Below are positions 1-64,000 of a DNA stretch of 64,000 bases, piece after piece. The stretch comes from Closterium sp. NIES-65. Its lineage: Eukaryota; Streptophyta; Zygnematophyceae; Desmidiales; Closteriaceae. Numbering within the stretch: the first letter of the stretch is position 1; each line of letters begins with the position of its first letter. A model generated the notes under the pieces. The model was not told the DNA's origin and did no database searches. It worked only from the letters and a program-made list of their open reading frames with translations. Location: NCBI GenBank assembly GCA_948144175.1, contig CANXME010000803.1:558001-622000 (forward strand). The letters run 5' to 3'. The position numbers and the translations under genes are program-made.

Positions 1-1
1 G

Positions 2-1306
2 GTACTTCTGCACGTTGCTGCTCAGCGTGACTACGAGCTTCACTCTCTTGACTTCAGCACATCCTTCCTACAAGGCAGCCTGCACGAGGAGATCTGGCTG
101 CGCCGCCCACCTGGCTTCATTGGGTTGTTTCCTCTTGATACCCAGTGGAGCCTCCGGCGGCTAGTCTACGGTCTCCACCAGGCACCCCGTGAGTGACACG
201 ACACACTGAGGACTACGCTTGCGTCTCTTGGGTTTGCTCCTTCCACTGCTGACCCGTCGCTGTTTCTCCGCACCGACACTACTTTGCCGCTGTTCTACAT
301 CCTTGTGTACGTCGAAGACTTGGTCTTTGCTACTGCTGACACTGCTGCACTCGCCCACGTGAAGTCGGAGCTGCAGAAGAGACACACGTGCACAGACGTG
401 GGTGAACTGCGCATCTATCTTGGCCTGTAGATCACCCGGGACAGAGCACGGCGCATCATTACCTTGACTCAGTCACACATGGTGCAGCAGGTCCTTCAGC
501 GCTTCAACTTCACGTACTCCTCGCCTCAGGCCACTCCTCTGTCTACTCACCACTCGCTCTCTGCTGTGCCTTTGGATGAGTCCATAGAGCCGAGTGGCCC
601 GTACCCAGAGCTTGTTGGCTGCCTCATGTACCTGTTGACCTGCACTCGACCTGACCTGGCATACCCTATTAGCATCTTGGCACGCTATGTTGCTCGTGGG
701 AGACACCGACCAGAGCACATGGATGCGGCTAAGAGGGTGTTGCGCTACCTGTGCAGTACGTCGGGCATGGGGCTCGTGCTTGGAGGACGGGCTTGAGTTG
801 TCCTCACTAGTTACGCAGACGCTTCTTGGGTTCACGACTTGGCTACACAGCGGTCGTCACGGGGTTACACCTTCAGCCTTGGTTCCGGCTTTGTTTCGTG
901 GCGGTCTTCCCGCTCGTCTTCTGTTCTCAGCTCCAGTTGTGAGGCTGAGATCTACGCTGGGGCCATGGCTGCACAGGAGTTACGCTGGTTCACCTACCTG
1001 CTGACCGACTTGGGAGAGGCGCCTCGTTCTCCTCCAGTTCTGTACGTCAACAACAAGGCCATGCTAGCCTTGTGTTAGGAGCATAGACTGGAGCACAGAA
1101 CGAAGCACATTGCTCTACGCTACTTCCTTGCTCGAGAGTTGCAGCAGTGTGGTCAGCTTCGTCTTGCTTACCTGGCCACTCGGGCCAACACTGCTGATAT
1201 CTTTACTAAGGCACTTCAGCCTTGTGATCATCAGCGGTTTTGTAATGTTAGGTCTTGTGCCTACCTAGCCTCACTTGCTTACCTCTTGACTTGGCTTGTA
1301 CTGTGA
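2..1306 (+). pseudogene. copia H: 3' pol (reverse transcriptase and RNase H), decayed
   Basis: One frame (codons counted from base 2) reads as the C-terminal half of a Ty1/copia Pol. It begins inside RT (VLLHVAAQRDYELHSLDF), passes HEEIWLRRPPGF and the catalytic box at 308-319, then RNase H with ADASW, SCEAEIYAG and VNNKAMLAL, ending at a TGA at 1304. The frame is interrupted by several stops, for example TGG to TGA near 195, CAG to TAG at 428-430 and a TAG near 1076. The RT box is YVED instead of YVDD, and one RNase H aspartate is replaced (VNN for VDN). The 5' part of the element lies outside the window. The closest relative here is element A, which has the same motifs. This is a dead copy. 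Confident on family from motif order. Confidence 0.93.
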
Positions 1307-1508
1307 TCTATATATACCTGCACCTGCATGCTTACCCTTGCTAGGTTTAGATCATTGTCTTGCTTGTTCACCTTGATTTATAATCCTGCATGTGAACTGG
1401 CCTTGTGGCCTTGTACTTGTGCTCAAAATGCGTGGTGACTTTGTGATCCACCTTGAGCTTGACCTTGCCTTGTTATCTTGCCTGTTCCCCACTTTGCGTA
1501 TGGGGGTG

Positions 1509-1631
1509 TGTCAGAACTATATTGTAGGCAGTAGTGGGGCAATCCTTATGGGGTACAGTATTGTTTGGTTTAGCCTATACAAACCTTGTACGGTCCTGTT
1601 TCTAGTCATTCTTGATTCCTATTTTGTCACA
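1509..1631 (+). repeat. 3' LTR of copia H
   Basis: The 123-bp sequence begins TGTCAG, ends CA and is preceded by the polypurine tract TATGGGGGTG used by every copia of this family in the window. It carries the family core GTAGTGGGG...TATGGGGTAC. Bases 1307-1508 between the Pol stop and the LTR are untranslated and hold no other gene. The LTR sits inside the 5' LTR of element F, so H is a nested insertion. The right target duplication should be TTGGT (1632-1636), and its partner is outside the window. Confidence 0.9.
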
Positions 1632-2098
1632 TTGGTTTCAAGATTCAAGTAATTTGGAAGCCCATGAAAAGGATAGACTTGAAGAAGGTAATAATACTTA
1701 CATTACTTTGTGTTGTGTAACATTTCACTTGGTGCAGGCCATTGTGGAGGGTAGTTTCGAGGCCCTTCATGGTTAGGGACAGGTTCTACATCACTGTACC
1801 TTGGCTCTTGGAGTTTGTAGAGGCTGGGAGTCATTCCCAACCCATAACTCTTCCTAATCTGTTTTCGAAGACTATAGTGGCTGCCAAAGTGCAGTTCCTT
1901 CAAACTAACCTTGCGTCGTCAATGCTTGGTAAAATCATGCGATTCTAAATTCCAGATGTAGATGACGTCAAGACGTGCCAGATCCAATTTGTAGCATGTC
2001 ATTTGAAGGTGTGACTAGAAGGCCATGAACGTGCAAATGTCCGATTATGCTATCTATCTTTCGTTTTGTGCACATTTGAGCCTATTGTGACTATAACA
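1632..2098 (+). repeat. 5' LTR remnant of copia F with primer site
   Basis: This piece aligns with 10267-10755, the last ~490 bp of the downstream LTR. It shares GAGTTTGTAGAGGCTGGGAG and the end CCTATTGTGACTATAACA. The first ~335 bp of the LTR are displaced by copia H. After the terminal CA there is a 2-bp AG spacer and then the primer-binding site TGGTATCAGAGC at 2101-2112, complementary to the 3' end of initiator tRNA-Met. Confidence 0.88.
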
Positions 2099-2132
2099 AG
2101 TGGTATCAGAGCCCCTTGGAGCAACTTCGACT

Positions 2133-2753
2133 ATGGCTGGACCTGAAGAGAGGGGTGGTAGAGGTTCTAGAAGCAGTGGAGAAGCCCAAGCACAAACCCA
2201 TCCCCGTGATCCTGTACAACCAAGTCTTGTCACACCTAGAGATGAGCCTAGAGTATTTGGACTTGACAAGTTTAACGGTTAAAACTTCGCTGAGTGGTCC
2301 TTCAAGATGGAGAATATATTTGATCACTATGACCTGCTGGAGGTGATGGAAGGAACGGAGAAGCGTCCCAAGAACGACCCAGAGAAGAGCCCGTGGGTGC
2401 GGAAGAGCGCACAAGGCTATCTCCTACTTGGGCAAGCATTGGGGAGCAGCCAAATCTGTCACATCAATCCATTCCAGCGTGGATTAGAGAAGGGACCAAA
2501 GGCATGGGCTGCTCTCAAGGGTGTACACGCTCCTGCAACAGCGGCGGTAGCTGTGGTGTTGGAACAGCAAATGGCGGCACTGCGAATTGAAGAATACGAA
2601 GTGGTCAAAGAAGGGGTGCAGATTTTTTTCGACCTTTTGACGCGGCTTGAAGGAGCGGATCTCAACTACTGTGAGCTCCAAAAGAAGACCAAGTTGCTGG
2701 CCTTAATCCTTGAGTCATGGTCCTCGCTCATCATCAACCTGAATCATGATTTG
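2133..2753 (+). pseudogene. copia F gag, N-terminal part
   Basis: ATG at 2133 opens a Gag starting MAGPEERGGRGSRSSG, a Gly/Arg-rich head. It is followed by the UBN2-type retrotransposon Gag fold: KFNG...NFAEWSFKMENIFDHYDLLEVMEG, KGPKAWAALKGVHAP and QIFFDLLTRLEGADL. One TAA at 2280-2282 falls in the conserved FNGxNFxxW stretch. At 2753, a codon boundary after NLNHDL, the gene is cut by the 1-kb insertion. Reading resumes at 3777 in the same frame with PHLSLEDVSERS, which completes the usual N-L-x-x-L-x-L-x-D/E-V segment. The role is virus-like particle capsid. The copy is dead because of the stop and the insertion. Confidence 0.88.
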
Positions 2754-3767
2754 TCAACGGGAGTTGGGTATTGGCCCCGTCCTCGCTTGGGCGGAGCCGA
2801 CTTTGTGGTCGGGTGTGAGGGGAGCAGCCGACCTGCAGCAGTGGGCGAGCTGGTCGACGAGGAGGTCGACCTGCACGGGGGACCACTGCACGGGCTCAGA
2901 CTTCAGGGAGGTCGACTTGGGAGTCGACCTGTGGAGGACGTCGAAGCCGACTTTGGCGGTCGGTTAACGGACCGCTGATCTACCTGCGGGTGGTCGACTG
3001 GACCTGGTGGTCGACGAAGGAGGGACCGACGTCGACCTTGACACAGGACGTCGAGCAGTCGGGCGTCGAGTAGCGGGGCGTCAACTTCGTAACGACAGCT
3101 TCGGGTGGCCGACGTGGGTGGTCGGCCGACGACTGTGCTGGTCGACGTGGAGCTGGTCGACCACAGGGGATGTCGACCTGGAGGAGGTCGACCGATGGTG
3201 TCGTCGACTTGGGAGGTCGACGGGCACGTACGGGAGCTGCTGGTCGACGTGGTTGCCTGGTCGACCATGTTACCTGGGTGACGAAGTGCTGCGAAGTAGT
3301 GCGACGGTCGCCCAGGCGAAGTTGGCGACCACGACCTCAGTGGTGGTATCCCGAGGTTGTCGTGACGGATCAGAGGCAGTTGTCGGCTCGAGGTTGACGT
3401 GGAGTGTGCGCTGTGCAGGTGACGGGACTCTGCACGCCAATCGGCTACGCACACCTGCGAAGCGGGTGCACTGCTGTCCTGCGTGAGCAACGCTGGCACA
3501 CCGTCGACCTTGCCTTGCTGGAACGCGGTCGACCAAGCTGCGCTGGCAGTTGGCCGACCTGAATGCTTGCTCTGATGTAGTCTTGCATTGCCAACTTCAT
3601 TGTACCATTGTTCTGAACTTTTCCTAGTGAAACTCTTGCCAACTTTCCCCGTGAACTAGCAAGTAGTGTGTGCACAAGGAAAACGACTAAGGAACAGAGA
3701 ACGCGGAGATCACACGAGCACACGTGCCTAGCCCATAGCCTTGCTCCCGTTGCTGTAGTTATCTCCG
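2754..3767. mobile_element. GTCGAC-dense 1,014-bp insertion with 9-bp target duplication
   Basis: The segment is flanked by perfect 9-bp direct repeats CATGATTTG (2745-2753 and 3768-3776). Removing the insert and one repeat rejoins F gag in frame, so this is a precise insertion. The palindrome GTCGAC occurs 17 times between 2853 and 3536, mostly as GGTCGACC/GTCGACGT/GTCGACCT contexts. I see no transposase gene; the ORF at 3007-3486 is an arbitrary read-through of the repeats. A CAACGGGAG motif lies at 2755 on the left and inverted at 3744-3752 on the right, not exactly terminal. A 9-bp duplication is typical of Mutator-like DNA transposons, so a non-autonomous member is the likeliest guess. 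Confidence 0.75.
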
Positions 3768-3776
3768 CATGATTTG

Positions 3777-4324
3777 CCCCACCTCTCGCTTGAAGACGTG
3801 AGCGAGCGATCCTATAAGAGGATTTGGCAGCAGAAACTTCAATGTAGGCCGCGGGAGTGGCGGTTACGGCAGCGACAACAAGAGTTACAGACGCGGTCGC
3901 GGCTGATTCGACGACGAGTCTCATTTTTGCCACGAGAGTGGATCTATGTGGCGCGATTGCTACAAAATCCCTGATGGATGGACCCTTGCTCAAGGCCAAG
4001 AGGGTAGAGGAGCAGGAGGAGGGAGGAAGAGGCTGTAGAAGCTACGGTGGTTGCGGAAGTGGAGCTGCAAATATGATGAGTGGAGAAAACGATAAGGACT
4101 CGAGCGACGATCACTTCCCGAGTCAATTCTTCTTTGTCTCGACTGGACCGGCTGGACCAGAGAGTGAAGGCTTTGAGGAGCTAGCGGCTGTGGAAAAGGT
4201 GATTAATAGCGGCGCTATTGGACGATTAATAGCGGTGCTACCTATAGCATGACACCTCGCGTGGACTTGCTCACCGAACTCGAACCGTAACTGGTGAAGC
4301 ATGTCACATCGGATTTGGGGCAGC
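3777..4324 (+). pseudogene. copia F gag C-terminus and protease start
   Basis: After PHLSLEDVSERS the gene shifts frame into a Gly-rich RNA-binding stretch (NVGRGSGGYGSDNKSYRRGRG) and a damaged zinc knuckle. HFCHESGSMWRDC keeps the last two spacings of C-X2-C-X4-H-X4-C, but the first Cys and the His are both Ser. It is followed by YKIPDGWTLAQGQ. A further frame gives FPSQFFFVSTGPA and the protease-domain fragment DLLTELEP/VTGEACHIGFGA. The protease is cut at 4324 by the LTR of an antisense F-type element. At least two frameshifts and two stops make this non-functional. Confidence 0.75.
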
Positions 4325-5073
4325 TGTTATAGTCACAATAGGCTTCAATGTGCCTTAAACGAAAGATAGAGTGCACAGTCGGATTTCAGCACAGTGGCTT
4401 TAAACGTTCATAGCGTTCTTTTCAGCTTCAAATGACCTAATTCAAATTGGATATGGAGCGTCCTAACGTCGCCTCCAACAGGCAATTTTGAACGCACGAT
4501 TTCACCAAGTAATAACAACGCAACGCTGGTTTGAACGAACGGCACTATGGCAGCCACTATTGTCTTAGAAGACAAGATAGGAAGAGTTACGAGTTGGGGA
4601 TTACTCCCAGCTCCTGCAAGCCCCAAGAGCCGAGGTACAGTGATGTGGAATAGTGCCACACTTTCCCCAACCAGGAAGGGTCTCGAAACTACCCTTCACA
4701 AGGGCCCACACCAAGTGAAATGTTATACTACACAAAGTAATGTAACTATTCTCACTATCTTGAGGTCTACCCTTTTCGTGGGCTTCGCGATCACTTGAAT
4801 CTTGAAACCAAGGCTCTGGTTCTTCACTATAAACTCATCCTTGAGTTCTTGATGGGTCTGTTGCACACACATGCGACACGCTGAACGTTCCACGCACGAA
4901 AAAATAGAAACTGTGCACGAGATACACGACAAATTAGAAACCACGCACGGGAAACAAAAGACCGCGTGACACGCGACTAGAAGCATGAAGTATATATTAT
5001 CCCATGCTCTCATACCATTCCATGCACGCACACGGACAACAAGCCGAGCGCAAACCGTAGGGTTGCACCAACA
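4325..5073 (-). repeat. 3' LTR of antisense F-type copia (F2)
   Basis: Read on the minus strand, this 749-bp LTR starts TGTTGGTGCAACC, ends GACTATAACA, and matches the F LTR (9933-10755) along its length with small deletions. The polypurine tract, minus CGAGAGGGAGTT, lies immediately upstream at 5074-5087. It is inserted into F's protease in the opposite orientation. With the F LTRs at 1632-2098 and 9933-10755 it forms a long imperfect inverted repeat. Confidence 0.87.
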
Positions 5074-5195
5074 AACTCCCTCTCGGATTGTTGGCTTTTA
5101 GGATCTGTTGCTCTCAGTTCAGAGCCATCCTAGCCAGCTTGCAACACTTCCAATGCTGCTGCTCCACCAGCCTCTTGGTCATCATATCAGCTGGC
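5074..5195 (-). pseudogene. F2 pol 3' end remnant
   Basis: The minus strand reads ADMMTKRLVEQQHWK followed by non-coding sequence and the polypurine tract, matching 9826-9932 of element F base by base with scattered changes. It is the extreme end of RNase H. The remainder of F2 is gone: copia G is inserted at 5196, and beyond G's truncated end (about 7500) the sequence returns to F itself. This implies a deletion that removed the rest of both F2 and G. Confidence 0.75.
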
Positions 5196-5399
5196 TGTCA
5201 AACTTATATGCTGCTTATTGTGTAGGCTGTAGTGGGGTAGCCCATATGGGGTACAACCCAATTAGGGTTTCCTACTTGTACCCATCCTGCTGCTAGTTCA
5301 TTCATTCCTCGTTCATTCTTCTGACATGGTATCAGAGCAGGTCCTAGCCTAGGACCATTTTTTTTTGGGCCCACCATTCCTTAGTGACTGACTACGCTT

Positions 5400-6480
5400 A
5401 CCCGTTACCTCACGCCCTACCCTGCGCTGTGCCGTCAGCGCGCGCCCTGCCCTGCCCTCCCTTGCGTCACACTGCTCGTGTACGCCCAACCCTGCATCGC
5501 GCTGCCCCGCGCATGCCCTGCCATACCCCGCGTCGCGCTGCCTCGCGCACTCCCTGCCCTGCCCCGTATTGCACTGCCTCGCGCACGCCCTGCCCTGCCC
5601 CGCGTCGCGCTGCATCGCGCACACCCTGCCCTGCCCCGCGTCGCACTGCCTTGCGCACGCCTTGCCCTGCCCCGTGCCCTGCTGCCCGGTTGCAGCCCGC
5701 GCGTTGCGCTCTGCTGCCCCGCGCGTCTCGCTCTGCTGCAGCACGCGCGTATTGCCCTGCTGCCCTGCGCGTCGTGCCCTACCGCCTGCCCGTAAGGCCC
5801 GCCACGGGCCCTCCCTTCGCGCCGCCGCGCCTGCCTGTTACGCCCGCTGCCGCGCCCGCCCGTTAGGCCCGCCATGGGCCCTGCCTTCACACCACCACGC
5901 CTACCCGTTCAGCCCGTCATGGGCCTGCCCGTTCGTCCCTCCCGCACCTATCCGATACGACCGCCACGGGCCCGCCCCTTGCGCCCGCTATGCCTGCAGT
6001 TTGCCCCTGCCGCGGGCGTGCAATCGCTGCCCAGCGCCACCCTGCCCGTGCGCGCTGCTGCCCGCGCCAGCGCCCTGTCCTGTCAACGCGCCAGCGCCTT
6101 GCCCTGCCCAAGCCGCCTCTGCAGCGCGCTGTGCGCCCTGCTAAACCCTAAATTGAATAAATAAATTAATTAACAAAAAATCCCTTGGTGCTTCTGCCCT
6201 AGGAGCTACTACCTACTACTGGCCGCGCGCCGCCCTGTTCTGGCCGCACACCGCCCTGCTCTGGCCGCACGCCACCCTGCTCTAGCCGCACATTGTCCTG
6301 CTCTTGCCGCTGCTTGCCGCCCTGCTCTTGCCGCGCGTTGCCCTGCTCAGGCCGCGCGCCGCCCTGCTCTGGCCGCACGCCGCCCTGCTCTGGCCGCGCG
6401 CCGCCCTTCCCTGACCGTGCACCGCCCCGACCTACCCTAGTGCCTTCTCGCCGCCCTTCCTTCCCTACGTGCTGCCCTGC
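5400..6480. repeat. Minisatellite leader of copia G
   Basis: A GC-rich, CpG-rich leader contains about five 36-bp units between 5508 and 5690 (unit type CGCGCACGCCCTGCCCTGCC followed by CCGCGTCGCGCTGCCT). After 6210 there is a second array of about 15-18-bp units of the type CTGCTCTGGCCGCACGCCGC. All six frames are open for long stretches because of the composition; I do not regard these as genes. The leader lies between the primer site and the Gag start at 6489. Confidence 0.75.
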
Positions 6481-6488
6481 TGGTCGCA

Positions 6489-7500
6489 TGACTTCTCTTC
6501 ACGGCAGTGGTGGGAGTTGTGGCGATGGTGGCGGCAGCAGTGGGAGTGGTGGCGGCCATCGTAGCAGTCGCTGTGGAGCTGTTCGGTGGGGAGTTTCTGG
6601 CGGTGGCCAGATGCAGTTGCAGCGGCGTCCGCTTGAGACCCTTACACCCCAGCAGCTTCACCCCTGGAGGACAGCGTGTGGTGATCTGTACGTGCTCCCG
6701 GACTGGCAGGCACCTAGCCACGTTCACCCGTCATCCTGGGTCGGCCAGTGACTACCGCGCCTCCTCAGGTAGCTGCGTCTGCGTCAGGTCAGCTTGCGGC
6801 CCCCTGCTTGTGTCGCGCCCTGTCGCACCAGACGCTCCTTTGGCACCACTGCCTTGGTCAACCCACCCTCGCCTGCCCCTCCTTGCCTTCCCTGTGTCGA
6901 GGGGCGGTAGCGCGCCGCTCCTCACTCCTCCTCGTTCCCCCCGATGATTGCTCTGGTGCAGACTCTCCGCTTGGTCGTGTGGGGCCCAGCCCGCGTCCGT
7001 GGACAGGGCCACGAGCGGTACTTTCTGCTGGTTGTCGACGACTACACGCGTTACACCACGGTCTTCCCCTTGCGTCGCAAGGGGTAGATCCCTGATGTTT
7101 TGATCCCTTGGATCTGTGGTGTTCGTCTCCAGCTCCGCGAGCGGTTCGAGACGGACCTTCCCGTCCTTCGTCTGCACTCTGACAGAGGTGGTGAGTTCTT
7201 CTCGACCTCTTGCGGGACTTTTGTCATGGGGAGGGCATTTGCCAGACGTTTACGCTTCTGGCCTCTCCACAGCGGAATGGGGTTGCTGAGCGCCGCATTG
7301 GCTTAGTCATGGAGGTCGCTCGTACCTCCGTGATCCATGCGGTTGCCCCCCATTTTCTGTGGCCGTTTGCGGTCCGGTACGTCGCGCATCAGCTCAACCT
7401 CTGGCCTTGTGTCTCCTTGCCGGAGACCTCGCCGACACTGCGTTGGACGGGAGAGGTTGGCGATGCATCTGTGTTCAGGGTCTGGGGATGTCGAGCCCGA
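6489..7500 (+). pseudogene. copia G gag tail, protease tail and integrase
   Basis: ATG 6489 begins MTSLHGSGGSCGDGGG, a Gly/Ser tract, then QMQLQRRPLETLTPQQL, the conserved Gag motif of this family. Here the sequence jumps to FTPGGQRV of the protease C-terminus through a short shared CAGCTTCACCCC stretch, so the Zn motif and catalytic Asp are deleted. After TLLWHHCLGQP (GAG-pre-integrase) comes integrase: VWGPARVRGQGHERYF, the second Asp in LHSDRGGEF, and the Glu in QRNGVAERR. It then runs to WTGEVGDASVFRVWG and is cut at about 7500. A TAG follows PLRRKG and several frameshifts are present. It is non-functional. Confidence 0.85.
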
Positions 7501-9930
7501 CGAGCGAATTACTGGGACCTTCATAAAAAAAAAGGACGTATAAAACGAGATGTTGCAGATCTCTATGGTCCCTATGCCTAACAAGAGGCAAGTGGCAACA
7601 AGCATCAGTATCAAGGGTGAAGTGGTTGGTAGCGGCTATGGTACGAACGATGGCGCTAAGAAAAACGAGTCCAAGAAGAGCAATCTTGGAGAGACCAGCA
7701 AGCTCTGTGATCATAGCAAGATCGGTGCACCATCCAAGAAGCAGCTAAAGGGCGAGGAGAACCCCGAGGCAGCAGTAGAGGATGAGTGCGGAGAGAGCAT
7801 GTGCGGCACTATTGCAAGTGCGGCATTCTCCAATCTGACTTCGGCTGGGAGGAGTGTGATTGGCTCACCTTGCATCGGCGAATGGAGCATGTGGCCCTGC
7901 CTATTTTGCAGTAGCTAGTAAAGGGAGAGATGGTTGCTGGCATACGTATCAAGGGGGAGCTCGATGAGGTACTTTGCTGCGTGACGTGTATGCAAGCCAA
8001 CTTCACCCGTTTCCTGTTCTCTAGTTCGGAGGCAACGGCTAAGGCACCAATTGATGAGGTGGTGATGGACGTGGTGGGCCCCTTGAAGCTTAGAGCTGCT
8101 GGAGATGAGTACTTCCTCACTATAGTCGACGTCTACACTCGCATGACATGGCTGTACGTGCTGTCCGAGAAGAGCGACATAGCTGAAACAGTGAAGTCCA
8201 ATTGGTTGAAGATGGTGGAGCCGCAACAAGACCATATTGTGAAATCAATCCGTACCGATCAAGGGGGAGAGTTCCTGAGCAAAGAGTTCTCATTGTGGCA
8301 AATAATGCAGAGGAAGAGGGGGAGGAGTTGCAGCAAGTAAGCGAGCGTGCATCGGCACTTCCTTCTTGCACTACAAGAGCTCCACAGATTCGAGTCACCC
8401 CGCAGCAACACCAAGCGAGCCTTCATGTCCCTGCAGCTGAGGAAGAAAGAAGGGGCAAGGGGAGTGTACAAGCCCCTAATAGGCTGACATATGATGCGGC
8501 AGGAAAGCTGGGCAAATCAGCTTTGATCGGATTGGCGCATATGGTAGGATGACGTCGAGAAGAGTGACTACAAGGAGTGTAGCTTCGCATTCTTCTCTCC
8601 GGTGGAGATGCCGGGAGAACCAGCAACTCTCAAGGGGGCCTTGGATAATATTGATGCTGAGGAGTGGAAGAAGTTAATGGAGAGCGAGATGAGGGCATCG
8701 AGAAGAACGACACATGGGAATCGGTGGAGCTACCGGAAGGGCATAAGGCGATTACGTCCAAGTGGCTGTTCAAGATCAAGTCTGGCGCTGATGGAAAGAT
8801 TGAGCACTACAAGTCTAGGCTTGTAACCAAGGGGTTCCAGCAGTAAGAGAAGGTGGAATACTACGAGTTGTTCGCTCCTGTGGTGAAGCCGACAACGCTG
8901 TGAACCCTACTCGCAGGGGCTGCCATGAAAGGATGTGTGGTGAAGCAGATGGACGTGACGATTGCGTTCCTCAACGGCGTTCTCAAAGAAGAGATTTTCA
9001 TGGCGCAGCCAGAGGGATTTGATGATGGTAGTGGCAGAGTCTCGAAGCTGAAGAAGGCCCTCTATGAGCTGAAGCAGGCCCCTAGGCAATGGTTCTTGAA
9101 GATGCGCGAAGTGTTGGAGGAGATCCGCTTCACTCCCTCAACGACCGATCACTCCTTGTTCATGCTTGGCAAGGGGGAGCAGAGGAACTTCATGGTGGTC
9201 TATGTGGATGAAATCCTCATCTTCTTACCCTCCTCTGACCTTGTGAAGGAGGTGATGCTGACGCTTCAGGACAAGTTCAAGTGCAAAGCCTGTGGTGACG
9301 TGAATTTCTACCTCAGGCTTCACATCGAATGTGACGTGGAGAAGACGAAGTACCTGGCGGCCTTTGCTGCCAACTTTGGCAGAGTGACGGCCATGTGGCT
9401 ACTCCCTTTCCCTCTGGGTTTAAGTGTGTGAAGGGACCAGAGGAGGAGAGTGTTGGCGAAGAGGAGAGGCACCGATTTCACTCGTTTGTGGGCAGCCTCG
9501 TTTGTGTGCTGTGTTGGTGGAGTCCCAACTTCTTGGGAGAGCAAGAAGCAGGTGGACCAAGCATTGAGCTTGGTGGAGTCCGAGTACGTGTCACTCTTCC
9601 ATGCCGTACGCGAGATTGTGTGGCAGCAGATTTTGTTGGCTGAATCAGGGGACGAGCAGGAAGGACCTACCCCACTCTACTGTGACAGCTAGGGTGCCAT
9701 TGGACTTGCTAAGAACCATATGTTGCATGGCCTCACCAAACACATGAGGGTGAAGTGGCACTGGACGAGGAGCATGGTGGCCGCGGGTGAAGTTGAGTTG
9801 CTCTACGTGAAGACAACACGGCAGAAGGCAGACATGATGACCTAGAGGCTGGTAGAGCAGCACCATTGGAAGTGTTGGGATGGCTCTGAGCAGAGAGAGC
9901 AAGATCCTAAGGCCAACAGTCGAGGGGGAG
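7501..9930 (+). pseudogene. copia F pol: integrase, RT, RNase H
   Basis: Pieces in changing frames follow the order of copia Pol. RDVADLYGPYA comes first, at the GAG-pre-integrase. An integrase core follows with MDVVGPLKLRAAGDEYFLTIVDVY and IRTDQGGEFLSKEF, then a jump to the hinge (7930-8340). RT segments follow: NDTWESVELPEGHKAITSKW, MKGCVVKQMDVTIAFLNG and LKKALYELKQAPRQW (8664-9431). The catalytic box at 9201-9212 is YVDE, not YVDD. RNase H traces continue to about 9850. The integrase C-terminal half is deleted. Stops occur after GFQQ and TTL. This is the same lineage as element O. Bases 9850-9932 lead to the polypurine tract. Confidence 0.87.
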
Positions 9931-9932
9931 TT

Positions 9933-10755
9933 TGTAGGTGCAACCTTACGGTTTGCACTCGGCTTGTTGTCCGTGTGCGTGTGTGTGTGCATGGAATGGT
10001 ATGAGAGCATGAAAACATATATAATTCATGCTTATAATAGTGTATGAATGATGAGTCATGATGTCGAATGTGTTTGTCGAGTCAATAGCGAGTCATCGCT
10101 AGTCGCGTGTCATGTGTTCGTTTTTGTCCCATGTGCGGTTTCTATTTTGTCGTGTGTCTCGTGCGTGGTTTCTATTCTGTCGTGTGTCAAACGTTCGGCG
10201 TGTCGCAGGTGTGTGTAGCAGACCCATCAAGAACTCAAGGATGAGTTTATGGTGAAGAACCAGAGCCTTGGTTTCAAGATTCAAGTGATTTCGAAGCCTG
10301 CGAAAAGGGTAGACTTCAAGATAGTGATATTAGTTACATTACTTTGTGTAGTGTAACAATTCACTTGGTGTAGGCCCTTGTGGAGTGTAGTTTCGAGACC
10401 CTTGGTGGTTGGGGATAGTGTGGCACTGTTCCACGTCCCTGTACCCCGGCTCTTGGAGTTTGTAGAGGCTGGGAGTCATTCCCAACTCGTAACTCTTCCT
10501 AATATGGCTCTAACACTATAATAGCTGCCATAGTACCAATCGTTCAAACAAACATTGCCTTGTCAATACTTGGTTCAATAGTGCGATTGAAATGGCATAT
10601 TGTAGACGACGTTAAGTTGTTCCCGATCCAATTTGTAGCATGTCATTCGGAGATGTGACCAGAACGCCATAAACATTGAAAGCCGCTGTACAGAAATCGA
10701 ACTGTGCACTCTATCTCTATTTTTAGGCACATATGAGCCTATTGTGACTATAACA
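9933..10755 (+). repeat. 3' LTR of copia F
   Basis: An 823-bp LTR, TGTAGGTGCAACC...GACTATAACA, follows the polypurine tract CGAGGGGGAGTT. The body includes GTGTGCGTGTGTGTGTG and repeated CGTGTGTC/CGTGCGTGG words. It matches the LTR fragment at 1632-2098 and, inverted, 4325-5073. It ends inside a non-LTR RT gene. Confidence 0.9.
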
Positions 10756-12063
10756 ATCAGGGGGTCAAGTGCAGGGTGTTGCAGTGCAGAGACGATCGCT
10801 TATTGACTGACATTGTTAAATGCATTGGCGATGTTTGTCTGCAGAACTAGGCTGTTTGGTCATGTGTCTCTGAAAGCTCTCGAGGCATAGATAATCGCTT
10901 CAACCCGCCAGGCACCGCTACTCCATATTGTATTGGCAGGAAGAAGCCCTGCGCTGCTTCCCCCATGACCAGTAGTACCGCCTTTGCTACCAAGCTCGTC
11001 AGGCGTTTGCCAATGGCTATTGGTCGGGCCCCACCTTCAGGTTTCGCCAGGGCGATGAGACGAGACGCGGTCAACAGTCCAACTACAGTCTTAGGTAAAT
11101 TTCCCCCTGGCACAGTGTTGATGAGGGCGTACAGATGGGTGCAGACCGATGCGTTGGTTACTGACGTGTCGTGTAGGTTCTCGTGACGCGATGGTCCGGC
11201 ACCCACGCCATTTTTACATCTGCCCAGGAGTTTTGCAAAGTCAGAGTGGGCGATGGAGAGGCCAGGTGTTGGGGCATAGGGTGGCCAGGTCAGCATCTCG
11301 GTCCGTGCTGGCGGGTGTTTGCGTTGAAGCTCTGCAAGGATTTCAGAGCTTCGGGTATAGGCTGGGGTTGACTCAAGTGCTAACATGGCTCGACGCGGAC
11401 TGCCCCGCATCGCAAGACCTTCTGCCCTGTTTATTACTCCGGTATTGTGAGGCTGGTGACGTGGTAACGGAGGTATGTAGACCCCCTCTTTGGCGTCAGC
11501 GTACAATTGTTCCTATTCGTCACGCTGGAAGGATCAAATGCGGGCCTTGGTCTTCTACCAACCCGGTCTTCTCTTCGAGGCCTGGCAAAGGGTGAGGGGC
11601 AGGAGAAAAAGCAGCAGTATTGAGCCTGCGACAGACTCTAGATGCTATGATACGTGGAGAAGCGGTGTTAGCAAAGCCAGCGAAAACAGCTGACAAAGTG
11701 TCGGATGTACCCGGCGAGAAAGAGGCGGCTAGCGACTGTCGCAAAGGGCCAAATGTCCCAGTTCGTTACTTCTGTGAGCAAGTTGTCCCACCTCGCCAGC
11801 TCCTCTGGCGAAAAGTAGCGCAGAATCTGGGGCTGTGGTGGCACATGAGAATTTCTTCTGGCGGCTCAATTTCGTCCGGCGCAACTCGCAGGTGGGGTTC
11901 TCGAAATAGTTGGAATTGTGGCTGTGCGATCGAGATCGAGCGGTCCACTTTCACTATCTCGTGCAGCTGATTGAACAAGTTGGGCTTGGTTGCTTCTGCC
12001 CTAAGTATTTTCTCCATCTCCTCCCTCCTCGTCACCTCCTTCGCTACTACTAGGCATATGGAG
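10756..12063 (-). pseudogene. Non-LTR retrotransposon RT gene, N-terminal part (copy i)
   Basis: Read from 12035 downwards: MEKILRAEATKPNLFNQLHE, a short linker, FSPEELARWDNL, then the N-terminal region with NRAEGLAMRGSPRRAMLALE and LQRKHPPARTEML. The RT start is LAKPEGGARPIAIGKRLTSL (fingers, the GG-RPIA-G signature of non-LTR RTs), then FLPIQYGVAVPGG, then palm motif A as TNIANAFNNVS, in which the catalytic Asp is Asn. Element F interrupts it at 10756. Frameshifts lie near 10900, 11510 and 11840. The upstream ORF on the opposite strand starts head to head with it. Family assigned from motif order; the exact clade is not resolved. Confidence 0.82.
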
Positions 12064-12195
12064 TGTCAGAATGTTATAATTGTCTAGCCTGCAGTGGGGT
12101 ACTCTATAGAGAGTACAACCCAATTAGGGTTTCCTATATGTATGCCGACTGCTGCTAGTGCAAACCCTCTCTTCTTTATTCCTCGTTCTTTCACA
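12064..12195 (+). repeat. Solo copia LTR with target duplication
   Basis: The 132-bp LTR, TGTCAGAATGTTATAATTG...TTTCACA, is of the element-E type (compare 57840-57976). It is flanked by perfect 5-bp repeats TGGAG (12059-12063 and 12196-12200). No primer site follows and no internal region is attached, so it is the product of LTR-LTR recombination. It sits between the divergent RT and gag-like ORFs of the non-LTR fragment. Confidence 0.93.
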
Positions 12196-12200
12196 TGGAG

Positions 12201-12585
12201 TTCTTCCCTATAAGTGGGGATGGCTCTCTTCTCTCACTCTGTAAATTCCTCCAAGGTTGTTAAAGCCCTCCTTCCAACCGGCTGAAAGCCATTCTCAGGA
12301 CCGTTGCTAGCCCCGCTGGCTGTCCTCCTCTGTCGTATCCCATTCGTCCGCGCGATATGATTGCTGGCGCGCCGGAGCCGTCACCAAAGCGCGCTGCCTC
12401 TGCATCTGTGGTCACGGAAAAGTTGCCTTTGCAACCCGCGCCAATGAAGCCTCTTGTCCCATCTGCACTAAAGCCCGGGATAGTAGCCTTTGGAACCCTT
12501 CTTCCCCTCACACCTGGGGGTCATTCTGCTGCCGCAACAAATGTCGCTGTTCCGCCCGTCGACGGACCGTTTGCGCCGCTGCAGA
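12201..12585 (+). pseudogene. Gag-like ORF1 remnant of the non-LTR family (copy i)
   Basis: The plus-strand sequence aligns with 53850-54040 of copy 2: SKVVKALLPTG corresponds to SKSIKALRPAA, and MIAGAPEPSPKRAA at 12357 corresponds to VIIGGPELSPAHAVA. The sequence then breaks at about 12585 and continues as antisense RT N-terminal sequence from another copy. The function of ORF1 is unrecognised; it may be a Gag-like RNA-binding protein. Confidence 0.55.
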
Positions 12586-12589
12586 TTGT

Positions 12590-13185
12590 GGCGAATTCAG
12601 CATGGGTGATGGACAACTTTGACGCCCGCGTCGCCGTCCAGGTCATCGTCTCGTGTCCAGCCGGCAGGTGTTTTCGGCGAATTTTGTCAAGAATATTCGG
12701 ACTGAGTGTGCAGACGGGTGCTGACTTAAGGGCCAACACGGATCGGTGTTGGCTGCCACGTTTCGCCAGGCCCTCAGTTTGGCTGATGACTCAAGTCACC
12801 TCAGGCTGGTGTCATGGCGGTTGAGGGGTGTTGACCGCGTCTACCGCGTCTCAGTACAGCTGCTCCCATTCACCACGCTGGAAGGCTCGGAGTCAAGCCT
12901 TAACCCATAGCTAGTTCGGACGTTGTGGCGAGGTTTGGCAAAGAGTCGGGCACAAGAGAAAGCACCAGGCGCCATCCCGCCTCGAATTCTGGGTTTCGCG
13001 ATAGGTGGAGTAACGGGGTCAGTAGTACCAACAAGAACAGCTAACACAGGTTTGGCGGTAAACGCCATGACAGAGATGGTTGTCGACTGTCGCTTCATGC
13101 TGAAATGTCCCCGTTTGCGATGTCAGCAAACTTGTCTGCTTGCCTCTCCAGCTCCTCTCGCGAAGACTAGCGGGGGTTTTGGGGG
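12590..13185 (-). pseudogene. Non-LTR RT gene N-terminal fragment (copy iii)
   Basis: The minus strand matches 32600-33200 and 52980-53620: EELERQADKFADIANGDISA, then MLALKSAPVCTLSPNILDKI, RRKHLPAGHETMTW and LSITHAEFATI. It is the same segment as copy i, so two N-termini lie next to each other. It lacks all RT palm motifs. Stops and frameshifts are scattered throughout. Confidence 0.7.
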
Positions 13186-13400
13186 GATTGGCGCACCACG
13201 GTCTCGGTATTAGCAGTTTGATTTTGCCGAGCGCGGTTCGACCTCATGGCCGAAGGTAAGGTTGGGGTTTTTCCCGTTCAATCGGCATCGGACGGTCCCC
13301 CGGCTGCTCCTGGTCGTTGCGAGGCTAACTGCATTGTCTCTGCTCCCACTCTCCTCACCGTCTCCCTGATCCCTTCATCCTCTTCCGCTCCGCTGCATCC
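13186..13400 (+). pseudogene. ORF1 N-terminus (copy iii), head to head with RT fragment
   Basis: ATG at 13244 starts MAEGKVGVFPVQSASDGPP, matching ADGRVGITPVRSAS at 33228 and ADGRVGITPVRAAS at 53657, where the ATG has become GTG. It runs into APLHPTARCGC and stops. At about 13400 it is joined to the C-terminal part of another RT copy. The short gap to the minus-strand RT fragment (13185) is the same in all copies. Confidence 0.55.
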
Positions 13401-14859
13401 CACAGCTCGTTGTGGATGTTAATGCGATGCTTGCCCGTGCCGTAGCGGAAGAGATGATTTGGGAGGCGGGGGTCTGTGATGGCTCAGTGATCCGAGCAGT
13501 CGCAGTTCTTTGGTGTTGAGAAAGTGGGGCCCAGCCGGAAACGCACGGCATTAGCGAAGTGAACAGGTCCTATTCGCCTTGTTGCAGCTATGGGGATCGC
13601 CGTTAGCCAATCTCCAGTGCTGTATCCGGTCAACGAGAACATCCGCTGCGTGTGGCCCGACAATGGATTTGAGTGCATGGGCCTTGTCTCCTGGACTTGC
13701 ACGTCGTATCTACTTCCGTGAACCTTCGGGGCGAGTGTGTGCTGGAGCCTAATGTCTGACCATTCGAGTCGCTCCTTTTCCAGAATCTCGTGCGCGTCCA
13801 ACGGTGAAGCCGCTTCGCACTCAGTCAGCTCCACGTGTAGTGGCGTATTGACGGCTCGTGGCAGTAGCATCTGATTCTGAGCTTTGGTCAGGGCATTTTC
13901 CAGTGCTAGCGGGAGGGAAAAGAGGAATAGCGCCGCCTGGGTAAGGCTCGCCACAAATCCGTACACGCCTTCTATAATGGGGTCCGTGATGCCGATTCCC
14001 CCAGCGACAATGGGAACGACGCCTGCGCCCAAACACTTGATTGCTCGGTTCTACACGTTGGGACGCGGATGCTATAGGCGGTGAGTACCGCGGTCAGTAG
14101 GTTCCGACCCCAATGGTCAGTAGGCATTGAGTGGTGTCATTCTAGTGAGATAGGCCACTCGCCTACAAATGCAAGGAGTGAGGAGCAGGGAAGCAACCTG
14201 GGAGTCAGTCTGTTCAAGGAGCGGTAACGACTTCGCCATCTCCTCAAGTTGGCCTACTAAGAATTTGGCAGCTCCGCTGTCCGGCCCCAGGTAACTACCA
14301 AGAAAACGCACACCTTCCTTGTTAAATGGCACCCTGAGCGGAAGCTGTGCTTGTTCGACAATGGTTGAGCTCCAGGCCGCGCATTTCTGCGGATTATGCG
14401 TCAGACCCAGGATGCTGCTACATTGTGAGTTTTCTCACCCAAGAAAGTGACATCATCCGCGTACACCAAACAAAGCACATCCGGATGTGTCGCAACAGTT
14501 TTGCGGAGTCTGGGATGCATCCCTGCGGCGAAAAGTAGCGGGCCAAGAGGGTCCTTTTGGCGGACGCTGCGTTCGCTTTTTAGTGGTTCGCTCTTGAAGT
14601 TGGCATCCATATACAGCTGCGATGGGTTACCGTAGGTCAGCTTCACCAGCGGCAGTAGTGGCGAGAGGCCCGGCTCCTGTAACGATGTTGCGATTGACTG
14701 TCGCAAAATACTGTTGAATTAGTTTGCTATGTCTGTTTGTAGCACCGGGCTGTTTGGACGTGCATCCAAGAAAGCCGGGGCTGCGTAGAGAACTGCCTTC
14801 GCTCCACCTGGCACTGCAACCTAATACTATAGAGGCAGGAAATAATCACGAGCAGCTTC
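13400..14859 (-). pseudogene. Non-LTR RT gene, palm to connector (copy iv)
   Basis: Downwards from 14859 this reads ARDYFLPL...VAVPGGAKAVLY, then motif A LQTDIANxFNSI with its Asp, KLTYGNPSQLYMDANF, VRQKDPLGPLLFAAGMHP and the intact catalytic box VLCLVYADDVTFLG (about 14450-14490). The thumb/connector follows with VRFLGSYLGPDSGAAKFL, GGIGITDPIIEGVYGFVASL and GDWLTAIPIAATRRIGPVHF, then RLGPTFSTPKNCDCSDH near 13490. The C-terminal nuclease segment is missing here; a related one is found at 35315 and 55751. It begins exactly at the LTR of gypsy C and is probably the downstream half of the RT gene at 32461-33200, split by C. Confidence 0.83.
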
Positions 14860-15218
14860 TGTCAGAGGATCGAATTCTCAACCGAATCTTGTCACTAAAA
14901 CTGAATACAACGCGTTTTTATACTCGGAAAATACAAGGATTAACGAGATAAAACGAACCTTCGTGAACACGCCCTTCCTGATACTACAATCACAAGTGCA
15001 CACAAGCACACAAGGCTATTGGCACTTGGGACTATGCCCAAATTACACCGTATACACCACTGTCGGCGCTGTCGGTGCCATATAATTGATATGTTAGTGG
15101 GAAAAGAAGGAAATAAGAGAAATCAATATAAGGCTCTAAAAAATAGAATAGTAGGTCGATTGAGATGAGATAAAGACCAAAATAAAGAGGAGAAAAAGGA
15201 GAATAAGATAAAGGAACA
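14860..15218 (-). repeat. 3' LTR of gypsy C (predicted)
   Basis: TG/CA termini (minus start TGTTCCTTTATC at 15218, minus end CTCTGACA at 14860) bound 359 bp directly downstream of the chromodomain and a short purine run AAGCAGGG. A TATA-like box is present. There is no second LTR to compare with, so the right boundary is inferred from the chromodomain end. Confidence 0.6.
14911..14922 (-). promoter_or_regulatory. TATA box in gypsy C LTR
   Basis: The minus strand reads TATAAAAACGCG preceded by CCGAG, about 55 bp before the LTR end. This is the expected place for the core promoter driving the genomic RNA. Predicted from sequence only. Confidence 0.45.
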
Positions 15219-16330
15219 CCCTGCTTGACAAGGTAGTCTTGGAGAGGACGATGGGTGTTATCCATGTTGTGTTTAGGTACCCAGCTATCCTCGAAAGGAT
15301 CATAGCCTTTCCAACGAATCAAGAGCTCTAAGGTGCCGTTACGTCGTCGTCGGTGCGCCAAACGGTTTCGACTTCATACTCAGGTTCCCCATTAATGATC
15401 ACCGGCGGTGGTAGCGGCCGCTGGCGACCTTTGAAGACTGTGTTCGGGTCCCAATATGGCTTGAGAAGTTGAACATGGAAGGCATTGTGAATTCTCTAGG
15501 TAGTTGGTAAACGCAAGCAGAAGGTTATTGGAGTGACCTACGCCTCAACGAGAAAAGGAGCGCAGAAGCGAGAAGAGAGCTTAGACGGAAAATGGCTGAT
15601 GTCGAGACTGTGTGTATCCAGAAGCACTTGATCGCCAATCTTGATTGAATGATCGTTGCGACTCCGATCAGCGAGCTTCTTTTGTTGCTGCTGGATTGTC
15701 AAAAATCGTTCATGCGTGCGCTCCCACAATTGATGCATAGCGGTAATGAAGTCATGTGCGGGTTGCACCGTGGCGGGTACTGTCCGGTCTGAGCCGTGAG
15801 TGGGTTACGACCGTAACAGAGGAAGAAATGAGTTTGCCCTGTTGCGGTGTGCGTGGCGTTGTTATACGCAAACTCGAGAACCGGCAGGTGCGCATCCCAT
15901 TTAGAGATATCCTTCCACGCTGCTCGCAGAAGCTGTTCAACAATCTGGTTGGCGCTCTGTCTGACCATCTGTTTGGGGATGATCGGCTGATGACATGGTG
16001 AGTTTGGTCCCCATGATTGACATGAGCTCCTTCCAGAATTTACTCGTAAATTTCAGGTCTCGGTCGGAGATTAGCGTGGTTGGAATGCCATGTTGCGAGA
16101 TGACGTAGCGGAAGAATAATTGTGCTGTCTCCTCAGTGCGAGCCGTTGTGTGTGTCGGGATGAAGTGTCCCATTTTGGAAAATTTGTCGATGACGACTAG
16201 AATGGCGTCGTAACCAGCTTTGGTAGGTGGTAACCCGGTGATGAAGTCCACGCTAACCACTTGCCAAGGCTGTTTAGGGACTGGAAGAGGCTGTAGTAAC
16301 CCGGCTTCCTTAAGTTTGCTGCTCTTGATC
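15219..16330 (-). pseudogene. gypsy C integrase and chromodomain
   Basis: From 16335 downwards come the end of the zinc-binding domain (CQRIKSSKLKEAGLLQPLP) and the core VSVDFITGLPPTKAGYDAIL with the first Asp. LISDRDLKFTSKFWKELM has the second and HPQTDGQTE the Glu. A frameshift follows, then ANQIVEQLLRAAWKDISKW, LEFAYNNATHTATGQTHFF and IKIGDQVLLDTHSLDI. The chromodomain is EYEVE, a one-base deletion near 15357, AHRRRRNGTLELLIRWKGYD, PFEDSWVPKHNM. Such chromodomains are proposed to steer integration to heterochromatin. At least three frameshifts inactivate it. Confidence 0.88.
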
Positions 16331-17463
16331 CGTTGGCATCAGGGTTTAGGAGATACTTTATTTGTTTTTTCATATCGGCAAGCTCCGTCGGGCTCAGCCG
16401 GTATGGTGCTCGGAACGTCGGCTTGGATCCTGGCTCTTCCACGATCTCGTATTGATGTGTTCGGTATGGCGGTAGTTGATCAGGTAAATCGTCGGGGAGA
16501 ACATTCTGGAACTCTTCAAGAATTTTCTTGACTGCTGGAGGAATTTCCTGGATCTGCTTCTCTCTGCTGTCTGCTTCGTTGACTATCGCCATAAATCCCG
16601 CCGTGGTCCGTTTGACGTCCTTTTCAAAGCGTGCGAGTGTCTCGACTGAAATATTTCCCGTGTCGTCCCATTTGGAAAGGCTGATTTTCCTCCTGTTGCT
16701 GTTGATGTTGGCCATCCGGTTAACCCAGTTGATCTCGGGGTTGATTTTTTTAAGAAAGTCCCTCTCGAAGATTACGTCCAGTCCTTCAATATTTGTGACA
16801 GGGAGAGCAGGCTTCCATCGCAGGGGTCCAATCTGTAGTAGTAACCGTGTTTCCCCGTAGATTGGTAGCTCACTGCCATCCACCATCGTTGCTGAGAAGC
16901 TTGAGGACTTGATTTCACCTCCGAGTCGATCGATTGCCTTTTTGTCATAGACGCTGTGCGACGCCCCGCTGTCCACGAGTGCTTGGAGTTAGTGTCCGTT
17001 GCAGATCACCTCGAGCATGAGTGGTGAGCGTTGCTCGGAGTATCCAAAAATAGTCTCATTAATAGCATCGTAGGGTACATCCCAATATTCAGTACATACC
17101 GTGGTTCCACTGTTTGCTCCTGGACTAACAGCTGGCCCGGGCTGCGTGGAGAAAGGCTCCTCTCCAACGCCAGGAATAAAGGTAGTAACCGTAGTGGTTG
17201 ACCCTGAGGGGGTGGATCCGGTCGATGCCTGCGATCCATTGGATGCATCCTGGAGGGGTTTTTGGAGTTTTCGCAGCTTCATTTCAACTCCCAGCTGCCT
17301 CCTCAGCTGCTTCAGCTCCATAGACTTCTTCCCAGGGGAGTTGAGAGTCGTCTTGGGCTGGTTCCGGGAGAGGACGTTGACGCCGTGGAAATGCCTGCTC
17401 CTTTCCGCACTCCTTAATTTTTTCCCCACCTCCGTAGGCACCACTACCACTTCTTTAATTCTC
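16331..17463 (-). pseudogene. gypsy C gag end, aspartic protease and RT start
   Basis: From 17450: a Lys-rich region with ELKQLRRQLGVEMKLRKLQK, then ALVDSGASHSVYDKKAIDRL with intact protease DSGA (about 16975). Next is LDVIFERDFLKKINPEINWV, then the RT entry LPDDLPDQLPPYRTHQYEIV and APYRLSPTELADMKKQIKYL. At about 16330 the frame passes directly into the integrase zinc region. RT palm and all of RNase H are therefore missing, a deletion of roughly 1.3 kb by comparison with family length. One TAA precedes the protease. Confidence 0.85.
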
Positions 17464-17468
17464 TGCTT

Positions 17469-17597
17469 TGTGAGAATACTAGAACAGGAATGAAATGACT
17501 AAGTGAAAGTTGGGTACAAATACAAACCCTAGAGAGCTGTACCCCATATGTGCTACCCCACTACAGCCTACAACAGCTATGTCATATATATCTGACA
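17469..17597 (-). repeat. 3' LTR of copia A
   Basis: The 129-bp LTR on the minus strand is TGTCAGATATATATGAC...ATTCTCACA. The upstream polypurine tract on the minus strand is TATGGGGGTG (17598-17607). It differs from the 5' LTR only in CTACAG versus CTGTAG (plus-strand reading). Bases 17608-17808 are the untranslated 3' region with a (TA)n stretch near 17750-17790 and no gene. Confidence 0.95.
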
Positions 17598-17808
17598 CAC
17601 CCCCATAGGCAAAGTGGGGGAGAACAAGGGGTCACAAGACCAGTCAAGCAAAGTAAAGCAAAACAAGCTCAGGGTGGATCACAAAGTCACCACACAGTCT
17701 GAGCACAAGAGCAGGGCCAGAGGCCAGTTCACATGCAGGAGTACAGACATATATATATAAAACTAGACAAGCAAGAGCAGGTATATATATGTCACAGTAC
17801 AAGTAAAG

Positions 17809-18560
17809 TCAAGAGGAGAGCAAGTGAGACAAGACAGGCACAAGACCCAGCTGGGTGCAGAAGCGCTGATGATCACAAGGCGCGAGTGCCTTGGTGAACA
17901 CATCAGCAGTGTTGGCCTCAGAGGCCACGTACGCGAGCCGCAACTGTCCACGCTGCTGTAGCTCACGAGCAAGGAAGTAGCGAAGAGCAATGTGCTTCGT
18001 TCTGTGCTCCAGACGCTGCTCTCGACACAAGGCCAGCATGGCCTTGTTGTCTACGTACAGCACTGGAGGAGAACGAGGCGGCTCTCCAAGGTCAGTCAGC
18101 AGGTAGGTGAGCCAGCGAAGCTCCTATGCAGCCATGGCCCCGGCATAGATCTCAGCCTCACAACTGGAGCTGAGAACCGAAAACGAACGAGTAGCCCGCC
18201 ACGAGACAGAGCCGGAACCAAGACTGAAGGTGTAACCCTGTGACGACCACTGCGTAGCCTGGTCGTCAGCCCAAGAAGCGTCAGCGTGGCCTGTAAGGAC
18301 TACTGGACTCCGCCCTCCAAGCACTAGCCCCATGCCCGACGTACTGCACAGGTAGCGCAATACCCTCTTCGCTGCAGCCATGTGCTCTGGTCGGTGTCTC
18401 CCAGGAGCAACATAGCGTGCAAGAATGCTCAGAGGGTATGCAAGGTCAGGTCGTGTGCAGGTCATCAGGTACATGAGGCAGCCAACAAGCTCTCGGTACG
18501 GGCCACTCGACTCTACGGACTCATCCGAAGGCAGAGCTGAGAGCGAGTGACGAGTACACC
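17809..18560 (-). pseudogene. copia A RNase H and end of RT
   Basis: A frameshift near 18560 (after SSPQA) moves reading into LVGCLMYLMTCTRPDLAYPL, VLTGHADASWADD (first Asp), SSSCEAEIYAG (Glu), then a TAG at 18124-18126 replacing CAG. It continues ELRWLTYLLTDLG, VLYVDNKAMLALC (Asp) and ANTADVFTKALAPCDHQRF, ending at a stop at 17809. All RNase H acidic residues are present; the domain is complete apart from the stop. It degrades the RNA template during reverse transcription. Confidence 0.92.
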
Positions 18561-20714
18561 TGAAGCCTGAGGCGAGGAGTACGTGAAGCCGAAGCGCTGA
18601 AGGACCTGCTGCACCATGTGTGACTGAGTCAAGGTAATGGTGCGGCGTGCTCTGTCCCGAGTGATCTGCAAGCCAAGGTAGCTGCGCAGTTCACCAAGGT
18701 CAGTGCACGTGTGTCTCTTCAGCAGCTCGGACTTCACGTAGGCGAGTCCAGCAGTGTCCGCTGTGGCAAAGACCAAGTCGTCGACGTACACGAGGATGTA
18801 GAACGGCGGCAGTGAAGTGTCGGTGCGCAGAAACAGCGACGGGTCAGCAGTAGAAGGAGCAAACCCAAGAGCCGCAAGCGTAGTCCTCAGTGTGTCGTGC
18901 CACTCACGCGATGCCTGGCGGAGACCGTAGACTGGCCGTCGGAGGCTCCACTGGGTGCCAGGAGGAAAAGTCCCAGTGAAGCCAGGTGGACGGCGCAGCC
19001 AGATCTCCTCGTGCAGGCTACCCTGCAGGAACGCAGTGCTGAAGTCGAGAGAGTGAAGTTCGTAGTCGCGCTGAGCGGCTATGTGAAGCAGCACCCGAAG
19101 AGTGGTCATCTTCGGGGTGGGAGAGAAGGTCTGAAAGTAGTCAACTCCCTGCCGCTGACTGAAGCCACGAGCAACGTACCGCGCCTTGAAGACAGGTGGA
19201 GAGCCCGGCGGCCGCTTCACCCTGAAGATCCACATGCCACTGACGATGTTCGCCCCAGGAGGGGGAACTGCGTCAACGTAGGTGCCTGTGGACTTCCACG
19301 AAGCCATCTCTGCATCCATAGCTGCCTGCCACTGAGAGGAGTAGGGACCCTCTACGGCCTCCGCGTAAGAGCGCGGAGTCGGGATGTCTAGTGCATCCGG
19401 GTCTCCCTCAGGAGCAAGCAGTACAGACGCGAGATGAGGTGAAGCAGCCGCCAGACAATGTAACTCCTCCTGCCTGTCCTCTAGGACGTCCGTGCCAAGA
19501 GCACACTCACCCCCGACGGACGGAGGACAGACAGACGCAGACTCAGCAACAAGACTAGCAGCGTAGTCTAGACGACAACGAGCAGCAAAGTCGACGAGCT
19601 CAGCAACAAGAGCAGACGCAGCAGTGGACTCAAAAGAGGGGTCACTGACGACAGTAGCAAGCAGACGCGTGACACTAGGACTGGCAACACGAAGAGAGTC
19701 CGACTCAGGGTCGGCAAGTGCAGGAAGAGAGGACTTAGGAGGAGAAGGCAAAGGGGCACGCAGAGGAGCAGAGGACGGACGCAGAGACATCCGGTGCGTG
19801 CCAGGGACAGGAGGAGGACGCTGACGTGAACCGCGACCACTAGCGCGAGCAGGAAGAACAGGCGACGCGGGACGAGACGCAGGCTCACGACGCTCAGCAA
19901 GACCTCCAGTAGGACCAGTGTAAGGAGAGGGAGCAGGCAGTGGAGAGGAAGGCTCCAACAGTGACTGCGACTGGGCAGGCTGTGGACACCCTACCGGAGG
20001 AGAAAGACCAAGAACCAGCTGCAGGAGCGGAACGAAGTACGGCCGAGGCCGCGCGGCAGCTCCAGACTCAGCAGGGACAGCACCAGCACCCTCAGAGACA
20101 GCACCAGCGCCACCAACACCTCCAGCGGCAGGACCTCCAGCAGTACCAGCAGCAGAACCACCGCCAGGACAGACAGCAATAGGCTCAGCACCAACACCCT
20201 CAGCAGCTCCAGCTCCAGTAGGACCCGCAAGCCCAGCAGCTCCGGGACCGGCAGCACCAGCACCCTCGACGGTCGAAGAAGCTCCAGCTCCAGCAGCACG
20301 CCTCCAGCGGCGAGCAAACCACTCGCGCAGCTCCTGTGGAGAGAGGGGCTCCCGGCGAGACGCAGCAGCAGGAGAAACCCCAGGCTCAGCAGCTCCAGAC
20401 GCAGCACCCCCAGGCTCAGCAGCTCCAGACTCAGCACCCCCAGGCTCAGCAGCTCCCGACCCAGCACCCCCAGCCCCAGCACCCCCTAGCTCAGCAGCTC
20501 CAGGCACAGCACCCCCCGACTCAGCGCCCCCAGGCTCAGCAACCTCCGCAGTAGCACCCCCAGGCCCAGCACCCCCAGGCTCAGCACCCCCAGTAGCAGC
20601 ACCTCCAGGCTCGGCACCCCAGCGCACAGCACCCCCAGAGTCAGCACCCCCAGGCCCAGCACCCGCAGCAGCACCAGAGTCACCAGTAACCTCGACCGGG
20701 TCAACTGCGTCTAC
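18513..20714 (-). pseudogene. copia A hinge and reverse transcriptase
   Basis: This is the same frame as the upstream 881-codon stretch, separated only by the TAG at 20715-20717. Residues 1-200 are a low-complexity hinge of AEPGG/AESGG-like repeats encoded by about 15-bp units, containing RREPLSPQELREWFARRW (20303-20363). Next are PRPYFVPLLQLVLG and a Ser/Pro-rich linker. RT starts with QWQAAMDAEMASWKSTGTYV and continues through DFSTAFLQGSLHEEIWLRR, YGLRQASREWHD and FYILVYVDDLVFAT (YVDD at 18777-18788). It ends at the frameshift near 18560. RT synthesises cDNA on the genomic RNA. Confidence 0.94.
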
Positions 20715-23280
20715 CTAAGACACACCTAAGGGGGCAGGAACCTGAGGGGGGAGGGGGTCTACCCGGGGGGGAACCGGCACAAGGAAGTCCGGCGGAGGGG
20801 GGAGGGAAGGAGTGCGGTAGGGGAAGAGGCGGTAGAAGGGGACTGACTCGTCGAACGTGACGTCCTGGGAGGACAGAACACGACGAGAGGAGGGGTGGTA
20901 AAACTGCCACCCGGGAGCGTCTGTGGGGAAGCCAAGGAAGACACAGGGAGCAGCACGAGGGGACAGCTTGTCCGCAGACAAGTCGCGGACAAACGCCCGA
21001 GATCCCCAGACACGGAACGCCGACGCATCGCCAACCTTCCCCGTCCACAGCAAGACTGGGGACATCGCAGGCCGAGAGACCCGGGGGTGAAGGTTGAGCT
21101 GATGCGCCGCGTACCTCACCGCAAACGGCCACAGAAAATGGGGGGCAGCCGCATGCATCATGGACGTACGAGCGACATCCATGACCATGCCAATGCGGCG
21201 CTCAGCAATCCCATTTTGCTGTGGAGAGTCCGGAAGCGTGAAGGTCTGGCGGATCCCCCGTGCACGACAGTAGTCTCGCAGAAGGCGCGAGGAGAACTCT
21301 CCGCCTCTGTCCGAGTGCAGACGCAGAACAGGAAAGTCCGAGCCGAAGCTCTTCCTGAGCTGGAGACGAGCCTCGCGGATCCAGTCGATCAGCACCTCAG
21401 TGACAGCACCCTTGCTGCGCAAGGGGAGGACTGTGGTGTAACGCGAGTAGTCGTCAACCACCAACAGTAAGTAGCGCTCGTGACCCTGCCCACGGACGGG
21501 GGCTGGGCCCCACACGTCCATGTGAAGCGTCTGCAGAGGAGCCTCTGTCGGGGGGGACTGGGAGGAGTGAGGAGCAGCCCGGAGGCGCCCCTCGACACAG
21601 GGGACACAGGAAGGTCCTGGCCCGGAGGGAAGGGGAGGGAGAGACTGGGGAAGACCAGAGACAAGGACACGGGAAGCCATGCTCCGAAGACGGGGCAAGG
21701 AGGGGTGGCCAAGACGGTGGTGCCACAGGAGAGTCTCGTGAGACAGGAGGCGACAAGAACAGGGGGCAGACTCAGGACCTGACCGGGACGCAGCAGCAAG
21801 CACCTGACCTGACGCAGCTACCTGACCAGACGCAGGGACAGGAGGAGACGTAGTGGTCAGGGTGTAGAGGCTCGACCCCGGCCGACGTGAGAACGTGGCC
21901 AGGTGTCGGCCTGTGCGTGCCTCCGTGCAGTGGGTCACCCGCTGACTCGCAGGAGTGAACTGGTGAACCCCCACATCCTGCAGGTCCGCGCCACTCACCA
22001 AGTTCGTAGAGAACGAGGGAAGGTACAGACCAGACAGGGTGCCCGAAGGGGCAGCCGGACACGGGAGGACAGTGGAGAAGTGAGAGAGGACAGGACCCCC
22101 AGAGGGGTCAGCCAGGGAGACCGCAACGGGCCGGTCAAGCGGCGTGAGGGTAGTGCGGTCTCGAAAGAAGGAGCGAGAAGCCCCGGACTCAAGTGTGAAA
22201 GTGAGGGAGGACGGAGGCGACGCAGTACCTGAGAGCGCAGTCTCACCAGCACCTGACAGCACAGACGCACTGGCACCTAGAGCAGCAGCCTCACAAGCAC
22301 CTAGCGCAGCAGTACCAATGCCTGGGTCAGGCAGGAAACACCGGTAACAGTCACCCTCCTCACTAATAGTCACAGCATACATAGCAGCAAGGATAGCATC
22401 AAAATCAAGATCAAAGATCGCTACACCAGCTCTAAGAAGCTCATCCCAGCGAGGGATCTCACTAGCCCCGGGGAACTGCTGACGCCAAGCGTCCGTCAGG
22501 CGGCCAAAGCAGCGCTGGGTGGAGTGGGCACCCCCACACTGCTCACCCGCGCGGTCGCCAGAGCGAAGGACGTAGGTACAAGGACCAGTACCCCCACCCC
22601 TCTGACGCCGAGTGTACCACTCACGGAGCTGCTGGGGCGGAGGGACGTCACGCGAACGCTGCTGCTGCTGCTGCTGCGAGCGCTGACCACCACCACCGCC
22701 GCTCCGCTGCTGGGTACCGCCTCGACCAGCTCCACCTCCTACGCCACCACCGCCTCCTCCGCTACCGCCTCCCCCACCGTCACCGCCACCACTACCGCCA
22801 CCACCACCGCCGCCGCCACCACCGCCGCCTCCTCCGCCGCTGCCACCACTACCACCACCACCCCCGCCACCACTCCCGCCGCCACCCCCACTCCCTCCGC
22901 CGCCTCCACCGCCACCTCCACCGTTCCCTCCAGCTCCACCAGCGCCCTTGCCCCCCTTGCCCTTGCCTGAGCGGCGTCTCCCACTAGGGGCAGACGCCGC
23001 GCCAACCGACTCGAGACCAAGCAGGTCGGCAGCAGCAGCAGAGGCAACAGAGGGCAGGAGGGGGGAAGGAGAGCACCCCTCAAAGATGGGGGTGCGAGGG
23101 TCACCACGAGAAGCTCCTACAGCGACGATGCTCTTCTCCGCCGCGAGGAGGGCCTTCTCGAGGACGTCGACGATGAGGGTGGTGGGACAGACTGCGAGAA
23201 AGTGGTCCCTGACTACGCGAAGGGAGTCAGGGAGGCGCGCGACTACGTAGTAGAGAGTGATGTACATGGGGGGGGGGGTT
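20715..23280 (-). pseudogene. copia A gag C-terminal half, protease and integrase
   Basis: A continuous frame of about 850 codons. It begins PPPMYITLYYVVARLPDSL, followed by a Gly tract of about 120 residues, RSRDVPPPQQLREWYTRR, and an atypical metal-binding motif C-X13-C-X3-H-X4-C (about 22502-22578) ending RCFGRLTDAW. The protease site reads FTLESGASRSFF, with Glu in place of the catalytic Asp (about 22170-22195). TLLWHHRLGHPSL marks the GAG-pre-integrase. Integrase has the Asp in HMDVWGP, the Asp in LHSDRGGEF and the Glu in QQNGIAERRIG. The C-terminal GVKFxxDVxF-like end is VLSSQDVTFDESV. It closes with a TAG where copia I has CAG. Confidence 0.94.
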
Positions 23281-23738
23281 CTTAGCGCAGAACTCAGCAG
23301 GAAGGGCGGCGCGGTAGCGAGTGTCACTAGTGCGGAGGTGCGTAATGAGGTCAGCAACAATGGGAAAGGCAGAGAGGTCAGGAAAGAGGTAGGGAAGCAT
23401 GAGACGGCTCAGTGCAGCAGTGGCAGGGGAGGAGTAGCGCGCAACTACAGCGTCGTACAAGGTCTGAGCACTCTTGTACTGACTAAAGTGCGCGCGCTCA
23501 GAGGTAGGGAGGTGGCGACGCACAGCAAGACGTGCAGCAGCATCGCGGGTGGCCCACTAAGAGCGCACAGTGGGATCAGCATCAGCAGCAGGGGCAGGAG
23601 AGGCGCCAGAAGTGAGGTCAAAGAGAGAGAGGCCGTCTGCCCTATCGCACTGTAAAAACAACTGCAGGTCGTCTACCCAGACCTCAAAGTCAATGGCGCG
23701 ACCCTCAGCGTCAAAAGCTAGGACACTAGGGGTAGCCA
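23269..23738 (-). pseudogene. copia A gag N-terminal domain
   Basis: ATG at 23738 starts MATPSVLAFDAEGRAIDFEV, WVDDLQLFLQCD, a UBN2-like Gag capsid domain, then a TAG at 23557-23559 in place of CAG (SQW in copia I). It continues DAAARLAVRRHLPTSERAHF, YDAVVARYSSPATAALSRLM and AEFCAKNPPP. A run of 10 G (23268-23278 on the plus strand), longer than the matching run in copia I, causes a frameshift into the next segment. The start agrees with copia I (MANPNVLTFDAEG). Confidence 0.9.
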
Positions 23739-23899
23739 TGACGACGACAGCGAAGCAGTGCAAGCAGTAGGGGAAGAGCGCGCAGTGACAGCGGTACTGT
23801 GCTCACCGGGCAGGGCAGGTCGGGCAGCTCTGCAGAAGGGCGGCTCGGCGACTCAGCGACTCGGCTACTGGGCGGCTCGGCTCCCGGGCGGCTCGGCGA

Positions 23900-24678
23900 C
23901 AGAGCGGCTCGGGTGCAGGGCGGCTCGGGTGCACTGCTGCTCGGTGGTCCGGCGGCTCGGCTGCTGCAGGTGAGTGGCTCGGCTGCTGCAGGTGGGCGGC
24001 TCGGCTGCTGCAGGCGGGCGGCTCGGATGCCGCAGTTGGGCGGCTCGGCTGCTGCAGGCGGGCAGCTCGGCTGCCGCAGTTGGGCGGCTCGAGAGGAAGG
24101 GGCGGCTGGGCCGGGTTGCAGGGACGGCGAAGGGCCGCAGTAGAGGCGGCCGTAGAGCCGCACGTAGGAGGCGGCGGGGCCGCGCAAGGGCGGGGTGGCC
24201 GCGAGTGACGGCGGCGGGGCCGCGTCGGAACGGGCGGCAGGGCCGCGTCTGAGCAGGCGGCGGGGCCGCTTTGTAGCGGGCGGCGGGGCCGCGGCTGAGC
24301 AGGCAGCGGGGCCGCGTCCGAGTGGGCGGCGGGGCCGCGTCGGAGCCAGCAGCGGGGCCGCGGCTGAGCAGGCGGCGGGGCCGCGTCTGAGCAGGCTGCG
24401 GGGCCGCGTCTGAGCAGGCAGCGGGGCCGCGTCGGAGCGGGCGGTGGGGCCGCGTCTGAAGGGGCGGGCGGGGCCGCGTCTGAAGTGGGCGGCGGGGCCG
24501 CGTCTGAAATGGCGGCGGGGCCGCGTTCGAAAGGGGCGGCGGGGCCGCGTCTGAAAGGGCAGCGGGGCCGCGAGGGAAGGGCGACACGGAGGGTCGCTCG
24601 AGAGAGAGGAAAAAAAAAGGTTAGCGCGCCTCGGGGCGCGCTTCGGTGGGCCCTAGGCGAAGTTCCCACAGGGAACCC
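23900..24678. repeat. Minisatellite leader of copia A
   Basis: The 5' leader between primer site and gag holds two arrays. About 6 copies of a 22-bp unit (GCGGCTCGGCTGCTGCAGGC plus GG, plus-strand reading) lie at 23950-24095. About 16 copies of a 23-bp unit (GGGCCGCGTCTGAGCAGGCG plus GCG) lie at 24216-24575. The 23-bp units form a near-continuous GGCGGGGCCGCG series. Long Pro/Ala-Ser-Asp open frames on the minus strand (to 288 codons) are by-products of composition. The long GC-rich leader may fold strongly or serve packaging; neither is shown. Confidence 0.85.
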
Positions 24679-24818
24679 GCTCTATACCATGTGAGAATAC
24701 TAGAACAGGAATGAAATGACTAAGTGAAAGTTGGGTACAAATACAAACCCTAGAGAGCTGTACCCCATATGTGCTACCCCACTGTAGCCTACAACAGCTA
24801 TGTCATATATATCTGACA
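24679..24818 (-). repeat. 5' LTR of copia A and primer site
   Basis: LTR 24690-24818 (129 bp). The primer site follows immediately on the minus strand at 24689-24679 and reads TGGTATAGAGC, one base short of TGGTATCAGAGC, which would weaken priming by initiator tRNA-Met. Flank TGCTT is at 24819-24823. Confidence 0.94.
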
Positions 24819-24823
24819 TGCTT

Positions 24824-25691
24824 CCCCTAGAGTTCTTCCCGGAATTGTTTTATGGCTCCGGACTCACAAAAATCAGCAGTCTTCATTAAAGCATCTTTGA
24901 AAGATAAGTTGAACGAATTCTGTTTTTTTTTCGGGGTCGAATTCGAGAGTTCCCGTCTTGGTCGAGTCTGTTTTCGCAAAGGTTTTCGTTTCCTCGGCGA
25001 ATTCCTCTGATAAATTTTGGTCAAGGGGCTTGGGATTTCGCCCCTGATTCTCCAAATCTCGCACCCAATGCTGTTCTTCAGTTTCGATTCGGTCAAGATT
25101 GCGCTGACGCTTTCGGACCTGCTTTTCCTCGCCAGCACGATCCGCAATTACTGGAGAGATCCGTTTTTACCTTTTGTCTTTAGTTTTGCCATTCCCTCGA
25201 GCTCGGAAGGCCGCACGTGCAGATTTGATGTGACAACAGTCGATAAGTTGATGTCCTTTTGCGCCGCAAAAAGCACAATTCAATTTGTTTTTTGCTGAGC
25301 GCAAATTGACGTCGATTTTGTCGACTTCCATGGGGTCGGCGAACGTGGTTGAAGCCGAGCAATCCCCTTGTCGTGATCCGACAACATGGGATCGTCGTGT
25401 TCCGTTATTGACCAGGTCAAACCTTTACGCGGCAGATACTATCTTACTATAGCTACTGCAATTCGTTGCTGCAACCTGGCGGCGAATGTCGGTTTTCAGC
25501 CCCAAAAGGGAGGACTGAATTTTTTCACAATCGGTAATGTCGGGAACACGGTTATTAAATTCTTCCATCTGCTGCGTGTATTGCGCGACACTCCCGAAAT
25601 TGCCGATGGTGATGTAATTTCTCGCGCGCAATATAAGTGGAATGAATCGGCTCAAAACGTTTGAGAAGGTCTGCCCGGAACTGCTGCCACG
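24824..25691 (-). pseudogene. gypsy C gag, middle part
   Basis: This is the piece of gypsy Gag between insertions A and B. From 25691: WQQFRADLLKRFEPIHSTYI, then in the next frame YITIGNFGSVAQYTQQMEEF and NNRVPDITDCEKIQSSLLGL, the usual retrotransposon gag (Retrotrans_gag) core. Charged Lys/Glu-rich sequence follows towards 24827 (KNSIGCEIWRIRGEIPSPL; IKQFREEL). A CxxC-type knuckle is not obvious. One-base shifts occur near 25620 and stops are scattered. Confidence 0.8.
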
Positions 25692-25822
25692 TGTCAAACT
25701 TATATGTTATAGTCTGTGTAGGCTGTAGTGGGGTAGTTCATATGGGGTACGACACTTTAGGGTTTCCCACTTGTACTCCTCATGCTGCTCAATGAAATCG
25801 TTCCTCGTTCTTTTTTCTCACA
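25692..25822 (+). repeat. 5' LTR of copia B
   Basis: TGTCAAACTTATATG to TTTCTCACA, 131 bp, followed by primer site TGGTATTAGAGC. It is the same LTR subfamily as copia G (5196-5326). Confidence 0.94.
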
Positions 25823-25899
25823 TGGTATTAGAGCAGAATCATTTCTAGGGCCCACCGAATGTTCCACCCTAACCTAACTGGTTTTTTTTTTTTAGCTGC

Positions 25900-27290
25900 C
25901 CCCGCGGCCGCGCTGCCCTCGCAGCCCGCGTGCTGCCCCTGCGACCGTGCTGCCACTATAGCCGTGCCTGCCCCTGCAGCTGTGCCCGCCCCTGCAGCTG
26001 TGCCCGCCCCTGCAGCTGTGCCTGCCTCTGCAGCCCGTGGGAGCTGCCCCTACAGCCCGCGCGCCGCTCTCCCGAGCAGCTGTGCCTGCCCCTGCAGCCC
26101 GTGGACGCTGCCTCTGAAGCCGTGCCTGCCCCTGCAGCCCGTGGGCGCTGCTTCTGCAGCCGTGCCTGCCCCTGCAGCCCGTGGGCGCTGCCCCTGCAGC
26201 TGTGCCTGCCTCTGCAGCCCGTGGGAGCTACCTCTGCAGCCCGCGCGCTGCCCTAGACTGTGCTCGTCGCGACGCCCCTGCGGGACCCGCGCGGTGTCCC
26301 CCCCCCCCCCCCCCCTGCTCGTCGCGGCGCCCCCCTGGGCGCCGTCCCTGCTCGTCGCGGCGCCCCCGTGGCATCGCCCCTGCTCGTCGCGGCGTCCCAA
26401 AGGCGCCGTCCCTGCTCGTCGCGACGCCCCCGGGGCGTCGCCCCTGCTCATCGCGACGCCCCCGGGGCATCGCCCCTGCTCGTCGCGGCGCCCCCTGGGC
26501 GCCGTCCCTGCTCATCGCGACCCCCCCGGGCGTCGCCCCTGCTCGTCGCGGTGCCCCCTGGGCGCCATCCTTGCTCGTCGCGACGCCCCCGGGGCGTCGC
26601 CCCTTCTCGTCGCGGCGCCCTTGCTCGTCGCGGCGCCCCTTGGGCGCTGTCCCTGCTCGTCGCGACGCCCCCGGGGCGTCGCCCCTGTTCGTCGCGGCGC
26701 CCCCTGGGTGCCGTTCCTGTTCGTCGCGGCGCCCCCTGGGCGCCTTCCCTGCTTGTCGCGGCGCCCTCGGGGCGCCTTCCCTGCTCGTCGCAGTGCCCCC
26801 GGGGCGTCGCCCCTGCTCGTCGCGGCGACCCCCCCCCCCCCCCCCTGCAGCACCTGCCTCGGAGCCCCGCCCTACAGCAGCTTCCGCGGATCCCCCTGTC
26901 ACCGTAGCGGCCCCGCCCTACAGCAGCTGCCGCGGAGCCACCTGCAGCAGTCGCGGCCCCGCCCTGCACCAGCTGCCGCGGAGCCCCCTTGCCGTCGTCC
27001 CGGCCTTGCCCTGCTGCAGCTGCCGCGGAGCCGCTTACAACAGTCGTGGCCCCGCCCTACAGCAGCTGCCGAGGAGCCCCCTGCCGCTGTCGCGGCCCCG
27101 CCTTGCAGCTGTCCCGGCCCCGCCGTCACCGCCGTCGTGCGCCTACCCTGCTCGCCTGGCGAGCGACTACCCTTCCCGCCACTGGTGAGCACTTGCCCGA
27201 CCCGCACTTCCCGCGCGCCTGCCTTACTAGCGCACTGCCACACTGCCCTGCCCGTGCTGCTACTACTGTTTCTGCTGCTACTGCTACTCC
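25900..27290. repeat. Minisatellite leader of copia B
   Basis: Three array types occur in succession. GCC-CCTGCAGC units lie at 25970-26260. About 17 units of 32-33 bp (core CTGCTCGTCGCGGCGCCCCC, then GGGGCGTCGCCC) lie at 26317-26826, bounded by C homopolymers of about 17-18 bp at 26298 and 26828. CAGCAGCTGCCGCGGAGCC units lie at 26870-27120. A 697-codon plus-strand open frame from 25859 crosses the whole leader but is out of frame with Gag, and I treat it as composition-driven. Confidence 0.8.
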
Positions 27291-27840
27291 TGCTACTGCT
27301 GCTCCTGGCGGTGGCCAGATGCAGCTCCAACAACGTCCGCGTGAGTCCCTCACGCTCCAGCAGCTACGTGAGTGGTACGCTAGTTGGGGTTGTAGGGGTG
27401 GCCGCGCTGCTACTGCTGCTACTGCGGCTACTACTGCTACATCTGCTCCTGGCGGTGGCCAGATGCAGCTCTAGCGACATCCGCGTGACTCCCTCACGCC
27501 CCAGCAGCTTCGTGAGTGGTACGCTAGTTGGGGTTGTAGGGGTGGCCGCCCTGCTACTGCTGCTACTACTATTACTGCTGCTAGTGCTGCTACTGCGGCT
27601 ACTACTGCTACTGCTGCTCCTGGCGGTGGCCAGATGCAGCTCCAGCGACGTCCGCGTGAGTCCCTCATGCCCCAGCAGCTTCGTGAGTGGTACGCTAGTT
27701 GGGGTTGTAGGGGTGGCCGTGGTGGGAGTCGCCTTGGAGCGGGTCGTTCGGGAGCTTCTTGTAATGACCAGATGCAGCTGCAGCAGCGTCCACGCGCGGT
27801 CCTCTCGCCCCACCAACTTCGTGAGTGGTACGCTCAGAGT
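27290..27840 (+). repeat. Four in-frame copies of a Gag module in copia B
   Basis: The segment GGGQMQLQQRPRESLTPQQL plus REWYASWGCRGG and an Ala/Thr linker is repeated with starts (CAGATG) at 27316, 27460, 27631 and 27769. The spacings of 144, 171 and 138 bp are all multiples of three. One copy carries a stop (QL then TAG near 27471). Other copias have a single copy. The linker is (GCT/ACT)n-rich, which may have promoted expansion. Confidence 0.85.
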
Positions 27841-29354
27841 GGAGGGTCACGGATTACTGTTCGCTGCCCGTACGTCATCCGCACTGGTGCTCGGGCTGGT
27901 CAGCCTTGCGAGACGATTGGTCACACAGATTCCCGCTGCTTCTCCCGTCTGAGCGGCGCCTGGCGTACAGAGTTTGGCGAGGCGGCTAAGCTCCCCGACT
28001 GGGTGGAGCTGCTTAGGCAGAGGGTAGATATCTTTGCTCTTGACTATGATGCTATCCTCACTGCCATGTATGCATTGCCTACTAGTGCTGAGGGTGCGTG
28101 TTACCTGTGTGTGCCACCTGACCCAGGTATAGAGTCTGCTGCTATGGTGCTGGTGAGGCTGCTGCTCTAGGTGCTGGTGCGTCTCCTCCTCCAGGTGCCA
28201 GTGAGGCTCCTGCTCTAGGCGCTAGAGAGTCCACTCCTCCGGGTGATGGAGAGTCTGCTCTCTCAGGTACTACGCGTGCTGCGGCCTTACACACTTTCAC
28301 CCCTGACTCGGGTCCTTCCCGCTCCTTTTTTTGCGAGTGCACCACACTCTCGCCGCTCAGTCGACCAGTGGCAGTCTCTCTGGCTGACCCCTCTGGGGGT
28401 CCGGTCCTTGCACACTCCTCCACGGTTCTGCCGTATCCGGCGGTCCCTTCTGGCTCTCTGTCTGGCCTCCACCTCCCTTCGTTCTCCACGAACTTGGTGA
28501 GTGGAGCTGACATTCAGGACGCCTGGGTTGACCAGTTCACTCCTGGAGGTCAGCGAGTGACCCACTGTTTGTGTACACAGACGAGCCGGCACCTGGCCAC
28601 GTTCACCCGTCAGCCTGGGTCGAGCCTGTACACCCTGACTACCGTGTCTCCTCCGGTTGCTGAGTCTGGTCAGGTAGCTGCGTCAGGTCCGGTGTTTACT
28701 GCAGCGTCCCGGTCTGGTCCTGAGTCTGCTCCCTGCTCGTGTCGCCTCCTGTCTCACCAGACACTCCTCTGGCACCACCGCCTTGGTCACCCCTCCTTGC
28801 CTCGTCTCCGAGGCATGGCCTCCCGTGTCCTTGTTACTGGTCTTCCCCGGTCTCTCCCTCCCCTTCCCCCGGGGCCTGCCCCTACCAGCGTTCCTTGCGT
28901 CGAGGGGCGGCAGCACGCCGCTCCTCACCCCTCCAAGCTCCCTCCGACGGGGCTCCCCTGCAGACACTTCACATGGACGTGTGGGGCCCAGCCCGTGTCC
29001 GTGGCCAGGGTCACGAGCGCTACTTTCTGCTGGTCATTGACGACTACTCGCGTTACACTACCGTCTTCCCCTTGCGCCACAAGGGTGAGGTCACTGAGGT
29101 GCTGATCGACTGGATCCGTGCTTCCCGTCGTCACCTTAGCGAGAGTTTCGGCTCAGACCTTCCTGTTTTGCGTCTGCACCCCGACTGAGGTAGAGAGTTT
29201 TCCTCCAACCTTCCGCAGGCCTTTTGTCATGCGGAGGGCATCCGCCAGACGTTCATGCTTCCGGCCTCTCCGCAGCAAAATGGGATTGCTGAGCGCCGCA
29301 TTCGCATGGTCATGGACGTCGCTCGTACATCCATGATCCATTCGGCTGCTCTCA
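27760..29354 (+). pseudogene. copia B gag tail, protease and integrase core
   Basis: QMQLQQRPRAVLSPHQLREW leads to the C-X13-C-X4-H-X4-C motif (CPYVIRTGARAGQPC, then H and RCF) and LSGAWRTEFGEAAKLPDWVE. A frameshift near 28150 follows. The protease reads FTPDSGPSRSFF (Asp kept, Gly-Pro after it). Next are TLLWHHRLGHPSLPRLRGM and integrase VWGPARVRGQGHERYFLLVI. The second Asp is in LHPD followed by TGA, and the Glu is in QQNGIAERR. The sequence breaks at about 29354 in MIHSAAL, fused to the hinge through a shared CTCAG, so the integrase C-terminal half is absent. Confidence 0.87.
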
Positions 29355-30700
29355 GGTAGACGCAGTCGAGCCTGTCGAGGTAGCTGTTGACTCTGGTTCT
29401 GTTAGGGGTGCTGAGCCTGTGTCTGCCGGGTCTGGGGGTGCTGAGCTTGAGCGTGCAGAGCCTGGGGGTGCTGAGTCTGAGGGTTCTGAGCCTGGGGTTG
29501 CTGAATCTGTGGGTGCGGAGCCTGAGGGTGCTGAGCGTGCGCATGTGGAGTCTGGAGGTGCTGCGCCTGGAGGTCCTTCGGGTGCTTCGTCCTGGCGGGA
29601 GCCACTCTCTCCACAGCCGCTGCGCGAGTGGTTTGCTCACCGCTAGAGGTATGTTGCTGGAGCTGGTGGTGCTACGGGCGCTGGAGGTCTTGCTGCTGCT
29701 GGATCTGCTGGGGGTTCTGGAACCACTAGTCCCGGAGGTGCTCGTACTGGAGGTACTGGAGCTGCTAAGCCTAGTGGTGCTGCTGGGGCTGGAGCTGCTG
29801 GAGGTGCTAGAGCTAGCGGTACTGCTGGAGCAGGTGCTGCTGGAGGTACCGGGGCTGGAGGTGCTGGCACTGCTGGAGCTTCTAGTGGTCCTGCTGGAGC
29901 TGGAGCTGCTGGGGGTGATGGAGCTGGAGGTGCTGCTGGAGCCGGTGCTCCTGTGGGAGCTGGAGTTGGCGCTACTAGAGCAGCTGGAGGTGCTGCTGGA
30001 GCTGGTGGTGCTGCTGGCGTGGGAGCTCCTGCTGGGGGTGTTGGTGCTGTCCTTGCTGGTTCAGGAGGCGCTGCGTGGCCGCGGCCTTCCTACGTTCGCT
30101 CCTTTAGCAGGTTCTTGGTCTCCCGCCTTCTACTGGTCCCGCTCCTTCCTTAGAATGTCCACCGCCTGTCCAGTCACAGTCACAGTTACAGTCCGCCTCC
30201 CCACTACCTGCTCCTTCTCCTTACAGTGGTCCGACCGAAGGTCTTGCTGAGCGTCGTGAGCCTGCGTCTCGTCCTGCGTCGCCTGTTCGTGCTGCTAGCA
30301 CTAGTCGTCCTAGTTCGCGCCAACGTCCTCCTCCTGTCCATGGCACGCACCGGATGGCTTTGCGCCATTCTACTGCTCCGCACCGTGTCTCTCTGCCGTC
30401 TCCTCTTGCGTCCTCTCTTCCTGCCCTTGCTGACCCGGAGTTTGACTCCCTTCGTGCTGCTAGTCCTGCTATCACGCGTCTCCTGGCCACTGTTGTCACT
30501 GCCCCTTCCTTTGAGTCCTCTGCTACGTCTGCCTTAGCTGCTGAGCTTGTCGACTTTGCTGCTCACTGTCGTCTAGACTACGCCGCGAGTCTTGTTGCTG
30601 AGTCTAAGTCTGTTTGTCCTCCGTCCGTTGAGGGTGAGTGTGCTCTTTGCACGGACGTCCTTGAGGACAGGCAGTAGGACTTTGAGTGCTTTGCAGCTGA
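29355..30700 (+). pseudogene. copia B hinge region
   Basis: Repeat-rich hinge between integrase and RT. It contains VDAVEPVEVAVDSG, then AEPGGAESEGSEPGVAES-type repeats, then WREPLSPQPLREWFAHR followed by TAG (29596-29646). A Gly/Ala/Thr tract from 10-20-bp GGTGCTGGAGCT-like units runs to about 30060. Next are a Ser/Pro linker and FDSLRAASPAITRLLATVVT and AAHCRLDYAASLVAESKSVC, ending EDRQ and TAG near 30675. There is no enzymatic motif; the same regions occur in A, I and K. Confidence 0.8.
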
Positions 30701-30713
30701 TGTACCTCATCTT

Positions 30714-31675
30714 GTGTCCATGGTGATTGCACCTGAGGGAGACTCGGATGCACCAGACATCCCAACCCCACGCTCTTACACAGAGGTGATAGAGGGTCCG
30801 TACTCCTCTCAGTGGCAGTCAGCCATGGACGCACAGATGGCATCCTGGAAGTCCACATACACCTACGTTGAGGAGGCTCCCCCTTCTGGGGCGAACAAGG
30901 ACAGTGGCATGTGGATTTTCAGGGTGAAGCGGCCGCCGGGTTCTCCGCCTGTCTTCAAGGCGCGTTACGTTGCTTGAGGCTTCAGTCAGCGACAGGGAGT
31001 TGACTTCTTCCAGACCTTCTTTCCGACCCCGAAGGTGACCACTCTTCGGGTTCTGCTGCACGTCGGTGCTCAGCGCGACTACGAGCTTCACTCTCTTTAC
31101 TTCAGCACTGCTTTCCTATAGGGCAGCCTGCACGAGGAGATCTGGCTGCGCCGCCCACCTGGCTTCACTGGGTCGTTTCCTCCTGGTACCCAGTGGAGCC
31201 TCCTGCGGCCAGTCTACAGCCTCTGGCTTCACTGGGTCATCACAGGGTTACACCTTCAGCCTTGGTTCTGGCTCTGTTTCGTGGCGGTCTACCTGCTCGT
31301 CTTCTGTTCTCGGCTCTAGTTGTGAGGCTGAGATCTACGCTGGGGCCATGGCTGCACAGGAGTTACGCTGGCTCACCTACCTGGTGACCGACTAGGGAGA
31401 GGTGCCGCGTTCTCCTCCAGTTCTCTACGTCGACAACAAGGCCATGCTGGCCTTGTTTAAGGAGCAGAGATTGGAGCACAAAACGAAGCACATTGCTCTG
31501 CGCTACTTCCTTCCTCGAGAGTTGCAGCAATGGGTCAGCTTCCTCTTGCGTACGTGGCCTCTCGGGCCAACACTGCTGATATCTTTACCAAGGCACTTTA
31601 GCCTTGTGATCATCAGCGTTTCCGTAGTATGTTAGGTCTTGTGCCTACCGGGCCTCACTTGCTTACCTCTTGACT
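30714..31675 (+). pseudogene. copia B RT and RNase H, internally deleted
   Basis: RT N-terminus: PEGDSDAPDIPTPRSYTEVI, SQWQSAMDAQMASWKSTYTY and GMWIFRVKRPPGSPPVFKARYVA with a TGA after it, then FSTAFL with TAG at 31119-31121 (CAG in relatives). HEEIWLRRPPGFTGSFPPGTQW follows. At about 31215-31235 the frame jumps from VYSLxxFTG to SSQGYTFSLGSGSVSW. The YVDD box, the rest of RT and the first RNase H Asp are deleted. RNase H keeps SCEAEIYAG and VLYVDNKAMLAL. The region to 31906 is untranslated and ends with the polypurine tract. Confidence 0.86.
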
Positions 31676-31906
31676 TTGTTTGTACTGTGATCTATATATA
31701 CATGCACCTGCATGCTTACCCTTGCTAGGTTGAGATGACTGTCTTGCTTGTTCACCTTGCTTTATAATCATGTATGTGAAGTGGCCTTGTGGCCTTGAAC
31801 TGGTGCTCAAAATGTGTGGTGACGTTGTGATCCACCCTGAGCTTGCTTTGCTTTGCTTGACTGGTCTTGTGACCTCTTGTTCTCCCCCACTTTGCCTATG
31901 GGGGTG

Positions 31907-32037
31907 TGTCAAACTTATATGCTATAGTCTGTGTAGGTTGTAGTGGGGTAGTTCATATGGGGTACAACACTCTAGGGTTTCCCACTTGTACTCCTCATGC
32001 TGCTCAATGAAATCTTTCCTCGTTCTTATTTCTCATA
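31907..32037 (+). repeat. 3' LTR of copia B
   Basis: 131 bp, TGTCAAACTTATATGC...TTTCTCATA. Seven mismatches to the 5' copy, including the terminal CA to TA. CCACG follows. Confidence 0.94.
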
Positions 32038-32460
32038 CCACGTGGCTTCGCCCTGGAAAAAATCTACTGTTGCTTCCGAGCCATTAGAGAGCTGGACCGC
32101 GCATCAACGTTATCGTGAGACGAACTTTTTCGCCGTCGTACTCCGTCGTAGACCATCCGATCGCCGCGAAATAAAATTTGATAGTTGCAAGCCATCACTT
32201 GACGTCGGATTTTTTGTCACTGGGGTCGAACGATTCCGGTGAGCGAAGTTTCAGAACCTCGAACTGACGCTGCGGCTGCTGCGAAGTCGCCGAAGCAGGA
32301 ATATTCATGGTCGAGAGGAACTGCGTACGCGCTGCAGTTCGTTTCGCAGCTGCTCGCTCTCCAATCGCGACCGTTTGGTCGTCGCTCGCATCTGCGCTTC
32401 CATCTTGGCGATTTGCGCGAAGAGCTGCTGCGTAACGTCGTAGGTCGCCGACGAAACTGG
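32038..32460 (-). pseudogene. gypsy C gag N-terminus
   Basis: From 32430: a coiled-coil-like segment (MEAQMRATTKRSRLESEQLR, NELQRVRSSSRP), then a new ATG at 32308 giving MNIPASATSQQPQRQFEVLK and LRSPESFDPSDKKSDVK. After a stop come WLATIKFYFAAIGWSTTEYD, GEKVRLTITLMRGPAL, a stop and WLGSN. This is the standard start of gypsy Gag with W-x-x-x-I-x-x-Y/F. It is cut at 32042 by copia B. The 5' LTR and primer site are not present; non-LTR sequence starts at about 32461. Confidence 0.78.
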
Positions 32461-33227
32461 TCTAGGGTTTAGGTGGGTACAGGACGTGCAGGTGGGTGTA
32501 GACCGATGCGCTGGTTATCGCCGCGTCGCGCACATACTCAAATGTCGTGCCTGACGGTCTGGCCCCCATGCCGTTTTCGCATCTTTCCATAAGTTTGGTG
32601 AATTTGGCGTGGGTGATTGACAAAGTTGACGTTGGCACTGCCTGCCAGATCAACGTCTTGTTCCCAGCGGGCGGGTAGTTTCGGCGAAGTTCATCCATAA
32701 TATATTGACTGGGTGTGCAGACGGGAGTTGACTCCAATGCCAGTACGGCTCGGTCCAGTCTGCCACGTTTCGCAAGGCCCTCGGCTCGGCTGATGACTCC
32801 AGTCACATCGGGCTGGTGTCATGGCAATGGAGGGGTGTTGACCGCTTCTACCGTGTCGTGGTACAGCTGTTCCCATTCGCCATGCTGGAACGTTCTGAGC
32901 CGAGCCTTGACGTGTAGCCCGTTCAGTCGTTGTGGCGAGGTTTGGCGTAGTGTCAGGCACGGGAGAAAAAGCAGCAGGCGCCATCCCACTTCGGACTCTG
33001 GGTTTCGCGAAAGGTGTAGTAGCAAGGTCAGCAGTACCAACGAAAGCAGTTGACACAGGTTTGGCGGTAAACGCCGTGACAGAGATGGATGTCAACTAGT
33101 GCAAAAATATCCCACTTTGCGATGTCAGCGAACTTGTCTGCTTGCTTTGCCAGCTCCTCTGGCAAAAAATAGCATGAATTTTTGAGAACTATTTGCACCG
33201 CGATTTCGGTAATGGCGGTTCGATCTC
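32461..33227 (-). pseudogene. Non-LTR RT gene N-terminus (copy 1)
   Basis: From about 33220: DRTAITEIAVQIVLKNSCYF, LPEELAKQADKFADIAKWDI, SLSRRLPPN, ESEVGWRLLLFLPCLTLRQT, SPQRLNGLHVKARLRTFQHG (EWEQLYHDTVEAV), SRAEGLAKRGRLDRAVLALE, DELRRNYPPAGNKTLIW and AAITSASVYTHLH. It stops just before the RT fingers, at the edge of gypsy C. The missing RT palm is plausibly 13400-14859 on the other side of C. Several frameshifts. Confidence 0.75.
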
Positions 33228-34936
33228 GTGGCCGATGGTAGGGTTGGAATTACGCCTGTTCGATCAGCATCAAACCATCCTCCAACTGCTCCAGGTCTTT
33301 GCGAGGCTAACTGCCCTATGCCTACTTCTCCTCTCTCAGCTGTCTCCCTCGCCCCTTCTTCTTTGCTCGATTCTCCACTCTTGCTTACGGTAGTGGTTCC
33401 TCCCAATAAATGGGGTCTGTTTGTTCCTCCACTTCATTAGTTTCTTCTAAGTCGATTAAAGCCCTGCGCCCCGCTGCTTGATACCCGTTCTCCGGACCCC
33501 CGCCTGCTCCGCTAACGGCTTGTCTCCCCGCTCTACGACCTCCACGTCCATGGGATGATTGCCGGAGGGCCTGAGCTGTCGCCAGCGCGCGCTATCGCCG
33601 CATCAGCTGCGTTTGCCAAGCCCCAGTCGCGGCACGGAATGGCTCACTGTGCCGCCAACTCCGAAGCCCGTGACAATAACCTCCAGAATGCCTCACTCCC
33701 CCGCACCCGCGGTTCCTGTTGCGTCTTTTGCTACTCCTGATGCTCCCCTCTGTGCCGCTAGCGTTAGCAATTGCTGCGACTGTCGTTGGTCTGCCGCTTG
33801 CCGTCCTTGCCGCTCCGCTTGTGGGCATCGAGTGGGCGGTTTTGCTTACGCCGGGGCAACGCAACTGGTGGTGTCCCCCACCAATGACGCCCTGGGCCCG
33901 GTAGCTATCTCTGTCACTCCCGCTCCTCCGACTACGGCGACACTAGTGCCGCTCACGTCCAACCAGGCTGTTCCTGATCATGCACCACTTGCTGCTGCTC
34001 TGCCCACTTAGCACCCGCCATCTCCAGGCAGCCGGCAGAACCGGCCTCCTCCCTTGCGCCTCGTGACGAGCGGGAACAGTCAAGGCGGCGCCATGACTCT
34101 CCTCGGCGCCGTGGTTCCCATGCGAATTGGGTTGCGTCTCGCGGTGGCCGTGGTGGCTGGTGGGGAGGGCACAGTCGTGGTGGGGACGGGGCGTATGATC
34201 GCCCGGTGTCGATGGCTGATTTGCAGCGTGTTGTGTCTGCTGCGGTGCGCGAGGAGCGGAACGGGCAGGCGAGCAGGAGCAACTCGCCGCGCGGTGCCCC
34301 AACACATGCGTCTCCTCTTCCTGTTGCGGCCACTCCATCTGCAACTCCTCTTCCCCGGTCGGATGTTCCTCCTCCCTTTGCTCCCGCTGCATTTGCCGCC
34401 GCTCATGGGAATTGCATGCGCCTGCCGTGGATTCCTCCTGTGGCGGGCATTGAGTTTGTGACCACGGCAGGGGGAAATGTGACACCGCGATATCCGTTCC
34501 TCCTAACTATGGGTCGTGCTCCTTCGGCAGTTGCGCTGCCACTACAGTCATTGGTGGGCCTCGTGCTTCAGCGGAGGTGCCGCAGGCATCTCTGGGGCAA
34601 CCGTCGCGCCTCTTGGAGGGTCTGCAGGTTGTGCACCTGATTCAGGTGTATGGGCACGCGGCTCTTTCCCAGGGTGTTTCTTTGGATGGCAGCCCTCGGG
34701 ACGAGAGCCTAGATGCCGCAGATTGGCTTGCCGAGCTCATGGCGCCCGTGATGGCTGCGCCCGTGCGGGGTGGAGTTGCGGGCGTTGAACGGCTTCGAAA
34801 TGCTCTCCGTGGTCTGCGCCAGTTTTTGCACACAGGGACTGCAGTCGACTTGATCGGCGCAACCACAGTGGTGGTGCGCGAGCTTCATCGCTCGCTGACG
34901 AGGCTCCTTGCTATTCTTGACGCGGATCAGATGTAG
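33228..34936 (+). pseudogene. Gag-like ORF1 of the non-LTR family (copy 1)
   Basis: The ORF is on the strand opposite to the RT and starts head to head with it. The start codon is GTG where copy iii has ATG: ADGRVGITPVRSASNHPPTA. A Pro/Ser/Ala-rich region follows, then an Arg/Gly-rich tract near 34150 and MADLQRVVSAAVREERNGQA (SRSNSPRGAP). A conserved C-terminal helical domain of about 110 residues contains LEGLQVVHLIQVYGHAALSQ, DAADWLAELMAPVMAAP, LRNALRGLRQFLHTG and LLAILDADQM, ending at TAG 34934. Four or more frameshifts are present. I do not recognise the fold; an RNA-binding or capsid-like role is a guess. Confidence 0.55.
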
Positions 34937-35314
34937 TATCCGTCGATGCCCCCCTCCCTAGGACGTAGTGTTGCTTAGGCCAATGTTGCTATTGCCATTG
35001 CGTGTATGGTGTTGCATTGATCTTTTGCTTGGTATTCCCCTTGCCACCCCAAACAACGCGGCCGCAGGCCTTGTCGTCGAGCGTAAAAAAAAATTATGCC
35101 GCACACAATGAAAAAAAAGAGGTCAAAGAGGCCCCTTTATAGTTACGAAGGCCGAGGGCAGGGGCCTAAGGGCCGAGAGCAGAGGCTAAGGATAGGAACA
35201 AGCCTCTCTTTCGGGGAGTACAAGAACACAAGGTGCGGCAGCGAAGAAATAAAGAAACAAATACTACACCAATACCTAACTACCACCAGCCCATCTAGAT
35301 TTCAACAAGGGTCT
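34937..35314. other. 3' regions between ORF1 and the RT C-terminus (copy 1)
   Basis: No gene. A plus-strand A9 tract at 35084-35092, preceded by GAGCGT, may be the remains of a poly(A) tail of an ORF1 transcript; copy 2 has A7 at the same place (55521-55527). The remainder is the untranslated region downstream of the minus-strand C-terminal segment and is conserved between the copies. Confidence 0.5.
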
Positions 35315-35637
35315 CTAGTAGGCTGCCAGAGAGCCGTAGTAATCTGATATTTTTTTGTCGGCTACTTCCGTGGCAGCCCACCCCCTTCCTTTCACTGCAT
35401 TGGGGTCACGTGAGCTGATGGGGTCAGTGATGGTGACATCTCCAATCAAAACTGCCTTTGAGGACCGGTCACGGATGGCCAGGTCTGCTGTCTTCCAAAT
35501 AATCATGCATAATTCCGCAGATTCCTTGTGCACCATGAACCTGGCGTATTGGGCCATCCTAACGCACCCATCCTTCGCTCGTTTCGTGTATTTTTCCTCC
35601 TACCCCCTATGACTCCTCTACAAAGAGAGAAAACAAA
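35315..35637 (-). pseudogene. C-terminal nuclease-like segment of non-LTR RT protein (copy 1)
   Basis: The minus strand reads MAQYARFMVHKESAELCMII, TADLAIRDRSSKAVLIGDVT, ITDPISSRDPNAVKGRGW and AATEVADKKISDYYGSLAAY, then a stop. Its D-x(n)-D-V-T-I-T-x-P...K layout resembles the C-terminal restriction-like endonuclease segment of R2-type non-LTR elements, where a PD...D...K set cuts the target; here the first residue pair is AD. Upstream it is cut at 35637 and fused, by chance in frame, to copia I RT. Confidence 0.6.
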
Positions 35638-37460
35638 CGACCTAGTGAAGCCAGGTGGGCGGCGCAGCCAGATCTCCTCGTGCACGCTGCCCTATAGGAA
35701 GCCTGTGCTAAAGTCAAGAGAGTGAAGCTCATAGTCACGCTAAGTGGCGACGTGCAGCAACACCCGAAGAGTGGTCATCTTCGGGGTGGGAGAGGTCTGA
35801 ATGTTGTCAACTCCCTGTCGCTGAGTGAAGACTCGAGCAACGTAGCATGCCTTGAAGACACGCGGAGAACCTGGTGGTCGCTTCACCCTAAAAATCCACA
35901 TGCCATCGACAATGTTCTCCCTAGGTGGGGGAACCTCGTCAACGTAAGTGCCTATGGACTTCCAGGAAGCCACCTCTGCGTCCATGGCTGTCTGCCACTA
36001 AGAGGAGTAGGGACCCTCTATTGCCTCTGCGTAAGAGCGCGGGGTTGGGATGTCTGGTGCATCCGGGTCTCCCTCAGGGGCAAGCAGCATGGACACGAGA
36101 TGAGGTAAAGCAGCAGCAAAACACTAAAACTCCTCGTGCCTGTCCTCAAGGACGTCTGTGCCAAGAGCACACTCACCCCCGACGGACGGAGGACAGACAG
36201 ACTCAAACTCAGCAATAAGACTAGCGGCGTAGTCTAGACGACTGTGAGCAGCAAAGTCGACGAGCTCAGCAACAAGAGCCGACGCAGCAGTAGACTCAAA
36301 GGAAGGGTCAGTGACAACTGTGGCCAGGAGACGCGTGACAGTAGGACTAGCAGCACAAAGGGAGTCAGACTCCGGGTCAGCAAGGTCAGGAAGAGAGGAC
36401 TCAGGAGGAGACGGAAGAGGGACACGCTGCGGAGTAGTGGAAGGACACAGTGCCATGTGGTAAGTGCCGGGGACGGGAGGAGGACACTGACGCGAACTAG
36501 GACGACTAGTGCAAGCAGCACGAACAGGTGACGCACGATGAGACTCAGGCGCACGATGCTGCGTAAGACTTCCGGTCGGACCAGTGTAAGAAGAAGGAGC
36601 AGGCAGTTGGGAGGCGGGCTGTAACTGCGGCTACGACTGGACAGGCAGTGGACACTCTAAGGAAGGAGTAGGACCAGTAGAAGGCGGAAGACCAAGAACA
36701 TGCTGAAGGAGCGGAACGAAGTACGGCTGCGGCCGCGCAGTGACTCCAGAACCAGCAGAGACAGCACCAGCACCCCCAACGTGAGCTCCAACGCCCGCAG
36801 CACCACCAGCTCTAACAGTACCTCCAGCAGCTCCATCAGCGCCAACTCCAGCACCTCCAGAAGTACCGGATCCACCAGCACCGCCAGCTCCAGCACGACC
36901 ACTAGAAGCCCCAGTAGTTCCTGTAGCACCAGCTCCAACTCCTCCAGCAGCACCCGCTCCAGCAGCACCGCCCACTCCAACACCTCCAGAAGCACCAGCT
37001 CCAGCAACACCACCTGGCCCACCAGCTCCAGTACCTCCAGTACGAGCACCTTCGGGACCAGTGGCTCGAGCAACCCCAGCAACTCCAGTGGCAGCAGGAC
37101 CTCTAGCGCCAGTAGAACCAACAGCTCCAGCAGCATGGCTCCAGCGCCGAGCAAACCACTCGCGCAGCTGCTGTGGAGAGAGTGGCTCCCTCTGGGATGA
37201 AGCACCCGAAGGACCTCTAGGCTCAGCACCTCCAGACTCCACACGTGCAAGCTCACCACCCTCAAACTCCGCACCCCCAGACTCATCAACCCCAGGCTCA
37301 GCACCCCCAGGCTCAGCACCCCCAGACTCAGCACCCCCAGGCTCTGTACGCTCAAACTCAGCACCCCCAGACCCGGCACCCGCAGGCTCAGCACCCCTAG
37401 CAGTACAAGAGTCAACAGCTACCTTGACAGGCTTGACTGCGTCTACCTGGGACACAACTG
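35638..37460 (-). pseudogene. copia I hinge and RT start
   Basis: From 37455: SQVDAVKPVKVAVDS (the Q codon CAG is a TAG in A), AEPAGAGSGGAEFERTEPGG-type repeats, REPLSPQQLREWFARRW (37142-37197), and a Gly/Ala/Thr tract to about 36750. A Ser/Pro linker and DSLCAASPTVTRLLATVVTD follow. RT start: SS-TAG (35998-36000)-WQTAMDAEVASWKS, GMWIFRVKRPPGSPRVFKA, FSTGFL-TAG (35692-35694)-GSVHEEIWLRR. It ends at 35638. Confidence 0.87.
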
Positions 37461-37490
37461 AGGGGGCAGGACCCTAAGGGGGGAGGGGGT

Positions 37491-38290
37491 CTACCGGGGG
37501 AGGACCTGGCGCAAGGAAAAGCGGCGGGGGGGGAGGGGAGCAGTGCGGTAGGGGAAGAGATGGTAGTAAGGAACGGAGTCGTCAAACGTGACGTCCAGAG
37601 AGGACAGAACATGGTGCGACGTGGGGTGGTAAAACTGCCAACCAGGCGTGTCAGGGGGGAAGCCAAGGAAGACGCAGGGAACAGCACGGGAGGACAGCTT
37701 GTCCGCAGACAACTCGCGGACGAAAGCTCGAGATCTCCAGACACGGAATGCAGACGCATCGCCAACCTTCCCCGTCCACCGCAGAGTAGGTGTGGTCTCC
37801 GGCATGGAAACCCGGGGCTGGAGGTTGAGCTGAAGCACAGCGTACTGAACCGCGAACTGCCACAGAAAATGGGGAGCAGCCGCATGAATCATGGACGTAC
37901 GAGCAACGTCCATGACCATGCCAATGCGGTGCTCAGCAATCCCATTTTGCTGCAGAGAGGCCGGAAGCGTGAACGTCTGGCGGATCCCCTCCGCACGAAA
38001 GAAGGCTCGCAGAACGTTGGAGGAAAACTCTCCACCTCTGTCGGAGTGCAGACGCAGAATAGGAAAACTCTCGCTGAGCTTACGACGGGAAGCGCGGATC
38101 CAGTCAATCAGCACCTCAGTGACATCACCTTTGCGGCGCAAGGGGAAGACTGTGGTGTAATGCGAGTAGTCATCAACGACCAGCAGAAAGTAGCGCTCGT
38201 GACCCTGGCCACGGACACGGGCTGGGCCTCACACGTCCATGTGAAGAGTCCGCAGGGGAGCCTCCGTCAGAGGGAACTCGGAGGAGTGAG
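37491..38290 (-). pseudogene. copia I integrase
   Basis: From 38240: LHMDV, a stop, then GPARVRGQGHERYFLLVVDD, RKGDVTEVLIDWIRASRRKL, LHSDRGGEFSSNVLRAF, LQQNGIAEHRIGMVMDVART, WTGKVGDASAFRVWRSRAFV and PCVFLGFPPDTPGWQFYHPT, ending DVTFDDSVPYYHLFPY. All three catalytic acids are visible; one stop lies after HMDV (W to TGA, TCA at 38229-38231). Inserts element cDNA into DNA in intact relatives. Confidence 0.89.
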
Positions 38291-39700
38291 GAGCGGCGCA
38301 CTGCCGTCCCTCGACGCAAGGAACGCATGTAGGGGCAGGCCCCGGGGGAAGGGGAGGGAGAGACCGGGGGAGACCAGTGACAAGGACACGGGAGGCCATA
38401 CCTTGGAGATGAGGCAGGGAGGGGTGACCAAGGCGGTGGTGCCGGAGAAGGGTCTGGTGAGACAGGAGGCGACACGAGCAAGGGGCAGACTCAGGACCTG
38501 ACCAGGACGCTGCAGCAAACACCTGCCCAAACGCGACTACCTGACCAGACCCAGAACTGGAGGAGACATGGTAGACAAGGTGTACAGGCTCGACCCAGGA
38601 TGACGGATAAACGTGGCCAGGTGCCGGCCCGTCCGAGTACACGTACAGTGGGTCACCCGCTGACCTCCAGGAGTGAACTGGTCAACCCACGTGTCGAGAA
38701 GGTCAGCTCCACTCACCAAGTTTGTGGAGAACGAGGGGAGGTGGAGGCCAGACAGAGAGCTTGACGGGACCGCCGGACACGGCAGAACCGTGGAGGAGTG
38801 TGCAAGGACCGGACCCATAGAGGGGTCAGTCAGCGAGACTGCCACTGGCCGACTGAGCGGCGAGAGTGTGGTGCAGTCGCAAAAGAAGGAGCGGGAAGCA
38901 CCCGAGTCAAGGGTGAAAGTGTGTAAGGCCTGAGCCGACGCGGTACCTGAGAGAGCAGACTCACCAGCACCTGGAGCAGCAGACTCACTAGCACCTAGAG
39001 CAGCAGCCTCAATGCCCGGGTCGTGCGGTACATACAGATAACAGTCGCCCTCAGCACTAATAGTCACAGCATACATAGCAGCAAGGATAGCATCATAATC
39101 AAGATCAAAGATAGCAACCCCCGACTTAAGCAGATCACCCCAGCGAGGGAGCTCAGTGGCGTCAGGAAACTGTGCACGCCAGGCGTCAGTCAGGTGGCAG
39201 AAACAGCGGTGCATGGCGTGCGACCCTCCGCACGTCTCTCCACTGCGCTCGACGGTGCGGAGAACGTAAGCGTAGGGACCAGCACCCCCTGACCTCCCAC
39301 GCCCAGCGTACCACTCACAAAGCTGTTGGGGCGATAGGGTTTCACGAGAACGCTGCTGCTGCTGGCGCTGGCCACCGCCAAAGCCTCCCCGCTGCACAGC
39401 GCCACCCCGACCAGCACCACCGCCGCTGCCACCCCCACTGCTGCTGCCACCGCCGCCTCCACCTCCACCACCGCCACCGAAGCCCCCACTCCCGCCACCA
39501 CCCCCACCTCCACCCCCACCCCCTCCGCCGCCTCCACCGACACCACTGCCGCCCCCGCCATCTCCTCCAGCACCCTTGTCCCCCTTACTCCTGCCGCTGC
39601 AGCGTCTCCCACTAGGAGCAGATGCAGCGCCGACTGACTCAGTGCCAACAAGGTCGACAGAGCAGCAGAGGCAATAGAGGGAAAAAGGGGGACGGGGGAG
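38291..39700 (-). pseudogene. copia I gag C-terminus, protease, GAG-pre-integrase
   Basis: From 39660: LVGTESVGAASAPSGRRCSG, a Gly tract of about 65 residues, RSRETLSPQQLCEWYAGRGR (39297-39348), and the C-X13-C-X3-H-X4-C motif CAYVLRTVERSGETC with H and RCF (about 39203-39275). Then LTDAWRAQFPDATELPRW and FTLDSGASRSFFCDCTTLSP: intact protease Asp, unlike A. SLSGLHLPSFSTNLVSGADL follows, a frameshift near 38560, and TLLRHHRLGHPSLPHLQGM. Confidence 0.88.
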
Positions 39701-40365
39701 CACCCCTCAAAGAAAGGGGTACGAGGGTCACCACGAGAGGCTCCTACAGCAACTATACTCTTCTTTGCTGCAAGGAGGCGCTCCTCGAGGAGGTCAACGG
39801 TGAGCGTGGTGGGGTAAAGGGAGAGGAAGTGGTCTCTGACCGAGCGAAGGGAGTCAGGGAGCCGGGTGACGAGGTAGTAGAGAGTGATGTACATAGGGGG
39901 GGGATTCTTGGCGCAGAACTCGGGAGGAAGCGCAGCGCGGTAGCGAGTGTCACTAGTGCGAAGGTGGATAATGAGGTCAGCGACTGTGGCAAAAGCGGCT
40001 AGGTCAGGGAACAATTACGGCAGCATGAGGCGGCTAAGGGCAGCAGTGGCAGGGGAGGAGTAGCGCGCAACAACAGCGCCATACAATGTCTTAGCACTCT
40101 TGTACTGGCTAAAGTGCGCGCGCTCAGCAGACGGCAGGTGACTACAAACAGCAAGATGAGCAGCAGCATCACGCATGGTCCACTGCGAGCGAACTGCATT
40201 GTCAGCATCGGCAGCAGGTGCAATAGAGACGCCGGATGTGCGATCGAACAGTGAGACTCTGTCCCTACTGTCGCACTGCAGAAAAAGCTGTAGATCATCG
40301 ACCCAGACCTCGAAATTGACTGCCTGACCCTCAGCATCGAAGGTAAGTACATTAGGGTTAGCCAT
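39660..40365 (-). pseudogene. copia I gag N-terminal domain
   Basis: ATG 40365: MANPNVLTFDAEGQAVNFEV, WVDDLQLFLQCD, SQWTMRDAAAHLAVCSHL and YSSPATAALSRLMLP. A TAA at 40015 is followed by LFPDLAAFATVADLIIHLRT, NPPPMYITLYYLVTRLPDSL and ASRGDPRTPFFEGCSPVPLF. A frameshift at about 39660 leads to the next segment. Capsid domain, UBN2 type. Apart from that stop it is the best preserved Gag N-terminus in the window. Confidence 0.88.
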
Positions 40366-41069
40366 GGCGGCAATAGTAGTAGCAGTAGTAGTAGCCGTAG
40401 CAGTAGCAACGCGACTCGGCAGGGCGGCGCGGCTCGGCAGGGCGGCGCGGCCAGTCAGGGTGGCGCAGATGCGGCAGTGCGCTTACCAGGGGCAGGAGTG
40501 TGGTAGGGATGCGACTGGTAGGGCAGGGTCGTGGCGCGCCAGCAGGGCAGGGGCCACGACAGGCAGGGCCGCGACGAGGCGGCAGAGCAGGGCCACGACG
40601 CGGCCGCAGGGCAGGGCCGCGACAAGGCCGCAGGTCAGGGCCGCGTCAGGTAGGGCCGCGACAAGGCGGCAGGGCAGGGCCGCGAGGAGGCGGCGGGAGA
40701 GAAGGGGCCGCGACCGGGCGGCAGCAGGGCAGGGCCGCGTCTCGGCAGATGCAGGGAGGGCCGCGCCGGGGCCGCGACAGAGCAGGGCCGCGACTAGGGG
40801 CGGCAGGTCAAGACCGCATCGGGCGGCGAAAGGAGGCCGCAGCGGGCGGGTAGGGCAGGGCCGCGACTACAACTAAGGAGGGGGGGGGGTGCTTAGGGCG
40901 ACGAAGGGGCCGCGACGGGCCTCACGAGCAGAGCCACGACGGGCGGCAGGAGGGCAAAGAGCGCGACTGCGCAGGGAAGGTAGGCGCGAGGCGCGCTTCG
41001 GGCAGGGCAGGAAAAAGAAAAGTTACTAACACGGTGGGCCCTAAAAAAAACGTTCCCATTAGGGAACCT
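40366..41069. repeat. Leader of copia I with GGGCCGCGAC-type minisatellite
   Basis: Plus-strand reading shows about 14 irregular units built on GGGCAGGGCCGCGACAAGGC between 40500 and 40870, then a GGGGGGGGG run at 40880. No gene; open frames are compositional. Position and style match the leader of A, but the unit sequence differs. Confidence 0.75.
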
Positions 41070-41204
41070 GCTCTGAAACCATATCACAAAGTAGGAAACG
41101 ACAATGACTAGAAACGGGACAGTATAGGGTTTGTATAGGCAAAACCTAACAAGACTGTACCCCATAAGGAGTGCCCCACTACAGCCTACAAGATAGTTTT
41201 GATA
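41070..41204 (-). repeat. 5' LTR of copia I and primer site
   Basis: LTR 41082-41204 on the minus strand: core CTTGTAGGCTGTAGTGGGGC, end TTTGTGATA. Both terminal dinucleotides are altered (TG to TA, CA to TA) by comparison with copia H. Primer site TGGTTTCAGAGC at 41081-41070. The outer end meets, and may overlap by 5 bp, the gypsy LTR at 41200-41507. Confidence 0.8.
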
Positions 41205-41507
41205 CATAATATAGAATATGATAACCTAGGTACAAGGTGAGGCTACATATAGGCTTGACACAAACGTTTTGCGGGTGTTATTGGAAGGTTTTGCGGGTTG
41301 CAAAGCGTCCTAAAGGGGTTCTTCCCAAAGTCGGTAGAAGGCAATTCAGTGGCAACCGTAAAGCCTAAAATTTGGCGCACTCGACCTAGTTCACTGCAAT
41401 ATAAAATAAAAACTATGAGTCTAGCAATAAAGTCTAGCAAAGCTAGACTTTGCGCAATTAAGCAAAATCAAGCAATTAAAGTCTAGCAAAGTCGTCGTAC
41501 TCTCGCA
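41205..41507 (-). repeat. Gypsy LTR remnant of the L family
   Basis: The minus strand starts TGCGAGAGTACGACG, as the L LTR does at 61009, and ends ATATTCTATATTATG. It aligns with L's LTR along its length once the miniature element is removed, sharing GCCAAATTTTAGGCTTT and GTGTCAAGCCTATATGTAGC. It lies inside copia K's RT on one side and touches copia I's LTR on the other. No internal gypsy sequence is attached. Either a solo LTR or a truncated end. Confidence 0.78.
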
Positions 41508-42960
41508 GCGCTAGGATATTGAGACGGTACGCAATGTCAAGTCGAGTGCATGTCATTAGGTACATGAGGCAGCCCACAACCTTTGGATACGGTTCACTCA
41601 GCTCTATGGACTCGTCCAAAGGTGGAGCTAAGAGCGAGTGGCCCGTAGGTAGAGGAGTGGACTGTGGCGAGGAGAACTGGAAGCCGAAGAGTTGAAGGAA
41701 CTGGTGCACCATGTATGCCTGAGTCAGAGTGATGGTGCGCCGTACTCTGTCCCGTGTGATCTGCAAGCTAAGATAGCTGCGCAGTGCAGGTGTGTCTCTT
41801 CTGCAATTCCACCTTCACAAGGGCCAGTGCCTTAATGTGAGCAGTAGTAAAGACCAAGTTCTCAACGTACACGAGGATGTAGAACGGTGGCAGAGAAGGG
41901 TCAGGTGCGCAGAAACAGCGATGGGTCAGCAGTCGAAAGAGCAAACCCAGGAGCCACAAGTTTAGTTATCAGCGTGTCGTGCCACTTGCGGGGCGCCTTA
42001 CGGAGACCGTAGACTGGCCGGCGAAGGCTCTACTGGGTACCCTCAGGAACCGGCCCTGTGAAGCAAGGTGGACGGCGTAAGCAGAACTCCTTGTGAAGGT
42101 TGCCCTGTAATGAAGCTGCGCTGAAGACAAGCAAGTGGAGCTCGTAGTCACGCTGTGCTGCAACATGCACTAACACCCAAAGAGTGGTCATCTTCGGGGT
42201 GGAGGAGAAGGTCTAGAAGAAGTCGACCCCCTATCACAGACTAAAGCCTCATGGAACGAAACGTGCCTTGGAGGTAGGCGAAGAACTCGGCAGCCGCTTC
42301 ATTATGAAAATCCACATGCCATCGACTATGTTCGCCCTGGGATGGGGGACTACGTCGATGTAGGTGCCTGTGAACTTCCAGGAAGCCATCTGTGCATCCA
42401 TGGCTGTCAGCCACTAAGAGGAGTACTCACCCGTGAGTTCCTCTGTGTAAGAGCGCAGGGTTGGGATGTCTAGTGCATCCGGGTCTCTCTCAGGGCAAAG
42501 CAGCATGAAAGCGAGATGAGGTACAGCAGCCGCAAGGCACTCGAGCTCAAACTACTTATCCTAGGACGTCACTACCAAGGGCAAGCTCACCGCCGACGGA
42601 CGGAGGACAGTCAAAGTCAGACTCAGTAACAAAACTCGCGACGTTGTCTAGACTACAGGAAGCAGCAAACTCAACCAAGGCAGAAGCAGCAGTATACTCA
42701 ACGGAAATGTTAGTGACAAGGGAGGCCAGGAAACTCGTAACAGTAGGGCTAGCAGCACGAGCAAGGTCAGACTCTGGGTCAGGAACGTCAGAAAGAGAGG
42801 TCTCCAGAAGAGACGGAAGACTAACACACTGTGGAACAGAGGAAGGGCGAAGTGCCATAGTGTGTGTGCCAGGGACTTGTGGAGGACGAAAACGATGAGC
42901 AGGACGAACAATGCGAACTGGCGAGGCAGGACGAGACACAAGCTCACGACGCTCTGTCGG
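41508..42960 (-). pseudogene. copia K RT, 5' two thirds
   Basis: From 42950: SVVFAS-like Ser/Pro hinge end, DSDLTVVATSL-type linker and PPSVGGELALGSDVL. Then S-TAG (42414-42416)-WLTAMDAQMASWKF and MKRLPSSSPTSKARFVP. The catalytic box is YVEN at 41858-41869 (both Asp changed). MQITRDRVRRTITLTQAYMV, VGCLMYLMTCTRLDIAYRLN and ILA follow, and the gypsy LTR cuts it at 41507. Frameshifts are frequent. RNase H is not found. Confidence 0.83.
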
Positions 42961-42999
42961 GGAGTCTGTCGACTCAGTGAAAGGAGAAGGTGCAGTCAG

Positions 43000-43889
43000 T
43001 GGGGAGTCAAATGTTGCGTCTGAGATGGGTCAGCCGGTGGACACAGTCTGGGAGGAGTAAAGCTAGATGGAAAACTAGGAATATGGCAAAGTGCCGTGCC
43101 AGGTGGTCATAAGAAGGGCGGTCACCGCTGCGCAGTACCCAGAGTACCAGAACTCAGAGCTCCAATACCTCCAACACCTCCAACACCTCCACCTCCAGCA
43201 CCTCCAGCACCAGTACCTCCAGTACCAACAGCTCCGGTAGCTCCAACACCAGTACTCCCAGCTCTAGTGCCTCCATCACCAGTACCTCCAGCACCAGCAC
43301 CTCCAGCACCGACAGCCCAAGTAGCTCCAGCACCTGCACCTCCAGCACCGACAGGTCCAGTAGCTCCAGCACCAACACCTCCAGTACCAATGCCTCCAGC
43401 ACCAGTACCTCTAGCTCTAGTGCCTCCAGCACCAGCACCTCCTTCCCCAGCACTTCCAGCACCAGTACCTCCAGCTACAGCGCCTCCATCACCAACAGCT
43501 CCAACGCCTCCAGCACCAGTACCTCTAGCTCTAGTGCCTCCAGCACCAGTACCTCCAGCTCCAACGCCTCCAGCACTAGTACCTCTAGCTCCAGCACCTC
43601 CAACACAAACAGCTCCAGTAGCTCCAGCACCAGCACCTCGTGCCCCAGCACCTCCAGCACCAGTACCTCCAGCTACAGCGCCTCCATCACCAACAGCTCC
43701 AGTAGCTCTAGCACTAGTGCCTCCATCTCAAGCGCCTCCTGCACCAGTACCTCCAGCTCCAGCGCCTGTTGCACCAGTACCTCCAGCACCAACAGCTCCG
43801 GTAGCTCCAGCAACAATACCTACCGCTCCAGCACCTCCAACGCCAGTACCTCCAGCTGCCGTGGCGAGAGAGCCTCCTGTCGACGAGAT
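43000..43889 (-). pseudogene. copia K hinge, distal part
   Basis: The minus strand begins at 43889 with SRRQEALSPRQLEVLALEV, a variant of the LSPQQLREW motif, then a long Gly/Ala/Thr/Val tract from repeats of GCTGGAGGTACTGGTGCTGG and related 15-18-bp units down to 43140. The plus-strand Pro/Ala frame at 43096-43914 is its antisense. It is separated from the upstream hinge by element O, inserted after GTCTC/ATCTC. Confidence 0.75.
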
Positions 43890-43964
43890 TGTTGATCACA
43901 ATCCGCCAATTTGAGATCTTACGACGAACTCATTACTCAACTAAACGCAAATCCGCTTGGTAGG
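43890..43964 (-). repeat. 3' LTR remnant of copia O
   Basis: Nearly identical to the first 75 bp (plus reading) of the 5' LTR at 48202-48276, TGTTGATC...GGTAGG, with four or five mismatches. The rest of this LTR and the polypurine tract are deleted. Confidence 0.88.
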
Positions 43965-44747
43965 CATGACCCAATCTGCTCCAATCTGTTTCAGCTGGCC
44001 GCCAGCTGAAAACTGAACACCAGCAGATGCCGTTGATCCGAGGTAGCACACCAAGCACTTTGCCACCTCCAACTGCTCCTCAGTGGGCCGCTGCACAACT
44101 CTGGCCAGCTACCCCATTCCGAATGAAGCATCAGGTTGCGTATGCACAGCAGCATACATCACACTCCCAATGAGTGACCAGTACTCATTTTGCCGCTCAT
44201 CCTCAAGCACATCATCCTCCTCAGCTGCCTTCTTCAGTTTGAAGCCTGCAGGGAACGGTGTCATCACAGTGCGACCCCCAGTCACACCATAGCGCTCCAT
44301 GACACGAGAGATGTAGTGTGATTGATGCACCTTCAGCCACCTCCTCTCAACATCCCTCTCAATCTGCAGCCCCAAGTAGTAGTGGACATCCCCCAGCATC
44401 TTGCACTTGAAGTTGTCCATCAGCAGCTTCTGTGTCCTCTCAATCTGCTCCATGGAGGGCGAGAACAGCAGTATGTTGTCGACATACACCAGCAGCAAAA
44501 GCAGCTGCTCCCCCTCTCCAAGCAGAAACAAGCTGTGATCCGCTTGGGACGTCTTGAAGCCTCCACTCAGCAGCACCTCCTCCAGCTTCTTGTACCAACA
44601 CCTGGGCGCTTGCTTAAGGCCATAGATAGCCTTCTTGAGCTTGCACACCCGGCTGGTCCCATCCTCATAGCCGTCGGGCTGAGCCATGTAGATATCCTCT
44701 AGCAGTATTCCATTGAGAAATGCAGTGGTGATTTCCATCTGCTTCAC
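43965..44747 (-). pseudogene. copia O RT C-terminal half and RNase H start
   Basis: MKQMEITTAFLNGILLEDIY, MAQPDGYEDGTSRVCKLKKA, IYGLKQAPRCWYKKLEEVLL, and a catalytic box YVDN at 44475-44486 where YVDD is expected. DNFKCKMLGDVHYYLGLQIE, SRVMERYGVTGGRTVMTPFP and LIGSVMYAAVHTQPDASFGM follow. After a stop the RNase H entry VVQRPTEEQLEVAKCLVCYL and TASAGVQFSAGGQLKQIGAD runs until about 43965, where the LTR remnant begins. The RNase H catalytic core is deleted. Confidence 0.9.
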
Positions 44748-45500
44748 GTGCCATCACTTCACAGCTGCGCCAGCCAGCAAAGTCCTCAATGTCACTGGTT
44801 TAGCAACGGGAGCAAAGATCTCCCCGAATTCGACCTTCTCCTTCTGCTGAAACCCTTGGCGACCAAGCGACTCTTGAACCGCTCCAACGCACCATCAGCT
44901 CCACTCTTCACTTTGAAGACCCACTTGCTGCTGATCGGCCATCGCCCCTCGGGTAACTCAACAAGCTCCCAAGTCCCATTCTCAATGAGACCGTTGAACT
45001 CCGCATCCATGGCAGCCTTCCACTCCTCCTTCTGGGGTCCATTGAGTGCCTCCTCCACTGTGGCTGGTTCTCCAGGCAAAGGTGTGAAGAAACAGAATGC
45101 CACCTCCTCATCCTCTCCCTCATCCGCCTGAACCGCCATGGCACCTTGCTTGGGTCCTCCCAAACGGCTATACTTCAGCCTTGAGGGTGCTGCTGCCACT
45201 CTCTTCTCGTGGGTTGCAATCTGCTGCCCATGTGGTGAAGCTTCTCTCTGCACACTCCTCTTGGTGACCTTGGCGGTTGCAGCAGGCTCGGGCTGAGATG
45301 GTGAGTCCACACGTGCCGACTCATCCTCCAACCCCTCCTTTGCAGCAGGACCAGAAACTTGCTGCTCACCACCGCCACTGTGGTCACTGGTCAGCTCTGA
45401 CCCAAGGAGATCCTCAAGGTGCAGCTGAACCTCCTCCACTGCAGACCGCTCAATCTCCTGCAGACGCAAGCCAATCTGCACCTACTGCTACTGCTGCCAG
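44748..45500 (-). pseudogene. copia O hinge and RT N-terminus
   Basis: From 45481: a Gln/Glu-rich hinge (IGLRLQEIERSAVEEVQLHL), EDEEVAFCFFTPLPGEPATV, EEALNGPQKEEWKAAMDAEF, NGTWELVELPEGRWPISSKW and VFKVKSGADGALERFKSRLV. A frameshift near 44870 leads to the other frame, EKVEFGEIFAPVAKPVTLRT and LLAGAAVK. A stop follows before WHVKQMEITT. The motifs are those of the RVT_2 domain. Confidence 0.88.
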
Positions 45501-46430
45501 TCCTTGTACATGACGTCATCCACAAACTTGACGTCACGGCTGACCAGCGTCTTCTTGCTCTTGGGGTCCCACATCAGCCACCCCTTCGAGTCAGGAGCCA
45601 TCCTAAGATGGACAGCCCACACAGCAGCAACTTCCAGCTTGTGCCTCTACTCCTTAGGCACCATCACAAGCCCCATGCAGCCCCACACCCGCAGCATGTC
45701 AATAGATGGCTTCTTCCCAAGCCAACGCTCGTACGGCACCCAGTGCTTGTCGCCAACATGTGTCAAGACCCTATTCTTGACCGTGATGACATGGCGAACG
45801 GCTTCAGGCCAGAACTTGTAAGGCATACCAGCAGCCCCCAACAAGGTCTTAGCCGCCTTGCCAATGGTCCGGTTGGCACGCTCAACAATACCGTTTTGCT
45901 GCGGTGTTCCTGGGCAGGTCAGCTAGTGTCGGATGCCGTTTCTCTTGTGAAACTTGGTGAATTCCGCTCCAAGGAAATCTCCACCACGGTCGCTCCTTAG
46001 CACCTTCACCAACCGCATCGCTTGCCGCTCCACCATCGGCAACCAATCCTCCTTGATCGCCGCTGCAGTATCGTTCTTCTTGGACAAGGGACACGCCCAC
46101 GTGAAACGGCTCCATTCGTCCACCATGGTGAGGAAGTACAGCACTCCCCGAGTCCCCTCAGTGCTCATAGGACCCACCAGGTCCATGTGCACCACCTCCA
46201 AGGGTGCCTTCGCCGATCCCTCTGTATGTGGAAATGGGAACCGTGCAAACTTGTTTTGCATGCACACCTCGCAGCTGCCATAGTGAGCGCCATCTCCTTG
46301 CAGTTGCAGCCCATGCACGCGATTCTCCTTGTGCATCACCTCCAATGTGGAAACAGCCACGTGTGCGAGCTGCCGATGCCAAGTCTCCCAATCTGCTTGG
46401 CCAGAGGTAGCTGACGACTTCACCACCGCA
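45501..46430 (-). pseudogene. copia O integrase
   Basis: GAG-pre-integrase ADWETWHRQLAHVAVSTLEV (H...H) and YGSCEVCMQNKFARFPFP (C..C). Core: VVHMDLVGPMSTEGTRGVLY with the first Asp, VLRSDRGGDFLGAEFTKFHK with the second, then a stop near 45923 and TPQQNGIVERANRTIGKAAK with the Glu. MPYKFWPEAVRHVITVKNRV, KPSIDMLRVWGCMGLVMVPK, a stop, then VSRDVKFVDDVMYKDWQQ. Complete in length but with three or more stops. Confidence 0.9.
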
Positions 46431-46960
46431 CTTCATCCAATCAGCTCCTCTCCTTGCACACCTTGCTGCTCCTTCTCGGTGACGCTCTCCTCCATAGACG
46501 CCGCCGCTGCCTCCTTGCTCGATTTTCGCCAAGGTAGGACCGGGATCTGCCACATCCGCTTGTGGACATCCCCTTTCCACTGCAGGTCCCAAATCAGCCA
46601 CTCTTCATTGTAGTCACGATAGCGCTCCAAGCCAATCATCTCGGTGTTCACACCCGCATCTCCCAACCGGCCGGTAGAAATCAGGTTCGCGCACAAGTCT
46701 GGCACCCACAACACATTCTTCAGCCCCACGAGCTCTCCATCCGCTCCCATGAACTTGGCGCACCCCATGCCCATGACCTTGGCGTTGGCGCCCGTTGCGG
46801 ATGTGACTGTAGAGATAGGTGCGGGCTGAATCTCATCAAGCAGGTCCGCACGAGTCATGTGCCAAGAGCTTCCCGAGTCAATCGCCCGATGGGTGAAGGG
46901 GTGTAGGAGAACCTTAGCAGCCATAGCAAGGTTGGTTGTGCCTTCGTTCACAAAGAAGAA
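46431..46960 (-). pseudogene. copia O aspartic protease
   Basis: AIDSGSSWHMTRADLLDEI carries the catalytic Asp in DSG at about 46880. VTSATGANAKVMGMGCAKFM, LVGLKNVLWVPDLCANLIST and GRLGDAGVNTEMIGLERYRD follow, the typical RVP_2-type protease. It is in frame with the Gag zinc-knuckle part upstream and ends at a stop near 46433. The protease cleaves Gag-Pol in intact relatives. Confidence 0.88.
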
Positions 46961-47990
46961 GAACCCGGCCTTCCGCTCCTCAGATTTGCCACCTTTCTCC
47001 TCATCCCTCTCCTCTCCACTAGCTCCCATGACTCCCCCACTCCTCTTGCCACCATGCTGGTTGCGTGATGAAGGCGGTGTCCAATCATTGGGTCGTTGGT
47101 AGCACTTCCACCAATGATGTCCGCGCTTCTTGCAGTAGAAACACACCTCCCCTTGACCCCCGCCGCCATCCTCCTTGTCCTTGTTCTTGCCCTTCCACAT
47201 CTTCTTGAAGCCACTCTTTCCACCTCCAACTCCATAGCCAGCCCCTCCTCCAAGCGCTCCACACTTTGCCGCCGCAAGTCCTCCTCTAGGATGCGCGCGC
47301 GAATGTAATCCACGCTCCACTGGGGCTGTTAAGAGTTGAGGTTGATCGCAAGAACAGACCACGACTCCGGCAGCCTATCACAATCTCCACGCATTGCACG
47401 AGCTCCGGGTACACCACACCACCGCCTTGGAGCTTTGTGAAGATGTCCCGCATCTCATCCAACACCAGTTGCATCGACTCTCCATGAACGAACTTTATGT
47501 CGCGCAGCCTCCGCGCAAGTAGCACGATGCCGGTAGCATGTGTTGGTGAGTGCACATCCAGAAGCTTCTTCCAAGCCTTGGGGCCACAATCAGGATCACC
47601 CAAGAGGTCCTTGATGTGGTCAAGTTGTCGTCCGCCAACCGCTTGCACCATAAGCATGTACGCGTCGAACGATCGTTTCATCCATGCTCCCTTCAGCTCT
47701 GCGGCCTCTGGCATCTTCTCTTTCCCCTCCACCAGATCCAATAGCTTGTATTGGGTCTACATCAGTCTCATGCGGAAGCTCCAGTGCTCGTAGTCCTCCC
47801 CCATGAACTTTTCAATAGAGAACGCCTTCACGGGATCCACGGTTGTTGGAGATGGTGTAGTAGATGTAGGTAGCGTAGGGTTGGCTGATTGGTGAGTCCC
47901 CACTCCACCACCAGCAACTTTCCCTTGCTCTCCAGCCTCTCTACCTCTATCCATCTTGCCACTAGCACCTCTGGAGTCCGTTCTAGTCAT
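46961..47990 (-). pseudogene. copia O gag
   Basis: ATG 47990: MTRTDSRGASGKMDRGREAG, a Thr/Pro linker, then AFSIEKFMGEDYEHWSFRMR, a TAG (47757), and KLLDLVEGKEKMPEAAELKG. YMLMVQAVGGRQLDHIKDLL and FVHGESMQLVLDEMRDIFTK form the UBN2 capsid. A frameshift near 47330 follows, then a basic tract KSGFKKMWKGKNKDKEDGGG and a canonical zinc knuckle CFYCKKRGHHWWKC (C-X2-C-X4-H-X4-C, about 47100-47140). The start is preceded by 190 bp of leader after the primer site. Confidence 0.9.
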
Positions 47991-48187
47991 ATTGAGGCCT
48001 TATGAATAGTGGAAACTTGAGAAAGCGTTTGGAGAGAATTCTGCCAGAAATTTCGATTCTACGAAAATCGCCTTCGCGGATTCAACCACCAATCAAAAGT
48101 TCGCAAGCCGAGCTACTAGAAACTGGTCTCACTCGTCAACATTGGTTGAGAATTGACTGCGATTCGTCGTCTCAAAGTCGACTACCC

Positions 48188-48974
48188 GCTCTGATACCAC
48201 TTGTTGATCAGGATCCGCCACTTTGAGATCTTACGACGAACTCATTACTCAACTAAACGCAAATCCGCTCGGTAGGATTGTGCGCCTTTGGCTTAGCTAC
48301 CATCTCCAAGTTGAATCAGTTGTTAAGATGGTCTATAGAGTGAGAACCAAGTTAAAACGTCCAGCAGCCGTATGACTAGAATGGTAGAGGAAGTACAAAC
48401 ATTGGGGCATAGGAAGTTGGAGTTGGGAACTCGAAGAGAACCATGAGAGGGAAGGGGTTCTCCAAGAGCCAGGGAAGGATGGTAGGAACCTTCCTATCTG
48501 CAAGGATGCAACCCTCATCATGAGGTCCTTGAGGTGTCACATGCAAAATCCAATCTAGTTGGATTTTGCCTAGGTGTTGCAACATTTGCAACCCATGCTA
48601 GAAACTTCTAGCCACCCCAATCCAAAAGTCAAAGTTGCCTTCCCTAACCACCCAAACAAAGATCCCCTTTATATTCATGTCCAAGAAATCACCCAAATTA
48701 GATATAACCCCAAAAAGGTAATAAGAAATCCAAGTTTTGGAAATCTTGTAACTTGGGCGTTCTTGGTCGGAATAAGGCGATCTTGGTATCGTTAGAAAGC
48801 TCTGGATTTCTCCTGCATGATCAAGCATTTAAACATGGAGAATTACACAGAGATGATAATATCCAACAGCCATGTACAATGACAAACGCTCATGCAAACA
48901 ATGCACGCATAAATAGCACGAGCACTCGGCGGGACGTTAGGATGACATGCACTCAGAATGACGTGCATCCAACA
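48188..48974 (-). repeat. 5' LTR of copia O and primer site
   Basis: 773-bp LTR on the minus strand from TGTTGGATGCACGTC (48974) to CTGATCAACA (48202). Then AG and primer site TGGTATCAGAGC (48199-48188). It is AT-richer than its surroundings. No second full copy exists for dating. Confidence 0.88.
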
Positions 48975-49258
48975 GAGACTGCTGCTGCTGCCACCCCAGA
49001 ACCTCCAGCAGGAACACCCACGACTCCACCACCACTAGGACACTTAGCACCCCCAGAACTAGCACCCCCAGAGTCGGTACCCCTAGGACCAGTACCAGCA
49101 CCCACAGAGTCCGCACCTCCAATCGCACAACCCCCAACAGCACGGGAGTCTAAAGGCCAGTCTACTAAGACGGCGACGACGATCGAGGCGAATAACCAAG
49201 AGGGGTCTTCAAGCATGGTGAGCGGCGAGTGGTCGCTGTGTCGTCAGCAGCAGGATCA
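48975..49258 (-). pseudogene. copia K hinge, proximal part
   Basis: The minus strand gives AVGGCAIGGADSVGAGTGPR, GTDSGGASSGGAKCPSGG and VPAGGSGVAAAAVS, which continues in frame into 43889 (SRRQEALSPRQL) when O is removed. Upstream of about 49200 the sequence is unrecognised, and a C15-16 run lies at 49259-49274. Integrase and Gag of K are not found beyond this point, so K is truncated here. Confidence 0.7.
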
Positions 49259-50040
49259 CCCCCCCCCCCCCCCCTATCCCTCTTTTCTCGCGCACAACCG
49301 TAGAACGCACGCCCCGCGGCCCACGCGTTAGCAGGCCCCGCGGCCTTCAGTAGCGGGCCCCGAGGCCCTTGCTCGACGGCCCCGTGGCCTGCGCTTAGCT
49401 GGCCTCGCGGCCAAAACGTACGACTGCCCCACCCCTTAGCCGCCCGTTGCCGCCCGCTGCCACCCATCCCGCCCGCCCAAACTTACCCTAAACCGCCTAT
49501 CAACCGCACTAGACAACTCCCAACCGTGAGAAACCGTCCTTGACCGCATTAAATCACTCCCAACCGCGAGATATCGCTCTCCACTTCACTGAACCTGTCT
49601 CAACCGCCTTTTACCGCTCTAGCTAGCATCTGCAACTGCTAGCATCAACAGCAACTGCCCGTGCGCTCGTTACACCCGTTGACAGCCCACCCGTTTTCCC
49701 CCACCGCCCTAGACCGTTCTTCACCGCTCCCAACCGCACCGAAATTCCCTCCATCGCTCCCAAGTGCATCCTTCCACACTGAACCCCTCTCACAAGCACC
49801 AGAACCGCACTCGGTCAAATTCCACCACTCCAGGCCACTCGTCGCCCGTCACCCGTCGCGGCTGTTCCTTAATGGGCCCCGCGGCCTTTCGTTAGCGGGC
49901 CCCGCGGCCATTTGATAGCGGGCCCCGCGGCCCTTCGTTCGTGGGCCCAGAGGCCCCTTTGCTAGCGAACCCCGCGGCCCCGTCATTAGTCGCACGCACG
50001 CACAGCAGCAACCACGCGCACCAGTGACCCGTACCCTCAC
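49259..50040. other. GC-rich leader-like DNA without genes
   Basis: A C homopolymer (49259-49274) is followed by units containing the palindromic word GGGCCCCGCGGCC (49320-49420 and again 49860-49980). Between them is a stretch where AACCG/ACCGC recurs every 10-25 bp (49490-49830). The style matches the minisatellite leaders of the copias, so it is probably the leader of copia J without its LTR. No coding potential beyond composition. Confidence 0.5.
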
Positions 50041-51530
50041 CCAGTCTTGTTCGCCGACAACAGGTCTGCTGTCCTGTTGTGTGAGGAGCCCCGACTGGTT
50101 GGGAAGGCGAAACACATCCAGCTTCGTTACTTCCTTTTGCGTGAGTTGCACCAGCGTAGCCAGGCCCGCGTGGTTCTAATCCAGGCACCTCAGTGGTTCT
50201 TAGTATGGGAGCTGCAGCTATTACTAGTCTAGTACCAACCTTTGTCGTTGGCTCGGGTGCGACCTCACCGATTGCACAGCTTTCCTTCACCCTAGACTCT
50301 AGAGCGTTCAGCTGTTTCGTTCGCGACTGCACCGACCTCACGCCACTGCACACTCCAGTCACTGTCGCCTTGGCTGACCCCTCCATGGGATCTGTAGTTG
50401 CCCACAGCACCACTGTTCTCTCGTGTACGGCGGCTCCCTCTGCGTTTCTCACAGGCTACTACATCCCCTCGTTCTCTAGGAACTTGGTCGGTGTCATTCA
50501 CCTCCACGACCTCGGAGTTGTCACCACTTTCCCTTTGGACGAGCATGTTGCCTCCTGCACAGTCGGTGCCGCTGGAATGCCTCTGGCCATTTTCCACAGA
50601 GAGTCGGGCTCTGGTCCATACTCACTAGACACTGCGTCCCACCACACTGGGTCAGGTCAGGTCAGGTCGGGTCAGGTAGCTGGTGTGTAGTGCGACAGTC
50701 AGTCACTCACGCACCCGTCAGTCCTTTGGCACCACCGTCTAGGTCACGTGTCGTTCCCACGTCTCAGGAGGATGGTACGTCACTTTGACGTCTGGGGCCC
50801 CTCCCAGGTCCGTGGCCCACATCAGGAGCGCTACTTCCTGATCGTGGTGGACGACTACTCCCGCTACACCACGGTTTTACCTTTGCGACGGAAGGCCGAC
50901 GTGCCTACCGTCCTCCAACCATAGCTACTAGCGTGGGGTAATGCTCAGGCCTTTTGTGGGCTCCACCTGCACTCGGACCGTGGTGGTGAGTTTTCTTCCA
51001 CTCGCCTGGAGACGTTTTGTCAGGGTCAGGACATCATCTAGTCTTACACGCTACCAGACTTGCCGCAACAGAACGGGGTAGCCGAGCAACGCATCGGCCT
51101 GGTCATGGAGGTTGCCCGGATCTCCATGTGCCATGCCGGTGCCCCCCAGTTTCTATGGCCTTGGGCAGTCCGCTACGCCGCACACCAACTGAACCTATGG
51201 CCTAGTGACGCACGGCCACGGGTGACGCCAGTCACCCATTGGACACGTTCTCCAGGTGTAGCAGCTGAATGCCGCGTTTGGGATTCCCTGGCCCACGTTC
51301 GCACCCCCGGCGCGAACAAGTTGTCTCCGCACACCCGTGCCTGCGTCTTTCTTGGCTTCCCACTCGGCTGCCAGTTCTACGACCCGGTTACCTGTCAGTT
51401 CTTTAGTTCCCGGGACGTCATTTTTGACGGGTCGGTCAGTTACTACAGAAGTCGCCCCCACCGAGGTTCTGAGGTCTTTCCCCCCCCGCTGTTCCTCACC
51501 CTTGAGCCCCCCCAGCCGCCCTGGTAGCCC
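50041..51530 (+). pseudogene. copia J RNase H scrap, protease and integrase
   Basis: At 50041-50180 a displaced RNase H piece (LFADNRSAVLLCEEPRLVGK, HIQLRYFLLRELHQRS) precedes the protease FTLDSRAFSCFVRDCTDLTP, in which DSGA has become DSRA. ALADPSMGSVVAHSTTVLSC, VLWHHRLGHVSFPRLRRM, then FDVWGPSQVRGPHQERYFLI and VVDDYSRYTTVLPLRRK follow, with a stop. LHSDRGGEFSS and LPQQNGVAEQRIGLVMEVAR come next, TAG for CAG at 51039-51041 (IRQSYTLP elsewhere), then ACVFLGFPLGCQFYDPV. Part of GAG-pre-integrase to integrase is shortened at about 50770. The gene order RNase H-protease indicates a rearranged junction. Confidence 0.83.
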
Positions 51531-52975
51531 CATCTCCTTCGCGTCCTGCCCCGTCAGGTGTGTCGCACATCACTCCGCAGTCGTCCCCCCCGTAGCGTTC
51601 AGTCCTTGTCGTGTCGAGGGGTGCAATAGGGGCAGTTGTGGAGGGTGAGGGTACTAGGGCTGCTGGAGCCCGTGGTGCAGGCTTTGGGGGTGCGAAGGGT
51701 GTGAGAGAGGAGGCCACTCCTGAGGAGGACATGGCTGTCTCGACTCAACGGCCTCGCCCCACCTCACCCCCTGGCTTCCCGTCTGTTCCGCAGTTCCCTC
51801 CTCGTTCGCCTCCGCAGCCGATTGCTGCGGAGCCTGGGGGTGTTCCTGCCGGAGTCACTGGAGTCCCTGGGGGTGTTGTCGGTGGAGGTTCAGGTTCTGG
51901 GGGTGCTGGAGCCGGAGACACGAGCACTGCGACGCCTACGCCGCGCACTATACGTTTTGTGACCCGTGTGCAGCATTTAGACAGGTTGGAGAGGGAGGAG
52001 CGGGAGCGATTTGAGAGGGCACGACAGCAGCAGCAGCAGCAGCAGCAACCTCAGTCGGAGCATCAGGAGAGAGTAAAGGAGGAGTCACTGCCGCACAAAG
52101 AGAGAGTAGAGGAGGAGTCACGACAGTAGCAGCAGCAGCACTAGCTCCATTCACAGTCGAAGCGTCAGGAGAGAGTAGAGCAGGAGTCCCGCCCGCAGCA
52201 GCAGGTGCAGTTGCAGCCGCAGCAGGAGAGGGTAGAGCAGGAGTCACGACTGCCGCAGCGAGTGCAGTTGCAGCCATAGCAGGAGAGAGTAGAGCAGGAG
52301 TCCTGCCCGCAGCAGCAGGTGCAGTTGCAGCCACAGCAACAGAGAGTAGAGCAGGATTACCTCCCACGGCAACAGGTGCAGTTGCAGCCACAACAGGAGA
52401 GAGTAGAGCAGGAGTCCCGCCCGCAGGAGCAGGTGAAGTTGCGGCCGCAGTAGGAGAGGGTAGAGCAGGAGTCCCGGCCGCCGCAGCAGGTGTTGTTGTA
52501 GCCACAGCGGGAGACAGCTCAGGAGGAGCCACAGGAGTAGAAGCGGGGGCAGTTGTTGCAGCAGCAGTCGCCAGAGGAGGCGCAGCAGCAGTGACTCAGA
52601 GACCTACCCGACTCAGCACCTGCATGCTTTGTTCATGGTCCCCTACCGTCCCCTCCTGTTCCCCCTGTCGAGTCCCTTTCCTCGTCTCAGTGGACTCGTT
52701 GTTCTCCCCTCACTCGTGCTGTGTCCCTAGAGTCTTGCCGGTCCCGTTACCGTACCGACGGCCCATTTCACCTTGTTCTTCACTCTCGTGTTCCACCTCC
52801 TCCTGTCCTTCCACAGCCTCTTGCGTCGTCCCTCACTGTGTTTCTGACCCGTTGTCCAACTACCTCCGTGCCTCTCGCCCTGTTGTCTCCTGTGTTCTGT
52901 CCGCGTTGGTCACTCACCTAACTGCCCATCCGCTGTCTGTCTCGGCCCTTGTCACTTCAGGGGAGTATGCACGAG
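51531..52975 (+). pseudogene. copia J hinge with 57-bp repeats, ending in RT
   Basis: A Gly/Pro hinge (51600-51960), then RFVTRVQHLDRLEREERERF and a poly-Gln tract from CAG repeats (52027-52046). Six tandem 57-bp units start at 52166, 52223, 52280, 52337, 52394 and 52451, each encoding a version of QERVEQESRPQQQVQLQPQ. Several units contain TAG for CAG. A Ser/Pro/Leu-rich linker follows, and at about 52960 comes a jump to HEQIWLRRS of RT, cut at 52975 by non-LTR copy 2. RT, RNase H and 3' LTR are absent. Confidence 0.78.
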
Positions 52976-53645
52976 CAGATCTGGCTACGTCGTTCGGTGA
53001 ATTCGGCGTGGGTGATGGACAAAGTTGACGTTGGCATCGCCTGCCAGGTCAACGTCTGGTTCCCAGCGGGCGGGTAGTTCTGGCGAAGTCATCCAGAATA
53101 TCTGGATTGGGTGTGCAGATGGGAGTTAACTCCAGTGCCAGCACGGCTCGTCGCAGGCTGCCACGTTTCGCAAGGCCCTCGGCTCGGCTGATGACTCCAG
53201 TCACATCGCACTGGTGTCGTGGCGGTGGAGGGGTATTGACCGCTTCTACCGTGTCGTGGTACAACTGTTCCCATTTGCCATGCTGGAACGCTCTAAGCCG
53301 AGCTTTGACCTGTGGCCAGTTCAGTCGTTGTGGTGAGGTTTGGCGAAGTGTCAGGCACGGGAGAAAAAGCAGTAGGCGCCATCCCGCTTCGGACTCTGGG
53401 TTTCGCGAAAGGTGTAGTAGCGAGGTCAACAGTACCAGCGAAAATAGCTGACTCAGGTTTGGAGGTAAACGCCGTGACAGAGATGGATGTCGGTTGTCCC
53501 TCAGTGCAGAAATATCCCACTTTGTGATGTTAGCGAACTTGTCCGCTTGCTTTGCCAGCTCCTTTGGCAAAAAATAGCAGGAATTTTCGAGAACCGGTTG
53601 CACCGCGGTTTTGGTAGTGGCGGTTCGATCTCGCCGAGCGCGGTT
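52976..53645 (-). pseudogene. Non-LTR RT gene N-terminus (copy 2)
   Basis: From 53620: ENSCYFLPKELAKQADKFAN, ITKWDISALRDNRHPSLSRR, ESEAGWRLLLFLPCLTLRQT, SPQRLNWPQVKARLRAFQHG, KWEQLYHDTVEAVNTPPPPR, HQCDVTGVISRAEGLAKRGS (LRRAVLALE) and LSITHAEF. It is longer in one frame than copy 1 (about 225 codons). It is cut at 52976 before the RT domain. Highly similar to 32600-33220. Confidence 0.78.
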
Positions 53646-53656
53646 CGATCTCGTGG

Positions 53657-55365
53657 CCGATGGTAGGGTTGGAATTACGCCTGTTCGAGCAGCATCGAAC
53701 CATCCTCCGACTGCTCCATGTCTTTGCGGGGCTAACTGCCTTATGCCTGCTTCCCCTCTCTCAGCTGTCTCCCTCGCCCCTTCTTCTTCGCCCAATTCTC
53801 CACTCTTGCTTACGGGTAGTGGTTCCTCCTTGTTTGTGGGGTCTGTTCATTCCTCGACTTCATTAGTTTCTTCAAAGTCGATTAAAGCCCTGCGCCCCGC
53901 TGCTTGATACCCATTCTCCAGACCCCCGCCTGCTCCGCTAACGGCTTGTCTCCCCGCTCTACGACCTCCACGTCCATGGGATGGTAATTATCGGAGGGCC
54001 TGAGCTATCGCCAGCGCACGCTGTCGCCGCATCAGCTGCGTTCGCCAAGCCCCAGTCGGAGCACGGAATGGCTCACTGTGCCGCCAACTCCAAAGCCCGT
54101 GACAATAATCTATACAATGCCTCACTCCCCCGCACCCGCGGTTCTTGTTGCGCCTGTTGCTGCTCCTGCTGCTCCCTTCTATGCCGCTAGCGTTAGCCCC
54201 TGCTGTGACTGTCATTGGTCCGCCGCTTGCCGTCCTTGACGCTTCACCTGTAGGTGTCGAGTAGGTGGTTTTGCTTATGCCGGGGCACTGCAACCAGTGG
54301 TGTCCGCCACCACTGACGCCCTGGGCCCGGTAGCTATCTCTGTCGCTCCCGCTCCTCCGACTACGGCAACACTAGTGCCGCTCGCGTCCGACCAGGCTGT
54401 TCCTGATCATGCACCCTTTGCTACTGCTTTGCCGGCTTAGCGCCTGCCGTCTCCAGGTAGCCGGTAGCACCGGCCTCCTCCCTTGCGCCTCGTGACGAGC
54501 GGGAGCGGTCAAGGCGGCGCCATGACTCTCCTTGGCGCTGTGGTTCCAACGCAAATTGGGCTGCGTCCCGCGGTGGCCATGGTGGCTGGTGGGGAGGGCA
54601 CGGTCGTTGTGGGGACTAGGCGTATGATCGGTCGGTGTCGATGGCTGATTTGCAGCGCGTTGTGTTTGCTGTAGTGCGCGAGGAGCGGAACGGGCAGGCA
54701 AGCAGGAGCAACTCGCCACGCAGTGCCCCAACACATGCGTCTCCTCTTCCTGTTGCGACCACTCCGTCTACAACTCCTCTTCCCCGGTCGGATGTTCCTC
54801 CTCCCTTTGCTCCCGCTGCATTTGCCGCCGCTCCTGGGAATCGCATGCGCCTGCCGTGGATTCCTCCTCTGGCGGGTATCGAGTTTGTAACCGCGGCAGG
54901 GGGAACTGTGATAACGCAGTATCCGTTCTTCGTATCTATTGGTTATGCTCCTCCGGCTGTTGGGCTGCTGGTACAGTCATTGCTGGGCCTTGTCATTCAG
55001 CGGAGGTGCCGGAGGCATCTCTGGGGCAACTGTCGCGCCTCTCGGAGGGTCTGCAGGCTGTGCATCTGATTGAGGTGTATGGGCACGCGGCTCTTTCCCA
55101 GGGTGTTTCTCTGGATGGCGGCCCTCAGGACGAGTGCCTAGATGCTGCAGATCGGCTTGCCGAGCTCCTGGCACCCGTGATGGCTGCACCTGTGCAAGGT
55201 GGAGTTGCGGGCGTTGGACGGCTTGGGAATGCTCTCCGTGGTCTGCGGCGGTTTTTGCACGCAGGGACTGTAGTCGACTTGATCGGCGCAACCACAGTGG
55301 TGGCGCACGAGCTTCATCGCTCGCTGACGGGGCTCCTTGCTATTCTTGACGCGGATCAGATGTAG
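53657..55365 (+). pseudogene. Gag-like ORF1 of the non-LTR family (copy 2)
   Basis: Same layout as 33228-34936: ADGRVGITPVRAASNHPPTA (GTG start), a Pro/Ser-rich part, SMADLQRVVFAVVREERNGQ, LPWIPPLAGIEFVTAAGG. A frameshift shared with copy 1 follows, then SAEVPEASLGQLSRLSEGLQ, AVHLIEVYGHAALSQGVSLD, DAADRLAELLAPVMAAPVQG and LHRSLTGLLAILDADQM, ending at TAG 55363. The C-terminal 170-codon frame (54856-55365) is uninterrupted. Unrecognised fold; probably helical. Confidence 0.57.
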
Positions 55366-55750
55366 TATCCGCCGATGCCCCCTCCATGCTTGCCCTAGGA
55401 CATAGCGTTGCTTAGGCCAATGTTGCTGTTGCCATTGCGTGTATGGTGTTGCATTGATCACTTGCTTGGTATTCCCCTTGCCACCCCAAATAGCGCGGCC
55501 GCAGGCCGCGCCGTCGAGCGTAAAAAAAATTATGCCGCACACAATGAAAGGAAAGAGGTCAAGGAGGCCCCTTTATAGTTAGGAAGGCCGAGGGCAGGGG
55601 CCTAAGGGCCGAGAGCAGAGGCTAAGGATAGGAACGAGCCTCTCTCTCGGGGAGTACAAGCACACAAGGTGGGGCATCAAAGAAATAAAGAAACAAAGAC
55701 TACACCGATACCTAACTACCACCAGCCCATCTAGATTTCAACAAGGGTCT
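55366..55750. other. 3' region of ORF1 and RT C-terminus (copy 2)
   Basis: No gene. Contains the A7 tract at 55521-55527 after GAGCGT and a CCGCGGCC-like word near 55500, as in copy 1. Otherwise it is conserved with 34937-35314. Confidence 0.5.
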
Positions 55751-56076
55751 CTAGTAGGCTGCCAGAGAGCCGTAGTAATCTGATATTTTTTTGTCGGCTA
55801 CTTCCGTGGCAGCCCACCCCCTTCCTTTCACTGCATTGGGGTCACGTGAGCTGATGGGGTCAGTGATGGTGACATCTCCAATCCAAACTGCCCCTGAGGA
55901 CCGGTCACGGATGGCCAGGTCTGTTGTCTTCCTACTAACCGGGCATAATTCCGCAGATTCCTTGTGCACCATGAACCCGGCGTATTGGGCCATCCTAACA
56001 CACCCATCCTTCGCTTGTTGTGTGTATTTGTCCTCCTCCCCCCTATGACTCCTCTACTAGGAGAGAAAACAAACAA
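55751..56076 (-). pseudogene. C-terminal nuclease-like segment of non-LTR RT protein (copy 2)
   Basis: QAKDGCVRMAQYAGFMVHKE, TTDLAIRDRSSGAVWIGDVT, ITDPISSRDPNAVKGRGW, ADKKISDYYGSLAAY, stop. Spacing of D, D and KK is compatible with a restriction-like endonuclease core (family knowledge from R2-like elements; not proven here). Upstream coding is lost beyond about 56060. Confidence 0.6.
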
Positions 56077-56514
56077 GCAAGCAACTAGACAATCACCCTA
56101 CGCTTGCTTAAGTACTTGCATTACTTATCGTTACCCTTGCTCCTTCTCTTCCAATGTTCCCACCCGGTTCCCGCCTTCTAGCTCAACCTTCCGTTGGTTC
56201 GGTCCGTTATCGTTCCTCTTTTAAAAAGTGCCATACACTACTTCTAGACGTGCTAGTCAAACAATTATATTCAGGTACCTAACGCGATTGTTCCTGTCTT
56301 AAGCCTTCATATATTATGTGACAACATTCACTTGGGTAGGCATCAAATGTCAAATTTGTTGCCCCTGTTACGGGATGTTCTTCCAAGGAGCCAAATTTTT
56401 CCCCTGCCCCCAGATTTTTTGCTCTCAAATCCCACGCAGTTTTTGAACGTGTACCCTGGATGCACCCCCTGAGGTCACTAAGGAATCCAATATCACAAGT
56501 TGTGCCATGTTTTG
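56077..56514. other. Unassigned DNA between non-LTR copy 2 and element E
   Basis: No coding frame or known repeat recognised. AAGCAAGC (56072-56080) and GCTTGCTT (56102-56110) form a short inverted pair. Composition is moderately AT-rich, unlike the GC-rich surroundings. It may be older intergenic DNA or a decayed element. Confidence 0.5.
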
Positions 56515-56519
56515 CTTTG

Positions 56520-56661
56520 TCTCAGAATGTGTTATCGTCTAGTGTGCAGTGGGGTACTTTAGAGTGAGTACAACCCAAATTAGGATTTGCTATATGTATC
56601 CTATCTGCTGCTAGTGGAAACCCCTCTCTTCTGCATTTCATTCCTGTTCGTTACTTTGACA
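56520..56661 (+). repeat. 5' LTR of element E
   Basis: 142 bp, TCTCAGAATGTGTTATC...TACTTTGACA, followed by the primer site. It differs from the 3' LTR by about 15 substitutions and a 5-bp length difference, so the element is not recent. Confidence 0.85.
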
Positions 56662-57839
56662 TGGTATCAGAGCAGGTCGACCCTCGCGGGTCGATCCTGT
56701 GGATGGGCCCACCCTGCTGTTTCCGCTGCTGTCCTGCCTGTTGCACGCCCCGGGCGCGCGGCGTTCTCTGCCTGCCGCATGCCCGGTGCACGTGGCGTGT
56801 GCGGCGGTTTTCTGCCTGCCAGGCGCTCGGGGCGCGTGGCGGTTTCCTGCCCGCCGCGCGCAGGGGGCGCGCGTAGCGGTTTCGTCGCCCGACGCGGCGC
56901 CCCGGGGGCCCGCGCGCTGTCCCCTCCCGTCGCCTGCCGCGGCGTCCCGGGGGCCTATGCGCTATCCCCTCATGTCGCTCGCCGCGGCGTCCCAGGGGCC
57001 CGCGCGCCGCCCCCCATCCCGTCGCCCGTCGAAGCGCCCCGGGGGCCCGCGCGCCGCCCTGCCCATCGCCCGCCGCAGTGCCCTGGGGGCCCGCGCGTCG
57101 CCCCTCCCTCCCGTCGCCCGTCGCTGCGCCCTGGGAGCCTGCGCGCCGCCCTGCCCGTCGCCTGTCGCAGCACCCAAGGGAACCGCGTGCCGCCCCGCTT
57201 CCGCTCGCACGCCACCCCAGCAGCTGCCCGCGTGTCTGTCCCGCGCCGCCTGCGTTTGGGGTGTTGGGGTGGCGGGTATGGAGGTGGCGGGTGTGTGAGC
57301 CGTCCCATGCTCCTCCTCCTCCCCCTCCTCCTCCTCCTCCTCCGCCTCCGTCTCCCACTGCTGCAGCTGCCACTAAAGGGTGTGTAGGAGCCGAGGGTGT
57401 GGCACTAGGGGGGTGTCGTGAGAGTGGAGCTAGGGGTGCAGCAGGGGGTGTGTGAAAGGGGGTCTGCGACACTGGGGGAGGTTGAGAGGAGGTAGCCGTC
57501 GTGTCGCCAGCAGCACCGGTAGTCCGGAGCTGGCGTGCTCCGGTAGCCCAGCGAGTCTGCTGCGCCAGTCGCCCGTGTGTTCGTTGCTCCTACCGCTCGT
57601 CTTAGCCACGGAGCCAGTTACTCTTGTAGTCCGGGGCCCTTGCTCCGGTAGCCACCGTGTGTGCGCTCCTGTTGCCCATGTGTCTGCGGCTTCACCAGTC
57701 GTCTCCTATCTCCACTCCTCTCACAGTCCCTCCTCCTCCTCACTTGCCCTCTGTGACTGCCTCTAGCTTTGCTTGTGCTTGTGAACTCTTATGCGACTGC
57801 TTGCTGTGGTGATTATACCCCACTTTGCCTATGGGGGTG

Positions 57840-57976
57840 TGTCAGAATGTGTTATTGTCTAGTCTGCTGTGGGGTACTCTATAGTGAGTACAGCCCAACT
57901 TAGGGTTTGCTATATGTATCCTATCTGCTGCTAGTGGAAACCCCTCTCTTCTTCACTCCTGTTCGTTATTTTGACA
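57840..57976 (+). repeat. 3' LTR of element E
   Basis: 137 bp, TGTCAGAATGTGTTATT...TATTTTGACA, preceded by the polypurine tract TATGGGGGTG. Confidence 0.87.
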
Positions 57977-57981
57977 CTTTC

Positions 57982-58705
57982 TTCTGCATCTGGCGACTCT
58001 TTCGAGATCCAAGTTCTTATACGAAATGCTAGGCATCTTCCTTCTAGCCGCAATGAAGCGTTTTGAGGTGCGACCATGCCACGCAAGCACCGAAGATGAA
58101 ATTGGTTGCGATTGCTGGTACCACGACGACGACAAGGATAGGGTCTATCCCAATCTGCCGCATTGACCCCCCCTGGTTCGTTGGGAAGCTCCGTCCCATC
58201 TCTTGTGAAGGCTTGCCGCAGCTGTCTTTGCCCCTTTTTCACCTAATAGCCTTATTGCGTTAAATGTGAACTTCTGAAGTTATGGCTGATCTATTTCTTT
58301 TCTGCTCTCCAGCGGCTGGTCTTAGAGCGTCTATTCCTACGGCCTCGTATCAGACAACCTCGTATCAGGAACGCGTGAAACACCATGTTTCTCGAATTGA
58401 CCCGATCTTTTAATGGCTAGTTTCTTGGTTTGATGCATGACAAAAAATGTAGGGTGATTTCTGCATCTCTGTTCCGGCCAAAACAAAAATGATTTTGAAT
58501 GTGTTCAGTGTGATTGCCTGACGTGGCTGACACAGCACGCGACAAAGTTTTTGCGTGAATAGTTCATTGTGGAGCACTGTTCAATCTAACTTGGCCACAC
58601 AGAGCTGCGCTCCCACAAAATTCACCGGGAAATTCACGTTATTGTTTTGGTGTGGTTTGCTGATGCGGCATGTCAGGAAAATTTTGTCTTAATAATAGCT
58701 AGGAA
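57982..58705. other. Unassigned DNA between E and copia M
   Basis: No recognisable gene. The best open frames (58063-58263 plus; 58242-57931 minus) show no domain I know, and the minus one crosses the LTR boundary of E. From about 58400 the DNA is AT-rich. It may be old intergenic sequence. Confidence 0.5.
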
Positions 58706-58816
58706 TGTCGAATAGATGAAAGGGTGGGTACAAGAGGAGTACCGAGACAGTATGTGTACCCCTTAAGGATAGTCCCTACATAGCCTAGATAGTTATAAAT
58801 ATAGAATGTTTTGACA
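58706..58816 (-). repeat. 3' LTR of copia M
   Basis: 111 bp on the minus strand, TGTCAAAACATTCTATA...TATTCGACA, preceded on that strand by polypurine tract TTATGGGGGTG. The core AGGCTATGTAGGGAC...AAGGGGTAC matches the family. The left flank AGGAA (58701-58705) should be one target duplication. Confidence 0.82.
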
Positions 58817-58946
58817 CACCCCCATAAGCAAATTGGGGGATAGCTAGAGCACAAGCAAGTAGCCACAAGGATAGTGCACATGCGGAGTTATAAAAGCACA
58901 AGCAGTACAGTGATCACAATCTAGCAAGAGTAAGCATGCAGGTATA

Positions 58947-59433
58947 CTGCCATCTCCCGTATATATGACCCAAGGGTCTTAAAATAAATGTTGTGAAAAT
59001 TGATTAGGTGAACAATAACAAGGGGCAGATCTATCAAGACCCCTAATCACGTTAAAAATTCATAGAGCACAATGTTTTTACTCATAACACTAGAAAGTAA
59101 AGCTTTTACCGAGGGTGTTAAATTCTTCCCCTGATGCAGATTCAAATCACAACAGTAAAATCCGCGCAAAATCGAATCTTGACTAGCATTTAACATGAAA
59201 CTGACTCGCGTCACCGTTTTGTGCCTCATAATGAGTCTGCCGAGAACCAGCAGCCCCCCAAATTCGTTAAGAATTATAACATTTTTTTGAAAATTTGACG
59301 AAAGAGGGGGGCCTTAAGACATTTAATTAGAAAAGGGGGGGTCCTCACAAGAACAGGTCGGAATAAAAGACCCTTGGTCCGCAAAGAGGACCCCGGGTCT
59401 TCTCCGCGGGGGGTACTGTATCCGGGAGATTAT
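58947..59433. mobile_element. MITE-like insertion in copia M, flanked by GGTATA
   Basis: The 487-bp AT-rich insert lies between direct repeats GGTATA (58941-58946 and 59434-59439). The empty site is known: copia H at 1297-1330 reads continuously through the same sequence (ATCTATATATACCTGC). Inverted repeats near the ends are ATCTCCCGTATA (58952-58963) with TATCCGGGAGAT (59419-59430), and inside them GACCCAAGGGTCTT (58967-58980) with AAGACCCTTGGTCC (59367-59380). No coding capacity. A non-autonomous DNA transposon is the simplest reading; superfamily unknown. Confidence 0.65.
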
Positions 59434-59439
59434 GGTATA

Positions 59440-60078
59440 TAGATAACAGTACCAGGCAAATTCAAGCAGTAAGCAAGTGAGATTGAGTATGCACAAGGCC
59501 TAGAGCAGTGCAGAATTACTGACGATTACCAGATATAAGTGCCTTGGTGGACATATCAGCAGTGATGGCCCATGAGGCCACGTAGGTAAGACGGAGCTGA
59601 CCACACTGCTCTAACTCTCAAGCGAGGAAGTAACAAAGAATGCGCTTCGTTCTGTGCTCCACTCTCACATCCCGACACAAGGCTAGCATGGCCTTGTTGT
59701 CCACGTACAGAAACGGAGGAGAACGAGGCCGCTCACCCAAGTCAAACAGGAGGTAGCTCAGCCAGCATAACTCCTGTGCAGCCATGCCCAAGCGTAGATC
59801 TCAGCCTCACAGCTAGAGCTGAGAACAGAAGACGAGCGGGTAGACCTCCACAAAACAGAACCAGATCCAATACTAACTATGTAACCCTGTGACGACTGCT
59901 GAGTTGCCTAGTCATCTACCCAAGAAGCGTCTGAGTGTCCAGTGAGTACGACTGAACCCCGTCCTCCAAGCACGAGCCCCATGCCCGATGTACTGCAGAA
60001 GTAACGCATAGCAGCCCGCCAGCGCTCTGCTCGGTGTATCCTAGCGAAATGTAGTGCGCCTGTGTGGATTGAAGGAAC
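59440..60078 (-). pseudogene. copia M RNase H end
   Basis: From 60078: YFCSTSGMGLVLGGRGSVVL, TGHSDASWVDD (first Asp), then damaged YWIWFCF/GSGSVLW, MAAQELCWLSYLLFDLG, FLYVDNKAMLALCRDVRVEH (Asp kept) and ADMSTKAL. Frameshifts and stops throughout. Gypsy L is inserted at 60079, and the remainder of M should lie beyond the window. Bases 59440-59520 and 58817-58946 are its 3' untranslated part. Confidence 0.82.
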
Positions 60079-60122
60079 TGGTTCATAAAATATAATATGA
60101 TCACCTGGGTACAAGGCGAGGC

Positions 60123-60130
60123 TATATATA
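60123..60130 (-). promoter_or_regulatory. TATA box in gypsy L LTR
   Basis: TATATATA within GAGCCTATATATAGCCTC on the minus strand, about 45 bp before the LTR end. The equivalent in the other copy is CCTATATGTAGCC. The predicted promoter for element RNA is downstream of the miniature element in reading direction. Confidence 0.45.
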
Positions 60131-60285
60131 GGCTCGACACAAAAGCAGTAACCCGTGTACTACTAGAAGGTTCCGCGGGTTGCATAGTGAACCGAACGGG
60201 TCCTTCCCAAATTCGGTAGAAGGCAATTGGGAGGCAATAGGAAAGCCAAGAATTTGGCGCACTCAATCTATTTCGGTGCCTATAA

Positions 60286-60897
60286 TGTCAGTAGATCTGC
60301 ACTGTAGATGCCCGATTGATCCTACGGGGGGTTACAGGCGCGTTTGCCTGGGGGGTTATGGGCGCACTCTGACCCGCTACTTAACAAGCCCTTTTATCCC
60401 AATGGTCTAGTGGTTGGGATTCTGACATGGTATCAGAGCGGTCTCGGGTTCGAATCCCGGTGTATGCACATGTAGGCCGTTGCCGCTGTGCTCAGTTCTG
60501 GGCCTCCCAGTGTGGGGGGGTGTCAGTAGATCTGCACTGTAGATGCCCGATTGATCCTACGGGGGGTTACAGGCACGTTTGCCTGGGGGGTTATGGGCGC
60601 ACTCTGACCCGCTACTTAACAAGCCCTTTTATCCCAATGGTCTAGTGGTTGGGATTCTGACATGGTATCAGAGCGGTCTCGGGTTCGAATCCCGGTGTAT
60701 GCACATGTTGGTCGTTGCCACTGTGCTCAGTCCTGGGCCTCCCAGTGTGGGGGGGTGTCAGTAGATCTGCACTGTAGATGCCCGATTGATCCTACGGGGG
60801 GTTACAGGCGCGTTTGCCTGGGGGGTTATGGGCGCACTCTGACCCGCTACTTAACAAGCCCTTTTATCCCAATGGTCTAGTGGTTGGGATTCTGACA
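60286..60897 (+). mobile_element. Miniature LTR element in a triple-LTR tandem, flanked by TATAA
   Basis: Three 142-bp LTRs (60286-60427, 60521-60662, 60756-60897; TGTCAGTAGATC...ATTCTGACA) alternate with two 93-bp internal segments (60428-60520, 60663-60755). The first and third LTR are identical, the middle differs at one base, and the internals differ at four. Each internal segment is just a primer site TGGTATCAGAGC, a tRNA T-arm-like stretch and a polypurine-type end GTGTGGGGGGG. Perfect target duplication TATAA (60281-60285 and 60898-60902). The size puts it with TRIM/SMART elements. No protein is encoded; movement would need proteins in trans. The near-identity indicates recent activity. 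Confidence 0.93.
60396..60467 (+). other. tRNA-like fold across the LTR/primer-site junction
   Basis: Box A TGGTCTAGTGG (60403-60413, in the LTR) and box B GGTTCGAATCC (60447-60457, internal) both match the pol III consensus and are 44 bases apart, the canonical tRNA spacing from position 8 to 52. The D arm (GTCT/GGAT), an anticodon arm TCTGA-CATGGTA-TCAGA with a 7-base loop, and a T arm TCGGG-TTCGAAT-CCCGG can form. The acceptor ends ATCCCAA and TGTATGC do not pair, so it is not a working tRNA. TTTT lies just upstream (60392-60395). Repeated at 60631-60702; a third box A lies at 60873-60883 without a box B. Confidence 0.75.
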
Positions 60898-61009
60898 TAT
60901 AACTAGGAAATCAAGCCAAAGCATGTAAGATAAAATGAAACTAAGCTAGATACTGTGTAATAATGCGGATCAAGCAAGTAAAGTCCAGCAAAGACGTCGT
61001 ACTCTCGCA

Positions 61010-62380
61010 CGCCCCCACCTCAAAGCTGGGTGGCATGAGAAATATACTGCTTAACAAGATAATCCTTGAGAGCACGGCATGCGTTGCCCATATCAGCTTC
61101 TGCAACCCAACTGTCCTCTAACGGGTCGTATCCCTTCCAGCGTATCAGAAACTCGAGCATGTTGCTGCGTCTGCGTCAATGAGCGATCACACGTTCCACC
61201 TCGTACTCTGGTTCATCCTGTACAATAACAAGTGGTGGTGGTGGTAGCTGGTGTCCCTAAAATTGTTGGTTGGTGTCCTTGTAACACTAAAGTAGCTGAA
61301 CATGGGAAGCGTTGTGAAGCTTCCCCATAGAAGGTAAGCACAAGCGGGATGTTCCTGGTGTCACCATCGCCTCAACGCAAAAGGGACCACCGAAGCGAGG
61401 CTGGAGCTTAGACGGAAGATGGGACAAGTCCAAGTTGTGTGTGTCGAGAAGCACCTGATCTCCTATTGCTACCGAGTGATTACATCGCTGTTAATTGGCA
61501 TACTGCTTCTGGGAGTTCTACCTCGTGGTGAGACGTGGCCGAGTCTTCTCCCATAGTTGCTGCATGGTGGTGACTATGTCGTGTGGGGCTTGGACGTGTG
61601 CCAGTGTGGTTGGCTGCTGTGGTGTAAGTCGTTCCAGTCTGTAACACACGAAGACAGGAGTTTTCCCTGTGGCTGCATGTGAAGCGTTGTTGTAAGCGAA
61701 CTCACGTGTCGGTAACTGCAGATCCCAGTGGTTGATGTCGTATTTGCAAGTTGTACGCAGTAAATATTTAACCACCTGATTGAGTTGCTCATTCTGTCCA
61801 TCACTCTGGGGGTGGTATGTTGAAAACATCGCAAACTTTTTCCTCAGCAAACCCATGAGTTCCTTCCAGTATTTTCTAGTGAATTTTGGGTCTCCGTCTG
61901 AGACAAGTGTAGCGGGGATGTCGTGGGTGGTGATTATGTGGTTAAAGAAGAGACAAGTAGGTATTTCAGCTGTAGCCGTGGTATTGGTCGAGATGAAGTG
62001 CCCCATTTTATAGAACTTGTCGATCACAACGAGTATTGCGTCATGCCCTTGTGAGGTTGAAGGAAGCTTGATGATGACGTCCAGGCAAACGACTGGCCAT
62101 GGCTGCTCCGGTACGGATAGAGGCTGAAGTAACCCTTCTTTTTCTGCTTGCTACTCTTCATCCGCTGGCACGTGTCGCACGAGGTGACGAATCGCTGCAC
62201 GTCTGCTGCTGTCCGAGGCCAGTAGTACTTTTTTCTATCCTTGCTATAGTCTTGTTTTTCCCAAAATGTCCTACGTATGCTACGTCGTGAAACTCCTCCA
62301 GTAAGATCGGTCGGAGCGAGGCATAGTTCGGTACCTATATCTTTCCTGAACCCTTCATACTGCAAAGGTTTTCTCCCACT
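61010..62380 (-). pseudogene. gypsy L integrase and chromodomain
   Basis: Zinc-binding domain near 62290-62150: RKKYYWPRTAADVQRFVTSC, DTCQRMKSSKQ (the two Cys). Core: WPVVCLDVIIKLPSTSQGHD-type start, MIDKFYKMGHFISTNTTATA, LVSDGDPKFTRKYWKELMGL (second Asp) and HPQSDGQNEQLNQVVKYLLR (Glu). DINHWDLQLPTREFAYNNAS and GKTPVFVCYRLERLTPQQPT follow. The chromodomain near 61060-61210 is NMLEFLIRWKGYDPLEDSWV, AEADMGNACRALKDYLVKQY. Frameshifts near 62030 and 61520, and stops, make it inactive. Integrates cDNA in intact relatives. Confidence 0.88.
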
Positions 62381-62589
62381 ATTATAGCTTCTGTTTCTGT
62401 GCTATACTGATCTCTGTTTCCAAGGAGTACCCATGTTGGAATAGACACATGAACACAGAATTCATCCTGTCGAGCTGGATGCCTGCTCAACGCGACCTGT
62501 CGTCATGAGAGCATAGACTATGACTTGAGGTATTTAAGACTGCAGTAGTCAGTGTAGACTGTAGTCTTGGCTCCCTCTAGGTAACACCT

Positions 62590-63494
62590 CTACGCCTTGA
62601 AGGCCGTGACTATCGATAAGGCTTCCTTGTCATGAATGGGGTAATTTAGTGATGCTCCGTATAGCTTCTTACTGAGGTAGGCGATGGGCTGCAAACGGCG
62701 TCCATGATCTTGCATCAGTACTGCTGCGACTGCTTGGTCACTAGCGCCTGCTTCCACCACGTATTTCGTGTCTGGGTTCGGTAGGATGAATACTGGCGCT
62801 GTAGTCAGTGCTGTCTGTAGCTGCTCCATGGCTTGCTGTTGATGAGTACCTCATTTGTAGAGCATATCCTTTTTAGTAAGTTTGTCAGTGGTGCTGCTAT
62901 CTTACTGAACTATGGCACGAACCTGTTGTAGTAGTTGGCGAAGCCTAGGAACTGCTGCAACTCTTTCACGTTCTCGAGAACCTTCCACAGTTTGATGGCT
63001 TTGATTTTCCGCAGGTCCACGTATATGCCCTCTGCACTCACCATATGCTATAGAAACTGCACCTTCTTCAGGGCGAATTCGCTCTTTGACAGCTTCACGT
63101 AGAACTTGTTTATCCGCAGGATCTCGAAGACTTTCAGTATTTGCTTCATGCGCTCCTTCATGTTCTTGGAGTAGATGAGAATATTATCCGAGTACACTAC
63201 CACGCACTCGTCTAGTGGGGGCCGTAGGATATGATTAATCTCTGCCTGAAACGTCGATGGTGCGTTGCATGGTCCGAATGGCATCACTAGGTATTCGTAG
63301 GAGTCGTATCTGGTACGGAACGCCGTCTTGTGGATCGAGTTGTCTGCCATCTTGATATGCCAGTAACCCGACCGTAGGTCTAGCTTCGAAAACACTGGTG
63401 CACCACGCAGTTGGTCTAGAAGATCATCTGTGCGCGGTTTGGGGTATTTGTTTTTTACTGTCTGTTTGTTCAGTGCCCAGTAGTTGATGCACAT
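62590..63494 (-). pseudogene. gypsy L RT and RNase H
   Basis: RT 63494-63048: CINYWALNKQTVKNKYPKPR, DDLLDQLRGAPVFSKLDLRS (first Asp), AFRTRYDSYEYLVMPFGPCN and APSTFQAEINHILRPPLDEC. The catalytic box is YSDN at 63183-63194 instead of Y-L-D-D, then NKFYVKLSKSEFALKKVQFL and a stop. RNase H 62829-62590: LTTAPVFILPNPDTKYVVEA (D to G in ETDAS), SDQAVAAVLMQDHGRRLQPI and NYPIHDKEALSIVTAFKA. Reading is broken between 62840 and 63047 and from 62590 to 62400. Dead copy. Confidence 0.9.
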
Positions 63495-63943
63495 CTGTAA
63501 ACAACCGTCAACTTTGGAGTGAAGAGAACTGTTGCACCATAGGGAGAGGTGGACAGGCGGATTTGTTTCTTCATGTCTATCAGTTCAGTCGGACTAAGGC
63601 GGTATGGTGCACGGGAGATGGGTTTTGTACGTGGTTCCTCCACAATCTCATGCTCGTGGGTTTGCACTGGAGGCACTCTTGCAAGCAGGTCATCCAACAT
63701 GATGTCCTTGTACTCTGCTATGACTTCCTGTATTACAGCAGGTAGCTCCAAGTTCGGCTTCTCCTCCTCTGTTGCTGCCATAACCAGTGCTAAGTATTCG
63801 TGTTACTCCCGTTAATTGTCCGTTTGAACTGTGCAGGTGTCGTTTCAAGTACATCTCCTCTATCTGTCCAGCTTCGAAGCTCCACACTTTCCATTTTTGT
63901 AGATGCATGCCTTCCGGTTGACCCTGTCTATCTCGGGGTTGAA
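63495..63943 (-). pseudogene. gypsy L protease end and RT entry
   Basis: TFNPEIDRVNRKACIYKNGK (protease C-terminal segment, about 63940-63880) leads to MAATEEEKPNLELPAVIQEV, IAEYKDIMLDDLLARVPPVQ, THEHEIVEEPRTKPISRAPY, RLSPTELIDMKKQI. A short deletion follows, then TSPYGATVLFTPKLT. The element is cut at 63944 by a copia LTR, so DSG of protease and all of gag would be beyond the window. Confidence 0.82.
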
Positions 63944-64000
63944 TGTCAGAACTATGCACTTATATGCTCTAGGCTGTAGTGGAGCACTCCTTATGGGGTA
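63944..64000 (+). repeat. Start of a copia LTR (element N)
   Basis: TGTCAGAACTATGCAC followed by the family core GGCTGTAGTGGAGCACTCC...TATGGGGTA, cut by the window end. It interrupts gypsy L. The left target duplication would be TTGAA (63939-63943). The LTR may be 5' of a whole element or solo; this cannot be told here. Confidence 0.8.

Follow-up and report, generated by a model that had tools for sequence, protein, structure and literature searches.

Structure of the element and its surroundings

The window analysed here, a 64-kb stretch of the Closterium sp. NIES-65 assembly, contains a 612-bp tandem TRIM whose arrangement, LTR-internal-LTR-internal-LTR (142/93/142/93/142 bp), is confirmed. 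Coordinates and comparisons agree with the earlier note in giving three 142-bp LTRs and two near-identical 93-bp internal regions between perfect TATAA duplications, and the repeat unit is 235 bp long (60286-60897). LTR 1 and LTR 3 are identical and LTR 2 differs from them by one base; the two internal regions differ from each other at four bases, none of which lies inside 60396-60465. The features of the element and of its Copia neighbours are as follows.

17469-24818, 25691-32035 and 56518-57976: short-LTR Copia elements, LTRs about 129-144 bp
18513-20627 and 20715-23360, minus strand: reverse transcriptase and integrase ORFs of Copia
60281-60285: left target-site duplication (TSD), TATAA
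60286-60427, plus strand: LTR 1, 142 bp, TGTCAG...CTGACA
60385-60387, plus strand: CAA triplet, 9-11 nt 5′ of the point where the tRNA-like part begins, candidate region for pol III initiation
About 60386-60395, plus strand: predicted R
60392-60395, plus strand: TTTT, possible pol III terminator
60403-60413, plus strand: box A TGGTCTAGTGG, junction 1
60421-60437, plus strand: hairpin TCTGA-CATGGTA-TCAGA spanning LTR/PBS junction 1
60428-60520, plus strand: internal region 1, 93 bp
60428-60439, plus strand: first primer-binding site (PBS), TGGTATCAGAGC
60447-60457, plus strand: box B GGTTCGAATCC, junction 1
60510-60520, plus strand: polypurine-like tract (PPT) GTGTGGGGGGG, G-rich, end of internal region 1
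60521-60662, plus strand: LTR 2 (middle), 142 bp
60627-60630, plus strand: TTTT of LTR 2
60638-60648, plus strand: box A, junction 2
60656-60672, plus strand: hairpin spanning LTR/PBS junction 2
60663-60755, plus strand: internal region 2, 93 bp (PBS 60663-60674, PPT-like tract 60745-60755)
60682-60692, plus strand: box B, junction 2
60756-60897, plus strand: LTR 3, with box A at 60873-60883 and no box B downstream
60862-60865, plus strand: TTTT of LTR 3, predicted 3′ end of transcripts
60898-60902: right TSD, TATAA

Both internal regions start with TGGTATCAGAGC, which we take to be of the initiator-Met 3′-end type, and end with GTGTGGGGGGG. A TRIM is expected to be shorter than 1 kb, with at least two LTRs, a non-coding internal region bounded by PBS and PPT, and a TSD of 4-6 bp. 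The element here measures 612 bp (monomers of the family about 340-377 bp), the longest stop-free frame wholly within 60286-60897 is 86 amino acids, TGGTATCAGAGC begins at 60428 and GTGTGGGGGGG occupies 60510-60520, and the TSD, TATAA, has 5 bp. Within the window, 41205-41392 is related to 60084-60274 (78%) and runs to ATATAA without a TRIM, as expected of a relative of the target that is unoccupied. A 1.1-kb repeat (15221-16338 and 61047-62170, ~65% identity) starts about 150 bp 3′ of the TRIM.

Two of the Copia elements of the window have clear 5-bp TSDs by eye (AAGCA and CCACG). The window's Copia elements share with the TRIM the TGTCA...TSACA ends, the 5-bp TSD and an identical or nearly identical PBS; LTR bodies and PPTs do not match. 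The TRIM is probably mobilised by Copia. For the reverse-transcriptase part of one Copia ORF, the 120 matches listed, of 8,000 scored, are without exception Closterium proteins. Elsewhere in the window, ARAGORN calls a tRNA-Ser(cga) of 72 nt at 53592-53663, inside a 3-kb repeat with another copy at 32593-35638 (90%); this call is probably false, since it has no Rfam tRNA match at gathering and is short for a tRNA-Ser.

A tRNA-type box pair across the LTR/PBS junction

Box A belongs to the LTR and box B to the internal region; their starts are 44 nt apart, the spacing of tRNA genes. Within the 64-kb window, a strict box A plus box B pattern at tRNA spacing occurs only in the TRIM (two copies, one element), and in 300 dinucleotide shuffles it occurs on average 0.027 times per 64 kb, with a maximum of 1. 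The claim that a tRNA-type pair straddles the LTR/PBS junction is supported. A looser pair is observed twice, and shuffled sequence yields it 0.86 times per window on average and up to 5 times, so that the looser pattern is neither significant nor informative on its own. In U3, no TATA-like motif is evident by eye.

A real tRNA gene at the junctions was considered and rejected. The Rfam tRNA model does match at both junctions, but at 16.4 bits, below the gathering score of 29. ARAGORN at default settings finds no tRNA at the TRIM junctions, and relaxed settings place the junction at 34-35, inside a background range of 27-38 among the matches listed. In the MFE fold of the isolated junction RNA, the TCTGA-CATGGTA-TCAGA hairpin and a T-arm hairpin form, with a stability that is not unusual (z -0.70), and no cloverleaf is seen. 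Rfam searches give no tRNA match at E ≤ 10 at three other loci of the family (L005, L031 and L036) and no match of any kind at gathering in the 64-kb window. The anticodon-like stem-loop reported at the primer site is present, but its reading as a special tRNA feature is not supported: all of its 17 nt (TCTGACATGGTATCAGA) are repeated at a plain Copia LTR/PBS junction (5320-5336) that has neither box A nor box B, and we no longer count the hairpin as tRNA evidence.

The flanks of the junction were aligned with tRNA sequences (tRNA-Glu, tRNA-Asp and initiator Met). On the LTR side as on the internal side, tRNA-Glu fits with 0 of 2000 mononucleotide shuffles as good. On the internal side tRNA-Asp is also better than all 2000 shuffles, which a generic T-arm explains, and on the LTR side the fit of the other two is poor (102/2000 shuffles as good for tRNA-Asp and 857/2000 for initiator Met). 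We infer that the junction flanks descend from a tRNA-Glu-like sequence, or from that of a tRNA-headed SINE. We read the whole as a putative tRNA-derived promoter, not a tRNA, in which a Copia-type LTR/PBS joint has taken the position of the anticodon arm.

Abundance of the family

A 39-mer R-U5 motif around box A in its alpha form (TTTT, GTGGTT) is found at 8,167 places in the 874-Mb assembly with at most one mismatch, and its beta form (TTCT/GTGACT) at 178 places, with 0 places in the same assembly for the reversed control motifs of either form. The 612-bp query against the 874 Mb gave 1,881 first-look candidates, and 49 matches came from the 40 that were scored. The first 100 alpha places listed, in contig order and all exact, fall into 71 groups, of which 43 are single; paired places lie 233-236 bp apart in 14 groups, 204-209 bp in eight, 443-470 bp in four and 313 bp in one, and one triple is spaced 235+235. 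By this spacing, units of both subfamilies described below seem to occur, as do tandems and LTRs that are solitary or have a diverged partner. The TRIM family is a high-copy one in Closterium, with thousands of genomic matches to the LTR end. Among 61 distinct copies in the sampled loci (L001-L070), an exact 5-bp TSD is present in 35 of the 57 with at least two LTRs, edges having been set automatically.

Relatives also appear as translated pieces in predicted Closterium proteins of NIES-54 and NIES-53; these predicted 'proteins' (P0121-P0145), being wholly or partly translated pieces of the TRIM or its relatives, are annotation noise. In them, VV is present in 9/9 terminal cases (two of which end there) and at 4/13 junctions (one counted by eye), a comparison in which subfamily and predicted introns are confounding factors.

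Conservation of the boxes

In the sampled loci, the box B consensus is kept at 59 of 68 junctions, and 18 of the 27 junctions whose box B is unlike GGTTCGAATCC differ at an N position of the consensus only. A second subfamily, with LTRs of ~137 bp and internal regions of ~69 bp, was found by chance as four copies in the flanks of L007, L011, L031 and L036, the L011 copy being cut. In the core 60386-60461, whose limits we placed with the help of the predicted start and of box B, it differs from the window copy at 5/304 bases plus a common 3-nt insert between PBS and box B; in U3, on the other hand, 68/384 bases differ, and in the rest of the internal region 19/128 together with a 27-nt deletion (Fisher 2e-13 and 3e-7, respectively, against the core). 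In sliding windows, divergence between the subfamilies falls from 0.049 to 0.008 at 60386.

Among the closest 30 loci, with all LTRs and internal regions taken together, the 11-mers of box A and box B are no more intact than others, whereas box A is variable at 2/336 sites and U3 at 86/3,084 when 31 3′ LTRs are compared (L016, whose arrays are the same as those of L013, was left out of both counts). Apart from the 3′ LTRs, the closest loci thus show no excess at the boxes, and it is mainly the comparison between subfamilies that argues for constraint. The earlier note held that the tRNA-like fold would be chance if other copies lacked the boxes or if the box B region occurred at a single locus; with R-U5 matches genome-wide, box B kept at most sampled junctions and a second subfamily sharing the core, neither is the case.

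The TTTT run and two haplotypes

Junctions in L001-L070 carry two R-U5-PBS haplotypes, alpha (TTTT/GTGGTT/TGGTATCAGAGC) and beta (TTCT/GTGACT/TGGTGTCAGAGT). In beta, the last G of box A is lost and the T4 run is broken; it accounts for 30/68 junctions in this query-biased sample, as against the genome-wide ratio of 178 to 8,167 places. It is coupled to TGGTGTCAGAGT in arrays (26/68 junctions) and to the canonical PBS in monomers. No beta was found among 36 3′ LTRs of the first sample (two unclassified), which was query-biased; in a second, pattern-based sample selected for beta, however, the haplotype sits in both LTRs of TSD-flanked monomers. The rule that beta never occurs in a 3′ LTR is thus rejected and the reading that it marks only dead inner junctions is dropped, leaving the PBS bias alone.

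The TTTT described before box A is indeed there, 7 nt 5′ of it, and T4 is present in 27/36 5′ LTRs, 19/46 middle LTRs and 33/36 3′ LTRs. Its role as an obligatory terminator, on the other hand, is doubtful: four of the seven monomers listed lack a T4 run, among them L047, which is flanked by the TSD ATAGA and has identical LTRs, although T4-bearing alpha still dominates genome-wide. L047 may descend from a parent with a beta 5′ LTR and an alpha 3′ LTR, of which L041 and L055 are examples, and it would then have beta in both LTRs since R-U5 in each new LTR is templated by the 5′ end; alternatively, T4 may not matter. Among four mixed TSD-flanked copies (L041, L051, L053 and L055), the 5′ and 3′ LTRs are of different haplotype or, in L051, one LTR resembles the other subfamily; such mixtures are not expected from standard reverse transcription and may point to conversion or template switching. 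Translated traces of beta (VTGILTWCQ) also occur in NIES-54, so the haplotype split may be old.

Tandem arrays and their inner primer sites

In 29 arrays of the window's three-LTR, two-internal type (L3I2), the outer LTRs differ from each other by 3.2% and from the middle LTR by 7.4%, the outer pair being the closer in 22 and not in seven; in the 17 with exact TSDs, the corresponding values are 1.7% and 7.6%. This comparison excludes L004, L016, L038-L040 and the window copy. Across arrays, middle LTRs differ from one another by 7.6% and from outer LTRs by 8.0%; being mutually as unlike as middle and outer LTRs are, they do not form a single dimer lineage. The canonical PBS is found at 37/51 first junctions and 11/53 inner junctions, with same-flank copies merged and internal regions whose profile match began past position 1 excluded; taken separately, it is found at 27/40 first junctions of arrays (p 7e-6 against the 11/53 inner ones) and in 10/11 monomers. 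This preferential degeneration of inner primer sites supports transposition as a unit, and tandem copies do seem to insert in this way. The outer/middle pattern appears better predicted by reverse transcription of a dimer RNA, or by template switching between two RNAs, than by unequal exchange after insertion.

Relation to known elements

The novelty that the earlier note suggested for a tRNA-based analogue of Cassandra does not stand, as Helenus TRIMs (TRIMp3), whose LTRs contain a tRNA-derived sequence with box A and box B, were published in 2024 (Kojima 2024, PMC10886601). The general idea is already known, and the split across the LTR/PBS junction is a new variation of it. TRIM groups with pol III-type promoters are Cassandra, Helenus and Ajax, in all of which the promoter lies in the LTR, and only that of Cassandra is validated, promoter function being unproven for Helenus itself (PMC10886601). 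PMC12859917 cites the Helenus work. Among the matches listed from the open-licence literature, no title deals with a tRNA-type promoter that is split or with a TRIM of Closterium.

The Closterium element resembles Helenus in being miniature and non-autonomous and in having tRNA-type box A and box B, a PBS and a PPT; the two boxes are conserved here too, between subfamilies and, for box B, at most sampled junctions. Fungal and plant Helenus have a 5-bp TSD, a Copia partner was inferred for the fungal families, and tandem arrays are known in one fish family (PMC10886601). Helenus is recognised, however, by tRNA sequence inside its LTRs, so every Helenus LTR should carry the promoter, whereas in Closterium box A is in the LTR, box B is internal and the PBS lies between them; the host, a zygnematophyte alga, is absent from the Helenus host table (PMC10886601). 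With Cassandra the element shares a putative pol III promoter logic and, by prediction, an RNA with short terminal repeats (18 bp in Cassandra, PMC10886601), as well as tandem LTR-internal arrays and the PBS TGGTATCAGAGC (PMC7215508); Cassandra is also covered in PMC10853983. Unlike the 5S rRNA promoter that Cassandra has in its LTR, the putative Closterium promoter is of tRNA type and not wholly in the LTR, and a 5S rRNA search of 60100-61100 returns no match at E ≤ 10.

Tandem TRIMs and tandem LTR elements of plants are described in PMC7215508, PMC4717578 and PMC11899658, the last two of which have similar L3I2-type arrays between TSDs and suggest a single insertion for rice loci; the preferential degeneration of inner primer sites sets the Closterium arrays apart from these plant tandem TRIMs and LTR retrotransposons. 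The box A/box B promoter of tRNA-headed SINEs, finally, is derived from a tRNA. The Closterium TRIM has such boxes, and differs from these SINEs in its LTRs, PBS, PPT and 5-bp TSD, and in integrase-type rather than target-primed insertion.

A model for the element and its alternatives

We favour, with a probability of roughly 0.62, a reading in which the locus is a tandem L3I2 copy of a high-copy, non-autonomous Closterium TRIM that would have a tRNA-Glu-like pol III promoter split by the LTR/PBS junction and would use Copia enzymes in trans. Pol III would be recruited only where an LTR is joined to a downstream internal region and would start near the CAA at 60385-60387; such triplets up to 10 nt upstream reportedly serve as start sites in Arabidopsis tRNA genes (PMC11700998). 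The polymerase would pass the start-proximal T4, which falls within the first ten bases, and would usually stop at the TTTT of a later LTR. The product would be ~245 nt long when it spans one unit and ~480 nt when it spans two, and would carry a terminal repeat of ~10 nt. Initiator tRNA-Met would prime at the 5′-most PBS, and reverse transcriptase and integrase would come in trans from a Copia element like the short-LTR ones of the window. Tandem copies would be inserted as units, so that only the first primer site would stay under selection. We give even odds to the stricter proposition that the promoter exists only at intact LTR-internal junctions, its halves parted by the primer site in the anticodon-arm place; solo and terminal LTRs would then be silent, only transposition-competent joints would be transcribed, and the element would belong to a class distinct from Helenus and Cassandra.

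The most serious competitor, which we consider unlikely though at a level to be reckoned with, is an ordinary pol II TRIM in which the tRNA-like stretch survives as a remnant, perhaps of a former tRNA or SINE captured at the birth of the TRIM, and is kept for R, U5, PBS and packaging. Any LTR element requires R, the U5 end and a PBS, beta copies have transposed despite a broken box A and no T4, and the Rfam score is below threshold, all of which would fit; yet neither box B nor the sequence that separates it from the PBS is a known reverse-transcription signal, and both are nevertheless kept between subfamilies while the remaining internal region is deleted or diverged, variant box Bs mostly change an N position only, and a TATA-like motif is not evident in U3. 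A far less probable origin is that of a strict-sense Helenus TRIM whose tRNA-derived sequence was formerly all in the LTR, with parts since displaced. The size class, the 5-bp TSD and the boxes are those of Helenus, and in Selaginella the LTR of Helenus-1_SMo measures 120 bp and its internal region 85 bp (PMC10886601), but that family is defined by tRNA sequence inside the LTR, and the box B region is internal at all 68 junctions tabulated and in the monomers of the second subfamily.

Least probable of all, in our estimate, is a chance origin of the two boxes and the hairpin. A loose box pair is expected nearly once per window, and the LTR end TTCTGACA, where it adjoins an iMet-type PBS, yields the hairpin as a by-product; against coincidence stand the rarity of the strict pattern in shuffled sequence, the match of both flanks to tRNA-Glu beyond 2000 shuffles and the conservation of the boxes between subfamilies.

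Implications

Closterium is a zygnematophyte, a streptophyte alga and a close algal relative of land plants, and its TRIM would extend the pol III-type kind to the Zygnematophyceae, at high copy number. The degenerate inner primer sites are evidence for transposition of tandem LTR elements as whole units, a point left open in the Discussion of PMC11899658. Furthermore, if the promoter is split by the primer site, loss of the internal region through solo LTR formation removes the promoter, and transcription would thus be tied to being mobile. The Closterium TRIM offers a tractable test of how a pol III RNA with a terminal repeat of only ~10 nt could serve an LTR element.
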